DNA from: Coptis chinensis
Lineage: Eukaryota; Streptophyta; Magnoliopsida; Ranunculales; Ranunculaceae
Assembly (NCBI GenBank): GCA_015680905.1
Contig: CM027378.1
Span: 38,289,001-38,353,000 of the forward strand
Direction: 5' to 3'
Length of the DNA: 64,000 bases
Made by a program: the position numbers and the translations under genes. Of the stretch, positions 1 to 64,000 are shown in pieces. The stretch's first letter is position 1. Each line of letters starts with the position of its first letter. The notes under the pieces were generated by a model that saw nothing but the letters and a program-made list of their open reading frames with translations, had not been told where the DNA came from and made no database searches.

Positions 1-243
1 TTCACGGATTGGATTACGGTAGACACGGTGCGACCCACCAATAGTATTATTCGATCTTTCCGTGCAATGACTTGGCAAGGGTGGCGGATACAACCTCACC
101 AGGTTGCACCCTACACCCCATCAGACCAAGTGGCACTTAATAGGTTAGCAACCATAGATGATAAATGGCGTGAAGCCTGGCAAATTATCATAGCATGGCA
201 GGACGCTGAAGGAGCCTCACTTCTTTATAGAAGTAGAGGATGA
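1..243 (+). CDS. 3' end of an unidentified ORF, open at the window edge
   Basis: Frame 1 is open from base 1 to a TGA at 241-243, giving about 80 residues with an ordinary amino-acid mix (for example MTWQGWRIQPHQ and WREAWQIIIAWQDAEG). The start lies outside the window, so the first in-window methionine is not meaningful. I do not recognise the family. It sits about 1.8 kb upstream of a gypsy-type polypurine tract and LTR, so an ORF from the 3' part of that retrotransposon is the most economical guess. A host-derived plant ORF is also possible. Confidence 0.3.
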   Translation, partial: FTDWITVDTVRPTNSIIRSFRAMTWQGWRIQPHQVAPYTPSDQVALNRLATIDDKWREAWQIIIAWQDAEGASLLYRSRG

Positions 244-2032
244 CGAAAATGACGAATAACAGCGGGAGTGGAGGTAAATTTTAGTTTCTGTTAGTGTCTG
301 CTTATGTCCCAAGCAATTTAATTCTATTAACCCCATAATGGGTGGAACTCTTATAGAGTTGCGTCAGTTTTTATTTCCTATATTAGTACGTTCTAACTTT
401 GTTTTGCAGATGTTCCTGAATTTCACGTGTTTCAATGGTATTTTTACTACCCTCTTTATTTAAATGCTTTGAGGACAAAGCATGCTTTTTGTTTGGGGGC
501 ATAGAAACACGTGTAATTAAGACATCTGCTAGGATATAAATATATATATAATATGCATTTGCTTTCTAGTTAAAATTTCAAAAATTTAAAAATATAAATA
601 AATAAGTTATGCTATACACTTAGGAATATTGGTATTGTTTCTTTCTCCATGCTCTTAACAATCTAGAAGTCTCACGTAGCTGTTGCGTCAGAATAATTGT
701 TAGAAACTTAGGTTAATATATAGGTAATAATCTTTACATCTATCTATAAATATATGACATGAGTATCTATGATTGTTAGCAGTAAGTTTCTGAAACCTAG
801 GCTAGAGTACTTATTCTACAAATCCTGTGAGAATATAGCCTAAAGCCTTATATGAAGTTAAACATTTGAGAAATGACACAAGGGAGAAGTAAAATCCGGA
901 TAGAGAAATCACACGTCCACTTGCTTGATCACTAAACCATATCCTAAGCGAGAATTTAGGCCCTTTTGGATCGATATAGCGAGAGAAATCCAAACCTATG
1001 AATTATTTTTCGCTAGTTATTCCAATCGAGCCTTTCATTAGCCCTTCCATAAACCACAATTCCTTTACCCCCGTTTACAAAACAAAACAAATTAAAAATA
1101 TAAATCAACCTACCCAATTTAGAATAAGTCCGAGAATAGAATGAGTGAAGAAAGAAGAAGAGAAAAACTTGTGTGAACAAAAATTAGTTAGTTGCTTGGA
1201 AAAGAAAATAAGTTTCCATCCAAGGAAAGAAAAAAAAAAAAAAATTAATAAAACTCCAAAAATAGAATAAAAAGGGAGTCAAAAGCCAAAGAAAAGAAAA
1301 AGAAAAAAATATGGCTAAGGATGGAAACAAAGTGTAGAAGCAAAAAGTAAATAACAAGGTTTTCTCTAGTTACATAATAGGAAGACTCTATTATCTCGGA
1401 CTTGTCCTTTAGAATATCCATTTCCTTCCTTCTTAAACCATCTCCTAATCCCGTGAACACCTAATAAAGACCTCTAGCTCAATTAGGAATAGGTTAGTGT
1501 GATAGTAAGTGGTAGATGTGTTTGATCGACTCCGACTTCTGTGTGTCATTGAGATTGTAAGGTAAAGTGTGCCCATTGCATTAATCGGAGTAGCTTAAAC
1601 TTGTGTGGAAAAATCAGAGTGTTGTTTCTTGACTATTATTGTGAGAACCTACTTAAGGACGCTTATTCGAAGTTTGAAACAAACCCGCTAAACATTTTAT
1701 AGTACTACTCATTGTGTATATGTTTATTGTAGATGATAGATTATTATGCATATATTAATTTAGGTTTTGACTTGGTTATTCTTGTTCATAGCTAGTGAGA
1801 TGTATAGATAATTTGGAGCATGAATAAGGAAACAATAGTTTTATTTTCTTAGTCGTTGTAGTATAGATGAAGTTTTGTGAGTACCTTCATGGAAAACTCT
1901 CACGAGGCTATATAGCTCGTCCACTTAGGGAATTCCTAGTGGTTTAAGGCCTTGTTGCATATGGTCAATGCAATCGCGACTCAATAAACGAGTAGTTAGA
2001 ACTCCATTTTTGGTCACTTATTCTAATTTTCT
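244..2032. other. non-coding internal region of an LTR retrotransposon
   Basis: No convincing coding region on either strand. A GAGGACAAAG motif at 471-480, followed by a G-rich TTTGGGGGC near 492-500, resembles the sequence that precedes 3' LTRs of plant Ty3/gypsy elements. A stronger copy of the same signature occurs at 2043-2075. The rest is AT-rich with A-runs around 1230-1300. Untranslated sequence between pol and 3' LTR is the likely identity. Confidence 0.35.
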
Positions 2033-2040
2033 CATCTTTG

Positions 2041-2077
2041 CTTGAGGACAAGCAAAATCTTTGTTTTGGGGGTGGTT
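2041..2077 (+). other. polypurine-tract signature before a 3' LTR
   Basis: CTTGAGGACAAGCAAAATCT at 2041, then TTTTGGGGGTGG at 2064-2075, is the familiar arrangement immediately upstream of the 3' LTR in Tat/Athila-type plant Ty3/gypsy retrotransposons, where it primes plus-strand DNA synthesis. The LTR start TGATAAG follows within three bases. Confidence 0.65.
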
Positions 2078-3462
2078 TGATAAGAGCCCAAAACTGTAGT
2101 TTTAACCCCTTAATAATCTTACTGTTAGACCAATTATGTGAATAATAAGTAAGAGTTAATACTGATTACGTGTTTTATGCATTTCGGGCTTCAAAGTCCA
2201 TTATGTGCGAAATGTGCCACTTTAGCGAGATAAAGGAGCAAAGCGTCGTGAGAACTTCCGAATGCCATATCTTTGGACTCAGACCTCGGATTGAGGCCTA
2301 CCTTATGTCAAAACGACCGGCTCGGAAAGAGCTTTGCAATGGTCCAAGCCTTGACCCAATCAGAGGAGCAGAAGTGGACGAAAAGTCTGTGGAAACCAAC
2401 TGCAGCTGAAGAGGCCTTTTTGGACTGAAAGAATTGGGTTTTGGGCCTGATTCTCTGGCCCAAAACATGGCTCCAAGCCCATGCACGATTTTTGGATCTG
2501 GATGTATAAAAACAAAAGCTTGACTCAGTGTTAATGGCAGTCAATGGCAGTTAGGTTAGGTAGATAGCTTAGAATAGAAAGTAGCCATTAAAATAGCTTC
2601 TAGATCTAGATTTAATTGTTTTATTTAATTAGTTTCAAATCCTTTATTAGATTAAACCTTTGAATCTTGTTCTTCATTTAATTAGATCAATAAAATAGTT
2701 ATTAGTATTCAATTTCGTTTTTGTCATTTCCAATTCTAGATCTAATTTCAATTCCTGTCCTTATTTCATTTTAGTCATTAAATTAGATTTTATTATTGTT
2801 TAATTAAGTAAATTTCAATGCTTTATATTATGTTTAGTTTTAATCTAAATGGGAATGATTGCGGAATGATTCAAGGCTAAACTCCATTAGAGGGGGTTGA
2901 GAGGCCTTGATGAAAGCTTGATTCCGTTTATCGTAGAGTCGTCGTAATTTCTATTCCACGCCAGAAATAATTAGTTCACCATGAGAATGGGTTTAATTGT
3001 TCACATGCTAGTTATAAATTGGTAGAAATGTCATGTGTAATTAGGGATTAGGAAGAACCGATTGTTCTGTGTAGCAGTTCAATTCGGATTACGACGACTC
3101 GTCGCTAGTGGGTTAAGTTGAGTTAAGGTGGAATCAATCCCCCTCTAACTCCTTATCATCGAATCAACGTAGCATTCCCTTAGTTGTCGATGTCGACTAG
3201 TTGCATTTTAGGTGGGTAGTTGCATCGTAGTCTAGTTTGTAATTAAGTAAATCTCTCATTGACTTAAGAACGATTTCTTAGACTTAGAAAACAATCCATG
3301 CTAGGGAACTAGGAGTGGAACGAACTTCCTACTCCACTTAGTGCAATTCGCATTGAGAGTAGAAGATTTGATAAATGGACTAGTAAAAGTCCAGTTTTAG
3401 TTTACTTACGTTGTGAATTCATCGTTCATTTCGTAGGTAGACTAAACATTTGTCATTTATCA
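2078..3462 (+). repeat. 3' LTR of a Ty3/gypsy-type retrotransposon
   Basis: The LTR begins TGATAAG right after the polypurine tract. An exactly matching inverted end, CTTATCA, occurs at 3152-3158 (LTR of 1081 bp). A second possible end, TTATCA at 3457-3462, would give 1385 bp, and the sequence between the two still reads like LTR. A TATAAAAA promoter-like box lies at 2506. The other LTR is outside the window, so the end cannot be fixed by comparison and no target duplication can be scored. Confidence 0.6.
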
Positions 3463-3940
3463 TTAAGTAAGCGTGTTTTGCACATGCTGCCCTGATCTAA
3501 AACGTATACCCCTACATATGCACACTTAGTGATATTGGAATATTAGTGTCGCACCTGCTGCCCTGGTCTTTCTGTGGGCCTCAGCCATTACGGTATTTTT
3601 AGTGTTTCTTTCAATTTGCACGAGAGTGAATTGGGAGATACTCCTGGAGCATGGTCTTAAAACTAAATTGATCAAACACGTACTGAGCATGTTTTAAGAC
3701 ATAGCTGCTTAATTAATGTTTGGTATTTACGTTGTGACTCTTGACTAGGTTTACGTCGTATGTATTTCATTTATGCTTGGTCAATTTGCCAAATAGTTGC
3801 GAGTTTTTATTATGTGTTGTGCTAATCATTTATGAAACTGAGATGGGTCTTTTTTCCTATTGCTTTTAAGTCATTTTGACGTGTTTACCATTTTCCTGGT
3901 TTAACATATTTAATTTTCCAAATGATAGCTTTTGGAGAAA
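3463..3940. other. junction between LTR and Helitron A; RPA upstream region
   Basis: No coding sequence. It contains two similar stretches, CATGCTGCCCTG near 3483 and CACCTGCTGCCCTGG near 3554. The 5' terminus of Helitron A and the promoter of its RPA gene should lie here or further left. I could not identify a TC terminus preceded by A with confidence. Confidence 0.3.
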
Positions 3941-6813
3941 ATGTCGAATCAGCAATTCACCGATCTCGACAAACTTCACACTCGAACGGACCGATGGAAG
4001 ATTAGGGTTCGAGTCACCCGAATGTGGAAACCCATAAATTCGAAGAAGAATTGCGCTATTAGCATTGAATTTGTAATGCTCGATTCTAAGGTACTGATTA
4101 TCCGTTAGATTTGGGTGGGAAAATAAAAAGATTGTCAACCTACACGAGTCATTGTACAAAACGTTTTATCAGATAAAATATCTATATAGTTTTGTCATAT
4201 AGATTTAGTGGGATAGTGTAAGATATGATGTAATAGTCCAAACACCACTATATCGTGTCCTCCATAATTGCCATCGTATGCTTTTCTCCAATGTTAAATG
4301 GTATGTCCTTTAATAAGTATTTTGTATATACATTTTCCTAAGTTTGCTTTGTTTTTTCTTCTCATTATAACTATTTGAATGCTGCTTATTATTTCAACTG
4401 ATTGTTCTTATTATGTACCGGCCTTTGGTGTTTATTTTTCCATATCAATCCTACCCCGTTGGATCGCTATGATTTTTTAAATTTTATCCGTGTCCATTAG
4501 AATCATTCGTTCCATTTTTTTTTTGGACTATTTTTTTTTACTTTATCTGATTCCTTTCTATGCCTTCATTGATTGCACTAATTAACATGGGAGGCTGTCG
4601 CCCATTGGTTTAGGCGTGCTTGACACATATATGATTTGTGCGGGATTTGGGTGGTTGTCGAATAGAGTATTCAATGTGTTGTTCAATATAATAGTATATC
4701 CGTTTTGTTACCCATGCTGGTTACATGTCGTAATGGGGAGATTGCACCTTGATTAATTTTCATCTTGCGTTCAGGGTTATCAAATCCATGCCATTTTGTT
4801 CGAAAAGGATTTCCAGTATTTCGATAGCGTTGTCAAGGAAGACTTTGTCCAGGAGGGCAGCATCTACACCTTGGAGAAGTTTGACGTTGTGTTTGCGAAG
4901 GACTACCGCCCCGTCGAGCATGCTTACAAGATCCATTTCAAAGAGGGGACATTGGTCAAGATCGCAACTGAAGAAGCCAATGACATCTCAAAGCACATGT
5001 TCAAGTTCACCGAATTTGACAATATTCCCACTAAAGCAAGCCAGCTAACTTTTCTCACAGACGTGATTGGTGTATTGACAAAGGTTGGCAAAACTAGAAA
5101 AGCTGCTGGGAAACTTTTAAAAGAAGTCGTTATCATGAATAAAAGGTACTGATCCCATTTTTTGAATCCCCGTCAGCTTTATTTGTTCCCTCTCCCTGTA
5201 TCATGTTAGCCTCACGGTGATGATTTTTTTGTTTTTTTCAGGTTTGGAGCTGCCAATTACTTTGTGGGAAGGTATGACAGCAATAATTCCTGAATACACG
5301 ATGAAACAACCCAACATAGTGATCATTGTGACGTCCCTAAAGGCAAGCTACTACCGAGGTGATTTTGCTTTGGCATTTTCATTATTTATTTCTTTTTGTT
5401 TTGTTTACCTCCCTTTGTTGTTATTTAAAATGACTGTCTGAATTTGAATTTAATAATTTTGTGTTATAGGCAAGCTTAGGCTGTCACCCCTTAGTGGCAC
5501 CAAGATTTATATAAACATGGATATCCACGATGTGAAGGACTTTAAACAAAGGTAAATAAATTGCGTATCTCATCCATGTAATGTAACGTTCCTTTTGTTT
5601 GTACCTAGCCTTTACCTTAGCCAACTTATATAGATAAGTAAAGAGAAGGACCAGTAAATTAAAAACTGAACAGAAATACATATACAACTATATACCCCTG
5701 CCAAACGTAAGTTACTACAAAGCAGTTGGCTCTTCCCCTCAAACTTTGGATCACCCCAATTTCCTCTATCTCTTGCATTGTGTGCGTCACTACCATCTCA
5801 GCCACATCCAGACCAAGCTCCCCAGCTTTAAATACCCCCTTAAAAGTTCAATCGATATCTTCTCTGGAAAGCCTCCTACCTTTGCTTTAATAGCTGCTTA
5901 AACCTTGGACTTCTCTGGAAATCCCCGAGTTTTAATGCTCACAGAAAGTATAAAAGCCTCCTAAGACATTGAGTTCTCGGATCGTTGTTCATTACTCCCA
6001 TTTTCTCTACAACTGAATATACTTATGGTCCATGAAGAATCAAGTTTATCTCCCCGCACATAACAGCTTAGATTCAAATGGACGCTGTCTACACATCTTC
6101 TCTTTGTATCAAAGATGGAGTAGGCGGTGTTAAAAGCATTTGTTGTTACCTCTCCGTAGAAGACTCTTCCATCACTATGGGTAAATGCTGTCGGGGCGAG
6201 TCATAGCCTTTGAAAACTGGCTAGGACTGGGAGAGTTTATCATGCCTGGCCTCGATGGGCTAGAAACTGGGCAAGCAAACACCAACAACAGAAAAGCCAC
6301 TGTGCACAATCAGGCACGGTCGGGTTACCACAGCAACAGTTATTCGGAGGTAAATTGTATCTCTTTCTCATCTGGATCCTCTAGACGCCCCCCATAGAGT
6401 AAACCAAAAACGCCTAGCACTACTCCTGTCAATCCCAGAGCCTCCCTGAAAACCTCATTGTCGCTATTGACAGCACCCAGGTTGAAGATCCAGAAAGGAG
6501 CCAAACAAAACAGCAGAAAAGTCGCAATGTGAACCTACATATTCCCAAAACCAAGTCTTTCCATATTCCAACCAACGACACATAAACTACAGAAAAGTGA
6601 GAGATATGACAGACAAATATCATCCCATATATCAAACAACCCCCCTTCCATCTGGTTCTCTCCTCAATGGCTTTTTGATCATTTCGTAACGAAAACGAGA
6701 ATCTCTTCTCTAGGGACATCAGCTCCCTCTCTCAGCCATGTTTGTGTGATAGTGAAACCATAATTGTTTGTTTGCTTTTCTTTTTCCTTGCCATTTGATT
6801 GATTCCTGGGGAA

Positions 6814-6844
<31 letters not shown>

Positions 6845-8104
6845 GTCCTGCTGATTACGTCCCATCCTTAAGGGTGGAATAATCCTCAATGCAGTCCACT
6901 ACTCATTACACTAAGTTTAAAGCAAGGTTTACTTATGAGTTGCTTTTGGCCTATGATTTTTTCGTACTAGCTGATGAGTTACATTTGTTTCTCAGTTTTG
7001 ATACAAAGCAAATAGTTGTTGATTTGGAAGACTTTGGTCAATCTGGCGGGCTTTCTGAGCAAGACCTTCTCATTGATCGGAGGGTTGGCATTGGTAAATT
7101 GAAGGAAATGGGAAGGGATGGCTCATGCAAGGTATATGCTCCCCCCCCCCACACACACACACGCGCGCGCACTTCATTATTTATTTACTCGTTGATTAAA
7201 ATGTGTAGCCCTTTTCTTGATTGTTAATTATATTGAAAAACCACCATCCTTATTTTATCGCGTTTGTTTAGGGAACAATGCACACTTGCAAGGCCACCAT
7301 AAGCTACGTCCCTGATAGCAAGTGGTTCTACACTTCATGTGTTTGTTGTAAGAAAACTGTCACTGGAACAGTATGCACACATTGTAGCGTTGGCGTGGTC
7401 GATAGGTGTGCAAAAAAAGTTTTTTTTTTCTTCGTTAAGTCATTTCCCGTTTTTCCCTTCGTGCTGTCCACACTCTCATCCATGATCTATTCCTTTTGTC
7501 CCATAAAAAAAAAATGATGACGCAGGTATATGCTACGAATGACAGTTAATGATTCATCTGGGGACACCACATTTGTTGCTTTTGATAAAAACGCCGAACA
7601 CTTGATTCAGAAGCCAGTTAAAGAATTGGTCCATATTTCAAAGGCATGCTACTATCAGATTGTGCATCCTTTTTTTTTTTATCTAACAAAGTTTTCGTTG
7701 TATTATACTTATGTATTTCACCGTGTAGGAAAATGGCCCGCTACAGCTTCGGAAAGAACTGCAGCACCTTGAAGAACGGGCGTATGTTTTCCAAGTTAGA
7801 GTCACTGACTATAGTGACAAGGACAAGTATGAATCATTCACCATTGAAAAGATTTTCCCAGAAGACATTGATAACACAATAGCCAAAGAAGTATTAAATA
7901 AGGTACTAAATTTCCTGACTAAATTTGGCTGATTAAAGGATTACATCTCTACAGACTTGCCAAACTAATTTTGCCCCAATGCAGTGTGACCAAGGTTCAA
8001 TACTGGAAATTCCAGCTAAAGCCACCTGTAAAGAAGCCTCTGCCCAAGAAAACAGCCGCGGAGGACCGGCTGTGAAAAAAACCTTGCAGAGGAGAATGGA
8101 TTGA
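3941..8104 (+). CDS. Helitron-encoded RPA70-like ssDNA-binding protein, nine exons
   Basis: Nine exons read as one protein of about 466 residues: 3941-4090, 4775-5145, 5242-5358, 5470-5551, 6996-7131, 7272-7405, 7526-7643, 7729-7902 and 7985-8104 (TGA at the end). The start MSNQQFTDLDKL and the first OB-fold stretch match the plant RPA1/DUF223 family. Exons 3-4 give the second OB fold (LELPITLWEG; IYINMDIHDVKDFKQ). Exon 6 carries the Cys4 zinc finger of RPA70 C-terminal domains (TCKATIS, CVCC, CTHC), and exons 7-8 complete that OB fold. All introns are GT-AG except intron 7, which appears to start with GC. Joining exon 2 to exon 3 is one base out of frame, explained by one extra A in the AAAA run near 5141. 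Plant Helitrons commonly encode such proteins to coat single strands during rolling-circle transposition. Intron 4 (5552-6995) holds a PLAC8 fragment on the other strand. Confidence 0.85.
5552..6189 (-). other. RPA intron 4, unidentified antisense coding-like stretch
   Basis: This part of the 1.4-kb RPA intron has readable stretches on the minus strand (for example GELGLDVAEMVVTHTMQEIE, complement of roughly 5750-5830), but they break into several frames. I do not recognise a family. It adjoins the PLAC8 fragment and may be further captured host sequence. Nothing on the plus strand looks coding. Confidence 0.25.
6190..6719 (-). pseudogene. captured PLAC8-family gene fragment, antisense in RPA intron
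   Basis: Read on the minus strand from about 6719, the pieces run in order: a charged segment (KAIEERTRWKGG), then LFDIWDDI and GWNMERLGFGNM, a hydrophobic segment (VHIATFLLFCLAPFWIFNL), a second one (GVVLGVFGLLYGG), then RIQMRKRYNLPPNN and a cysteine-rich tail (CCCGNPTVPDCAQWLFCCWC). This order is that of plant PLAC8 (Cys-rich, DUF614) membrane proteins. Breaks: an extra base in the G-run near 6645, a TAG where a Tyr is expected before VHIATF, and a shift after YGG near 6385. It is therefore non-functional. The location inside a Helitron gene, on the opposite strand, indicates capture. Confidence 0.7.
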
Positions 8105-8589
8105 TGATGCAAAAAAAGGAAAGTCATGGCCAAAATTGCGATATTTGGTGGTCATGGCCAAATCTCCGGGAAAGTCTTGGGCAAGCGTAAGGGAATACCA
8201 CTACAGCGTGGCTGCCACCAACCACAAGGACTACTCCATTGCAAGATGCACGGCCAAGCAACTACAAAAGGCGTTCAAATTGATTACCTTACAAGAGTGT
8301 ACTTAGCTTTGATAGGCAGTGTTTCTTCTTCGATGTTTGCTATTTTTTGGTTCATCCCTTGATTGCTATTAACCACTTTGCGAATTTAAAATCCAATAAT
8401 TCAGCTACGAAGTATTCAGTTATCTTCCTCTGTTCCTTACCAAGGTATCTCATGGTTTCTCCATTTTGTGTGAGACATTATGTACAACTCCTAAATTCGG
8501 AGTCCTGCAGTATCACATTCACTCCCTCTATACAGTAAATTGTTCCTTCTGTTTAACTTCAATCTTAATATGCAATCTAGATCCTACAG
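8105..8589. other. region downstream of the RPA stop codon
   Basis: The first 200 bases have a lysine/glycine-rich open frame that could be an old extension or 3' UTR of the RPA gene, but the RPA reading frame ends at 8104. The remainder is AT-rich with no recognisable gene. Confidence 0.3.
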
Positions 8590-9115
8590 GAATACCCAAA
8601 GGCGGATCCTGACATGAATAGTTATCAACTATATAAAGCTCCCATTCCTTGATGCCACACTTCTCCGATTAGAAATCAACTTCTCTTTCTCTATCTCATC
8701 CGGGTACTCTCCATTTGGACTAACAAGTACGACTCCGGTATATAAGACGCCTTTGCAACCTTAGCGGCGCCACTATAATGAAACAAACTCCATTTCGGAT
8801 CCTCGAAACATCAACAATTGTCCAAAATTCATTTGACACCACACCATTATCTAAAACACTAAAATAAAATGTCCCTGGAATATTTCCTCTTTTAACTCGA
8901 TATCGCCGCCTTATCCAAACCAACTTCCCGTCCAAAGTGCTAACTTGAAAAACTGGCTCATACCAAAATGACCATCTTGCCTTCCCTCTATAAAAAAGCT
9001 GGTATTGACAAGGAAAATGATCATACGCAGGGTTCTGCCCTGCCACAACACGCCAACTCCAATCTAAACCTCCCAACCAACCCACAAAGAGATCCTCGGC
9101 AGCCTCATGACATTT
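8590..9115 (-). pseudogene. captured violaxanthin de-epoxidase-related (VDR) exon
   Basis: The minus strand from about 9115 down to 8590 encodes a long stretch of a VDE-related plastid protein. It begins CHEAAEDLFVGWLGGLDWSW and continues with NPAYDHFPCQYQLFYRGKAR and FQVSTLDGKLVW, then RYRVKRGNIPGTFYFSVLDN. After a frame change near 8800 it carries on with NGEYPDEIEKEKLISN and ends SCQDPPLGIPVG. Intact VDE/VDR proteins are lipocalin-fold, lumen-targeted proteins acting in or near the xanthophyll cycle. Only the C-terminal exon is present, without transit peptide or upstream exons. It lies between the RPA and Rep/helicase genes of Helitron A, on the opposite strand, with an acceptor-like pyrimidine/AG just before it. 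Two or more frame breaks make it a pseudogene. Confidence 0.8.
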
Positions 9116-9520
9116 CTAAAAATCAGATTGAAAGCACAAAGAAAATTATAGTAATCAAGAAAACCTTGCGATATATGGTTCATTCAATGCAAAGAGAATT
9201 ATGAGAGTTCAACCTCAAAAGAAACAGTCTGGTAGCAGTATCAATCTCAAAAGAAAACAGAACTTGACTAATAGCTCCATGCTAGAAATAATGCATTACA
9301 ACATTTGCATTTTTTTTTCTTATGTATTTCTAAAGTCCGATATAAAGTCAAATGCTCATAAGGACGGTAGTGGGGTTCTAGCTACAACTGATCCCTGACT
9401 TTAAGGGAATATGCCAGTAAAAGGTGGTGTCAAGTAGTCGTTACCTCCTTGAATGCTTCTCCAAGCTGAGGCTAGTTGATCGCATTCAAAACTGCTTGCA
9501 AATCATCAGTTCCTATGATG
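9116..9520. other. non-coding spacer in Helitron A
   Basis: No coding family is visible. The sequence is AT-rich and continues the intron-like flank of the captured VDR exon. Confidence 0.3.
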
Positions 9521-10057
9521 GGGTAGGTCATAGGAACTCCAAATAACTCCAAGTCATATGAATATCATCAAGCTGGGAACTGATTTTTATTGTATGAATG
9601 CAGAGCATAAGTTAAGGCGTGACATATTACCTTTCCATTATAATCTCTAACCTATAATTCACACAACGCATGACATGCTGCTGTAACGGACATTATTCTT
9701 ATTACAATTATGTTTTCTCTTGAAACTGAACTTCTTCGCGATTCCCATTCACCTACTTAATCACTTTTTAGTTTACCATTTTACCTCCATTTCAAAAGCT
9801 AACTTGAACCCTTCCTTTCATTGCATCAGGTGTTGGATGCTTATTATTACCTCCTTCTGTATTACGTTCCTGCGGAATCCTACCTTAATGCAAGCTCAAT
9901 AAAATCAAGGTTAGTTCATTTCTATCGTCAAAAGGGATTATAGTCTTTTAAAGCATTCGGTAATCCAATTCTGGTTCCAATAAATATTGTACTTTAAACT
10001 GTTAGTTTGAGATGTTGTCTCATAATTTGGCTTTTCCTGAAGCTTATCATCACAATG
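9521..10057 (+). repeat. direct repeat, copy 1, upstream of Rep/helicase
   Basis: Two blocks recur downstream: GGTAGGTCATAGGAACTCC at about 9522 returns at about 10767, and TTTCATTGCATCAGGTGTTG at about 9816 returns at about 10852. The second block runs for roughly 240 bases with an estimated 85-90% identity by eye. The two blocks are about 230 bp further apart in this copy than in the downstream one. Confidence 0.7.
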
Positions 10058-10767
10058 TATCTGCGCACCCATTTATATTTCTTAAAAAAAAAGGGGAGTA
10101 AGGCAGTAGAATAGATGCTGCAATTGAGGCGTTGGAGTTCTGGGAGGAACTCACAATGATACACCATATCATAGTTACACCATATCACAATGGAGGAGCT
10201 AATTGAAAATTATATCGCATATCTCGACATCAAAAAGATTAAGGCAATCAAAGGGGTATCAATGGAGTATTGAAAGCAAATAATATGTTCTACTTATGAA
10301 AAGCAACCAAACAAAAATAGAAAAAGTCTTTCAAGACACAAAATGCACTCTAACAAATAAGTTAATAGTGAGGCCTAATATCTGAATCATAAGATATCAA
10401 GATCTATACAGTTAGGTAAGTACAGATCAATTTCATTTCAAACCACAGTGAAGCCCATGATATGAAAAGTATCAACGTATCATCCCATATTACACAACTA
10501 GCAATACATATGAGAAAGAGGTCAAGTACTCCTAGGGACCATGATTATCTTTGCTACTTCGCTGTTTCACCATATAGATAAAAGGAATGCTAGCAGGCAA
10601 CTCAAGTTGGGAGTGGCATAGAAGGTGTGAAGTATATGTTAATATTGAAACATTAAAGACACAAAGTAAGACATAATCAAACCTGATAAATAACCTGGAT
10701 AAATCATTAACTAGACTGATATATATGTCATTTATGGACTCCATTCAAGAAACTCATAGGGATGAGG
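10058..10767. other. spacer between the two direct-repeat copies
   Basis: AT-rich, without recognisable coding sequence on either strand. Confidence 0.3.
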
Positions 10768-11097
10768 TAGGTCATAGGAACTCCAAAGAACTCCAAGTCA
10801 TAGGAATATCATCACGCTGGGAACTGATTTTAATGATAACATATTTTGTCTTTCATTGCATCAGGTGTTGGATGCTATTCATTACGTCCTTCTCTATTAC
10901 GTTCCAGCGGAATCATACCTTAATGCAAGCTGAGTAAAATCAAGGTTAGTTCATTGCTATCGTCATAAGAGATTATAGTCTTTTTAAGCATTCGGTAATC
11001 CAATGCTGGTCCCGATTATTACTATACTTTAAACTGTTACTTTGCGATGTTGTCTCATAATTTTGCTTTTCGTGCAGCTTATCATCAAATTGTATAT
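10768..11097 (+). repeat. direct repeat, copy 2, upstream of Rep/helicase
   Basis: Second copy of the block at 9521-10057. Its end lies about 70 bases before the ATG at 11168, so this copy, or both, may overlap the promoter or leader of the Rep/helicase gene. Confidence 0.7.
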
Positions 11098-11167
11098 ACG
11101 CCAACATTAGTATTTTGTGTACTTATTTACCTAATACCCCAATCTTATCAAACTGTTTATAGAAACC

Positions 11168-14100
11168 ATGGACACCCAAGCATCATCATACATACATAAT
11201 GAAACTGTACAAGAGTTCATTCAGAACCAACGAGCGGCCCAACTTGAGGTTAGATGTCCTTTAAACAATTTTTTTCATGTACTGGCTTTCCTATTTATTC
11301 CCACGTTATTCGTTTTCTAATCTATACTCATACTTTTAACTTGAATGTATCTGTCAAAGGCCCTACGGATAGCTGTTTCTGGCACTGCTCCACTACACCA
11401 ACAGCGTGCACTACCCACACAATGGATTCTGATGTAACTATGGGAGACTCATCAACACAACACCGGTTATCTCATGAGGCTACAGTCCGCAGTGAATCAA
11501 ATAGCCAGTCAACTGTCAGTCTAGCAGGCCACTCTATGTCCACACGGAACATGCATTCGCTCCTTCAGTTAGGACCCTCTCGGAGTTCAATAGCTCAACG
11601 TGCACGTCGAGAGCGAGAGGAAGCCCTAAGAGTTTCAGCAACCCAAAGGGATCGCATATATCCTCCATCCCTAACTCACGGCCTCACAGTGGAAACAGCA
11701 GTACATTCTATCGATGCAACAAGTTTCACTACAACCACCCAACAAGCAGATAAAGGAAAGCGTATTGTAATTGCTAACACTATTCCACCCCAGCCGTACA
11801 TCAACTCAGAACCTCCTGGACCGTCATATGGTGGATGTTCTTCTGGTGCAACTCAGCATGACCACTTTCCACTCCCAACACGTAACTTCACCCCCGGTTT
11901 TCATCTTGGGTCATCTTCCTTGAGGAGCAACATGTAAGTACTATGTCCAAACTTAAATATTTCCGTAATGAACAATTATAAATTACTAAACTAATTGAAT
12001 ACTAATTGTTTTTTCCCTACCGAAATTAGCTCCACAAACAATTTGCCTCCAAACATTACTGAGCCGGATGTTCCCGCCCAGGGCGCTTTTAGGCCCGAGG
12101 AAATTTCTGAAGAAGCATCCGAATATTCTGACGAAGAATACTATGACATTGACGAACTTGAAAATCCAACCGAAACAATGCCTTTTATCCCGGTCGAGCG
12201 TCATTACCTTGGGGAACTAGATGTTCAATGTAAGTCTTGCTTCGCATTACATTGGAGCGCAGAGCAACTCTCCAGTTCAACAAAAAAAAATCTTTTATTC
12301 GGATCATGCTGTCTCCAAGGAAAAATAAAACTGCCCTCACTTGATCCACTTCCCCCTCCGCTTGAATCACTCTTCGAAGGTAACGATTGGCTTGTACGTG
12401 ATTTTTGGAAGAACATTCGGGGATATAATGCTTGCAATGCATTCACCAGTCTTGGCGTTAAAGCAAATGACCGAATCTTGAAAGGACGTGGACCAAAGTC
12501 GTTCACTATACATGGAGAGCTCTGCCATAAGATTGGATCACTTTTACCTGATGAACATGTTGACCCAAAATACACCCAGTTATACATTTATGATGCTAGC
12601 GCGGCTTTGGATTATCGACAACAACGCAATAAGCATTTACTCAGGGAGGTGCTAAGTATTGTACAAGGTGTTTTGGTACAGGCAAACGCGTGGTCAAAGT
12701 TTTTCAAAAATGCAAATGAGGTCTTAAGTTCAAGTGCATCGGCGGACAACAATATACCAGCCTTCATACAATACACTCTAGGAACGGATCGCCGCCGATA
12801 TAATCTCCCGGCCACTTCTGAAATCGCTGTGGTATTACCCGATGATGAGACAAAGTATGATATGTTACGAGACATCGTTATTCACTACAAAGAAGGTGGA
12901 CTAGAGAGGATAAGTGAATGCCATCCTGCTTATACACCTCTTCATTATGTACTTCTTTTTCCTAGAGGAGACCTTGGTTGGGCACCGGATTTGCGACAAT
13001 GGGATGTCAAGATCAATTGCCCAAGTGATGCCAGACTAACGCAAGCACAGTATTATTCATACCGTTTATTTGACCGTCCAACTGAATACTCTTCCATACT
13101 AAGGGGAGGCTCCCTCTACCAACAATGGATAGTTGATGCTTGGGCTGCCACTGAACAGAATCGCCTGCGCTATATTCGCCTGAATCAAGACAACATTCGT
13201 GAGGAAGTGTACAACGGTTTGACGGACATTGCAATAGACAGCCTGCCTCTCGATCAAGTTGGCCAGCGTTACATTCTCCCTTCGTCTCACACGGGTACCC
13301 CGAGACATATGTATGAGATCTACCAAGACTCAATGGCCATTACACAATACAACAAACACCCAGATGTATTCCTAACGAAAGAATAAAGAACCGAATTGGC
13401 GGAAATCATAAAAGCTCTCAAGCCACACCAAACTGCCTCTGACAGACCTGAGGTGGTTGCCCGTGTATTCGAAATGAAAAGGAAAGCAATAATGGAGGAG
13501 ATAAAAAATAACGGTGTGTTTGGCGAACAAGCTGCATCCGTCTACACTATCGAGTTCCAAAAATGAGGACTGCCACACATGCACGCACTCATCTTCCTCA
13601 AGCAACCTGATAAGATCCGTAACGCCAATCAAGTCAATAAGATTGTCTCTGCGGAGTTCCCAAACCCTATCTCAAAACCTAATCTTTTCGAGACAGTGAA
13701 GCAGTGTATGGTACACGGGCCATGTGGACCTAAAAACCCACAGGCCCCCTGCATGGAGAATGGTCGGTGTACAAAACATTACCCACGCGCTTTTACAGAT
13801 GAAACTACAATGGATCAAGTTGGATATCCAGTTTACCGAGATGAGGTGCGCGACTGCAAAGTTAATAACCGAGATGTTGTCCCCTACAACCCCCACTTAT
13901 CAGAGATGTTCAACTGCCATATAAATGTTGAAGTTTGTGCATCGGTTCGTGCAGTTAAATACATTCACAAATACATTTACAAAGGGCATGATAGGGCAAC
14001 TATGGTTATTGTTGGTACTGATGATGAAATCAAACAGTACATTGATGCACGGTATGTCGGGCCACCCGAAGCTGCATGGCGTCTTCTCAAGTTCCCTCTG

Positions 14101-16228
14101 CACAAAGAATTACCACACGTTGAAAGGCTGGCAGTTCATTTGGAAGGGATGCATCGAGTTGTTTACAATGCAAAGGAGTCAAGGGCTACAGTTCTCGCAA
14201 AAGCTAGAAATCAGAGATCAACTCTAACGGCTTACTTCAAATGTTGTGCCGAAGATCCGGGTGCCCGTAGATATACTTACCAGGAGTTCCCACAGTATTA
14301 TGTCTGGAAAAGAGATAAAAAGATTTGGAAACTAAGGGACCACGGTTATGCTATTGGGAGAATGTACTTTGCAAATCCAAATGCCGGAGAGCGCTTCTAC
14401 CTTCGCTTGCTACTGACTGCTGTTAGAGGACCAACATCATTTGAACATCTTTCAGACTTTATGGTTCAAAGCGGCTTTGAGCATGACACGTTCAAAGCAG
14501 CATGCGTTGCACGTGGCCTTCTCGAATCCGACGACGAGTGGAGAGAATGTCTACAAGAGGCATCGGTGATGAAGACCGGCTACCAACTCGCAGACCGATT
14601 CCAACGTAATCCTTTTGGAATGTTCCCCAACCAGTCCTGCAACACTATGGAATGAATTTTCTACGCATATTTGTGACGATCTGGCTCACATGATACGTTC
14701 CAAGTTTAACAACCAGGAGGGAATTGCAGTACGAAGGTCTTGAACAAGAGGCAAATGCAAATGTGGAACGCCTGAATGCTGAACAACTTCATGCCCACAC
14801 CGAGATAACAGATTCAGTGCAAAACAATATGGGAAAGACTTTCTTCCTAAATGGTGTAGCGGGGACAGGAAAAACATTCGTCTACAACACAATTGCTGCT
14901 ACTTGCCGCAGCCAAGTCCATATTGTCATCAATGTTGCATCGTCGGGAATAGCATCGCTCCTGCTGTCTGGTGGCAGGACCGCACACTCTACTTTTTGCC
15001 TCCCACTGGATATTATGGACAACACCTTCTGTGGGTTTTCAAAAAACTCCATACATGCAGAACTGTTCAAAGAAGTTAGCTTGATTATTTGGGATGAAGT
15101 CCCCATGCAGCACAGACACTGCGTCGAAGCCGTTGAAAGAACACTAAGGGATATCCGAGAAAATTCAAAGCCTTTCGGAGGAATTACTATGGTTCTAGGC
15201 GGAGATTTCAGGCAAACGTTTCCTATTGTACCAAAAGGCAGCAGAGAGCAATACGTCGGAGCATCAGTGAGAAGATCCCAGCTATGGACACACTTACAAG
15301 TCTTGCACTTGGTACATAACATGAGATTGGAGATGTCATAGCCTAATAATGCTAGCTTCGCAGATTACTTGATCAAGGTACTTTACAAATCAAAACCATC
15401 ATAAAAATTAAAGATTAAAAAGGTATGTTATTGACTCAAATTTCTCTGAATTTATTTTAGGTTGGCACGAATCCTTTAGATACTGTTCAGTTGCCAAGAG
15501 GGATACAAACCTGTGCTAACATAGGGGATCTTATTTCGTCAGTTTATCCAGATTTGAATGTGAGTGGGACGGCAACACCAATTTACTTGACTGAAAGAAC
15601 CATCCTAGCTGCTCGAAATGACGATGTCAGCGTCATTAACCGAGCTGCCCTGAATTTGTTCCCCGGGCAAGAGATTTCTTACTTAGCTGCAGATAAAGTT
15701 GTCAATGATATTACAAGCCCTTAAAACAACGGATCCACATACCCTACCGAGTTTTTAAATTCACTAGATCCCTCAAGCTTGCCACCGTTTAATCTCCAAC
15801 TGAAAACAGGATGCCCTATAATGTTGCTTAGGAATATTGCCCCAAGAGATGGGCTTTGCAATGGAACCCGTTTGATTGTATTACGCTGCGAAACTAGAGT
15901 CCTTGAAGCAATGATCATAACTGGAGCCAAGGCTGGAAATACTGTATTTATTCCGAGGATATCCCTAACGCCATCAACAACTGAAATGCCGTTTCAAATA
16001 TCGAGACGGCAATTTCCCGTTAGACTGGCCTTTGCAATGACAATCAACAAGTCTCAAGGACAATCAGTCAAGTATGTCGGCATCAACTTAGAAACCCCAG
16101 CATTTAGTCATGGCCAGCTCTATGTCGCACTATCTCGGTGCACGTCTTCAAAAAGAATTACTGTCCTACTACCACCCGATTCATCCAATTGCACCACCAA
16201 CATTGTATACCCTGAAGTGCTTTTGTAG
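11168..16228 (+). pseudogene. Helitron Rep/helicase (HUH-Y2 nuclease plus Pif1 helicase)
   Basis: A short first exon may run from ATG 11168 to 11248 (an alternative start is ATG 11422). The body is 11422-11933, an intron, then 12030-15386, an intron, and 15463-16228. The Rep domain shows the HUH motif (GLPHMHALIF, 13567-13596) and the two-tyrosine motif (KYIHKYIYKGHD, about 13957-13992). The helicase shows Walker A GVAGTGKT (14853), Walker B IIWDEVPM (about 15087), [10 protein letters not shown] (about 15201), [12 protein letters not shown] and QLYVALSRC. The protein would nick, unwind and rejoin DNA for rolling-circle transposition. Lesions: TAA at 13384 with a local frame slip, TGA at 13564 just before HUH, a frame change near 14620, another near 14715 with probable loss of linker sequence, TAG at 15339 and TAA at 15722. 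It is inactive as written. Confidence 0.95.
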
Positions 16229-18524
16229 CATCGTTAAAGGTAAGCCGACTTATGTCTACGCATTTATTAAATTGCCTATTATTAGATATACATAACTATA
16301 CCCTCCTATTGATTGTACTGTACATCTTGGATATTTGGGCGTGGGTTTACAAGACCACTGAGGCATTATCAACAACTTAATACTTTATTAAAACAAATGC
16401 CTATAATCGATGACTGTATTGTGGCACATTAATCACTCATGGACAGGTGAGTAAGATCAGCTTTTGAACATGATCTTAGTATTATGGGTATTAAGCGGCA
16501 TGCATTTATTTGTCGTTCTTCTGTTTTTCGTCTTATTCGCTAGGCACTACTCTGTGAAGATGAACTGTAACTGACTATGAACCCCCATTGAAAATTTTCT
16601 CATTGATTCTACAGCTTCAAATCACTCAAATGTCCAATGTCAGAATAAACCGTTTACCTATTGAAAAGTTGCACATTAATGAAAGCAAACACCTGGCTAA
16701 AGGTTTTCCTTGTGATCAACGATGGGACCTGCAGATCTCAGGTGAGATAACCATACAATATTTCTCTGAACCATATATCGTAAAAGTAATAGTTTTACAG
16801 AATTAATTATGAATAGCATATACTTACATGATTTTCACACATTACATTAATCGTGTTACCCATGCTCTGTACTATGCTTTGCCAGTGTATGCTTGATGCT
16901 TGCTGCTTTGCAACAATGCTCAGATGCATATTTTTTGTCGACCCTCTTATGGATCTCACCCTTGCAGATCTTGGAGCCTGTTAGTAGAGTTTGTAGATTG
17001 GTCAAATGCTAAATGTTATCTCTAAATTGTGAGGTCATGCTCAGACAAAGTACTACATGTATGCAAAGGTTCAAGAATGAACTGATCTCTTTCTTCAAAC
17101 TGTCACGTATCATTCCATATATTTTCTCTACATATGCAGTTATGTGTTGCTTGAACAATAAGGCAGGGCATTTTGCTTCAATTCTCGATTTATCTGATTT
17201 GCCTACCATGCCACTATAGCCACTTGAAATCCCCATGCTTGACACCACTGCTGAACAGAGACCCTAAGTTCAACTCACTGTTAGGTCTCCTTCTTTGGTC
17301 TTTCTATACTATCAAAATGGAACTTTGCTTTTTTATTCTAGGTAAAAGAAGCTTACTTGTGCCATTCTAGGGTGTTAGTTCTATTAGGGAGGAAATTTTA
17401 AATGCAAATAAAATATGGCACGATTGGAGAATTGTTTTTATTTTGTCTTTTACGAGAGAGTGTTAGTTCATGATTTCTAAAAAATCTGAAGAACACGACT
17501 TCCTCATGTTTAATGATTTCTTTAACTTCCACACCCATAATATGTCATTACTTTTTTGTCTCCCCCCCCCTCCCCCTTTTTTTTTTTCATTTGTACCTTT
17601 CTTTTTTCCATTGCTTTCTAACCAGGTCCTAATTCTCAAGTGGTGCAGGCCAGTATCGATAGGCTCAATATAGGTGGCAACATCAGCAACCAATTCTACT
17701 ACTATGCTACCATACCAGTTCAACCTTAGATTTGCTAAATACAACATGCACGGCGAGCATCAAAACATGACATTCAATTAGTTTGCATCCTATTAATGTG
17801 ATTCACTTTGAAAGGAAGTCTATGCAGTTCACTGTTTTGCTGCTTCTATGCTATGCGCCTGATGCGTGGTTTAAAAAATACCGTTTCCAATCATAATTTT
17901 TTACCCCTTTCAAGAAGTAATCTGATTTAGTCAGCCTGGTCATATAATAAAAAATTAGGTAACAAAATCCAAATAGCATGTCTTCATTTGGTCATATAAT
18001 TAAAAGTAAGGTAACAGAATCCACTAACAAAGAAATTAGGATCTGCTTCGTGTACAAGTAGTCCATTCTATATTTGAGCATAATAACTTACCATATACAT
18101 TTTATTTCTTTTCCCCATGGATGGTAGAATTACCAATGACAAATATGGACATACATAATTCACTCCCATAAAGAAATAATCTAAAGAAAAAATACTGACC
18201 CAACAAATACTTCAAATCTAGGTAACTTACTATATACATTACTTTTCTTTACATTTATAAACTTGGTAATTGATACAAATGGGGTCATCAAATAAATATA
18301 TTATGAATATATAGAAACTATACATATACATAACTTTGGTATTTATAGCATTAACCGATCACATTACCAAGTACCTCCTTTATAAAGACTAAGTGATTAG
18401 TCTGTACAATGTTATTTTCAATCAACTCCTCCCACTCAAAGGTTTGTTATTTATTTACAACGAATATACTTAGTTAAATAATGCATGCTTTCCTCTAATT
18501 GACATATAATGCTGTGTTTTTAGA
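16229..18524. other. Helitron A downstream region, no gene seen
   Basis: AT-rich sequence with poly-T and poly-C runs (for example 17560-17590). Short ORFs show no family resemblance. No Helitron-type hairpin plus CTAG was found here, so the element appears to continue past the Rep/helicase gene. Confidence 0.35.
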
Positions 18525-18767
18525 ATGGATAATCTTTGCAAAGTACCCGGTGACTCTAGCGAAAAAGTTCTTGCTACGCGCGAAGCAACACCTCACAAGG
18601 GCTCCTCGGGTGGCCATGCAGCCTTAACAATGTACGACTACAATAACAAAGCACATCTAAAGCTCACTGTCAATATTAGAAATGACAATGAAAATAGTGT
18701 CTCGACAGAAGAAGCATGTTTGTGTGGTTTTCCTAACAGTTCACAATGCATGGAGAGTATTGATTAA
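18525..18767 (+). CDS. small ORF of unknown origin
   Basis: An 80-residue ORF starts MDNLCKVPGDSSEKVL right after a TTTTTAG acceptor-like site, which is suggestive of an exon. It is hydrophilic and rich in Asn, Ser and Glu, and I recognise no domain. It could be a captured exon or chance. Confidence 0.2.
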   Translation: MDNLCKVPGDSSEKVLATREATPHKGSSGGHAALTMYDYNNKAHLKLTVNIRNDNENSVSTEEACLCGFPNSSQCMESID

Positions 18768-20385
18768 CTAACCCTTTGAAATTTAACAGCTTACAAGGAG
18801 CTTAATAAAGGTTTAAACGAAATATATTTATTCACCGTTACATGGGTTAATGTATGTTGATTTCCATTTTTATGTATTGACCATTATAAAAAAAAAACAA
18901 AAAACCAAAAAGTTTCCTAATGGGCTTCCACGTGGGCTTAACGCGTTGCCATTTCTCCCTCTCCCTTAAACACCCATTCCAAACCGTTACATAATAACAA
19001 TCGCAATCAACATAATAGTACACTAAATTCATTCCATTATTTAAAAAATACTAATAATAACTCCATTTTTCAGGCCTTCCTCTTTCTCCAAATTTTCTGC
19101 CCAGTAAATTCATAACCATAAAAGTAGTCGGTTACAAAGTAATGGATTAAGTAACGTTCCCGATATGTTCTCTCAACTCTACCAGTATAAAACCCGCGAG
19201 TCTGCAACATTTCTCCTCAACACTTTGAACAAAGCTACTTGGTGTAGACATCCACCAAATAACTGAGTGTTTGGCACCATTTTAGTTACAACCTCCTAAA
19301 CTTCAAGACAACCTCAAGTTTTTTTAGGAGGTGAGTCATGGTTTATTCACTCTTCTCTCTCTTTACTCAACTTTTTGACTTTTTCCTTTATTTCCCTTCC
19401 CTTATTATTGTTGTTGTGAAATAAAACTTATGCTTCTGTAATAGCAAAAACTAAATTGGTTTATTGTATAAATTTTGGGAATTCATGTACCGGTTTTGAA
19501 TTTAAAAAAAGAAACAATTTTGGGAATTCATGTACCGGTTTTGAATTTAAAAAAAGAAACAACAACCTAACAACCGGAGCTTTTTGGCTTCAGTGGTGTG
19601 TTTTAAAATTATTACTCTCTCCCTCTCTCTCAGTGGTGTGTCTTTAGATTGTATTCAACACTCAAAAAGAGATTCACAAAGCAGCAACCACGAATCCACA
19701 AGCTTTAAATTATGCTAAAATTTCTATACTAAAATTTTGTCTTCATTTCTATGCTAAAATTCCTTCCCCATCCATTCTGATTGTTTTTTTTTTGGCCGAT
19801 TCACTTTTCCGGCTATTTCGTTTCTAAATCCCACAAAGGTTTAAACAAAATCTTTGATTTGGTACATCCCTATCATCTGCATACGGCTTTTGTGTCATTG
19901 ACAAGAAATTGATTACGCTTGCGTTACTTGAACCTATCTATGCGCCTGTAACTGTCTTTCTGCGTACTGTTTTTTTTTTGCTATGTTCTTTCTTTTTAGT
20001 TCTTTTGTTCTTTTCTCATTTTTTTACATCATACTATCTTCAATGCATTTAATTTCATCACCCATGCATCATTTTATAATTCCACACATCGGTTTATGCT
20101 TTCAACTTATAATGGTACTGCAATATAAATTTCATATTAGAACCCTACAATAGCCAAGCTGCACTACAGGCTTGCTGTAATTGTACTTGGTTGTCTATGC
20201 GCAAAGTGGTGCAAAACAGTGTCGACCTGAACCTTTTCCTCTATCTTCTTCAATTATACGCTAACAACTTTAATTCATTCTCCTTATGGTTATGAACATG
20301 CATATTGCTTATCTTGCTTGGTTGCCCATTGGTAGTATTATTCAATTCCATAGCACAACTAACAATTTTGACTAATATGTAGGTC
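18768..20385. other. promoter-like and leader-like region with a 45-bp duplication
   Basis: Contains a CACGTG box near 18929, a TATA-like GTATAAAACC near 19185, and a donor-like GGAGGTGAGT near 19327. The stretch reads like the promoter, 5' leader and leader intron of the ORF beginning at 20386. A perfect 45-bp tandem duplication interrupts it at 19471-19560. No other coding sequence is seen. Confidence 0.35.
19471..19560 (+). repeat. perfect 45-bp tandem duplication, two copies
   Basis: The unit starting AATTTTGGGAATTCATGTAC occupies 19471-19515 and is repeated without change at 19516-19560. Identity suggests a recent duplication. Confidence 0.9.
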
Positions 20386-20840
20386 ATGGAATCGGGTATG
20401 TCAGTTTACACCATTTCTTTCAAAACCTTACTCCACCACATGCTCAAGCATTTCAACATGCGCAAAAGTTCCTACGGATACACCCTACACGAAAATTTAT
20501 ATGAGGCATGGGTAGAAGTTGAAATCTCCAGAATAAAAAAGCAGAAGATATTTTTAGGAATACGTTCACATGACAAAAAATATATCGGAACAGGATGCTG
20601 CAAAGAAAGCAATTGCTTTTTTACAAGAAACCCATGGCTACGAGATAGAAGACTTCAACTATAAGGACAAAAAAAAGTACTCTGTGCGCTACCGATGAAT
20701 AGAATTCACATTTGACAAACTACTTGAAGAACATCAAGCTATGCAGGCAAGTTATCAGCAACTGATTGAAGAAAATAAAGTTATGAAAGAGCGTCTCATA
20801 ATTGAAAAGAACGAGCATGCTGAAAGTGGAGGAATATGAT
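20386..20840 (+). pseudogene. broken plant gene, dsRBM-like segment then coiled coil
   Basis: An ATG follows an ATGTAG acceptor-like site. The first frame gives about 70 residues including LYEAWVEVEISRIKKQKIF and YIGTG. After a frame change near 20590 it continues AAKKAIAFLQETHGYEIEDF, then a TGA at about 20696, then a Glu/Lys-rich coiled-coil stretch (LLEEHQAMQASYQQLIEENK) to a TGA near 20839. The pattern of a beta hairpin, a Gly turn and an Ala/Lys helix resembles a double-stranded-RNA-binding fold, but this is by eye only. The upstream region holds a TATA-like box and leader. It is probably a captured host gene piece inside Helitron A. Confidence 0.4.
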
Positions 20841-22544
20841 AGTCAATATGACCCATCTGAAGATGAGGATGTCAACCACAGTTCTTGACATTTTTTAACC
20901 CCTTTGGAGAACAAATAGTACAATTTATCCATTTGTTATGCTTTCAATTACAATTTTTTAATAAATATTAAGACAATCATCACGATACCGAAGAAAGCTA
21001 AGGTAACATATTATGAATTACGATTTACTCCAGTTTTATATAATTGTTTGGGTTAGGGATTTTTAGCTTGCTTATTAGAGGACAGTTCAAACATTTTCAG
21101 AACCCCTGTGCGCACTACTTGATCATCTATTTTAAGTGATTTTTTTACTCTGTTTATGTGTGTTTAGTGATCCAAACATCTGGATTATAATTGTGCACAC
21201 TGGATTCTAAATTGATCGGTTAGGTTAGTTAGTTAGTCTATGATTTTCAGTGCCGAACATTGGCTAATACTGTACTATTTTGGATTTCAGGTTTAATGGG
21301 TAAAGCAAACTTATATTTTCCCAGCTTTGTTTGATGGTGATTACAAAAGGAATAGAGGTGATACTCCAAATGGTGAGACGACTTCCATGATAAAGTTAGT
21401 AAGTTCATAACATATGCTTATTAAAGAATTAACTTATGTAGTTTGCTAAGCCTTGAATTCCTTACGATTTGGTGTTTGTTATCCTCTAATTATATATGGA
21501 TACCCTACTTAGGATGCTTAATAATATGTATGCTTCTTTGCTTTTAGGATTTCATCCTTTGATTATTTACGTTGCCTACTACTAAATGATTCGGTTTAAG
21601 AGATAAAAAGAAAAATGCTTATTGGACATAAATTCGTTTGCATGTGACCTTTTGGTCCATTTGTGGTTAATGTGTTTAATAGGTGGATCTATACCTGCAT
21701 TTCAATGCAACAAACATATTTCAATTAGTCTTTATCTATAAAAGTTGGCTATTGACTAAGGTTAGAAGGCGAGCTAAATGCAAAATATGTGTTTGGTTCT
21801 GATTGTTCACTGTTGTAGTTTAAAAAAAAATTCTTAACCAGCTCGAACTTATTGGGTCAATATATTTTATAGATTTTGTAGGATTTCAAATTAGAAAACT
21901 ACATTTCATGAGCCCTAATATATTTTGCATGATGGCCATTATCATATTCAAATTCATCATATTCAGCCATGCCATAGAATGTGATCGGTAGTGGATAAAC
22001 TATTGTTCCATTCACAACCTACTCTTTTATACAAAAAATAAAAGCCGCATACTAATTTTTGTTTTCTCGCATTGGATAAATAATTTTGCTGATCATCATC
22101 TTGACGTCGATACAAGCTATCCAATTGGCTTGACAAGAGCATTCTTTTATATATGTCCCCCACCCAAATCACAAATACCACATATACGAGCGTAATGGCG
22201 ACGAGGTTTACATATGGTGGCCAGTTAAATTCTACATGGTGGAGTTTCCATTTACGCCATGCCTATTAGCTCCCCATGCGAGGAATGTTAACAACTTTTT
22301 TTTTTTTATGTATGTCTCGCGCTCTCGCTGATTTTGGTTTTCCTTTGTTCATGCCTTATCTATTCTTTTTTTAGGAACGACTGTTTCTTTTTCCTATAAT
22401 TTTTTTTTGCGTGCATAATGTTTGTGTGTTTGTGTACTGGGTAGTGATGATGACTCAATTCACTTGCCGACCACATGTTGCATTCATTTATACTTGAGCA
22501 ACTCATAATTGTGTATTTACAAAAGAAATTCTATGAGCACAATT
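20841..22544. other. no gene seen
   Basis: AT-rich intron-like or intergenic sequence inside Helitron A. No conserved coding stretch on either strand. Confidence 0.35.
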
Positions 22545-22670
22545 TTTACGTCTAACTTCTTATAAATTGTAATTTTGTATTGGCTTCCTCCAGCTATCCC
22601 TCTCAAGGAAAATTCGAGTGTATGGGGCTGTTATATTGTCATCATATTCGAGTGTATGGGGCTGTTATAT
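22545..22670 (+). repeat. dispersed repeat, copy 1, with a 26-bp internal duplication
   Basis: The stretch from GTCTAACTTC through GGGGCTGTTATAT recurs, diverged, at 23265-23345. The phrase ATTCGAGTGTATGGGGCTGT also occurs twice within this copy, near 22611 and 22647. Confidence 0.6.
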
Positions 22671-22711
22671 TTTCCATGTCTAGGAGCTAATATTTGATGT
22701 GTTTTTTGCAG

Positions 22712-22817
22712 GCCAAAGTGGGGTGGTAGTCATTAGGAAGTTGACGAAACTTCACGACTGGATGCACTTTGTTTAGCAATACAGCTTGGATCAAATTATG
22801 TGGACATCGAGCTCATG
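22712..22817 (+). pseudogene. captured exon of DHQ dehydratase-shikimate dehydrogenase
   Basis: An exon bounded by TTTTTTGCAG and GGTATC reads PKWGGSH, a TAG stop, EVDET and then SRLDALCLAIQLGSNYVDIE. This matches the start region of the plant bifunctional dehydroquinate dehydratase-shikimate dehydrogenase (shikimate pathway, plastid), where a PKW...R.DAL.LA..LG.DY.D.EL pattern occurs. Only one exon is present and it carries an in-frame stop, so it is a non-functional captured fragment. It lies about 800 bp upstream of the RGLG fragment in the same orientation. Confidence 0.6.
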
Positions 22818-23264
22818 GTATCTATCTGTTTAATTGCCACTGAAAACACATATTCTTAATGGAGTTGATATAAGTGACACGTGTTTTGTTTCTTTTAGTT
22901 CTTCGTTTTTCATGAATGTTTTCCAGTTCTACCAGGCAATGCGAAGGAACTTCCTATTTTCATAGACTAATGTCTCAAATGTTTAAGAATTAACATACTG
23001 GACCCATCATAACTAAATTGCATCATGTTTTATAGGTAGTTAGATGGTCTCTGACATTAAAATGCATCTACAAGCTATTTATATCATGAAAAGTAGCATA
23101 TGCGATTATATTGCCGCTTCCTTCTCTCTTTTTCTGATTGTGGGTGACCTTTCTTTCCCTTAATTAGTTGCGCCCTTACTCCCTTTTAAATTATTTTGTC
23201 GAGTACAACTCATTTACAAATTGTCTTTGCAAGATGGATGTCTAATGACCACAAATTTTTTGTC

Positions 23265-23345
23265 TAACTTCGTTTATATTATAATTTTGTATTGCCTTCC
23301 TCCACCAATCCCACTCACGGCAAATCCGGGTGTATAGGGCTGTTA
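23265..23345 (+). repeat. dispersed repeat, copy 2
   Basis: Diverged copy of the repeat at 22545-22645 (TTTTGTATTGCCTTCCTCCA and GGGCTGTTAT are shared). The two copies flank the DHQD-SDH exon, which may mark the capture or an internal duplication. Confidence 0.55.
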
Positions 23346-23614
23346 TTTGGTAGTCAGTTTCAGCCTTGGCTCACATCTCAGTTTTAAAGCTAAAAAAAAT
23401 GGGAAAAAAATGAAGCTGGACAAAGGTTTACTGTCTATGTTATGGTACCAATGTGGCCAGAAGGAATACCAGAGAGTGGATATGTCCAAGCAATCTTAGA
23501 CTCACAACAAGCGGCCAATGGAGACGATGTACAACAACACTATTCATGCTCTTGAGGCTAAGGGAAAAAAACCAAACCGTAAGGAATATTCATAGTCATT
23601 AGCTCCGTTTTCGT

Positions 23615-24373
23615 CTCAGCACACAGGAACACAAGCCTGTTGAAGCAATTGTAAAAGCAAGGTAGATTTATGGTTTGTCTTGGTTATTATTATTACTATT
23701 ATTAATTTTTGGCAAACTCATGTCTCTAATGCTTCTTTTTTTGCAGTTAATACCCATTGTCGATTATTTTAGTGGGCGTTGGGGATGGACCTTGGGATAT
23801 GATGCAGGAATTTGACGACAATATTCCTGCTCGAGCTTTCGATAATTTCCAGGTAATTGCTAGCGGGCGACAATCACACCCCTTACTCTGTTTGATTGTA
23901 CTCCACGTCACATATTTTATGATCACAACCTTATATATCTCTCTTTCAGTTTGTGAATTTTACCGAAATTATGTCAACGAATATGCCTATATACAGAAAA
24001 TACACGGAGTTTGCTCTTACAGCTTTGATGGAATTTGCGGCCCAGTATAAAGCAACAGTAAACTTTAATATATTGGGGTAACAAGAGATGTCTTTCCTTT
24101 AAAGGTTTTGCTTTTAACCATCTAATTTTTTAAAGCATATTCCATATAAACATAACAACAATGCACTTACTCTAGAGCCATTTTTTAAAGCAGTTCTAGG
24201 AATGGGAAATTAGTAGAAAGGGTGCCTCTTTCACCACCGCTTTATAGTGCTGCTTCATTTAGCACAAATGAACCGTCCTGGTCCAGCAGTTTCCAGCATA
24301 GTGTGCCACCATATAATCCCAACCAACCTCTAGGGGCACAACTCCACCTGGAAGTTCTACATTCGATAACAAG
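23615..24373 (+). pseudogene. captured RGLG-type E3 ubiquitin ligase exons
   Basis: Four consecutive exons with GT-AG introns are recognisable: 23615-23661 (LSTQEHKPVEAIVKA), 23747-23852 ([20 protein letters not shown], then [10 protein letters not shown]), 23950-24077 (FVNFTEIMS, then [19 protein letters not shown]) and 24200-24373 (ERVPLSPPLYSAASFSTNEP). This is the copine/vWA-type domain end and linker of plant RING domain ligases of the RGLG family. The RING finger itself and the N-terminus are absent. A TAA stands just before YPLSII and a frame shift falls in the last exon. Intron retention shows DNA-level capture. It is not functional. Confidence 0.85.
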
Positions 24374-25109
24374 GTCAGACTTTTATGTTGCCATCTTATC
24401 TCTTATAACTTCTAGAGTGATTTAAGGGCCTTCCATTGTCGGTTGACTTATTATTTTCGTTTGATACATTTTAGATGCAACATATTTTCCCAAACTTTGT
24501 GCACCAAACTGTTGTTTATATATATATATATGAGCATACAGCCTACTGCTTACCTGTCATTAACGGACTTTTAAATGATTAATTCTTAAGAAACAACAAT
24601 GTAGGCCTTCTATTTAGCCTTTTGTTATTCTTGTGTAGGTTTTAATTATCAAAATCAAAGCATTTATTACAATAATCTAGGAAGCACTAATAGGCTATTT
24701 TGCCCCATTGAGAAATCATTTAGGGGGAAGCAGGAGCAATAAAATCTTAGATGAAGTTATTAAGGTCTCGACAATCTTTCTTATGGATGTCCACCGGTAT
24801 GCCGCATTTGCCTTACCAACTCAAAGGATATGGCTTTTTGCTGCTGACATCAGGTAAAATCTCGAACCCCTTGGTGCTGTTTTTGTCCTTTTTTCATTGT
24901 CGGCTTCATTCTGGAGCATCGAAAGGTTTATCATTAATGCGAGTGTTCCTCTTGTAAATTTATCTCTTCTTGATATAGTTGCTTTTATCCAGTCTTTGAG
25001 GTTTTGCGTGCATAAATATGTCTCACAAGGACGAGGACAACGATCTTTGCCGAGATTTGGACTTTTCCCTTGGATGGTAACATCTAAGATTGTTACATTT
25101 TCTCGAATT
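24374..25109 (+). other. unidentified exon-like segment and flanks
   Basis: An exon-like piece at 24751-24852, with an AATCTTAG acceptor and a CAGGTAAAA donor, reads EVIKVSTIFLMDVHRYAAFA and then LPTQRIWLFAADI. I do not recognise the gene. The remainder is non-coding. Confidence 0.3.
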
Positions 25110-25520
25110 ATGTATTGTGAGTACTAACGAACAACAACACGGCGAAGAGTATGACAGAAAAACTACTGCAAGCAGGTTTCTTGATCCCCTTTTCTTCGGC
25201 AAATATCCACTTTCAATGCAAACCCTCATTGGTCAAAGACTACCAAAGATAACACCGAGATGTCCCAACGATTGGTGGGGTCGATGAACTTCATTGGCTT
25301 GAATCACTATACAATTTTATATGCAAGGAATGATAGGATTAGAATTAGGAAACTGATGCTGCGGGATGCTTCATCGATTCTCTTTGTTATTACAACTGTA
25401 AGATGCATGGCCTTCTCCTTCCTCCCCCACTTTGTTAGTTTGATAAAGCTCCATTGTGATACTGATTTCTATGTCTTCCATTATAGCTTCTCGCGGTGGT
25501 GTTGTGATTGGCAAAAAGGT
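25110..25520 (+). pseudogene. captured GH1 beta-glucosidase exons
   Basis: The sequence reads SRFLDPLFFGKYPLSMQTLI and then GQRLPKIT. After a shift near 25255 it continues EMSQRLVGSMNFIGLNHYTI and LYARNDRIRIRKLMLRDAS, ending at a GTAAGA donor near 25399. A short following exon gives SRGGVVIGKK (about 25487-25519). These are the WFLDPLFFG-YP and DF-G-NHYT segments of plant family 1 glycoside hydrolases. The catalytic Glu motifs (TFNEP, ITENG) are not in the fragment. It is a non-functional captured piece with introns, the most 3' host fragment I can identify in Helitron A. Confidence 0.75.
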
Positions 25521-26963
25521 ATGCTCTGTTATCTTCTTAGAGGGATACTATTTACATCGTAGTCGAGACGAAGTATAACAGTACAGATAAGTATATCTTT
25601 TATTTAGGCATGAATACTATTACTGGTAGTGTTTCCTGGCTCCTAAACATTCCCAACACAATTGTTCATTCGCCAGTCATGCTCAGACAAAGAATTCCTG
25701 TAAGAGAACTCCATCTTCTCCCTGGTATGTATTCTTCATCGACTGATTTTGGATTTCATTTAGGGTTCTAAGAATATACCATTAGTTGCTAATCCCTCAA
25801 ATATACTCATATTACTTTCTCCAACCGGTTGCTCTCATGTATAGCCCAACAATGTATTGTTTCTTGCTATACCTCCTCACATGTATTGGATGGTGTTACA
25901 TATGCAATTGATAAGGACTGTTTACGTTATGGTTCGAATCTGATCGATTAAAGCGGTTGTGATGGCTTCTAACACGACTCTAATAACTTTACTTGGGGTA
26001 TACAAGACAGATTTGATCTTCTAACCCGGAGAATGGCTATCAGTTTGCTAAAACTGCAAGATATAGTTACTCTGGATATGAAAAAGAAACTTTTGTACAA
26101 AGACTTCATTTTATAAGCAAATGAAAAGTTCTTGAGTTTTGTTGTAACAGATTGATCTAGCTTGCCTGCCTAGGAGGCTTTGCCAATGTAATGTGTTTAA
26201 TCTTTTCTATTTATTTACGTTTATAATCCCTTAATTTAGTTTCATTATTTAATTTGGATTTGCTCTTTATCGATTTTCCAAAGTTGTCCTCAAATGGTTC
26301 GCTAGCTCACGATTGATTTCATAAGTTGTTTGTTGGTCATTTCCAAATAACATATGTCGTATATGCTAATGTTTGCAAATCATATTGACACAGGCTATTT
26401 CTTTCACGAGAGTAAATTCCCACATAGGCCACGCATTTGAAAATACAAGACTAATGGCACAACTAATATAATAAGCACATCCTTTTTTTTTCAAGTCTCG
26501 GCAAATTAATTTATTTCTTTTTTCTTAATAAGCTAGGTGCATTTGATGCTGAATACATAATCATTGGATTTGCCAACATAAATTTAGGCTATCATAACAG
26601 CGACATAGCCTTTGTATTGTTCTTCTTTTTTGTTCTTTTTTAATTTTGCAAGATTTTGTTATGCTTCTTTTGTACCACCGCAATGTGTGTGGCTGTCTTT
26701 CTGTATGTTTTTGTATTAGCCTCCTATCAATAGTGAGTTAAATGTTAGTGATTCAAATTACTTAATCCAAACCTTTTATCGTCTTTGCCGCTACTTATTA
26801 CAAACTTGCCAGCGAAGTACTATCAAACATGAAATTTGATTTTTTTGGTATATGCTCTCACTAATTACTCATTTGATTTCCTTGAATAAATTGAGCACCA
26901 ACTTTTAGTAAGTCAATTCTGTTTTCAATTAATACATACTATGCAAATGCATTCAATATAATT
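25521..26963. other. 3' region of Helitron A, no gene seen
   Basis: AT-rich, with scattered short ORFs and no family resemblance on either strand. Confidence 0.35.
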
Positions 26964-26982
26964 AACCCTAAACCCTAAACCC
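26964..26982 (+). repeat. interstitial telomere-like repeat
   Basis: TAACCCTAAACCCTAAACCC contains about two and a half units of the plant telomere sequence CCCTAAA. It lies about ten bases upstream of the Helitron A terminal hairpin. Confidence 0.8.
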
Positions 26983-26992
26983 GAATAACAAA

Positions 26993-27021
26993 CCGTGCCA
27001 TACGGCACGGGTTATACCTAG
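26993..27021 (+). other. Helitron A 3' terminus (hairpin plus CTAG)
   Basis: Perfect 7-bp stem CCGTGCC/GGCACGG with a four-base loop, a spacer of seven bases, then CTAG and a following T. This is the diagnostic Helitron 3' end. The next base starts another Helitron. Confidence 0.9.
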
Positions 27022-27923
27022 TCTATATAATAAAACAACTTGGTTTTTAAGCACTTTGTGTAAAGCTTGCATCCAACGGCTAAAAGTTTATATAATTAGT
27101 ACATCTGACGATTAATAGTACAATTAAGAGTTAATAATAAATTGATTTTAATTAGAAAACAAAGACCAAGTTGATTTTAATTAGTAAACAAAGACTTTAA
27201 AAAAAAAACAACAACAACAACAACAACCCTTCGTTTGAAACAAACGTACAGGAGACTCCATCACCAGAAACTCAACAAGGGTGATTCTTCTCCATTGCTC
27301 CAAGTTCTCTCCACCGCTCCAAGCTTCTTCAACAAGTGGTAGTGATGTGATTTCACATATTAAATTGTATATTAATGTGTATACCTTTAACACTCAATCT
27401 TCTCTGCATATTGCCTATACCTAAAACATTTTTCTCTCTGTCTCGATGTATTCTCTCATCTCTAAGTTTAGCGAGGGCTTCCTTCCTCTCAACGAAATAA
27501 TTATATTATATTTTTTTCTACTGATTTCATATGAAAAAATTGCTTTTAGTTAAAAATTGATATTTTGTTCTACTTTCATATTACTTAACTTATCGAACTA
27601 GGTATTTAGTTACTTTTTCTTTGAATGGTTGCTTTGCTAATAATGTAGGCAGCCGCACATAATTATAGAATAAGTTGGATTGTGATTTGTAATTGATTTC
27701 GGCGTTATTATATGAACTATGTATCTACGCACCTCACATAGTCCCTATTACTTACAGTTTAACTTAGCATGGTATGGATGATGATTCCCATGGATTCTTT
27801 GCATTCCGTAAACATAGGAGTGAAGGTTGGCAATGAGTGTATTTCTATTAAGTTTCATAGTTTCCATAAAAGGTGCAATTGTGTAATTTTTGAACCTTTG
27901 TTCACACTTCATAAGAACAAAGT
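27022..27923. other. 5' part of Helitron B, no gene seen
   Basis: After the 5' terminus comes an AT-rich stretch with an (AAC)n run at 27209-27226. No conserved coding sequence was found. Confidence 0.35.
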
Positions 27924-29181
27924 TATAACACCCCGTTTATTTTCTTTATTTTTCCCTATTTATTAAGATTTAAAAAGTAATAATAATATTAAAAAGAAAA
28001 AAAAAAGGATAAAGATAAAATAAGATAAGATAAAAACGTGGGAGAGTTAGAGGGGTTTGGTTACAACCGAACTCTCCATCTTTGTTAGTTTTTTTTTTGG
28101 GTTTTTGAAATACAAGAGAAAAACAGAGAGACGTACAAAAGCGAAAAAAAAAACAGAGAGAAATAGTTATTGCTGGAGAGTGCTTGAAAGAGAAAGGGGT
28201 GGAGGAAAACAACACTTTGATGTCAGTTTTTGAGTTCGCCGGATTTCGAGTTTGTTACGTAAACAAACGTTTTCGCTTTTCAATTAATTCCGGTGAGTAG
28301 TCTAAACTTTTTATTTAAATATGTATTTGATTGATAATCATATGATTTTATTAGTTATTTATTTATTTTATTTATTGGAACCTTGTGATGAAAATATTGA
28401 TTTGTTCAAAAAGATTTAAATGGCATTCTGAGTTGCAAACTAAAGTTTCACTTTGGTTAGGCATAACTATTCATGGGTATGGTTTCTGTGGTCAAGGATG
28501 GCCAACATAATAGACCAACGTATTTGATTTTCTAGACCAAAGTATTGTTATAGCAACTGGCGTCAAGCTTCTTTTTATTTTTTGATTTCATGTGACCCTT
28601 ATACTCGATCACTCCACAGTCTGAGAAACTCCAACGTAAAGTGTTCTCGGATTTGAGCTAGTAAAGCACTATAAGTTTGAGAATGCATAAACTTTTAATA
28701 TTTATAAACGTAGAGATCACTACTGGTTCTTCTGCCGTTTGAGTTGTCAATACAATTTTCATTAGGAAACAGGCATCTACTCCCAGAGGTCACCTTCTAT
28801 TAACTTTGGTTTAAAAGGGTTACAAATATAATAGTTAATTTAGGCGAAGATGGTTCTTGTAGATATTGAACCCCTTTTTCATTATCATCCATGGGAATAG
28901 CCACTAAAAGCCTTGGTCTTAATCTTACAAAAGAGATAACAGATACAACGAACTAGATTAATTAGAATCAATACTTGTTACTAAAAGCTGTCCCATATAC
29001 AATGAGAAGTAGACGGTGATATGCACTTTTCTTATTACCTTGAACTGTTATGCACTTAGATTAGATAATTAGGTTCTATTGTTGTTGAATGAGTTTAGCT
29101 ACTGGCGCAAGTTATCTTTTTGATATATATGTGGATGGGTCGATCTAGATGGTACAGTCGGTATTAAACCCTTATACCAAT

Positions 29182-29613
29182 CATAGTACAAAATATCCCG
29201 ATATATCGCGATATTTGGGGATATCTATCCAGATTTCAGAAAAATATATATAAATATCACGATATGTTAAGAGATATATACAACTGTAAATATCGGTGAT
29301 ATTTTGACGATATTTGCGATATTTGTGATATTTGGGGATATTTTACGATATTTTGAGATATTTAGTGATATTTTGTACATATAACAATTTTATTTAATAT
29401 TTACCATTATATTTTAAATAAATATAAATAATGTATCATGATATATCAAGAAATATCCACAATATCCACGATATTTGTCGATATTTTGGATATATCCACG
29501 ATATTTACATGTGAAACAATGTCAAATATCCCCAAAGAGAGGGATATATCCACGATACATATCCAGAAATTGAGTATCGATAAATACCCATATCCTGATA
29601 TTTTGTACTATGG
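29182..29613. mobile_element. MITE with internal CGATATTT repeats
   Basis: Terminal inverted repeats start CATAGTACAAAATATC and end GATATTTTGTACTATG. Direct TACCAAT flanks it on both sides (29175-29181 and 29614-29620). Inside, the motif GATATTT or its complement recurs many times on both strands. A 7- to 8-bp duplication would fit a hAT-type origin, but the superfamily is uncertain. Confidence 0.8.
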
Positions 29614-29689
29614 TACCAATTGACTTGCAGTACTTTAGATATTCTCTTTTAGATGTCAGAAAGTATAAGCTTAGCGATGGTATGATTTT

Positions 29690-30330
29690 CGAGCTCAATT
29701 TTGGTTTAGTTAGAGTTTGAACTAGTTTTGTTTGAAAACACGAAAAAGTAAGGTCTGGAAGTCTGCTTTTCAACCCAATCGACCTCGTCGCATTCCGAGG
29801 TTTGTGGATATGGTTACGGTGTTCGGAAGTTAGCACATCAGAATTTTCTGACTGCAGAAATCAGGATCTATGCCTATTTTCGAACCACGTTTTCACATAG
29901 TTAGGTTCCGATTCAAACTCTCTCGCCAAAACATGAAAGAGTGAGTTTTCTGAGTCTTCTTTCCAACCCAGTTGGACTCGACGCATTCCAAGGTCTATAG
30001 AGACAGCTATGATGTCGGAAAGTTTGGTTGACTGAAAACAGTGCGTCAGAATTCCGTTTCTGTGCACTGTGTTCGAGTCCAGTTTTCAAATAGTTATAAT
30101 GAGAGTTAGTATTTTTGTAAAACATGAAAGAGTAATTTCTGAGAGTCTTCTTTTCAAAGCAAAAATCCTTGTAGCGTTTGGATACCTATGGAATGAGTTG
30201 TGCCATTCGGAAGATAGTCCGTCAGAAATCTAGCTTGCTGAAATTAGGATTTTTACCGTTTTCAACCTAAGTTTTCTCCGAGATAGAATGACATTGGGAC
30301 TTCGAGTTCTACATGAAAAAGTAGGTCTAC
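29690..30330 (+). repeat. about 190-bp diverged tandem repeats in the LTR
   Basis: The phrase AAAACATGAAAGAGT or close variants recurs near 29735, 29928, 30119 and 30308, a spacing of about 190 bases. Each is followed by a CTTTTCAA or CTTTCCAA and a GTCAGAAT-like phrase. Copies are strongly diverged. Confidence 0.65.
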
Positions 30331-31322
30331 ATATCCTACTTTCTAAATAATTGAGTTACATGTCTTTTGGATGAATGTAGGAAAAAATATAGCATTGACA
30401 AGTTGGCTAGAAAACCTACTGGGTTATCTTTCTTGTGCATGAACCTGTTTTGGAAAATATGTCTAGTAATGAACTAAGAGTCTCTTAAACTCTTTTTAGG
30501 TGTTTTATATAGTGTTTGTAGTCTACTTTTAGACTGTTGTTTTATTTGGAACCGACATGGTTCATAAGATCATGTTTTTTTAGAATCAAAAGTAGAAAAA
30601 TATCCATTTATGAGTTTTTGGATTTAAAGGTTCATAGTGTATCTCTAGATATGAAACTTTATGTATATGATTGTAGGAGTATTTGAAACTTATTGTATGT
30701 GATTCTATATAGTATAAATTGTGGTTTTACTTAAAGGTACATACAAGAATGTTGATATTTATTGGTTAAGAGCTACGTAAGGCTTTATTCTACTCTTGAA
30801 AGATTGGATACGTAGGCAGCCTTATGTATAGGTGCCTTCACTATACTATATACTATATATTAGTTATTAGTTATTGTAATAACTATATGTGAACAATGTT
30901 AGTACTTAATTGTGTACGTGATTGTGGTTGTTTAAAATGTATTCACGAGACATTTAACTAATGCGTTATTCCTGATTGAACCTTTTGATATCTATGATTT
31001 ATATAATTGATAATGAGGTGAGTTGATTAGTTATTGTGTTTGGAATATATAGTAATGAATTATTGTTTGAGACGATGTTTGTTTGGTAATGAAAATATTA
31101 TAATAAATGAGAACTCTTGAGTGTTAAAATCCGGTGTAAAAGTGTCCGATGAAATTTTAATGTGTCGCCCACATCTTTAGATCTCTCCACACCTCTTTGA
31201 TGAAAAGAAATGAAATGAAATGTTTATGACTAATGATGTCATGTGAAAAGCCGCCTTAGAGAGGAACTAAGGCATTCGCCTTGCGGGTTGGCTATATTCC
31301 TTGAATGTACGGGAATGTAGGT

Positions 31323-31545
31323 GGGTATTCCTTGAATGTGGTGGGAATGACCCAAGATATTCATTGAATGTGTCATGAATGACATGTTAGTGTTATGATG
31401 GGTATTCCTTGAATGTGGCAGGAATGACCCAAGGTATTCATTGAATGTGTCATAAATGACCTGTTAGTGTTATGACGGGTATTCCTTAAATGTGGCGGGA
31501 ATGACCTAAGGTATTCATTGAATGTGCCATGAATGACCTGATATT
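31323..31545 (+). repeat. 77-bp tandem repeats, three copies
   Basis: GGGTATTCCTTGAATGTGG starts at 31323, 31400 and 31477, an exact 77-base spacing. Copies differ by a few substitutions. Confidence 0.9.
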
Positions 31546-31816
31546 TTGTCATGCCCAAAGGAGGCTTGGTGATTTTGTGTATGAGAAGCCCAGAGATGGC
31601 TATGACTCACAAGTTACTAGTTTACAAGATGAAAATATGTTTCCTGGAGGCGATATTCCCGCTTGGGACATATGTCTTGTAGTGGTACTCGGTGTGAGTG
31701 AGGCACATGGATATGTGTGATTTGGCAAATATGTGTAGTGAAAATCGTGGAGTAGGAACTAAAGGTTTGGCTGTGTTTTTTAATAAATGAGTCAACGAGA
31801 TAATTAATAACCAAAG

Positions 31817-32290
31817 TAAAATATTGATTTTACGTGTGATGGAATTATTACATATGATGTATATGATATCTTATGATAAATGTTTATGTGGTTTATGTGA
31901 GTTGATACTCACGAGGGATGAATGTACTCCCTGGTTGTGACTTTTTCCTCGTTCTCATAAGTAGACGAGTGATATTAAAGTAAAACATTGATTTTACATG
32001 TGACTGAGTTATGGTATATGAATATTTATGTATTATAATATACATGATTTCTTACAAGGAAATGTATACGTGGTTTGTGTGAGTTGATACTCACGAGGGA
32101 TGAATGTACTCCCTAGTTGTGATATATTCCCTCGTTCTCATAAGTAGACGAGTGGTTTTTAAGAAAAATATTGGCTTTAAGTATGAGTGAGTTGTTGGAT
32201 AATAGTCGTGATATATTATGATAGGATGCATATAATTTCTTACGAAGGAATATGAATATGGTTAGCGTGATATGATGGATATAGTGGTGT
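31817..32290 (+). repeat. about 182-bp tandem repeats in the LTR
   Basis: GAGTTGATACTCACGAGGGA occurs at 31899 and 32081, each followed by TCTCATAAGTAGACGAGTG. A third, degraded copy of the leading part follows to about 32290. Confidence 0.8.
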
Positions 32291-33154
32291 GATATGAATG
32301 TTAGTTAATATTGGCGATATATTATGCAAGATTATATATACCCAAGATGGTTACAGTGAGAGTAAAATAGATATATACTATAAATAATTACATTTGGGAA
32401 ATCTAACTTTGTTTTGCAGGAGGGTAGGACTTACTAACTTTTTATGCAGAGATGTTGTCCTACCCTAAGATGACGTGCTGGCTTAAAGGTAAAGTATATC
32501 AAACTCATATTTAAATAAGTTATCATATGTGTATGTAATAAGTGGAATGTAAGTGCGCGGAAATTATATTGTGAGTTATTTTGGAAAGTGAGAATGATGA
32601 ATATTGTTATATGAGGTTTTTTTTTGGAAATGTATATTGGGGGTTGAAATATTACTTGGGAAGAAACTACGTACCGTGTTGAGAAAACGGAACTAACTTG
32701 TCTTCCAAGTTGACATGATTGAATAGTATATTTCTTTATTCGAAAGATATGAACGTATTGCTATTTTATATTTAGTCTTACTCATACTAGCAAATTCAAT
32801 TTGCTGACCCATGTTTGCTTTGTTTTGCAACGTGGGTGTGTTCTTGGAAACATAGATGGTGGAGTGCAGTGGATGAGGACACGTGATTTGGAGTTGCTCT
32901 TAGAGTCTTTTGGTGTAAGTTTTTCTTAAGTGTACGGTTTTGTTTTGAAACAGATGTAATAGAGTGGTTTAGTAAATTCTTGAATTTGTACATTAAGAGT
33001 TGTTCTTTTGGTTTTAATTTGATCTCATATTTTAACATCGTGGTTGATAATGGGTTATTAGGGTTTTGTTTCATCCTGGATTTTTAGAAGATGGAATAGG
33101 GTGTGGATAATTCCCTATTTTTAATTTTCTAGAACTTTGGGGTATGACAAAAGT

Positions 33155-33629
33155 TCTATTAGGAAAAATTGTTTTGTTGTTCAAATTTTTGGTTATTGTT
33201 CTGTTATGTAGTTCTTTGTTCCTAACAATTACACCTATTGAGAGTGATTATATTTTTACATCAAGTCATTAACAGAAAAAACCGATATGATAATATTCCT
33301 GGAGGCTTTTCAGAGCATATATTGTGTCCATACCAAGCAAATTGAGATGATTGTGCACTATGTTTCATTCTATAAATGGTTATCATGTAGAAACATCATC
33401 TTTTGTCACAAAGTTTACTTCTAGCCTTCATTAGGCTGAGTAGAAAACTAATATTTCTTGTTTTAAGCTGTTCATTGATCTTTAACATTTAGTTATCTTC
33501 TACTGAAAGTGTCTTCTTTAACTTTTTGCAGTCATATTTATTTTGTTTTTTGCTCAACAAGCCATTGATTATCAATATTTTGTAGTCTGCCATGTTAAGT
33601 TCTCGTAAAAATTTGATTGTTTTCCATTT
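33155..33629. other. Helitron B sequence right of the solo LTR
   Basis: AT-rich and without recognisable coding. It leads into the exon-like block at 33640. Confidence 0.3.
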
Positions 33630-33639
33630 TCTCCTCAGC

Positions 33640-34330
33640 ATGGATAAGACACAAACTACTTCTACCAGTGAACGTGCTGCATTTGCTGAGGTATTTTTTC
33701 AATTTTTTTTTCTTTTATTCTTACATGAATTGTAAAACTCCACAATCTATACAATGTTTGTTTTATGCTTACATTAATATTGTTAATTTTTTTTATGTAT
33801 TTAACCTTTCACCAATTACAAAATAAAGGTTATGAACAAATTGTTACATGAAAACCATCAAGTCCAATCAGCTCATGAGGTTGTCGAGATACCTTCACGG
33901 TCAACTCTACTTAGTGTTACTCCTTCTATGCGCAAGTTGGCTCAACACACAAGAAGATAGAGAGCTCATAAGTGCTAATTCGTCAACCTCAGAAATACCT
34001 TCACATCAAGTCCAATCAGCTCATGAGGTAGTAGTCACACCTCCACAGTCAACTATTACAATTATTCTGACCAAATTATTGTTAAGGTATATATGTATTA
34101 TATTGCCATATATACAATGTTTGTTTTCTGTCGTACGTTAATTTTGTGATGTACAGGTTATAAACAAACAATTGCATGAGAACCACCAAGTCCAATTAGC
34201 TCAAGAGATTGTCGTGACACCTCTACAGTTAACTCTTGGAGTCAGTCCCACCAATGCTTTCATACCTTTGCAACTTTCTAGGCACAAGTTGACCCAACAA
34301 TATAATTTGCAATCTACTAGAGTTTTTTCA
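33640..34330 (+). pseudogene. triplicated exon-like block of unknown host gene
   Basis: A first exon-like piece (MDKTQTTSTSERAAFAE, from 33641) is followed by three diverged copies of one exon. Copy 1 from about 33829 reads VMNKLLHENHQVQSAHEVV. Copy 2, partial, near 33990-34060 includes HQVQSAHEVVVTP. Copy 3 from about 34156 is VINKQLHENHQVQLAQEIVV. Acceptor-like AG sites precede copies 1 and 3. Copy 1 continues with LLSVTPSMRKLAQH. The gene is not recognised. Stops between copies make it non-functional. The arrangement suggests exon duplication within the captured sequence or a repeat-bearing host gene. Confidence 0.45.
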
Positions 34331-35628
34331 TCTTGCTTAAGGGTACTCTAGGTAGTTAGGTTATGCCAAAGCCTACCTAAGCTTCTAAAGCTCTGCCTAT
34401 ACCAAATCTGCTCTTAATAGTTATCATAACACATTACATCTTAGATCATCATCTTAGATCTACCCCTTTACGTTCATGCAAATAATTTACATATAAAAAA
34501 TATTTTCTAATGGAAATAGAATGTGTTTTCATCCAATTCTTATGCGAGTCTTTAATTCTTAGTTTGATTGTCACCTTATTACCTTCTTCTTAGCAATTCA
34601 CTTATGCTACCCCGTCGACTTATACCGACTGGCGACTACAATCCACCATATTCCTTGAGAAAGCTAGCTAGAGTATTTTTTATTTTTTTATTTTTTTTTT
34701 TGTATCAATCAACTTTACAATCTAGAATGGAGCCTCTAAATTAGTGTATGATTGAACTTATCATAAACTTAAAATAAGTGTTTTAGCAGGTTATCTCACA
34801 CAAGGAATGGACTCAATTTTTAATACTTTGCATGACTTTGAGATAATGTAATTCAAAATGTTATTAGTTCAATAGTACCATGTATTTACATTGTGGAACG
34901 TCCAAGATAGGAACACCAATTCATCTCAAAATTTCTATTGTACATTAGACACCAAAATATTTGTATTGGATGCTCACACTCTTTCTATCAAAGGTGTATG
35001 CACTAGAAAGTTAAGGAGTATGCATGATCAGTGAAGACTAAGCACTACTATTTTTGTGGGGTATAATTTGAACATTGATTAACTTTGGCCATTATTTAAT
35101 TGGTTGTGTGATGATGCAAGGAATCAGATGAATGTGAAATGAAGCCTCTCTATTTTTCAACTTCAAAATTACGAATGAATAGCATTGATCAATAGAGAAA
35201 CCTATCCATACTTACCGTTAATCTATGATGCTTATTAGTTAGATTTGCATATGGTTTCATGTGCCATCATAACTAATGTGGGTGCTTACTGTATATTTTT
35301 TATTCTGTGTAGTTTGAATTGCTTGCTAATAACGATTTGGAATTTTCGTTAAGTTATTGTCATAGTTCATAGTGTTGCTATGAAATTCTTTTCATTGTCT
35401 TCTTAGACATGTTTTGAGTTGTTGTATGCTTTGAAAAATGAATTTATAAATAACTAAACTGGCACATTGTCGTGTGAAGTTATTTAGAATTCTTATGACA
35501 CCATACATGTTCATTTCAAATGTAAAAAAAGATAGGGAAACCATGCCAATTTTTTTTAAAATAAATTGGTGTAAAATGGTGTTTAAACATACGTTTGATT
35601 CAATAAATTCACCCATAATAACAATCGA
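34331..35628. other. 3' part of Helitron B, no gene seen
   Basis: AT-rich sequence ending in CACCCATAATAACAATCGAG just before the terminal hairpin. No coding signal. Confidence 0.3.
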
Positions 35629-35655
35629 GTGGCATCGCCACGGGTTAAATTCTAG
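35629..35655 (+). other. Helitron B 3' terminus
   Basis: GTGGC-ATC-GCCAC hairpin (35629-35641), ten-base spacer, CTAG (35652-35655), then T. The preceding ATTCACCCATAAT is shared with the end of Helitron C. Confidence 0.85.
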
Positions 35656-38600
35656 TATATAATAAAGCAGCTTGGTTTTTTATGTGTTTATATCAAGCAG
35701 TCAGGGAGAAAATAGTTTTGGGTGATCCTACAGCCATGAACCACTTTCTTTTAAGAGTCCTACTTATTAAAAATTCCCAAAAGAAAAACTGTAAATAAAA
35801 AAGAAAAAGTTCGCCAAAAGAAAAAGTGGAAAACCCTTTCTTTCTTTCACTTTTTCCTATTCCACACGAGTTCGCCAACCACAGAGCACATAGTTGAATA
35901 GCAATTTTAGCTAGAGTGTTGTGACACTATGTTCAATTTTCTAAATTTATTTGTATTAGTGTTCTAGAGTGAACATGCATTGAAATTTCTACTAACCATT
36001 TTATCATGTAGCTTTATGGCCGGTTTAGTTCCAGTATAACTCTATGTCTCTATATATTTAATTTTACAAAAGTTGAAAAAATGAATTGGAGGTACAGCTG
36101 ACATAATTTTATCAGTATTTTACTTTTCTAATGAATCTGTTGACTACTGAATTGGTTGGATTAGTTTTCTAGAAGTCCCATATATACTCCATTGAAAAAC
36201 CAGCTAGGTGAATATGGCATATTCCTCCAAGTATTAGCCTGCCTAACACGAACATTTAACTCGAACACAAACTACAATAACAAAGGTCAGCTTTCAAATT
36301 CGACAAGTACCATGTCATCATGAGTATCACCACTATCTTTTCTCTACTTAATATGTATCCTTTCTAGAGACATTTTTTAGAGAATTATTGTTAGGCACTT
36401 ATATGTTCTTCTTCCTACTTATTTTGGTATTTCACGTAAATTTTTCTTCTTCGTTCCTAATGATTTTGGTACTTGCATAAATTGATCTATTCAAATTCAA
36501 ATTATTGTAGGCAACCAATATGCACAACTATAAAATTCAGTATGTTCCCTTTTGTTTTGGTAAATCTTTGATGATCTATGATTTTGAACTTCCAGTTTTA
36601 ATGATTTTGACATTAGATATTATTTTAGATTTTTATTACTCATCACTGTCTTTGCTTCAGGACCTTTGAACGTATAGTGTTAGGCACGTTAGTACTTGAA
36701 GCCAGCACATGCATATGACTATGTACATTGATGTACCATAGTGCTCAAGCAATCACTTGATATTTGCTTTCCCAAGAGTCTTGACTTCGACTATTTGAAA
36801 TTGTTTGATAATGGTTACATACTATAGTTGCAATTATCTGAGATTTTCTTATTAGTTGTAAATTAGTTTGTTGTAAACATTATCTGTTTAGTTGTAAATC
36901 CTTTCCAACACATTTTTTGTCAATATCACTTGGATTCCATGTTCCTAAAAAACGTGTGTTTATTTCTCTAGGCCTCAAGTATAACATCAACTCATACCAT
37001 TTTTTGTCTCTAAACGTTGGGCATCTACCCTTAATTCTTATTTTGGATTGTTGCCTTATTTTGTTAAGCTCTCTTTCCTTTAACATTAACTATTGTGTGC
37101 AGGTGATCAAATCATTGTATTGCGGCCACAATGCAAGACCACAATGCCAATGTCCTGAGTAATATGTGTTGTTTGATATTTCTAATATAAATTTCAAATG
37201 CTTATATTGCAGTAATAGTAATTTTCATTTAGATATGAAGTCTTTATACTAACTTTAATTTTGTGGATTTTTTTTTGTTTGTTTATCGCTCTTTCCAATC
37301 AGGTTCCCTTCAATCTAATCATTCAGGTTCATTCAAGTATTTCATGTTCAAGCTCTTTGATATACTGTTACGATTAAAACTAATGTGTTTGGTGATGAAT
37401 GAAATGTGTGAGAACTGCTGCTCTTTCAAGTAAATTCAGTAGATACTATTTTATGTACATCTTTTTATAGATTATGTAGATTCTTTTACACATGGGAATC
37501 TATCTATTATGTATCTATCTATATCCTTACAAATCTCTAGATATCTTACGAGCTATATATAAAGTATGTCATTGTGCATCATCATGTGTGATCAGTGATG
37601 AGTACATATAGCATTTCTAGCAAGTCCATCTGTTGCTCCATTACATCCTTTGAAATTATGTATCGTTTAGTTTTTGGTTTGTTATAGTTAAAATTATAGC
37701 TAGAATATTTTATTGAGTCATGGCTATAACTTTCTTAATACATATATTTTTGGTCAAATTCGATGAGAGATTTCTGAAGGCGTAAGCAGAATCCAAGTTA
37801 GAATATAAGAACTTAGTGTTTTTCAGCTTGACAGTTTATATTTTTTGCTAGATTTCTGTTGGAAAGAGGTTTGGTTTATACAAAAAACCATCAATAAACC
37901 AATTATTAAAGTAATTAAGAAAAAGGTTCATTTTCAATATAGTTTGAAGGTTTTGAGTGTTGTATCATTGATTTCTAATATATAGTTCGTTTTTGTTACA
38001 GACACTTGAGTGATAGATTTTTATGAAAGAAAACCAAATGCACACATCATGCCAATTCTGCCAACAATGACAACCTTATTTTTTGGTCAATATTGAGACA
38101 ATAACTATATTTTGTTATAATAGATATTATGAAACCTAGAAGATGCTCCTGTTGAATGTATTTTTTCTTTTATTTTCTTTCTCACATATTTAGTTCTTAC
38201 ATTTTCTAAAAGTGTTGTATGTGTCAGAATATGTTCTCATGTTTTAATCAAAATGTTAACTCTATTTTTCCAAGTTTTTTCTATTGAATTAGGTGGATAT
38301 GTTTTAGTTAGTTACTTATGGGATTTATGGGATCCATGAGACTAATTGTTGCAAGTGAAAAATCCACATTATCAATATTGAAACTGAAGGTTTGTACATG
38401 CTCTGTCGCCGTTAAACTTAAAAAAATGATTGCATGACCTCAAAGATATAGCTTACTAACTGTTGAGTCATTGGTTTTATTAGAATGATCATGCATCATG
38501 TTTATTCTTAGATCGTGAGAGGCATGTTGTTTATTCTTGGGTTGAGGTTTCGCAACTGTGTGAAATACATTAGTCTGTTGCAATAACATGGGATTTGAAG

Positions 38601-38814
38601 CACTTGTGGGTGCATCACTTATGGGCATATTGTCGTGTGAAATTGAGTATGCATGACGCACAATATTTCAATTCAATTAAATGTAAAAAAGTAGTGGAAA
38701 CACTCTTGATTTCTCTCCAATAAAATTGGGGCTAAAATAATAAATTGTCGCGGTTTTATTTTGCTAGATTCACCCATAATGACTCGAGTGGCATAGCTAC
38801 GGTTTAAATTCTAG
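35656..38814 (+). mobile_element. Helitron C, non-autonomous
   Basis: It starts TATATAATAAAGCAGCTTGG, clearly related to the Helitron B start but lacking the leading TC. It ends GTGGC-ATA-GCTAC (38789-38801, one G:T pair), then CTAG at 38811-38814. No transposition gene is present. A short exon-like piece at 37103-37162 (VIKSLYCGHNARPQCQCPE then stop) follows a TGTGCAG acceptor-like site and is unidentified. The remainder is AT-rich without visible genes. Confidence 0.75.
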
Positions 38815-39160
38815 TCTATATAACAAAGAAGGGTGGAGTGGGTGGACAAATTCCACCTCACAAGGTGATACCTAGTTGTGCCACCCCTAATCCTAGCAAC
38901 TCAAATGTTTTTCTGGGGTGAGTTAACAAGTTTTTTTGAGTGAGTTTAAAAAATTTTCTCACCTCACCCACCCCACCCAAAAAAGGCCTGGACTATTTTT
39001 GGGTTGAATTTTTATGGGTTGTTGCGCTCTGGAAACATGAGTAGAGGGGATCTTGGCGTCGGGGGCACCGGGCGTATGATTTGTACCATACAGGGGGCGG
39101 ATGCACGTCGGGGCGCTGAAGGCACACATATTTGTACCGTACGGCACGGGCAAATACTAG
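38815..39160 (+). mobile_element. Helitron D, 346-bp minimal Helitron
   Basis: It begins TCTATATAACAAAG directly after the CTAG of C. It ends GTACCGTACGGCACGGG, six bases and CTAG (39157-39160), followed by T. The end hairpin is related to that of Helitron A (both contain ACGGCACGGG). It is too short to code for anything and resembles other small non-autonomous Helitrons. Confidence 0.8.
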
Positions 39161-42100
39161 TTTACCACAAAAAAATGTATTTTTGGTTGGAATGATTTCT
39201 TGTGACGGGGAAGGTCGTTTAAACGAGAAGTCTATTTTTGTTACAAGGCAAGTAGACAACTATTTCTTTTGCCCATCCTCTTTCTATGTTCATGTTTTAT
39301 TATTGTCAATTAGTCATGAATATTAATGTTTGGGATGAGTACAAAGTGGCAGGCTGAACTGTTTTTTTTTGGCTAACCAATTACTGGCAGTGTATGGAAG
39401 TAGGACTCATTGTTAGATGGATTAATTATGGATTTAATACTAATTTTCTAATTTGGATATAGTTCAGTCAGGTGATCAGTTGTTCTTTAACTCTTTAACA
39501 GAAAAATTTGGTGTAAAGGAACACTATCAACGCAATGATATATTTATATAAGTAAAATCTCTCATCAGTGTGATTTCTGACTAATTAGATTCTTGTCTGA
39601 GAATTTCAGAAAATAGATACTTGTAAGACACCAAACCATGAGTCAAACTTCCTACGTGCTCACTAAAATAGAGGGATTTCATGATGCATATATTCATTGT
39701 AAAGTTTGTTTGTTTTTTTCCAGCGTTGAGCAATCGGGAGGTCAGCGTGTGCGTCTTAACTTACAAAAACTAACCCAGTATTCCTTTTTCCCAGGCTAGG
39801 TTAATTTTAGTTAATTATTAATCATAACTTATCTGTGTGATTCTTGTTTAGGGTTTATGAAATCAATAATGCTACTTAGAGTCTTAGACAGGTGGTAGGA
39901 GTTAAGGGACACAATCCAAGTGGTCACTACTTGGCCGCATCGAAGGTGTCTGATTTCTTTCTACCTGCCTAGATTTTTCCAAAGAAAAAAAATTATATTT
40001 GTCATTTTATAGTTGAACCGGGAAATTATGGATTACAGTTTTTAACATAACTTGCCCAACTAATTTTCTCATTGAACACTTTCGAAATATCTCAATTAGT
40101 AGAGTACACCATAATTAACATGAGCTTTAAAATTGGACCAACTTTTTTTCTACCACTAAATACCCTTGATAAAATATTGAAACAAATTATTCATTGCCTC
40201 TAAAAATGGACTATTTCGTCATTTCAATTTTTACTACCGTTTATACACTTAACTTAACATAGGAAAAAGAAGGCGTTTGTGTAAATTCAAGTAAAAAACC
40301 AAATGCACGTAATATATGAATTATACGCCTATATTAATTATTCATAATTTAGACTTTAATTACCATAAATACATTATGCTCCTTTCCCCTTCGTCTCCCC
40401 TCTTTTGGTTTAAAAAAAAATGCAACAAAAGTCAAGTTTCTCACTCCAATCTCATCGGCTTCTATTCAGATTTGGGTGCTCTCTTGGTTCCAATTACACA
40501 ACAAGAAAAGAAGGTAAAAAATGATCAATCAATCCATAATCAACAAAACACAAACCAATTTCAGTTGAGTAAGAAGAAACGTCTCACACTCTATCAAATA
40601 AATTTTTTTTATGGGTATATCCAATTTCTCCACTCTCTTTCTCTGTTAAAATTTTGCATCTGTTATGAGTATGTATTTAATATTCAATATTTGGTTTGGT
40701 CTGATTAAGTGTGTGAATCTTTCTCAGGCGGGTGGCTGCAACCGTGGTTGATTTCTACATTACTACGTTTGCTCTAGCGGTAAGTCAAATTGACTTTATC
40801 TCTACTTTGTCATTACCTGCAAGCACACTCAAAGGTTATCTGTTGTTTTTTCTTGTAAGTGTGGAACTGAACCACCCATTGGGCTAGCATGGGAGGATAT
40901 ACTCAAAGGTTTTCGTTTTATTTATTTCAATTTTGTCAATTTCTTTGTTTCCCTTTGCTCTTGAATTTTACTTATAAAAAGAGTGTTTCTCTAATTCTCT
41001 TTGCTATGTTAGAAATAATTTCATTAGTAAAGGTAGTTATATATCCAACGACATTTGATTCAATCCAAGGAAAAACAACTTGCCCATCTGACCATGAGGT
41101 CATCTAACATAAAACCTTTGCAATAGATTGGTGAAAATCTCTTGAAAAATAGTTGCCTAAATATTATAGGCTATACGTAACATATTTACTCAACGTAGAG
41201 AATTTGGCTTCAAAGATAATATCAGTCCAGCAATAGATTCCAACATATTGCATGAAAAGTTTAGTAATCTCCAGAAGCTAAGTTTTTAGCAAGCCTCCCA
41301 CAAACACCCTTTGCCAATTAAAGAATGAGAAGAAGAAGAAGATCTAAAGCTCTCCGGCTAAATAACAACCCTGAAACAGTGTTGGAGGGTCTCATCTTTT
41401 ACTTTTAGACTTTTGTTGAAAGTAGCTTATAGTTTCAGCTTTCAAACATACACAGCTTTGAGAATGTTCTTATTGTTTATACTGTTAGTTGTTTGTTCTA
41501 GATACATGCATAATGAAGAATGTCATGCATAATGAAGAATGTCGTGGAGGTCGTGCCTGTTGTACATAGCAAGTGTTTAACGAACTGCGAGGTTCCTTTG
41601 ATTATTTACAGTAGTGTAGTTTAGATTATTTGTATTTTTAAATCAAAAGATGAATACCATAGGTTATCAGTTCTTATTTCGCTCAAAAGAATTGATGTGC
41701 TTGCTAGGATGGAAAAATTAGGCATAACATATATGCTCACATATGTTTGCTTGAGGAGTGGTATTGTTTTAGGGGTTGTTGATGTTGTTTTCTCTATGTT
41801 GTAGGGGTCTCAACAACAGTACTAGAGTTGATGGTAGTAACTGTTGAGGGTGGATTTGGAGGAGGGTGTAGCAACTGGTGCAATAGCAAAACTACGGATA
41901 TATATATATTACGTATTTCTAATTTGCTTAATCAAACACAATGATAGTTTTCTTAGCTTTTGTTGGGGAGACGAGGAATGAAATCTCTAATTCTTCTTCT
42001 TATGATTATATTTTTGGTTTCAATATTGGTTTTCTACTTTTCTTGGTTTCATTTTTCGTACTGCCACCACCAAACGCAAGTTGCCAAAGGAAGAACCAAT

Positions 42101-45100
42101 AACTGCTGGGTTTCACATTCCCGACACGACAACTTAAGAACAGGATGGCCTTCTTATTGCTCAATCTTTCATGGTAAAGCCAATTGCATGTGCAATTTAT
42201 CTTTCCATACCCCGCCACACACACACACACACACTTAGCCACCACCACTAACAAGTTTTGCCAGTTCTGACATGTCCGCCCAGTTCTTTGTAAATTAATC
42301 CAATCTAAGACTCTTTTTTCCTTCCTTATCTACTAGAACTTTAGGAAAAGCTTGGAAGCTACTTGCTATGAATGAAGGAATGCCTTCTTAGGCCGTAAGA
42401 TCATTGGTTTAAGAGCTACTTCGCTTCTCGCTAACTGCCTATATGCTTAGCTAATTGACTCGGGTATTCCCATTGCTTAAGGTATTTGATTACCAAACCA
42501 ACTGTTGCCACACATCTAGCTACAAAGAAAGACAGAAGACATTGTCATTGTGAAGTAGAAGACAGAAGATTCTATCATCATATTGCCACTAGTTGTTACA
42601 CAGCTAATTAGCCTCTGAGAGAAAGAAGATTCTATTCCCTCGCCCTCCCATTCACTCATTCATTATTCACCTATGACTCTGGATTTTTCATTAATTAACT
42701 GATTGCTTCTTTGGGAGTTCTTAAAGTATGACATATCTCAATTGTTGTGGTGATTGATGATGGATTACGTGCAATTGAATACAAAAAATTTATTGCCAAA
42801 ATGAGTAGTTTACTCAAAAGAAGTGATGTGTTTGTTGGGATGGCAAATTAGGCACATATGTTCACATATATTTTCAAGGGAAGGTAACATTAGGATGTAT
42901 AGTAACTACGTATTCTTTATATGATATAAAATTTATTATAACCACATGTTATTTGTGCTTTTCTGGTGTTTATTTATGCAAAATTTGCCAATTCATCGGT
43001 TGGATCGCGTAAGAGATGGAGAGATAAAAGAGGAAAGTAGTATACTACTATCTTTTTCACCATTCCTTCTCTCTTCATGGTATTTTTTTTTTCCCTTTTA
43101 TCTTCTTTTTATTATTTATTTGTTTGTTTCTTATTGTCTGAGTTATAAAGGGCTCACGATTTAACTCACTTGCATATATGCTTACATCTCTGTTTGATTG
43201 TCTTATTTATTTATTTATTTTTCTTAAGGTTTTATTGGCGCTGCAAAGTTCATATGTGATTCGAAGTTCCCTACTAAGTTAAATTGTTACTCAAAAGTTC
43301 ACTCCATTAACAGGTGTGCAATATCGCCATTAGCTACGTTCATAGACTCAATTTCTCTTTTTTATATACTACTATTTATTGGATTTCATTATTACAACTC
43401 TTATGGTACATTGCCCTTCACATGCATTCTGATAGTATGGATGTGGATAAGTTGTATGGCCATATACTGTCACACACATTGAACGTTAAGGATGGCATGG
43501 TTAAGGCCTTTGTGTTTTAACTGGTTAAATGCTCCTAAGTAATATCTTCGTCAATATGGCAGTCTAAATCCAATCCAAAGATGTCAGACTGTTAAATTTG
43601 TGTAATTAGAATTTGCATTTGGCTTTTGTTCCCTTGGATATAAAGAGATTGGAAGATGATTGCATGGAAATTTGAAACTAATAACACTATATTTGGATAT
43701 ATGTTCTCCGAGTCTATGTAGGGTACTTAGATCAGAAATTAATGAAAAAAATTACATAACGGTTCGGGCTTCAATTCTCAATTAGGATATTGAATTTTCA
43801 ATTGGGTGTCTTCTTTCTGTGTTTCCTATTTGTTTTTCTTTCAATGGAATCTTTAACCTAGAGAATGTGTGCCACTTTATGTTGCTTGCCAGAATGTGTA
43901 CTCTTTTTCATTTTCGATGATTTCTAATAGATGATGTCCTTGAGTAGGTGAGTCGCTTTGGTTTGTGATCAATGCGAGAATTTCGTGTATTACATACTTC
44001 TAGAATTTTATTTGAGATATGAGATATTACGTACAATCTTTTGTTCTCAATTTTGAATTTTGTCTACATCTATCTGATTTTTCTAAGTGCAGAGTAATCA
44101 TTCCTGGATTAGTAATACATACATTGAATTGTTTGGTTTCTTCAATATCAATGTTACAAATTATTTCATGTTGTCAAATTTCACTTTAAAGTTTTTCAGT
44201 TGAACTAATGTGTTATGATGTTATCTAAAGGAGGTGCCATGATGTTATTTAAATCAGCTCAAAGAGGTGCGTGTTTGCATTGCTGGAGTGAGGTGACACT
44301 GTTCAAAGGTATTTTTGTTATTTAAGGTCATATATATATATTCACTCACTCATATTTCATAAAAGTTGGAATTATATTTCAACTTTTGCTACTCAATCTA
44401 TTTAAGGAGTTTAGAGGATAATTAAGGGGTCCTTCATACATATGTCCCCCCTCCCCCGCTGCAATAAATATTCCCATATGACTATCTGAAGGCTATCATA
44501 AGCTTGTTATTGTTATAGTTGTGTGTAATTTATATATGTTACATGTGTTATATATTGAATGGTATTAGGCTTTGATATGATCGCCCAAATATTTGCAACA
44601 ATGAGAGTTTACCTGTAACTCCTTGGCACCCATTTTACGGGGATTCAAGTCAATGGACTGAAGTAGAATTCGGTTTGAATGAATATGTTTGCTAAGTATC
44701 ACTTCAAGATTGGTCTTCCAATTCACATATAAGTTTGTTTTGACTCTTGAGAAGGTTTTATGTTGCTTTTAGAAAGCTTAGTCCGTATATATGCTTCTGA
44801 AGCTGGAATGATGTTGCTTTTACAACGTTGATATAATGATATGGGCATGATGACACCTAATGAACTTACTTCTCATATTTAAGCAAAAAAAAATTAATTA
44901 AGTGTGTGTTGGTCATGATGTGAAGGGAATGGACGTCCATAGTATTTGAGCTTGAACTACTATGATACAAATATATATTAGAAATTCATAAGGTATACCC
45001 CTCCACAACTTATTTAGTAAGTTATTAGTAGAATACTTTGCAAGCTATTGATTGAATAAATACTCAATTACTGGGCTATCGCAGGGCTTAATCACTGATT

Positions 45101-45261
45101 GATACAGTGGTGTTTAATTGAAGATCCTTAATTTAACTTTTTTATGTGGTTCTTCTTTGGAATTTCTCCGCTTTTTGTACTCATAGCCAAACCTGCCTTA
45201 TGAATATGGTTTTGTTTCTGAATTTGGTGTTTTCTTATTATTATAATTTACAACTATGCAG
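39161..45261. other. 6 kb without a recognisable gene
   Basis: AT-rich throughout. Notable items are a 20-bp-unit tandem near 41507-41545 (ATGCATAATGAAGAATGTC twice), a (CA)n run at 42217-42235 and a TTTA run near 43202-43222. The sequence may be the left part of the Helitron that ends at 47620, or the promoter and introns of the UPL3 fragment. Neither can be shown. Confidence 0.35.
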
Positions 45262-45868
45262 TCGATACAAACTCTGAAGAAGACATCCCAAGAACACTCG
45301 ACTACCTGTTTACAAGCAGTAGGCACTTATGGCCGTGCTATCTTATCTTGACTTCTTCTCTACTAGTGTTTAGGTAATTGTAAATATTATAGTACATTGC
45401 TTGGTTAATTAATTGTATTATGTGGTAAGGCCAATTTGCCTCTCTTTTGTTTGTTCTTTATTAATATTTCACTATTTTCATTGTCGTATTTAAACGAGTA
45501 GCTAGCATTATCTATTGCTGCAAATTTGTGATAGAAACTCCCTTAAGATGCAGCTGATTTTGTTATGGAATTTGCGCCTTTACTTACAAACCTTTTTCAG
45601 TATCATGACTCAAAGGCAATGTTGCCTATATCCAAGCTTCAAAGTTCAAGTCATCATTTTTTATTCTTTGTCTTATGATATGTGTAACATTTTGCAGGTG
45701 TTGGAGCATGCTTCTGTTTGTTTGACTCGAATAATTGAGGCATTTGCATCATCACCTAAGAAATTAGATGAACTTTGCAATCACGGTCTGGTTGAGCAAG
45801 CTGACTATTTGGTTTACATCACTAATTCAGGAGGTGGTCGGGCATCTCTCAGCAGCCCTACATACATG
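45262..45868 (+). pseudogene. UPL3/KAKTUS HECT ubiquitin ligase fragment
   Basis: Three pieces follow the plant UPL3/UPL4 armadillo-repeat region in order. From 45262, after a GCAG acceptor, TLKKTSQEHSTTCLQA then, one frame over, ALMAVLSYLDFFSTSV. From about 45503, ALSIAANL, two stops, KLP, a stop, then DAADFVMEFAPLLTNLFQYH. From 45698 to 45868, VLEHASVCLTRIIEAFASSP, KKLDELCNHGLV and NSGGGRASLSSPTYM, bounded by TTTTGCAG and GGTATAC. Intact UPL3 is a HECT E3 ligase of the ubiquitin pathway; the HECT domain is not here. Introns are kept, at least three stops and one shift are present, so it is a pseudogene, possibly captured by the Helitron ending at 47620. Confidence 0.85.
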
Positions 45869-47593
45869 GTATACGCAAATTCAAGTATTTGTATTAATTA
45901 CTCAATTAGTAGACATTGTGTGACGCTCTTCGGTCTGCAGTTGCCGAAATAGTTAGAGGCTTAATTTCATATATATTTTCTAGGTTCCGTGAGTCACATA
46001 CAACTATTTAAAGAATAACATACTTATCTTGGGTTCATGACAATATTGGTTTATTTTTCATTTTGCTTCTTTTTGAATGCACGTACTCTTCTGTGAAATT
46101 TGTCACGGTAGACGAAATCAGTATTCAATTACTTTGTATAAATATCTTTAATGGATGGATCACAAGTTCTCCTTGAAGTGACATGAACACTTTCAAGGAT
46201 ATATGTATATACCCTACTGACGGTTAAGAAGAGAAGTGGTGAAGGATATATTATCATTGGTTTCCTTCACTCCTTGACTTGTTGCTCAAGTTGTGGCTAT
46301 GATAGAAAATTAGATAGAGTATGACTATATATCTTCCCAAAGCAAGCTCTATAAATCATATCATTTTTTACCAACTATAGTTACAACTTATTATTTACGT
46401 TGATATCCAAGTTGGTGGAATAGTTTTATCTATAGGTGTCAATGTTTGACATAGCACACCGGTTTTGCATGCCTAGCCCAATGAGAAGGATAGTATTTCG
46501 CAAACCATCAAGAGTAGCAAGGCTATTATTGAATGCTATTTCCGTTATTAAGATTCTATTTCGGTTTTTGCGGAAGTCTGGGGAATTGACGTGCTTTATA
46601 CCATAGCACTTTTGAGTGTTCAAAACCTCAAAACATTGCCAAACTAATAGACACTACAACAATAATCTTAGTCAATAAAACTAAAGTAGTTACTATCAAG
46701 TAATTCCCACTTTCTAAAGGTCTTCCTTCAACTGAATCAGCTGTCATAGTTGGTGCACTAGCTCTATACATATAGTTGTTGCATCTGCTGCCATGTTATT
46801 GTTGTTGTTTAGCTTTGTCTTTTTTCATCTATTACAATCACTTGCTTATGACACTAACTTCTTTGTTTATATTTTCTTTTAGTAAGCCCAATGGAACATT
46901 CCTCACCAACTTTGGAATGTGTACTGTTCTCTTATCGAGTTAAGGCTACATAGAAATGATGGGATATGATTGGTGTAAACGCTTCATTGGTACTACTGTA
47001 GGAATGGTGTCAACGCTTCATTTATAATGCATAATTGTTTACAGGATGAAGATATATATTATAGGAATGTTCGAAATGAATGAAGAACTAGTTTTAAAAT
47101 TACACTATTGAATCTTTTAGCCTCACTGTTGGTCCATATATGCTAAAGTGTGGAGAACTTGACTAAAGGGGTTAATCTGCATAGCTTGGGTGAATGAAAT
47201 ATCAAAGATGGTTTTGAACACATCAGTTGCTGAAACTTCTAATTCTTATTTCGGACACAAATGGATGGCAAGATGGAGCTCAATGTCTGTTCTTTTTCTC
47301 TTTTGTTCTCAGGGATATGAAGATACAAATTATTATCTTCTACATTGACATAACTTTTATTTTACTTTCTAATTAATCGATATGTGACTTTTAATTCTTT
47401 TTGCCAAGACCTTCATACTTCACATAAACATAGATGTTATTGAAATTAATATATTCAAATTGAAATATCACTACTATATTTTGTTTTATTGATTGTTTTC
47501 TAATACCTAATCCCGATTTGTCACTCAATTTTCTCCAAATTTAACCAATTTTATTTATCAAGTATACATTTTAGCACATCTTGGCAAGTGATG
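45869..47593. other. no gene seen
   Basis: AT-rich sequence between the UPL3 fragment and the next Helitron 3' end. Further UPL3 exons were looked for and not found. Confidence 0.35.
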
Positions 47594-47620
47594 ACGTGCA
47601 TGCACGTGCACTTTTGCTAG
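47594..47620 (+). other. Helitron E 3' terminus with 14-bp palindrome
   Basis: ACGTGCATGCACGT (47594-47607) is a perfect palindrome, followed by nine bases and CTAG (47617-47620), then T. This fits a Helitron 3' end of a family different from A-D. The 5' end was not identified. Confidence 0.7.
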
Positions 47621-47949
47621 TAAGTATAATCCAAATCCAATCAGGTTTATTTTCAACAAGAATATAATGTTATGCTTAGGCTCTTAGTAGATTCACGACA
47701 AGTCGACGATCAGTAAGTACAAAATTGTTTCTGATGATGGTATAGTTGATAATGTTTGCTATCTAGGCTCTATGTAACTGTTTTCAAAAAAGGAGGTGGA
47801 GTGGTGGAGAAGTGGGCCTCATTGCGATACGACCCTCAACTTTATAAGTGAGTGTTCTACGTCAGAGTGGGCGATCGAGTGGCCCAATTTTCTCCGGTTT
47901 GCACTGTGAAAATCACACGTTTCGCTTTCGTCTTTGGCATGGATGCTTA
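47621..47949. other. spacer between Helitron E and the PIF/Harbinger element
   Basis: No coding. TTA at 47947-47949 is the left target duplication of the PIF/Harbinger element. Confidence 0.4.
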
Positions 47950-48099
47950 AAGCATATTTAGGAGAGAAACCAAGAAAACACCAAATTTTTTAACCAAACC
48001 AAACACCAAACCAAAAAAACACCAACCAACTTTAGGAGAAACATCAAATTTTTTACATCAAATGACGCGGTTTTGGATAAACTACGCCATATAGCCCAT

Positions 48100-48178
48100 G
48101 CGGTTTTCTCAAAACCGCGCCATTGATGGTTTTCTCAAAGCCTAAGCGCACGCAGTTTTCCAGAAACCGCGCGGTTTT
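48100..48178. repeat. left subterminal CCGCGCGGTTTT palindromes
   Basis: GCGGTTTT-CTC-AAAACCGC at 48100-48118 is a perfect hairpin. AAACCGCGCGGTTTT at 48164-48178 is a second. Equivalent motifs lie at the right end (about 51081-51096 and 51152-51167). Confidence 0.8.
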
Positions 48179-48314
48179 CTAGAAACCGTGTGCTATAATA
48201 TTTTAACTCTCTTAATCCTGCGTGGTTCTTTTCATTTTTCATGTTCCCTCTAATCTTAAACTCATCTCCTTAGCAAAAAAAAAAAAAAACTACCGAAACT
48301 CTTGTCGATTTTTC

Positions 48315-49652
48315 AATGGATCATTCATCTTCTTCTGATTCATCTTCTGATTCTTCATCGAGCTCGAGCTCGAGCTCTTCAAATAATAACATTGCAATTA
48401 AAACTAGTAAATTAGTGGCTATTGCTTTACCTTTGGTTCGACATCGTCTAGGTTTATTGTGTTAGCAAGAAGCGGGCGAAGTCTTCTTATAAACCACATG
48501 GCGGTTCGAAGAAAGGAAGAAAATGCAAGAATCGTCAGTACAAGGCAACACTGGCTCGTGTAAATGCTAACTACTTTGGGGCAAATCCTATATTTCGTGA
48601 CTACGACTTTCGACACCGATTTCGTATAGGTGAGTCATTGTTTACTCGTATTTTCAATCATCTTAACCATAATGTACCATATTTTCAACAAAAAGTTAAT
48701 AATGCGGGTAAGTTTGGGATTAACCCAAAAATCAAAATAATTGCTGCTATACGAATGCTTGCTTATGTACCTCTAGCTAATCTAGTAGATGACATGTTAC
48801 ATGTTGCTGAGCCAACTGTTCATTAATGCATGTGCTATTTCTGTGATGGAATTATTAGAATTTTTAGAGGTGAATACTTGCGCAAACCAAATGCTGCAGA
48901 TATTCAGCATTTTCTTGAATAGTCTGAGGAACGCGGATGGCCTGGAATGCTAGGAAGCATTGATTGCATACACTGGCAATGGAAGAATTGCCCATCCGCA
49001 TGGTAAGGGTCTCACACTGGCCATATGCATAAACCAACAATGATTTTGGAGGCTTTGCTTCTCGTGACACGTGGATTTGGCATGCTTTTTTTGGAATGGC
49101 GGGTTCTCACAATGATCTTAATGTGCTTGACCGCTCACCAATATTTGATGATATAGTCAATGATGAAGTTATTCCTTGTTACATTGTGAATGGCCATCAT
49201 TATGATATGGGCTATTACTTGGTTGACGGTATTTATCCTAATTATGTCACCTTGATTCAAACGATTGCTAAACCAACTGTTACACAAGACAAATATTTTG
49301 CAAAGAAGCAAGAAGCTGCTAGAAAAGACATAGAGCGGGTGTTTGGTATATTGAAGTCGCGTTGGGCTATTTTAGCGAATCCGTGCAGGTTATGGTATTT
49401 GGAGACCATGGCTTATGAGGGCTTGCATCATTTTACACAATTTGATTGTGGAAGATGAACACTAAATGGATATCCCGCTTATATTACTGAGTATGAAGTG
49501 CCACGTAAAAAGGTACATCTGAAGATCAACGCCACTTTGTTCTATCTCGTTGGGCATTTGGCGTCGAGAGGGTTCGTTCAAAAGTTGTTTATGATAGATT
49601 GAAGAATGACTTGGTCGAGCATTTGTGGAGTAGGCATGGGCGGCGTGATTAA
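48315..49652 (+). pseudogene. PIF/Harbinger DDE transposase
   Basis: It starts MDHSSSSDSSSD with a poly-Ser stretch encoded by GCTCGAGCTC repeats. The helix-rich N-terminal half includes NPIFRDYDFRHRFRIGESLF and GINPKIKIIAAIRMLAY. The catalytic core has SIDCIHWQW (first Asp), GMAGSHNDLNVLDRSPIF (second Asp) and RKDIERVFGILKSRW (Glu), the DDE pattern of HARBI1-like nucleases. The end LVEHLWSRHGRRD with TAA at 49650 is typical. Lesions: frame breaks before 48545, stops at 48824, 48920 and near 49003, and one lost T near 49055. Inactive as written. Confidence 0.9.
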
Positions 49653-49983
49653 ACTTGATTTCTATTTCTATTTGCACTTCATTTGGACTTTATGTTTATT
49701 TATCGTTTCAATTTCTATGTATTTGTGTTCCAAGTTTATTTCTATGTATTTGTGGTTTTATGAAAGGATTTGTGTATATAAGAATTTTGAAAATACAAAG
49801 TAGAATCTGCCGAATTTTTTTTAGAATGATAAAAAGTATAAACTTTAAATTAAGGTAATTTAACTCAAATTAAAAGAAAATATTCAATTAAAGTACATTC
49901 TAATTAAAATCAAAATACAAACTCAATTAAAGTACATCATAAATTAAAAGACAAATTAAATGACATACAAACTCAAATTTAGA

Positions 49984-50941
49984 CTATGCACTACTTTGAC
50001 TACTACCAGTGATATTGCCAAGTCGATTCTTCATTTTTTGTAAAATTTCTGCCTTTTTGAGTTGCCAAATTTCGCGCTCATCTTCGGGTAATCCTTCTAA
50101 TTTTATTCCTAGTATTTTCGCATCATTTTCATCTTCTCGAACTCGGAGCGCATCTTTCTTCAATTGAAGTTTTTCTTTTTGGATTTGGAGCTTCCAATTT
50201 ATAACATTCTTTGGTGGTTTTAGAAAGTTCCACTATAGAATCATCAAGTTTCTTAGCGGATTCCTCCACTTTAGAATCACCTTCTTCTCTTTTCTTCTTT
50301 CTGTCCAACAGGCCTATCCTCAAGCCCATCAACTTGGTGTGGATCATAATCTATTGGTTGAGTTGTCGCAGTTGATATTGGAACTGATAAACCTTCTTCC
50401 CCACTGTTTGACTTCGACTTTTTGGTGGGTCGCAAATCATTTCTCAACTGTAGCCTCTTCCATTTGGGTGAGTCTTTCACCATATTATAGCATTGCATCC
50501 ACTTCCAAACCCCATTATGCATCCCATATGCACTTATTGCTTCCTCAATGTTAACTTACCAATTAAGAAAAAACTAAATTAGAATTGAAAAATGTATTTG
50601 TGAATCAAAATAATAAATAAAAAGTAAATACTTACAATCATATTGTCATTATAGCCACTTGGAGGAGATGCTTGAATCTTAGAAATAATAGCATTGAACT
50701 TGTTGATATTAGCTTGAATGAGAGTCCAACGGTGTTTTATGCCCATCAAGTTGTATTCGATCATTCTTCCTAGATTTGCATAAAATGCATTTAGAATCCT
50801 ACTCCAAAATTCGTTTGACTTTTGCTCATTTCCTACTACACCATCTTGACTAACTTGTAGCCAACTATTGGTGAGAGCAACATCTTCTTCTTGTATCCAT
50901 GAAGCCCCTCTAGATTTTGCTTTTGGTTATTCACTAGCCAT
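49984..50941 (-). pseudogene. PIF/Harbinger ORF1, Myb/SANT-like protein
   Basis: Read on minus from ATG at 50941: MASE, a TAA, then KSRGASWIQEEDVALTNSWL, a trihelix/SANT-type start shared with PIF ORF1 proteins. It continues with GRMIEYNLMGIKHRWTLIQA and NKFNAIISKIQASPPSGYND. After a break comes NGVWKWMQCYNMVKDSPKWK, then a basic linker and a helical C-terminus ending near 49984. The known role of ORF1 is as DNA-binding partner of the transposase. Stops and frame changes (near 50925, about 50560 and about 50290) disable it. Confidence 0.8.
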
Positions 50942-51369
50942 TGTTGTTTTAAGAGTAGAGAGTAGAGAGTAGAGACAAGAAGTGAGTGTAAAATCTATTG
51001 TGTGAGTGTTTTAATTTATAGTGTTAGAAAGATATAGCCGTTTTTTGCCCGATTTTTCATTGAGAGCACGCGGTATTGGAAAAACCGCGCGGTTTTATCA
51101 AAACTGCCCCATAGAAGCCCACTTAGTAGCCCAAGTCCATGCGGTGTTAGAAAAACCGCGCGGTTTTTCCAAACCCACGTGAGAGATTTGATACAGCACC
51201 AAAGCTGAAACCAAATTTTGGCCGGTTTGGTGTTTGGTTTGGTGTTTTTTTGGTGTTTTCATCAACATGTGACCCTCCTGAAGATGAAAAAAACACCAAA
51301 TTGTTGGAAATTTGGTGTTTTATGCTAGAAAAGTATCTCACCTAAAGATGCTTTTACATCACAACTTTT

Positions 51370-52273
51370 GGGTCAAATTGCAAAAGGAGCGACTACAACA
51401 CATGGCCCAGCACAAAAAAAAGTTACGAAGTCGTCTCTAATTGGTTGATTGGCAATGACATGGCGAGAAATTAAAAAAATGAAGTACGCCCCCAAAAAAC
51501 CACGAGAAAATAAAGAGATGCCAAACTCTCCCTCTCTTTTCACATTCCTCTCCCATCTTTTATCTCTCTCATTCTCTTCTGCAAAATCAAACCCCCATGA
51601 AAAAAGAGATTGAATTGAATTTTCCAATAACAACCTTTGAATTGTGGACTGTAAAAAATATAGATAAACAAAGAAGACTAAGAACTAGCTAGGTGGAGAG
51701 ATTGAAAGCCTACTCCCATGTCCCAAGAATCAAAATGAATATCAACAGCAACAGTGGTCTTGGTGGGAGTGTGTTTTTGATGTTTTAGAATTTCTTCTTT
51801 GCCATTTAAATGGGTTGAAATTTGAATGAATGAATTAACATAAGGAAGTACTTCAATTTCTTCTAAATTAAACTGGTTGTCATTAATTGTTGATTTTTTT
51901 CTTCAATATAATATTCCAGTTGAAATTTTCTACTGAAAATATGGTGGTGGTGGTGGGTGGATGGGTGGGGATAGTGGAGAAAAAAGAAATTATGGAACTT
52001 GGATCGACAAAAACCATCGCTGGTCTAAATCAAATGGGTAGTTAAGTTGTGCACTTTTGATGAGGAGAAAGGGGCTTTCTGGTGTGTTTTTTTCTGATGA
52101 GCAGAAGAAACGGAGAAAAATATAAACGAGGAGAGAGAAACGTGAGGAGAGAGAGCATACTTCATTTTTTTTATATCTTGCCACGTCATTGCAATCAGCC
52201 AATTAAAAACGACTTCGTAACTTTTTTTTGGTACTAGGCCATGTCTTGTAGTCGCGCCCAATTGCAAATGGCT
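51370..52273. mobile_element. MULE-like element with long inverted repeats
   Basis: About 120 bases at the left (51370-51490: GGGTCAAATTGCAAAAGG, CAAAAAAAAGTTACGAAGTC) recur as reverse complement at 52150-52273. Identity by eye is about 80%. The middle, about 660 bp, does not code for a recognised protein. Long inverted repeats without coding are typical of non-autonomous Mutator-like elements. I could not match a 9-bp target duplication. Confidence 0.65.
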
Positions 52274-52651
52274 ATATGCTCTGTTTGGTTGGATGTATTT
52301 ACATGCAATTATTGCACCTATTTCCATGTAAGCAACGAACTTTTTATTCTTTTTAATTATCAAAGACCATTAATACTGAGTAGTGGAGAATGCTCCCAGT
52401 GAAACACGTTAGCCCCCTTTTTTCTATAAGATGGACACGTCAGCTTGGGCAGAAAAAAAAAAGGCAAATCCACGCCATTTTCAATTGTTCGTACACTCTG
52501 CGAAGGAAAAATAAACCTAAAAACAGAAAGTCCAAAAGAAAAACCGTTGTTCGCCCTCCCAACCTCTCTCTTCCTTTCTCAATTCATTCTCTCGCCTCTC
52601 TAACAACAAAATAGAAGCTCTGATTTTTGCCCCAACCCAAAAAAAAATAAA
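52274..52651. promoter_or_regulatory. upstream region and CT-rich leader of the exons at 52652
   Basis: CT-rich sequence CCTCTCTCTTCCTTTCTC near 52562, followed by an A-rich stretch and ATG at 52652, looks like a plant 5' UTR. No clear TATA box was fixed. Confidence 0.35.
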
Positions 52652-53243
52652 ATGGCTTCGTTGATACTTCCAGCAATATCTATTTTGTACATATTTATTA
52701 AAAGGGAAAAGCAAATTCTCTCCACTCTTTTCTTGAACAAAATTTCCAAACGAAAGTTTAACTTCAATGTGTTGGAGAATTTAGAGGTTCAAGAAAATAA
52801 CCCTCCATTTTCAGGTAATATGGTATTCATAACCGTCGACAACCCTCTTTTTCTTTTGTCAATTAAATTTGCCCCAATGATTCCTTGATTGGTTAAGTCA
52901 TGTGAATGGAATTATTGAAGGTGTACAAACTCGATAAATCTCTTTTCACATACCCTTCACATTCGGAACAAATCGGTGGTTTGTTTCATGTAATTCAACT
53001 CAAATTAAATCATCTTAAGTCCTTGACACGTGTCTCTGTATCGAATCCAGGTTCGTTGTGATTGTTTTTAGCTGTTGTATTGTTTTTGTTTTTTTTTTGT
53101 CTTTCAATTGAATTGTGTATGTTTATTTTTTTTGGTTAGATGATGGAGTGGGAAGGGAGAAGAAGAAGAAGAAGATATTGGGACAAGAGTTACCGGCATT
53201 GGCGAAAGAAGTTGCCAGAGTTGAGACTGCTTGGATTATCTTG
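52652..53243 (+). pseudogene. two 5' exons, possibly RINT1/MAG2 family
   Basis: Exon 1 (52652-52814) begins MASLILPAISILYIF and ends NNPPFS. Exon 2 (53140-53243) reads DGVGREKKKKKILGQELPAL then AKEVARVETA. The GT-AG join is in frame, which supports a real gene. ELPALAKEVARVE and the LP-IS-L start resemble plant RINT1-like MAG2 proteins (ER-Golgi tethering), but this comes from memory of the family, not a search. No downstream exons are recognisable to 55.3 kb, so it is a truncated copy or capture. Confidence 0.4.
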
Positions 53244-55319
53244 GTCAGTTTTCGACTTCCTGAATACTTAGTGTTGATATGCTTGCATTGTGATTGGTTT
53301 GCATTAGTGTATGGCATTAGGATTTAGTGCGAGTGAAGAGAATTTTAGTAGTGGTTCTATCGAAAGTGAGTGCAGGATTGGTACCTTAGAATCTACTCGG
53401 GGTTTTGGAAACCCATCATCTATCTACAACCTTTTCCCAAAACTCAAATCCTAAATCATTAATTTTCAATGATGTTGTCAACGTCATATAGCTGAGATCT
53501 CAGGTACTGTCTTTGTTCGCAATATTCTGAAAGTTAGTGGTAATATGGATCTGATTCCATATACCTACCTAATGATGTAAATTGTGAACATATTTGTTAT
53601 TCGTTTATCAATTGTACTGTCATCTAGATTCATGTGGAGTGTTCACTAAGAATCAACCTAATAGATTTTACATCTGAAGTTTGTGAGGCCACGAGTCTAT
53701 TTATTTGCTCTACCGCATGGAGAAAAAGAGGGAAATGTAAAAAAAAAAATTGTCGGACCAAAAACTCTGATTCACTTTAACTTCGAATTCAAGTGGGACT
53801 ATAAACTTTGGATGCCATTTTTTGAGACGGGGATTAAATTTTTGTTACATTATGAAGGCAAGCAATGTTTATTTGGGTAATTTTGCAGAGGAAGTTGCTG
53901 GATTTGTTGGTGAGATTTTGATTTTTGTTTTTAATTTTGTTATAATGAGGATGTTTGTATTGGAATTGAAAATAGAACAATTGGAGAACTTCTGAACCTC
54001 TCCAATTTCCCATTTTTATTTATTGCTTTTATTTCCTCTATTCTCACTCCTTCCTCAGTAACGGTAAACTTTTCTCTTCCTTTTTTTCTTTTTCTCATTA
54101 TAAATTTTCTTGGAGGGATTCTGTCGATTAGAATTATAGCAACTTAAGATCTCTGTTTGAGGTCAGTTCAATAACTTGATTTCTCTCTCTGTTTGAAATT
54201 TATCAATTTTCAGTGTTGCTCTATTTTGTTTCATTGAAATGGTATTGTATATGTCTTGATTTGGAGTTTTGGGGAGCTTCAACTTCTGATTTAGCGTCCT
54301 TTGCTTATGTTATGTTTTGCATGTGTGTGTAATGACTAATGAGAGTAAATGTGTAGTGGTACACTACTTAGTAGTTTGAAATAAGATTCAAATGATATTG
54401 CGTAGGAATTTCGAACTAGCAGGATTTGAGTCAATTAGTAACTATTTATGGTATTTGTGTTAATGGACAAATGTGTTTTTTTTGTTCGATGATTAGTATT
54501 TCCATTTTTATCAGGTATTTAATGATTTTGAAAAACCAATAATTCTCAAGTTTGGCATGGAACTAGCTTGGTGTTTGATACCGTTGAGATTGGTAGATTC
54601 AGTAGTCTTAGTATTGTAGAAATGTAACAAGCACGTTAAATATTTGTTTCCAAAAGGTTTTGATTAGCTTTTATTACTCATTTTGCTCTTGATTGGATTC
54701 TATTTACTGATTGAGTTTTATTTTTTATTTTTTAGTTTTGAATATTAAATCCAATAACAGGCAAATCATTGCGAAGCTTCTGTCGAGATTTTACATTTTC
54801 TATTATGTACAATGTTAGTCTAACAGGTAAGTTTGTGACTTTCATTCTGTAACAAGTCAACTATTCAATGATGGTCTTCTAAATTTAATCCCTTAATGTC
54901 ACTTCTAACAAGTCGTCATGCGGAAGGTTTCATGACTATGAACCGCATTGTGAAATCCTACCGCTGATTGGATTTATAGATGCTATTGTCACTTATGAAT
55001 TTTAAAGTCTAAGGTAATCTATTTCACTGCCTTTATATTTGTTAACTACAAGTTGTGTTTTCATCATACATAGTATTTTTGGCAATGAATTGGGTTCTTT
55101 AATTCTTTAGTTTTCTATGTGCTATAGAGCAAGAAAGCATGACTTAGTGACTGCCCACTTTCCGATTGCGTTCTTATTGTCAAATTTTTTTTATCTTTTA
55201 GTTTTGTGTGTTGGTATAGCCCTATAGAGCAAGAAATTATGACGTCAATCTATTCATTTAGGCTTTGCTATGAAGGTAAAAGAGAGTTACCTGTAAGTAA
55301 TGGAAAGTAGAAAATGACG

Positions 55320-55320
<1 letters not shown>
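53244..55320. other. no gene seen
   Basis: AT-rich sequence with no conserved coding stretch. It could contain further diverged introns of the gene starting at 52652. Confidence 0.3.

Positions 55321-55367
<47 letters not shown>
55321..55367. repeat. (TA)n microsatellite
   Basis: Uninterrupted TA repeat, about 23 units. A second TA-rich tract (55756-55800) lies on the other side of the adjoining MITE. Confidence 0.95.
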
Positions 55368-55369
<2 letters not shown>

Positions 55370-55755
55370 AGTAGGTTCCGTTTACAACACTTTTTATACA
55401 ACGTTTTATACAATATCCCCCACCAGACCCTTCAAGATGTTTTAAGGGCTAATTTTTTGTGGATAAGATGTACCCTCACTATGGATATGGCCTCCACAAA
55501 AAATCAGGTCATATGAACATTTCTAAGTTTTTCCAAAAAGGGTTGCAAAATCGATATTTCTAGACCGTTGATAAAAATTCGTAGGTTGAGAGCAATTTTT
55601 CTCATGGTTAGGAGTTTTCAAATAAGCTAATTTTTTGTGGAGATGATCTCCATGGTGTGAAGATCATATCTACAAAGAATCAAGGCTTAATTCAAATTTT
55701 CAAAGGGTATTGTATAAAACGTTGTATAAAAAGTGCTGTAAACATAACCTACCCC
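55368..55755. mobile_element. 388-bp MITE inside a (TA)n tract
   Basis: The ends GGAGTAGGTTCCGTTTACA and the complement of GGGGTAGGTTATGTTTACA match for about 50 bases, including CACTTTTTATACAACGTTTT. The flanks are TA repeats on both sides, so a TA duplication is possible but cannot be proven. No coding capacity. Confidence 0.8.
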
Positions 55756-55768
55756 TATATATATATAT

Positions 55769-55800
<32 letters not shown>

Positions 55801-55805
<5 letters not shown>

Positions 55806-58800
55806 CAACTAGCATGTTTGTAGAAAATCATTTTTCATTTGCCTATGGTCATTAAATGATTTTTGTAATACTTTACAATCAGCATGTTTGTTTTCCATAA
55901 TGACTATATAAGCTATATTACTATATTCATACAGGGATGTATGTCTTCATTGATTTCTCATGTAGTTATACAGAGATGTTTCGAGCCTCATGTAGTTCAT
56001 TAGATATGAAGTATCAAGTAGTATTTTGCTTTTTATGTCTTTTTCTCTTGAGCGGCAAAAATAGAAAAATAGAATATATATATAATAACTAGAGGTTAGT
56101 ACAGGGGCCATGGTCAAATGATCGTAACAGGCACCACACTCAACTGATGATTCAAATGACATTCATCATCGACTCCTTGAAGTTACTTTAGAGTATCCAT
56201 TAAATTGGGACGAGTTTGGTTATGTAGATGCCGACTAGATAGTATTCAATTCGCTTTAAAGTATTGACATCTCATACAACCGATGGACTGTTTATGGGAC
56301 AGTATTCACTGTAAGGTTTTTTCAGAAGTTTTGTTTATGGACACGAGACTTAATCTTAGCAGTGTCAGAATAACATATGGGGCACAGTGATGGACTACTT
56401 AGAGATATGAAATTGTGTCTATTTGGGTTTATGAAACTGTAACCTTATTGATGTTTGATGAAACTAATTTCAGAATAGCGAACGACTTGACAGAAGTGGG
56501 GAAGTTGAGACTTATATTGAAGCCTGTTAGAGTTGATCATGAAGATAGTGTATAATGGATGTACAATTTTGCAATTAAGGAGTATGAAGTAAATCTAGAT
56601 AAGATATTATGATGAATACTTTTAAAACATGTAGCAACTCTTGGGAATGCTTCAGTAGTCAAGAGTATAACAAAGCATTTCAATCACTAGGCCATCAGGT
56701 ATCCAAGAAGGAAAACATAAGTCTCAAGGGATTTTTTAGAAGACAATTCAAATTAGCGAATGCCATCTACTTTCATAAGATGATTGATACAAGGATATGA
56801 TGGTAATAGGCAATCAACAGAACTTAGTACACTACATGGTATACCATTACATAATAGCATAGTGCAAATATATGTATTCATAGGCGTATCTTAGTGAGCT
56901 TATGGAATATGAGATTAAGTGCAATCGTTATACAATAACTTGAAATTAAGTAAAAAAAAATCATTCCTTTGGTCCAGGTAGAAGTCGAAAGAATACATGT
57001 ATCTTTATGTCATATTTGGAAGTATAAAATGATTATTTGTGGCTGTTTTGGTTTTTAATTGATATTTGGAAGTATCTATTATAAAGCTTGAAGAAGAGTG
57101 AAATGTTTGATGTCATATCTCTGCTCCTACATACCAAAATAATCTACTCATTAGAGAATAGAAAGGTAAAGTATATATATTGTCGTGATAACAATTTTTA
57201 TTTTTATTTTCTTTGATGTTCTTAAATCATGCATATTCATTAAGTTCATTAATTTAGATAGAAAACAGAAGAATAACTTCTTAATGAAACCCAAAGTTAT
57301 AATCTTTTTCTCTTCCCTCACCTTAATCCACATGTTACACTATTTTTTTTTTTTTCAGATTTCAGATTATCTTAGAGTCCCAACAGGTCTTCATTGAGGT
57401 GTTTTACCATGTAATGGTAATTTAGGTGGCAACAATGTTCCTACTCGACAACGTGGATTTGATCAGGTACGTCAACAACAAAACCCATTACTATTCTCTC
57501 TCTTTCTATTGTTAAAATTTTCATTTGATGTCCACTTTATATGATGTAACTTATTATGATCACTTAATCTATGGTACGTCTGTCATAGATGAGGGAGAAT
57601 AGTAATGAAAGCAGAAAAGGGCAAAAAAGGGGACATATTCTTAGTTTTATGAGTTGTGATTCATGATAAGTTTTAGTTTTTGAATGGGTAGTTTCTCGAG
57701 CTACCAAGTAGAATAATTGGAATGTAAGGCCATTGTGTATTAGTTAGTGTGGTTGTTAGAATTTTTATATCAGTATATGGTCCCTGTGTTATCAACTCAA
57801 AAATAGTTTGGTTTGTGTTATATATTGTAGGTTTGTAAATATTTATATTGATCTCTTATTGATTTAGCTACATATTAGGACAATGGGAGTGTTGGTTTTG
57901 TTAGTACGTACATAATAATGTTAGATTGTTAGTCATTTATAGGATTAATTAGTCCCAAAAGCGATCGGGAAAGAATGGAAGAAGGGTTTGCAGCTACTTC
58001 AGCGGGTTCGGGAATGAATGTTGTTGGCTGACCTTGACTTGGATCGGAGTTCAACTTTTCATTTTTTCCTAGGTTTGAAGAAAAAGTGACAGTTTCCAAC
58101 CTGCGCTACGAGCGGAAATCACCAGGTGTCAAATTTCCCAGGGTGGAAGGAAATGGTGGTTGTTTGCCTGAAGACCCTGATGCGCAACTGATTGTCAAAA
58201 ACCTGGGATTTTTTTATTAAAATGGCTTTTTCACTCATAAGACGGAGACTCTTAGTCCTCTAAATAGGAAGATGAGTAGCCCTAGGGAACTGAAAAGTGA
58301 AAAGCCAATCTCGATGTGTAAAAGCATTACTACTTTTTTTTATCCCTTATCGTAGTTGACTGGAATAAGGCAGTTTGGATGCTATCAAAGAGCTAAGGAG
58401 AGATAGAGATAAGTAGGGAAAGGGGACCCAGCACTCTTAATAAAGATACGTACCATATAGTGAGGGATGCCTAGGGGAGCTTGAACTTATCTATTTCAAT
58501 GAGGAGATTGTATTATTTCTGTAGCTAAGCGAATGTGACTTTGTGGGCTTCCCCCATGTTGACAATGACTTCACATTTCTTTTCATATATAATTAATAGA
58601 AATTAAATTAGTTTGCAGCATTAATAGAACTACAAACAAGAACTACCCAGCCATCAGGATTGGTCTTACTTGAATATTAAGAAATATTAGTTGTGCACGC
58701 CTTCTTAACATTTACTCAACGTGTCGATGCATGCCTTTGGCAAGAATGTGAGAAATATTTTCTATAATCTTTCTTTGTCATTGGCTTCCAAATGTGATGG

Positions 58801-59271
58801 ACAAACTACCTCATATCCCCTAACACCTAATATTTATGCCTATTTGAATAGGAGTTGGCCTTTACCTATGGGAATTCCAGTGACATTTGTATAAATATAT
58901 TGCTCTTGTTGTGTAAGGCTTCTACAACGTCAACTTCAGACTTCTAATCGCAACATCAACTTCGATTTCTTGAATTCAAGTACCACCAGTATGTCTCCAC
59001 AACCACATCTTATTTGATCTACGTCATTTTTGTTTCCCTGTTCTTTTAGTAGTGAATCTTCCTCACAACTCCATAAAACGTCTTCTTCTTTCAAGGTACT
59101 ATTATAACATATTGTTCTTGATTGCTTAGAAAATTCTTAGATTTTTATTTATGTGCAATTTTAAGAGTTGGAATCTACTTTTGGTGTTATTATTTTAAAT
59201 CATTACCTTGAAGTTGTGAAAAATAAAAGGGAGAGGCACAAATGAAAATTTACAGTTCGGAATTGTTATTA
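55801..59271. other. 3.4 kb without a recognisable gene
   Basis: AT-rich. Two weak exon-like pieces are present: 56609-56800 (63-residue ORF with FRRQFKLANAIYFHKMI) and about 57359-57467 (GGNNVPTRQRGFDQ before a GTACGT donor). Neither is identified. Confidence 0.3.
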
Positions 59272-59346
59272 TACATTGCATTTAAATTGTTTGATAAGAA
59301 ATAGATATAAAAAGCTTCTTATCAAACAATTTAAATGCGCAATGTA
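59272..59346. repeat. near-perfect 75-bp hairpin
   Basis: The left arm TACATTGCATTTAAATTG... (59272-59300, 29 nt) is the reverse complement of the right arm (59316-59346) except for a two-base GC bulge. The loop is 15 bases. It may be a tiny MITE or a small-RNA precursor. Confidence 0.85.
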
Positions 59347-59642
59347 AACAGTCAAACAAAGATTAATTTTTTGCTAAAATTTGCATATCAATAAATTACG
59401 ATGAATTTTTTCAAGCACATCAAGAATGAGTGGTTATTTTTTTTGGGTGAATATAAAGAAGTTAGGTGTAGTAGTGAAGCCAATGTAAGGTTATGGTAAG
59501 GCTTTGGCATGAGTATTGCGATTCAGTTGATGGGTCGAGTTCGGTTAGGTGTTCCTGATACTGAGTTATGGACACTTGATCCTAAACAAGCTAAAAGGTT
59601 AGAATTGTGACGAGTGTTTTTTTTTTATTGGATGCTTCAGAT

Positions 59643-60409
59643 CAGTGTAGTCAAGGCGTTAAAGCGCACCTAAGGCGCAATACCCTCTCTGTGCCTTAGG
59701 CGCAAGGCGCAAGGCGTGGCGCGCGCCTAATTGGAGTGAGGCGCATAGTAATAAAAAAATAGATATATCAAATAAAAAATAAAATAAATATTAAATATGA
59801 CATGAATTATCACTGAATTACTTAGCCAAACTTTAAAATTAATTTTATGTGATTGTAAACATGAAACCATTGTAGTCATTTAAAAGAAAAATCTTAAGCA
59901 ATAAGTAAAGAGCAAAATAAAACTCGTATCTTTCAAAACAATCTAGCTCAACTTTAATAAACTAAAATAATGAACCAATCGAATTAAGCCAAATGAGTTC
60001 TTTATGAAATAGAACACGTGATTCAAATTTTAGAATCCCGTAAAACTTCATTTAATTCATCTTTGTGTTTTCTCTCAATCCATACAACTTAACAAAAACT
60101 AGTCAAAATTAAATTTAGAGTGTACTCCAAAATAAAACTTACTAAATTTGTAAAATTTCTTGTACCATACAACAATTGGATTGAGTGTAAATGTGTCACA
60201 AATAGCAAAAATTGTAAAAAAAATGAAAAAACTGTAAAAGTTAATAAGGCGCGCGCCTTGTGTGCCTCGCTCCTCAACTAAAAGCGCACAAAAGCGTAAA
60301 AAGCACACGCCTCATGTTAGTATCTGCGCCTGGGCTGAGGCGAGGTACAAAAAAATGCCTCTCCGCCTTGCGCCTTAGGCGCGCGCTTCCTTGCGCCTTG
60401 ACTACACTG
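59643..60409. mobile_element. 767-bp hAT-type MITE with 8-bp target duplication
   Basis: The ends CAGTGTAGTCAAGGCG and CGCCTTGACTACACTG are perfect 16-bp inverted repeats in the CAGTG...CACTG style of hAT elements. CTTCAGAT is duplicated at 59635-59642 and 60410-60417. Both subterminal regions are unusually GC-rich for this window, with many AGGCGC/GCGCCT units. The middle is AT-rich and non-coding. Confidence 0.9.
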
Positions 60410-60417
60410 CTTCAGAT

Positions 60418-61943
60418 TAACCATCTGATAACCGTGAAGGTGATATGATCTTGCTTCATGCACCTATTTTTTTGTATGGTTTTACGGTTGGTGTCGTATA
60501 TTATTATTTTCAAGTACTTTAATAAATAAAACTTTTGTATTCTCTACTGATCTATCATATTTTTTGTTATAATTATCAGTTTTATGTAGACACATCTTTT
60601 CGATCAGATTTTTATTGATTATTTCCTTTTGGTTCGACAAAGCACTAAGTCAGATGAAATGGTCGATTTAGACGAAACTATGAAAATAGACGACTAAAAT
60701 TCTAACGATTGATTAAACTTAAGTTCATTAAAAATTCCCTCCAAAACACAATAAACTTAGGCGTTGTGTTCAACCCATTGCCACTGCATTGTGTTCTAAA
60801 CATTATATTTTGAGGTATTGGGTTCTCACCATTAGACGTCCATTAGAGTTTGAGGCGTAATGGTGTCTTCTCAAGCAATTCGAGAACATGCAGAGATAGA
60901 TCAACTGCCATTGTCCGTGACAATATCAAACATTTAAAATCATGTGCACCATTTTATTAATCTGCTAATGATGTATTCTTCAATTACTACTCATGGAACA
61001 ATACAAAGTTGTTGCAAAGGTAATATATACTTTGCAAAGTTAGTGACAGAGATGAGTATTAGCATGAGCTATTACTCCTTTATTAATATTGGCACATGCA
61101 GGATAGTACTTGCTCATAAATTATTTTTAGGTAAGTGATGGTTAATGAAGTTATTTGCTTTTCATCTTTAGAGGAGAGGTCTATGCTTGCAAATTAGGAT
61201 AACCAAGTTGAGAATATTGATTGTGTAGAGAATTGAAAATCAGGAGACGCACCCAAAAGTTTGAGAATATATATTGCAGTTTATATTGTGATGGAATCGT
61301 GTAAAGGTGGGGAGTTGTTTGATCAGAATGTTGAGAGTATGGTTATGTTCATGCATGTGTTTATACGTTATACCTGAAATTATGCAATTATTAGGTTATA
61401 TTTTGATCATATCTTGAATAATTTAGTATGGTTTTTATTTTTTGATTGCAATTATCATTTTATTATTTCGGTGAGCGTGTTACACACTTGATTTGACCGA
61501 TTTTGCACTATTAGAACATTAGCAACTAGAGACTTTATAGTAATAAATTCGGAACAGCTGTGTTAGGATTTTCCCGTTGGTAATTATAAGTTTTTCTTAC
61601 AACTACTTAACTGAGGTTGGGTTTTGTTTTCTTTAAGTGAAAGTAGCATTTTGTAGTTTTTTTTAAGAATGAGTGAGATAATGGTTGAAATGCAAGCTTC
61701 AAACTTTTTTAAAGTATCTTATATTTTTAAATAAATTTTGTTTCAGGGCAGACATAAAAATGAAGCTATTAAACAAACCCTTGAAAAGGAGATTGTCAAA
61801 GGACTTGGAAGTCCAGGTAGAGAGTCTGTAGGTATGGTTAGTTGAAGTACAAACTACAAACAAAAGGTTCAGTTGATATTCTTCCACTTCAAGAGGGAAA
61901 GGTAGTTGTGCCACACTAACTCCATCAATAAGCACGATCTCAT
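60418..61943. other. no gene seen
   Basis: AT-rich. An open stretch near 61746-61835 (GRHKNEAIKQTLEKEIVKGL) could be a piece of coding sequence but is not identified. Confidence 0.3.
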
Positions 61944-62059
61944 CATGTCACTAGATTGAAGGTAATACCAAATGGTAACCTACACATGAGCTATACAATT
62001 ATCTAAGTTTATCTGCAGTCGCACTACTCACTCCTTTCATTATAAAGAACGATATATTA
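61944..62059 (+). repeat. 116-bp direct repeat, copy 1
   Basis: CATGTCACTAGATTGAAGGT begins a 116-base stretch repeated at 63365-63480 with about four differences. Confidence 0.9.
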
Positions 62060-62609
62060 ACAGTCTAAATTGTGGTTGTTGAAGAAATTTATGCTGCGGA
62101 TTTGTCTTTGTTAAACACTTCTTATTTGTTATTGAGATCAGATTTAATATACGGTGATGTTAATTTCTTGAAGGTAAAACAATTGGTTTGGTATTATGTA
62201 TGAACTATGAGCAATTGCTACATGAATATGTAGGGCTAAATGGTTTTGTTGAGGTTGTTCTGGTAACGTAGGAGATGTATGTATGTTAGTTGCATTGTAT
62301 GAGTCGTGTATTAGGGTTTCTGGAATGTGGTTTGTATATTTATAGTTTTCTTCTTATTCGAGAATTGGTTACTTGACTTAACTGGCATTGGTCGAGATGG
62401 TTAAGTAGCTGGTTCTACGAATCAGTATATCTTTTAGTAGTTGAATTTACGACTGAGGTATGAGATTTTTATTTGGTTTGGATATATTCTTATTAAATTT
62501 TCAGGTTATGACAGGTTTTATATTTATGAAATGTCGAAAATACAGATGAGGCTTTGTCGAAATTTTTCCAGAAAAGTCATGTATCTTAGGTATATAATTG
62601 TTTTAGATT

Positions 62610-62636
62610 TGGGGCGTTACAAAGTGGTATCCGAGC
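62610..62636 (+). other. LTR end and tRNA-Met primer-binding site remnant
   Basis: TGGGGCGTTACA (62610-62621) is a typical plant LTR 3' end. Three bases later, TGGTATCCGAGC (62625-62636) matches the tRNA-iMet primer site TGGTATCAGAGC with one change. The LTR presumably occupies some of the preceding sequence, but its start was not found. Confidence 0.7.
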
Positions 62637-63364
62637 TTTAGGTACAAGTGTCTTAGCAGGCTTAGGTATCCTAAATATCTCCTAATCATGCTTAGGTTTA
62701 AATTATGGGTTAATAACTGAGTTAGGACGCCCAACTGTGTTGGTTTATAAAGTTGTATTTTATCCATGTTTATTAAATTTACTTAGATTGGATGGGAAAG
62801 GTTGAAGTGGGGTTGAGTTGTAAAAGGCTATGTGCCTTTAAAACGGTGGAAGGAGCTCTTTCACAGTCTACACTTAGCAGTTCTTCTACTACTTATTCTT
62901 ATGCCCCATTCTAGAAGGGGCGGTAAAGCAACTTCGGAAGCCTAAACAGAGATTTCTTTGGGGAGTGGAGGAAGAGTAGTCAAAATTGCACATCGTAAGA
63001 TGGAGCGACATGTATCATATCTGTTGTTGGATCAAGCAGATTGTTTAGAAAGGAGATTTTTCTTTGTATGCCTAACGTTAGTGTATCTTTGTAAGGAGAT
63101 TATTGGTTAGTCTCAAAGGGGTTGACAAATCAAATACTAAAGTCAGTCCCTGATGGATAAAAACTTGAACTCAAGAAGGAGAAGAAAAGAAAGACCAATG
63201 CTGGCTAATAAGTATGCGAACTTGGTTGATCCCAATGGTCCAATTGACCCATTCGGAAATCAATGAAAAATGAAGGAAATTTTATTTTGGTGACGAAAAA
63301 AATACGAGGGCAAATTGATCTGCTTCAAGTAATTGATTCATTGCAGTACCTCAAATACTAGTCT
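62637..63364 (+). other. degraded 5' internal region of the LTR retrotransposon
   Basis: The leader after the primer site, then short broken coding-like pieces (MPHSRRGGKATSEA near 62902). No intact gag domain. A Ty3/gypsy-type remnant is the likely identity. Confidence 0.4.
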
Positions 63365-63480
63365 CATGTCACTAGATTGAAGGTAATACCAAATGGTAAC
63401 CTACACATGAGCTATACAATTATCTAAGTTTGTCTGCAGTCGCACTACTCACTCCTTTCGTTATAAAGAACGACATATTT
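63365..63480 (+). repeat. 116-bp direct repeat, copy 2
   Basis: Second copy of 61944-62059. The copies bracket the LTR remnant at 62610. Confidence 0.9.
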
Positions 63481-63798
63481 CTGGATTTAGGCTTTGTTAA
63501 GAAGAAAATTTATGTTGCTGTGGGAAAAAACTGCAGTTTCTTTTCTATACATCATAAGGTGTGGCAGCAGACTCTACTGTAAGCGTAGGTATGCTTTATC
63601 GATTGATCAGACTCAAAAACCATGGAGTACTGCTTTGAGGGAGACAATTGAGTGACAATTTTTTTTAGCTTATTAGTTGAACTTAGTTCTTTGGATTTGG
63701 CAATTTTGGTTGTCATAAATGTAGACATTTTTTGCTGGCCTTTTTTTACCGTTAGCAATGTTTTTTTGAAAATACATTATTTTTAAATATTCTTCTAG

Positions 63799-63888
63799 GT
63801 TTTGGAACTTCAGGACGATGCTATGGAGAAGGCAATCAAGAACAAAGTTGCCAAAGCAGTTGTGCCAGCTATCGATGTCATGTTTTAG
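63799..63888 (+). CDS. terminal exon of an unidentified gene
   Basis: After a TTCTTCTAG acceptor the frame reads VLELQDDAMEKAIKNKVAKA then VVPAIDVMF and TAG at 63886. The composition is that of a genuine charged helical C-terminus and there is no stop or shift. The upstream exons were not found. The gene is not recognised. Confidence 0.3.
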   Translation, partial: VLELQDDAMEKAIKNKVAKAVVPAIDVMF

Positions 63889-64000
63889 GCATTAAGGTTC
63901 ACAGTTTGTTGTGTTTTCATTGTTGGATATGTACTTTATGTATGTACCTCTCAATATGTGAACTGATTGGAAGACACTTAATACTTTCTTTTTGTCACTT

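Follow-up and report, generated by a model that had tools for sequence, protein, structure and literature searches.

A spacerless tail-to-head array of Helitron ends in Coptis chinensis, probably built by serial insertion

The window analysed here is a stretch of 64,000 nucleotides from the genome of Coptis chinensis (assembly GCA_015680905.1, contig CM027378.1, positions 38,289,001 to 38,353,000). It contains an array of at least three bounded Helitron elements, B, C and D, and, to their left, the 3' end of a further element, A. A canonical Helitron begins with TC, ends with CTRR and carries a hairpin about 10-12 nt before its 3' end. Insertion takes place between A and T and does not duplicate the target; an autonomous member encodes a Rep/helicase. 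The features of the locus are as follows.

11254 to 16228, plus strand: coding remnants of a Helitron Rep/helicase in several ORFs, recognised by Pfam
26993 to 27021, plus strand: 3' end of A, consisting of CCGTGCC (26993-26999), the loop ATAC, GGCACGG (27004-27010), 7 nt and CTAG (27018-27021)
27022 to 35655, plus strand: element B, with 5' end TCTATATAATAAAACAACTTGG, 3' hairpin GTGGC-ATC-GCCAC (35629-35641) and CTAG (35652-35655)
27925 to 33149, no strand assigned: insert of about 5.2 kb in B, with ends ATAACACCCC and GGGGTATGACA
35656 to 38814, plus strand: element C, with 5' end TATATAATAAAGCAGCTTGG, lacking TC, 3' hairpin GTGGC-ATA-GCTAC (38788-38800) and CTAG (38811-38814)
38815 to 39160, plus strand: element D, 346 bp, with 5' end TCTATATAACAAAG and 3' end CCGTACGGCACGGGCAAATACTAG

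The CTAG ends at 27021, 35655, 38814 and 39160, read off the sequence and located by script, each sit behind a hairpin or a hairpin remnant, and all four conform to the canonical CTRR. The bases directly 3' of them are TCTATATAATAAAAC, TATATAATAAAGC, TCTATATAACAAAG and TTTACCAC, respectively. At the first three, the very next base opens a Helitron-type 5' end, leaving a spacer of 0; at the last, a T follows at 39161. B, C and D resemble one another in their 5' cores. The canonical TC is present in B and D and absent in C; the A/B and C/D junctions thus read CTAG|TC, while the B/C junction is without TC. CTAG, a palindrome identical on both strands, occurs 160 times in the window, and at three of these sites (TC)?TATATAAYAAA follows directly on the plus strand. 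The core TATATAAYAAA has three copies in the window, both strands counted, all of them directly behind array CTAGs and none elsewhere; 100 first-order Markov sequences contained 0.43 copies of it on average and 0 CTAG junctions. The abutting junctions are real, and the four ends and adjoining starts claimed in the initial annotation were confirmed by reading and by script. Its description of four Helitrons without spacer stands as regards the three spacerless junctions, but A has no identified 5' end and C has no canonical TC terminus.

The hairpin that precedes a Helitron 3' end is clear in A and B, weak in C and rearranged in D. The stem is of 7 bp in A and of 5 bp in both B and C, that of C including one G-T pair; D combines a 4-bp inner stem (CCGT/ACGG) with a 6-bp outer stem (TATTTG/CAAATA, 39129-39134 and 39151-39156). 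The distance from hairpin to end is 11 nt in A, 14 nt in both B and C, and 11 nt for the inner stem of D. Folding energies of -10.1, -4.5, -1.1 and -6.1 kcal/mol (A to D) are not monotone across the four; among elements of one end type, the hairpin further left is the more stable, that of B exceeding that of C and that of A exceeding that of D. A CTRRT hairpin scan of the plus strand passed two of 209 sites, giving the A end its top score and missing the ends of B, C and D. A relaxed scan passed six of the 71 CTAGT sites on both strands; two of them are array ends (27021 and 39160), and the other four, at 47620, 38875 (inside D), 42592 and 60099, are not. The ends of B and C failed this relaxed scan because it required 6-bp stems and theirs are of 5 bp. 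On its own, therefore, the hairpin criterion is weak evidence.

B owes most of its 8,634 bp to the nested insert, without which it would measure about 3.4 kb. The insert is flanked by AAAGTT direct repeats (27919-27924 and 33150-33155) and is perhaps, at a guess, a solo LTR on the minus strand. Its CpG observed/expected ratio is 0.80, against 0.63 and 0.41 in the left and right parts of the rest of B; the ratio is 0.42 in C and 0.62 in D. Relatives of the array were also sought outside the plant: pattern scans of IMG/VR viral contigs and a search of GTDB prokaryote genomes with the B/C 3' end pattern only all returned 0 matches, which carries little weight for plant DNA, and in a protein-guided IMG/VR scan eight stretches fitted the pattern and 0 encoded a relative.

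Of A, just the 3' end was identified, and as a candidate it may be a large autonomous Helitron. Possibly the Rep/helicase remnants at 11254-16228 belong to it. Within these, domains lying in 11995-16228 match Helitron_like_N (2.9e-23), PIF1 (8.5e-74) and Pif1_2B (3.1e-18), and Pfam gave no match for the first ORF of the stretch (11254-11937) or a middle one (13567-14655). A protein search with one helicase ORF returned 1,704 matches; among the 120 matches listed, those with a named organism were from eudicots (Camellia, Diospyros, Dionaea, Rhododendron, Papaver and others). The coding remnants thus mark the window as plant DNA, with a eudicot as the probable host. No site with a hairpin followed by CTRRT passed the plus-strand scan between 16228 and 27021, though B, C and D have 3' ends that failed it as well. 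To the left of 27021, the strand of the Rep/helicase remnants also holds two weak RPA-like matches below the curated cut-offs, to Rep_fac-A_C at 7521-7772 (E 1.3e-4) and DUF223 at 4757-5152 (E 0.002), a copine gene fragment at 23751-24050 (E 1.3e-8) and a possible scrap of a beta-glucosidase gene at 25185-25562 (best E 0.044); a VDE-like fragment at 8720-9115 (E 8e-5, below cut-off) lies on the minus strand. Plant Helitrons are described as often carrying RepHel, RPA and captured gene fragments (PMC4683698, PMC3288121).

For the 5' end of A, ATC sites were scored from TC onward against TCTATATAAYAAAG, and among the 422 such sites in 1-27000 none could be named as the end. Position 4181 (A|TCTATATAG) was one of the six best, all tied at 10/14, and 26953 was rejected since its preceding base is T. 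The string TCTATC, the trace expected had B entered C after TCTA, proves nothing, as it occurs at seven sites before 27021 (739, 5765, 8690, 9921, 11707, 20240 and 22821).

The elements were compared by a strict alignment with 100 Markov sequences as the null. At their 5' ends B and C share 25 nt, scoring 40 against a null maximum of 36. At their 3' ends they share at least 52 nt, scoring 65 against a null maximum of 37; these 52 nt are 86.5% identical and unlike the 3' end of A. Their interiors have no significant similarity by this measure: the right part of B, without the last 220 nt, scored 36 against C, with a null maximum of 39 and four of the 100 controls reaching that score, and 20 of 100 controls reached the score of the left part of B without the first 60 nt. 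A looser alignment of B with C, scoring above 100 mononucleotide shuffles, indicated weak similarity over about 300 nt at the 3' side and 215 nt at the 5' side. Of the 21 pieces listed by word-4 blastn, most did no better than chance; E values were 1e-11 and 2e-4 for the two ends and 0.002 for three pieces, one of these within the last 200 nt. In a further comparison with 60 controls and cheap gap costs, superseded by the strict alignment for the B and C interiors, none of the 60 controls reached the score of the right part of B when the end was included, and 50 of 60 did once the end was removed; for the left part the corresponding numbers reaching were 50 and 55. These comparisons make B and C look like distinct elements whose ends are related, and which are perhaps old relatives.

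The 3' ends of A and D are 74% identical over 31 nt, 4 of which lie past the end. A BLAST of the array pieces against the window did not report this likeness, the stretch being too short, and the cheap-gap alignment of the last 3 kb of A was at chance level with both D (47 of 60 controls reach the score) and C (42 of 60). From the aligned ends we infer a kinship of A and D. As to the order of end types A, B, B, A that had been proposed for the array, the B and C ends are alike and differ from that of A, and the A/D likeness is short and falls to chance level in the longer alignment.

The array is probably a tail-to-head series of separate non-autonomous Helitrons, B, C and D, with the 3' end of A, and would have grown from right to left. 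D would have inserted first, at a host A|T, and each later element would have joined the array at the 5' edge of whichever resident then stood furthest left. There the AT target would consist of the base A before the resident and the first T of the resident's TC, so that the incoming CTAG would come to adjoin that TC. Since entry at a 5' edge keeps the canonical A|T, while entry at a 3' edge needs G|T, a sequence with D first and A last, D, C, B, A, is favoured. Among the models considered, serial insertion at the resident A|TC boundary fits best, as the initial annotation had proposed: canonical targeting would be kept at A/B and C/D, provided that the base left of A is A. At the B/C junction the fit is imperfect, because TC is missing and an extra step is needed, by which C would have lost its TC or B would have entered a few bases inside C.

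Age indicators contribute little to this order. Hairpin decay gives weak support within an end type. An age order from hairpin energy and CpG depletion together was rejected, as no monotone order emerged; the CpG ratios give no sequence of ages, and the value for D does not mark it as the oldest, which counts against the serial order.

The closest precedent is in maize, where Du et al. (2008) described a CTAG|TC junction between two dissimilar Helitrons, No.1 and No.2 (PMC2267711). There too the left CTAG is followed directly by the right TC, the interiors are dissimilar, and insertion at the A|T formed by a host A and the resident T is one of two models put forward. Unlike the present array, the maize case has two elements, both bounded, and PCR presence/absence across inbred lines. 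Lines with the left element only exist there, and none with the right element only were found (PMC2267711). This pattern favours the opposite order or a later excision, and the maize data lend no clean support to growth from right to left.

How often such junctions should arise by chance was estimated with a crude formula from assumed inputs of 1e4-1e5 Helitrons and a genome of 0.5-1 Gb, and from the AT density of the window (98 per kb). Random AT targeting then predicts about 0.5 to 100 abutting pairs per genome, whereas for chains of four the expected number is no more than 1e-9 to 1e-4. Rough as it is, and with copy numbers assumed, the estimate hints that random insertion alone is a poor explanation for the four-element chain. 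The gap between pairs and chains suggests either an attraction to resident 5' ends or composites formed beforehand. Resident 5' ends might serve as landing pads, with the transposase binding the resident and nicking it at the resident's A|TC start, and the incoming CTAG joining the exposed TC, such that leftward growth would be site-directed; we put this forward tentatively and hold it to be rather doubtful. For Helraiser, 701 retranspositions are reported with no clustering around donor sites (PMC4778049), which would mean that any attraction must stem from the end of the resident itself. A 2025 review cites preferential insertion near other Helitrons (PMC12477314). Elements with a shared 5' core and different 3' ends, joined without spacers, would provide a test bed for distinguishing chance targeting from attraction to a resident cleavage site. 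Attraction, if true, would help to explain both the clustering of plant Helitrons and the origin of composite, gene-carrying ones.

Preformed composites would reduce the number of local insertions: two or more elements, joined elsewhere or by end-bypass transposition, would have moved as one unit with several 3' termini. Both maize (PMC3288121) and Fusarium (PMC5148889) are reported to have multi-terminus Helitrons that go back to nested copies, random serial insertion at one base looks too rare under the assumed copy numbers, and a C without TC fits an internal end no longer in use. We nevertheless consider such an origin unlikely, given that the adjacency still has to arise once, that all four CTAGs are intact and that the stems of A and B are uninterrupted. 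Growth from left to right, with each newcomer entering the G|T formed by a resident CTAG and the host T, is one of the two readings of the maize pair, for which left-only lines exist (PMC2267711), and it agrees with a D that does not look older than B (CpG ratio 0.62, about that of left B, 0.63). It would require a non-AT target three times, and the more stable hairpin of the left member within each end type speaks weakly against it; we regard it as improbable.

A rolling-circle multimer, that is, a concatemer inserted after read-through replication, has precedents in the perfect head-to-tail junctions of Helraiser circles (PMC4778049) and in bat and plant tandem arrays taken as support for rolling-circle transposition (PMC5876387), and the likeness of B and C takes in both ends and, weakly, a little beyond them. 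But a concatemer repeats one element, and tandem units should copy each other. Here, in the strict alignment, B and C are significantly similar only at their ends; D is only 346 bp long; and A and D have 3' ends unlike those of B and C. These differences argue against a fresh rolling-circle concatemer, which we think very unlikely; an ancient B-C dimer whose interiors diverged or were replaced is possible. The earlier judgement that a multimer is the less likely origin agrees with the dissimilar B and C interiors and with the difference between the A/D and B/C end types, and for the maize pair Du et al. reasoned in the same way (PMC2267711). Repetitive ends can also mislead assemblers, and a scaffold join or collapse could in principle have juxtaposed Helitron ends. 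With 0 N bases in the window, and three exact joins at different ends required, the chance of such an artefact seems slight indeed.

The array extends a known pattern to a greater length, and both the arrangement and its best explanation are already in print. Among the titles and abstract openings of the open-literature matches listed, none described four dissimilar Helitrons in a row. Three tandem Helitrons were reported in 2016 in Metarhizium acridum and ascribed to repeated 5'-end insertion or to rolling-circle products (PMC5148889); that case differs in having three elements, which are non-canonical fungal Helitrons. According to works cited in the same source, Helitrons or elements derived from them are also inserted in tandem in bat, Drosophila, rice and maize (PMC5148889). 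The multi-terminus Helitrons of maize also carry several 3' ends within a single stretch, these ends stemming from nested Helitrons, but differ in moving as one multi-copy composite (PMC3288121). Bat arrays have perfect head-to-tail junctions and are read as one element repeated, whereas here the interiors of B and C differ (PMC5876387, PMC5148889, PMC2267711). Tandem arrays of Helitrons are cited in plant centromeres as well (PMC5876387, PMC5148889, PMC2267711).

At the 3' ends of A, B and D, three of the Helitrons in the tail-to-head array, further pairing is seen around the short hairpin that precedes the terminal CTAG. In element A, which is known by its 3' end only, an outer stem, ATAAC/GTTAT, was read by eye around the short hairpin at 26985-27015; folding of element D, the last of the four, gave an outer stem of TATTTG/CAAATA at 39129-39156. 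These two stems occupy corresponding positions and differ in their letters, with pairing kept. Element B, immediately downstream of A, carries a TAAC/GTTA stem at 35619-35647. The 3' structure of these elements may be longer than the usual hairpin. A short interstitial telomere-type repeat of CCCTAAA units lies at 26966-26982, less than 60 nt from the A 3' end.

Inside D, in the stretch 38815-38875, there is a second hairpin, GGTGGA/TCCACC, 14 nt upstream of a CTAG|T at 38875. This CTAG is possibly a further 3' end, 61 nt from the start of D, or it may have arisen by chance.

Two features lie inside B, and two direct repeats elsewhere in the window:

27925-33149, insert in B of ~5.2 kb, flanked by AAAGTT; its termini are ATAACACCCC and GGGGTATGACA
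33824-34237, diverged repeat unit in the right part of B, coding for QSAHEV-like peptides
9815-10080 and 10850-11115, a 266-bp direct repeat, 87% identical, immediately preceding the Helitron Rep/helicase ORFs
61943-62097 and 63364-63518, a ~155-bp direct repeat, 88.8% identical, copies 1.4 kb apart

The insert contains tandem repeats of 77 bp (31322-31552) and is richer in CpG than its surroundings. The QSAHEV-like unit is perhaps a captured gene piece; the single ORF scanned in this region, 33836-34141, had no Pfam match. Both copies of the ~155-bp repeat carry TCTTTATAAYGAAAGGAG on the minus strand.

Downstream of the array, the stretch 48452-50926 contains a PIF/Harbinger-like transposase, in which a Pfam scan identified Plant_tran (PF04827) at 49033-49458 (E 6e-47), and a putative Myb-like ORF on the opposite strand.
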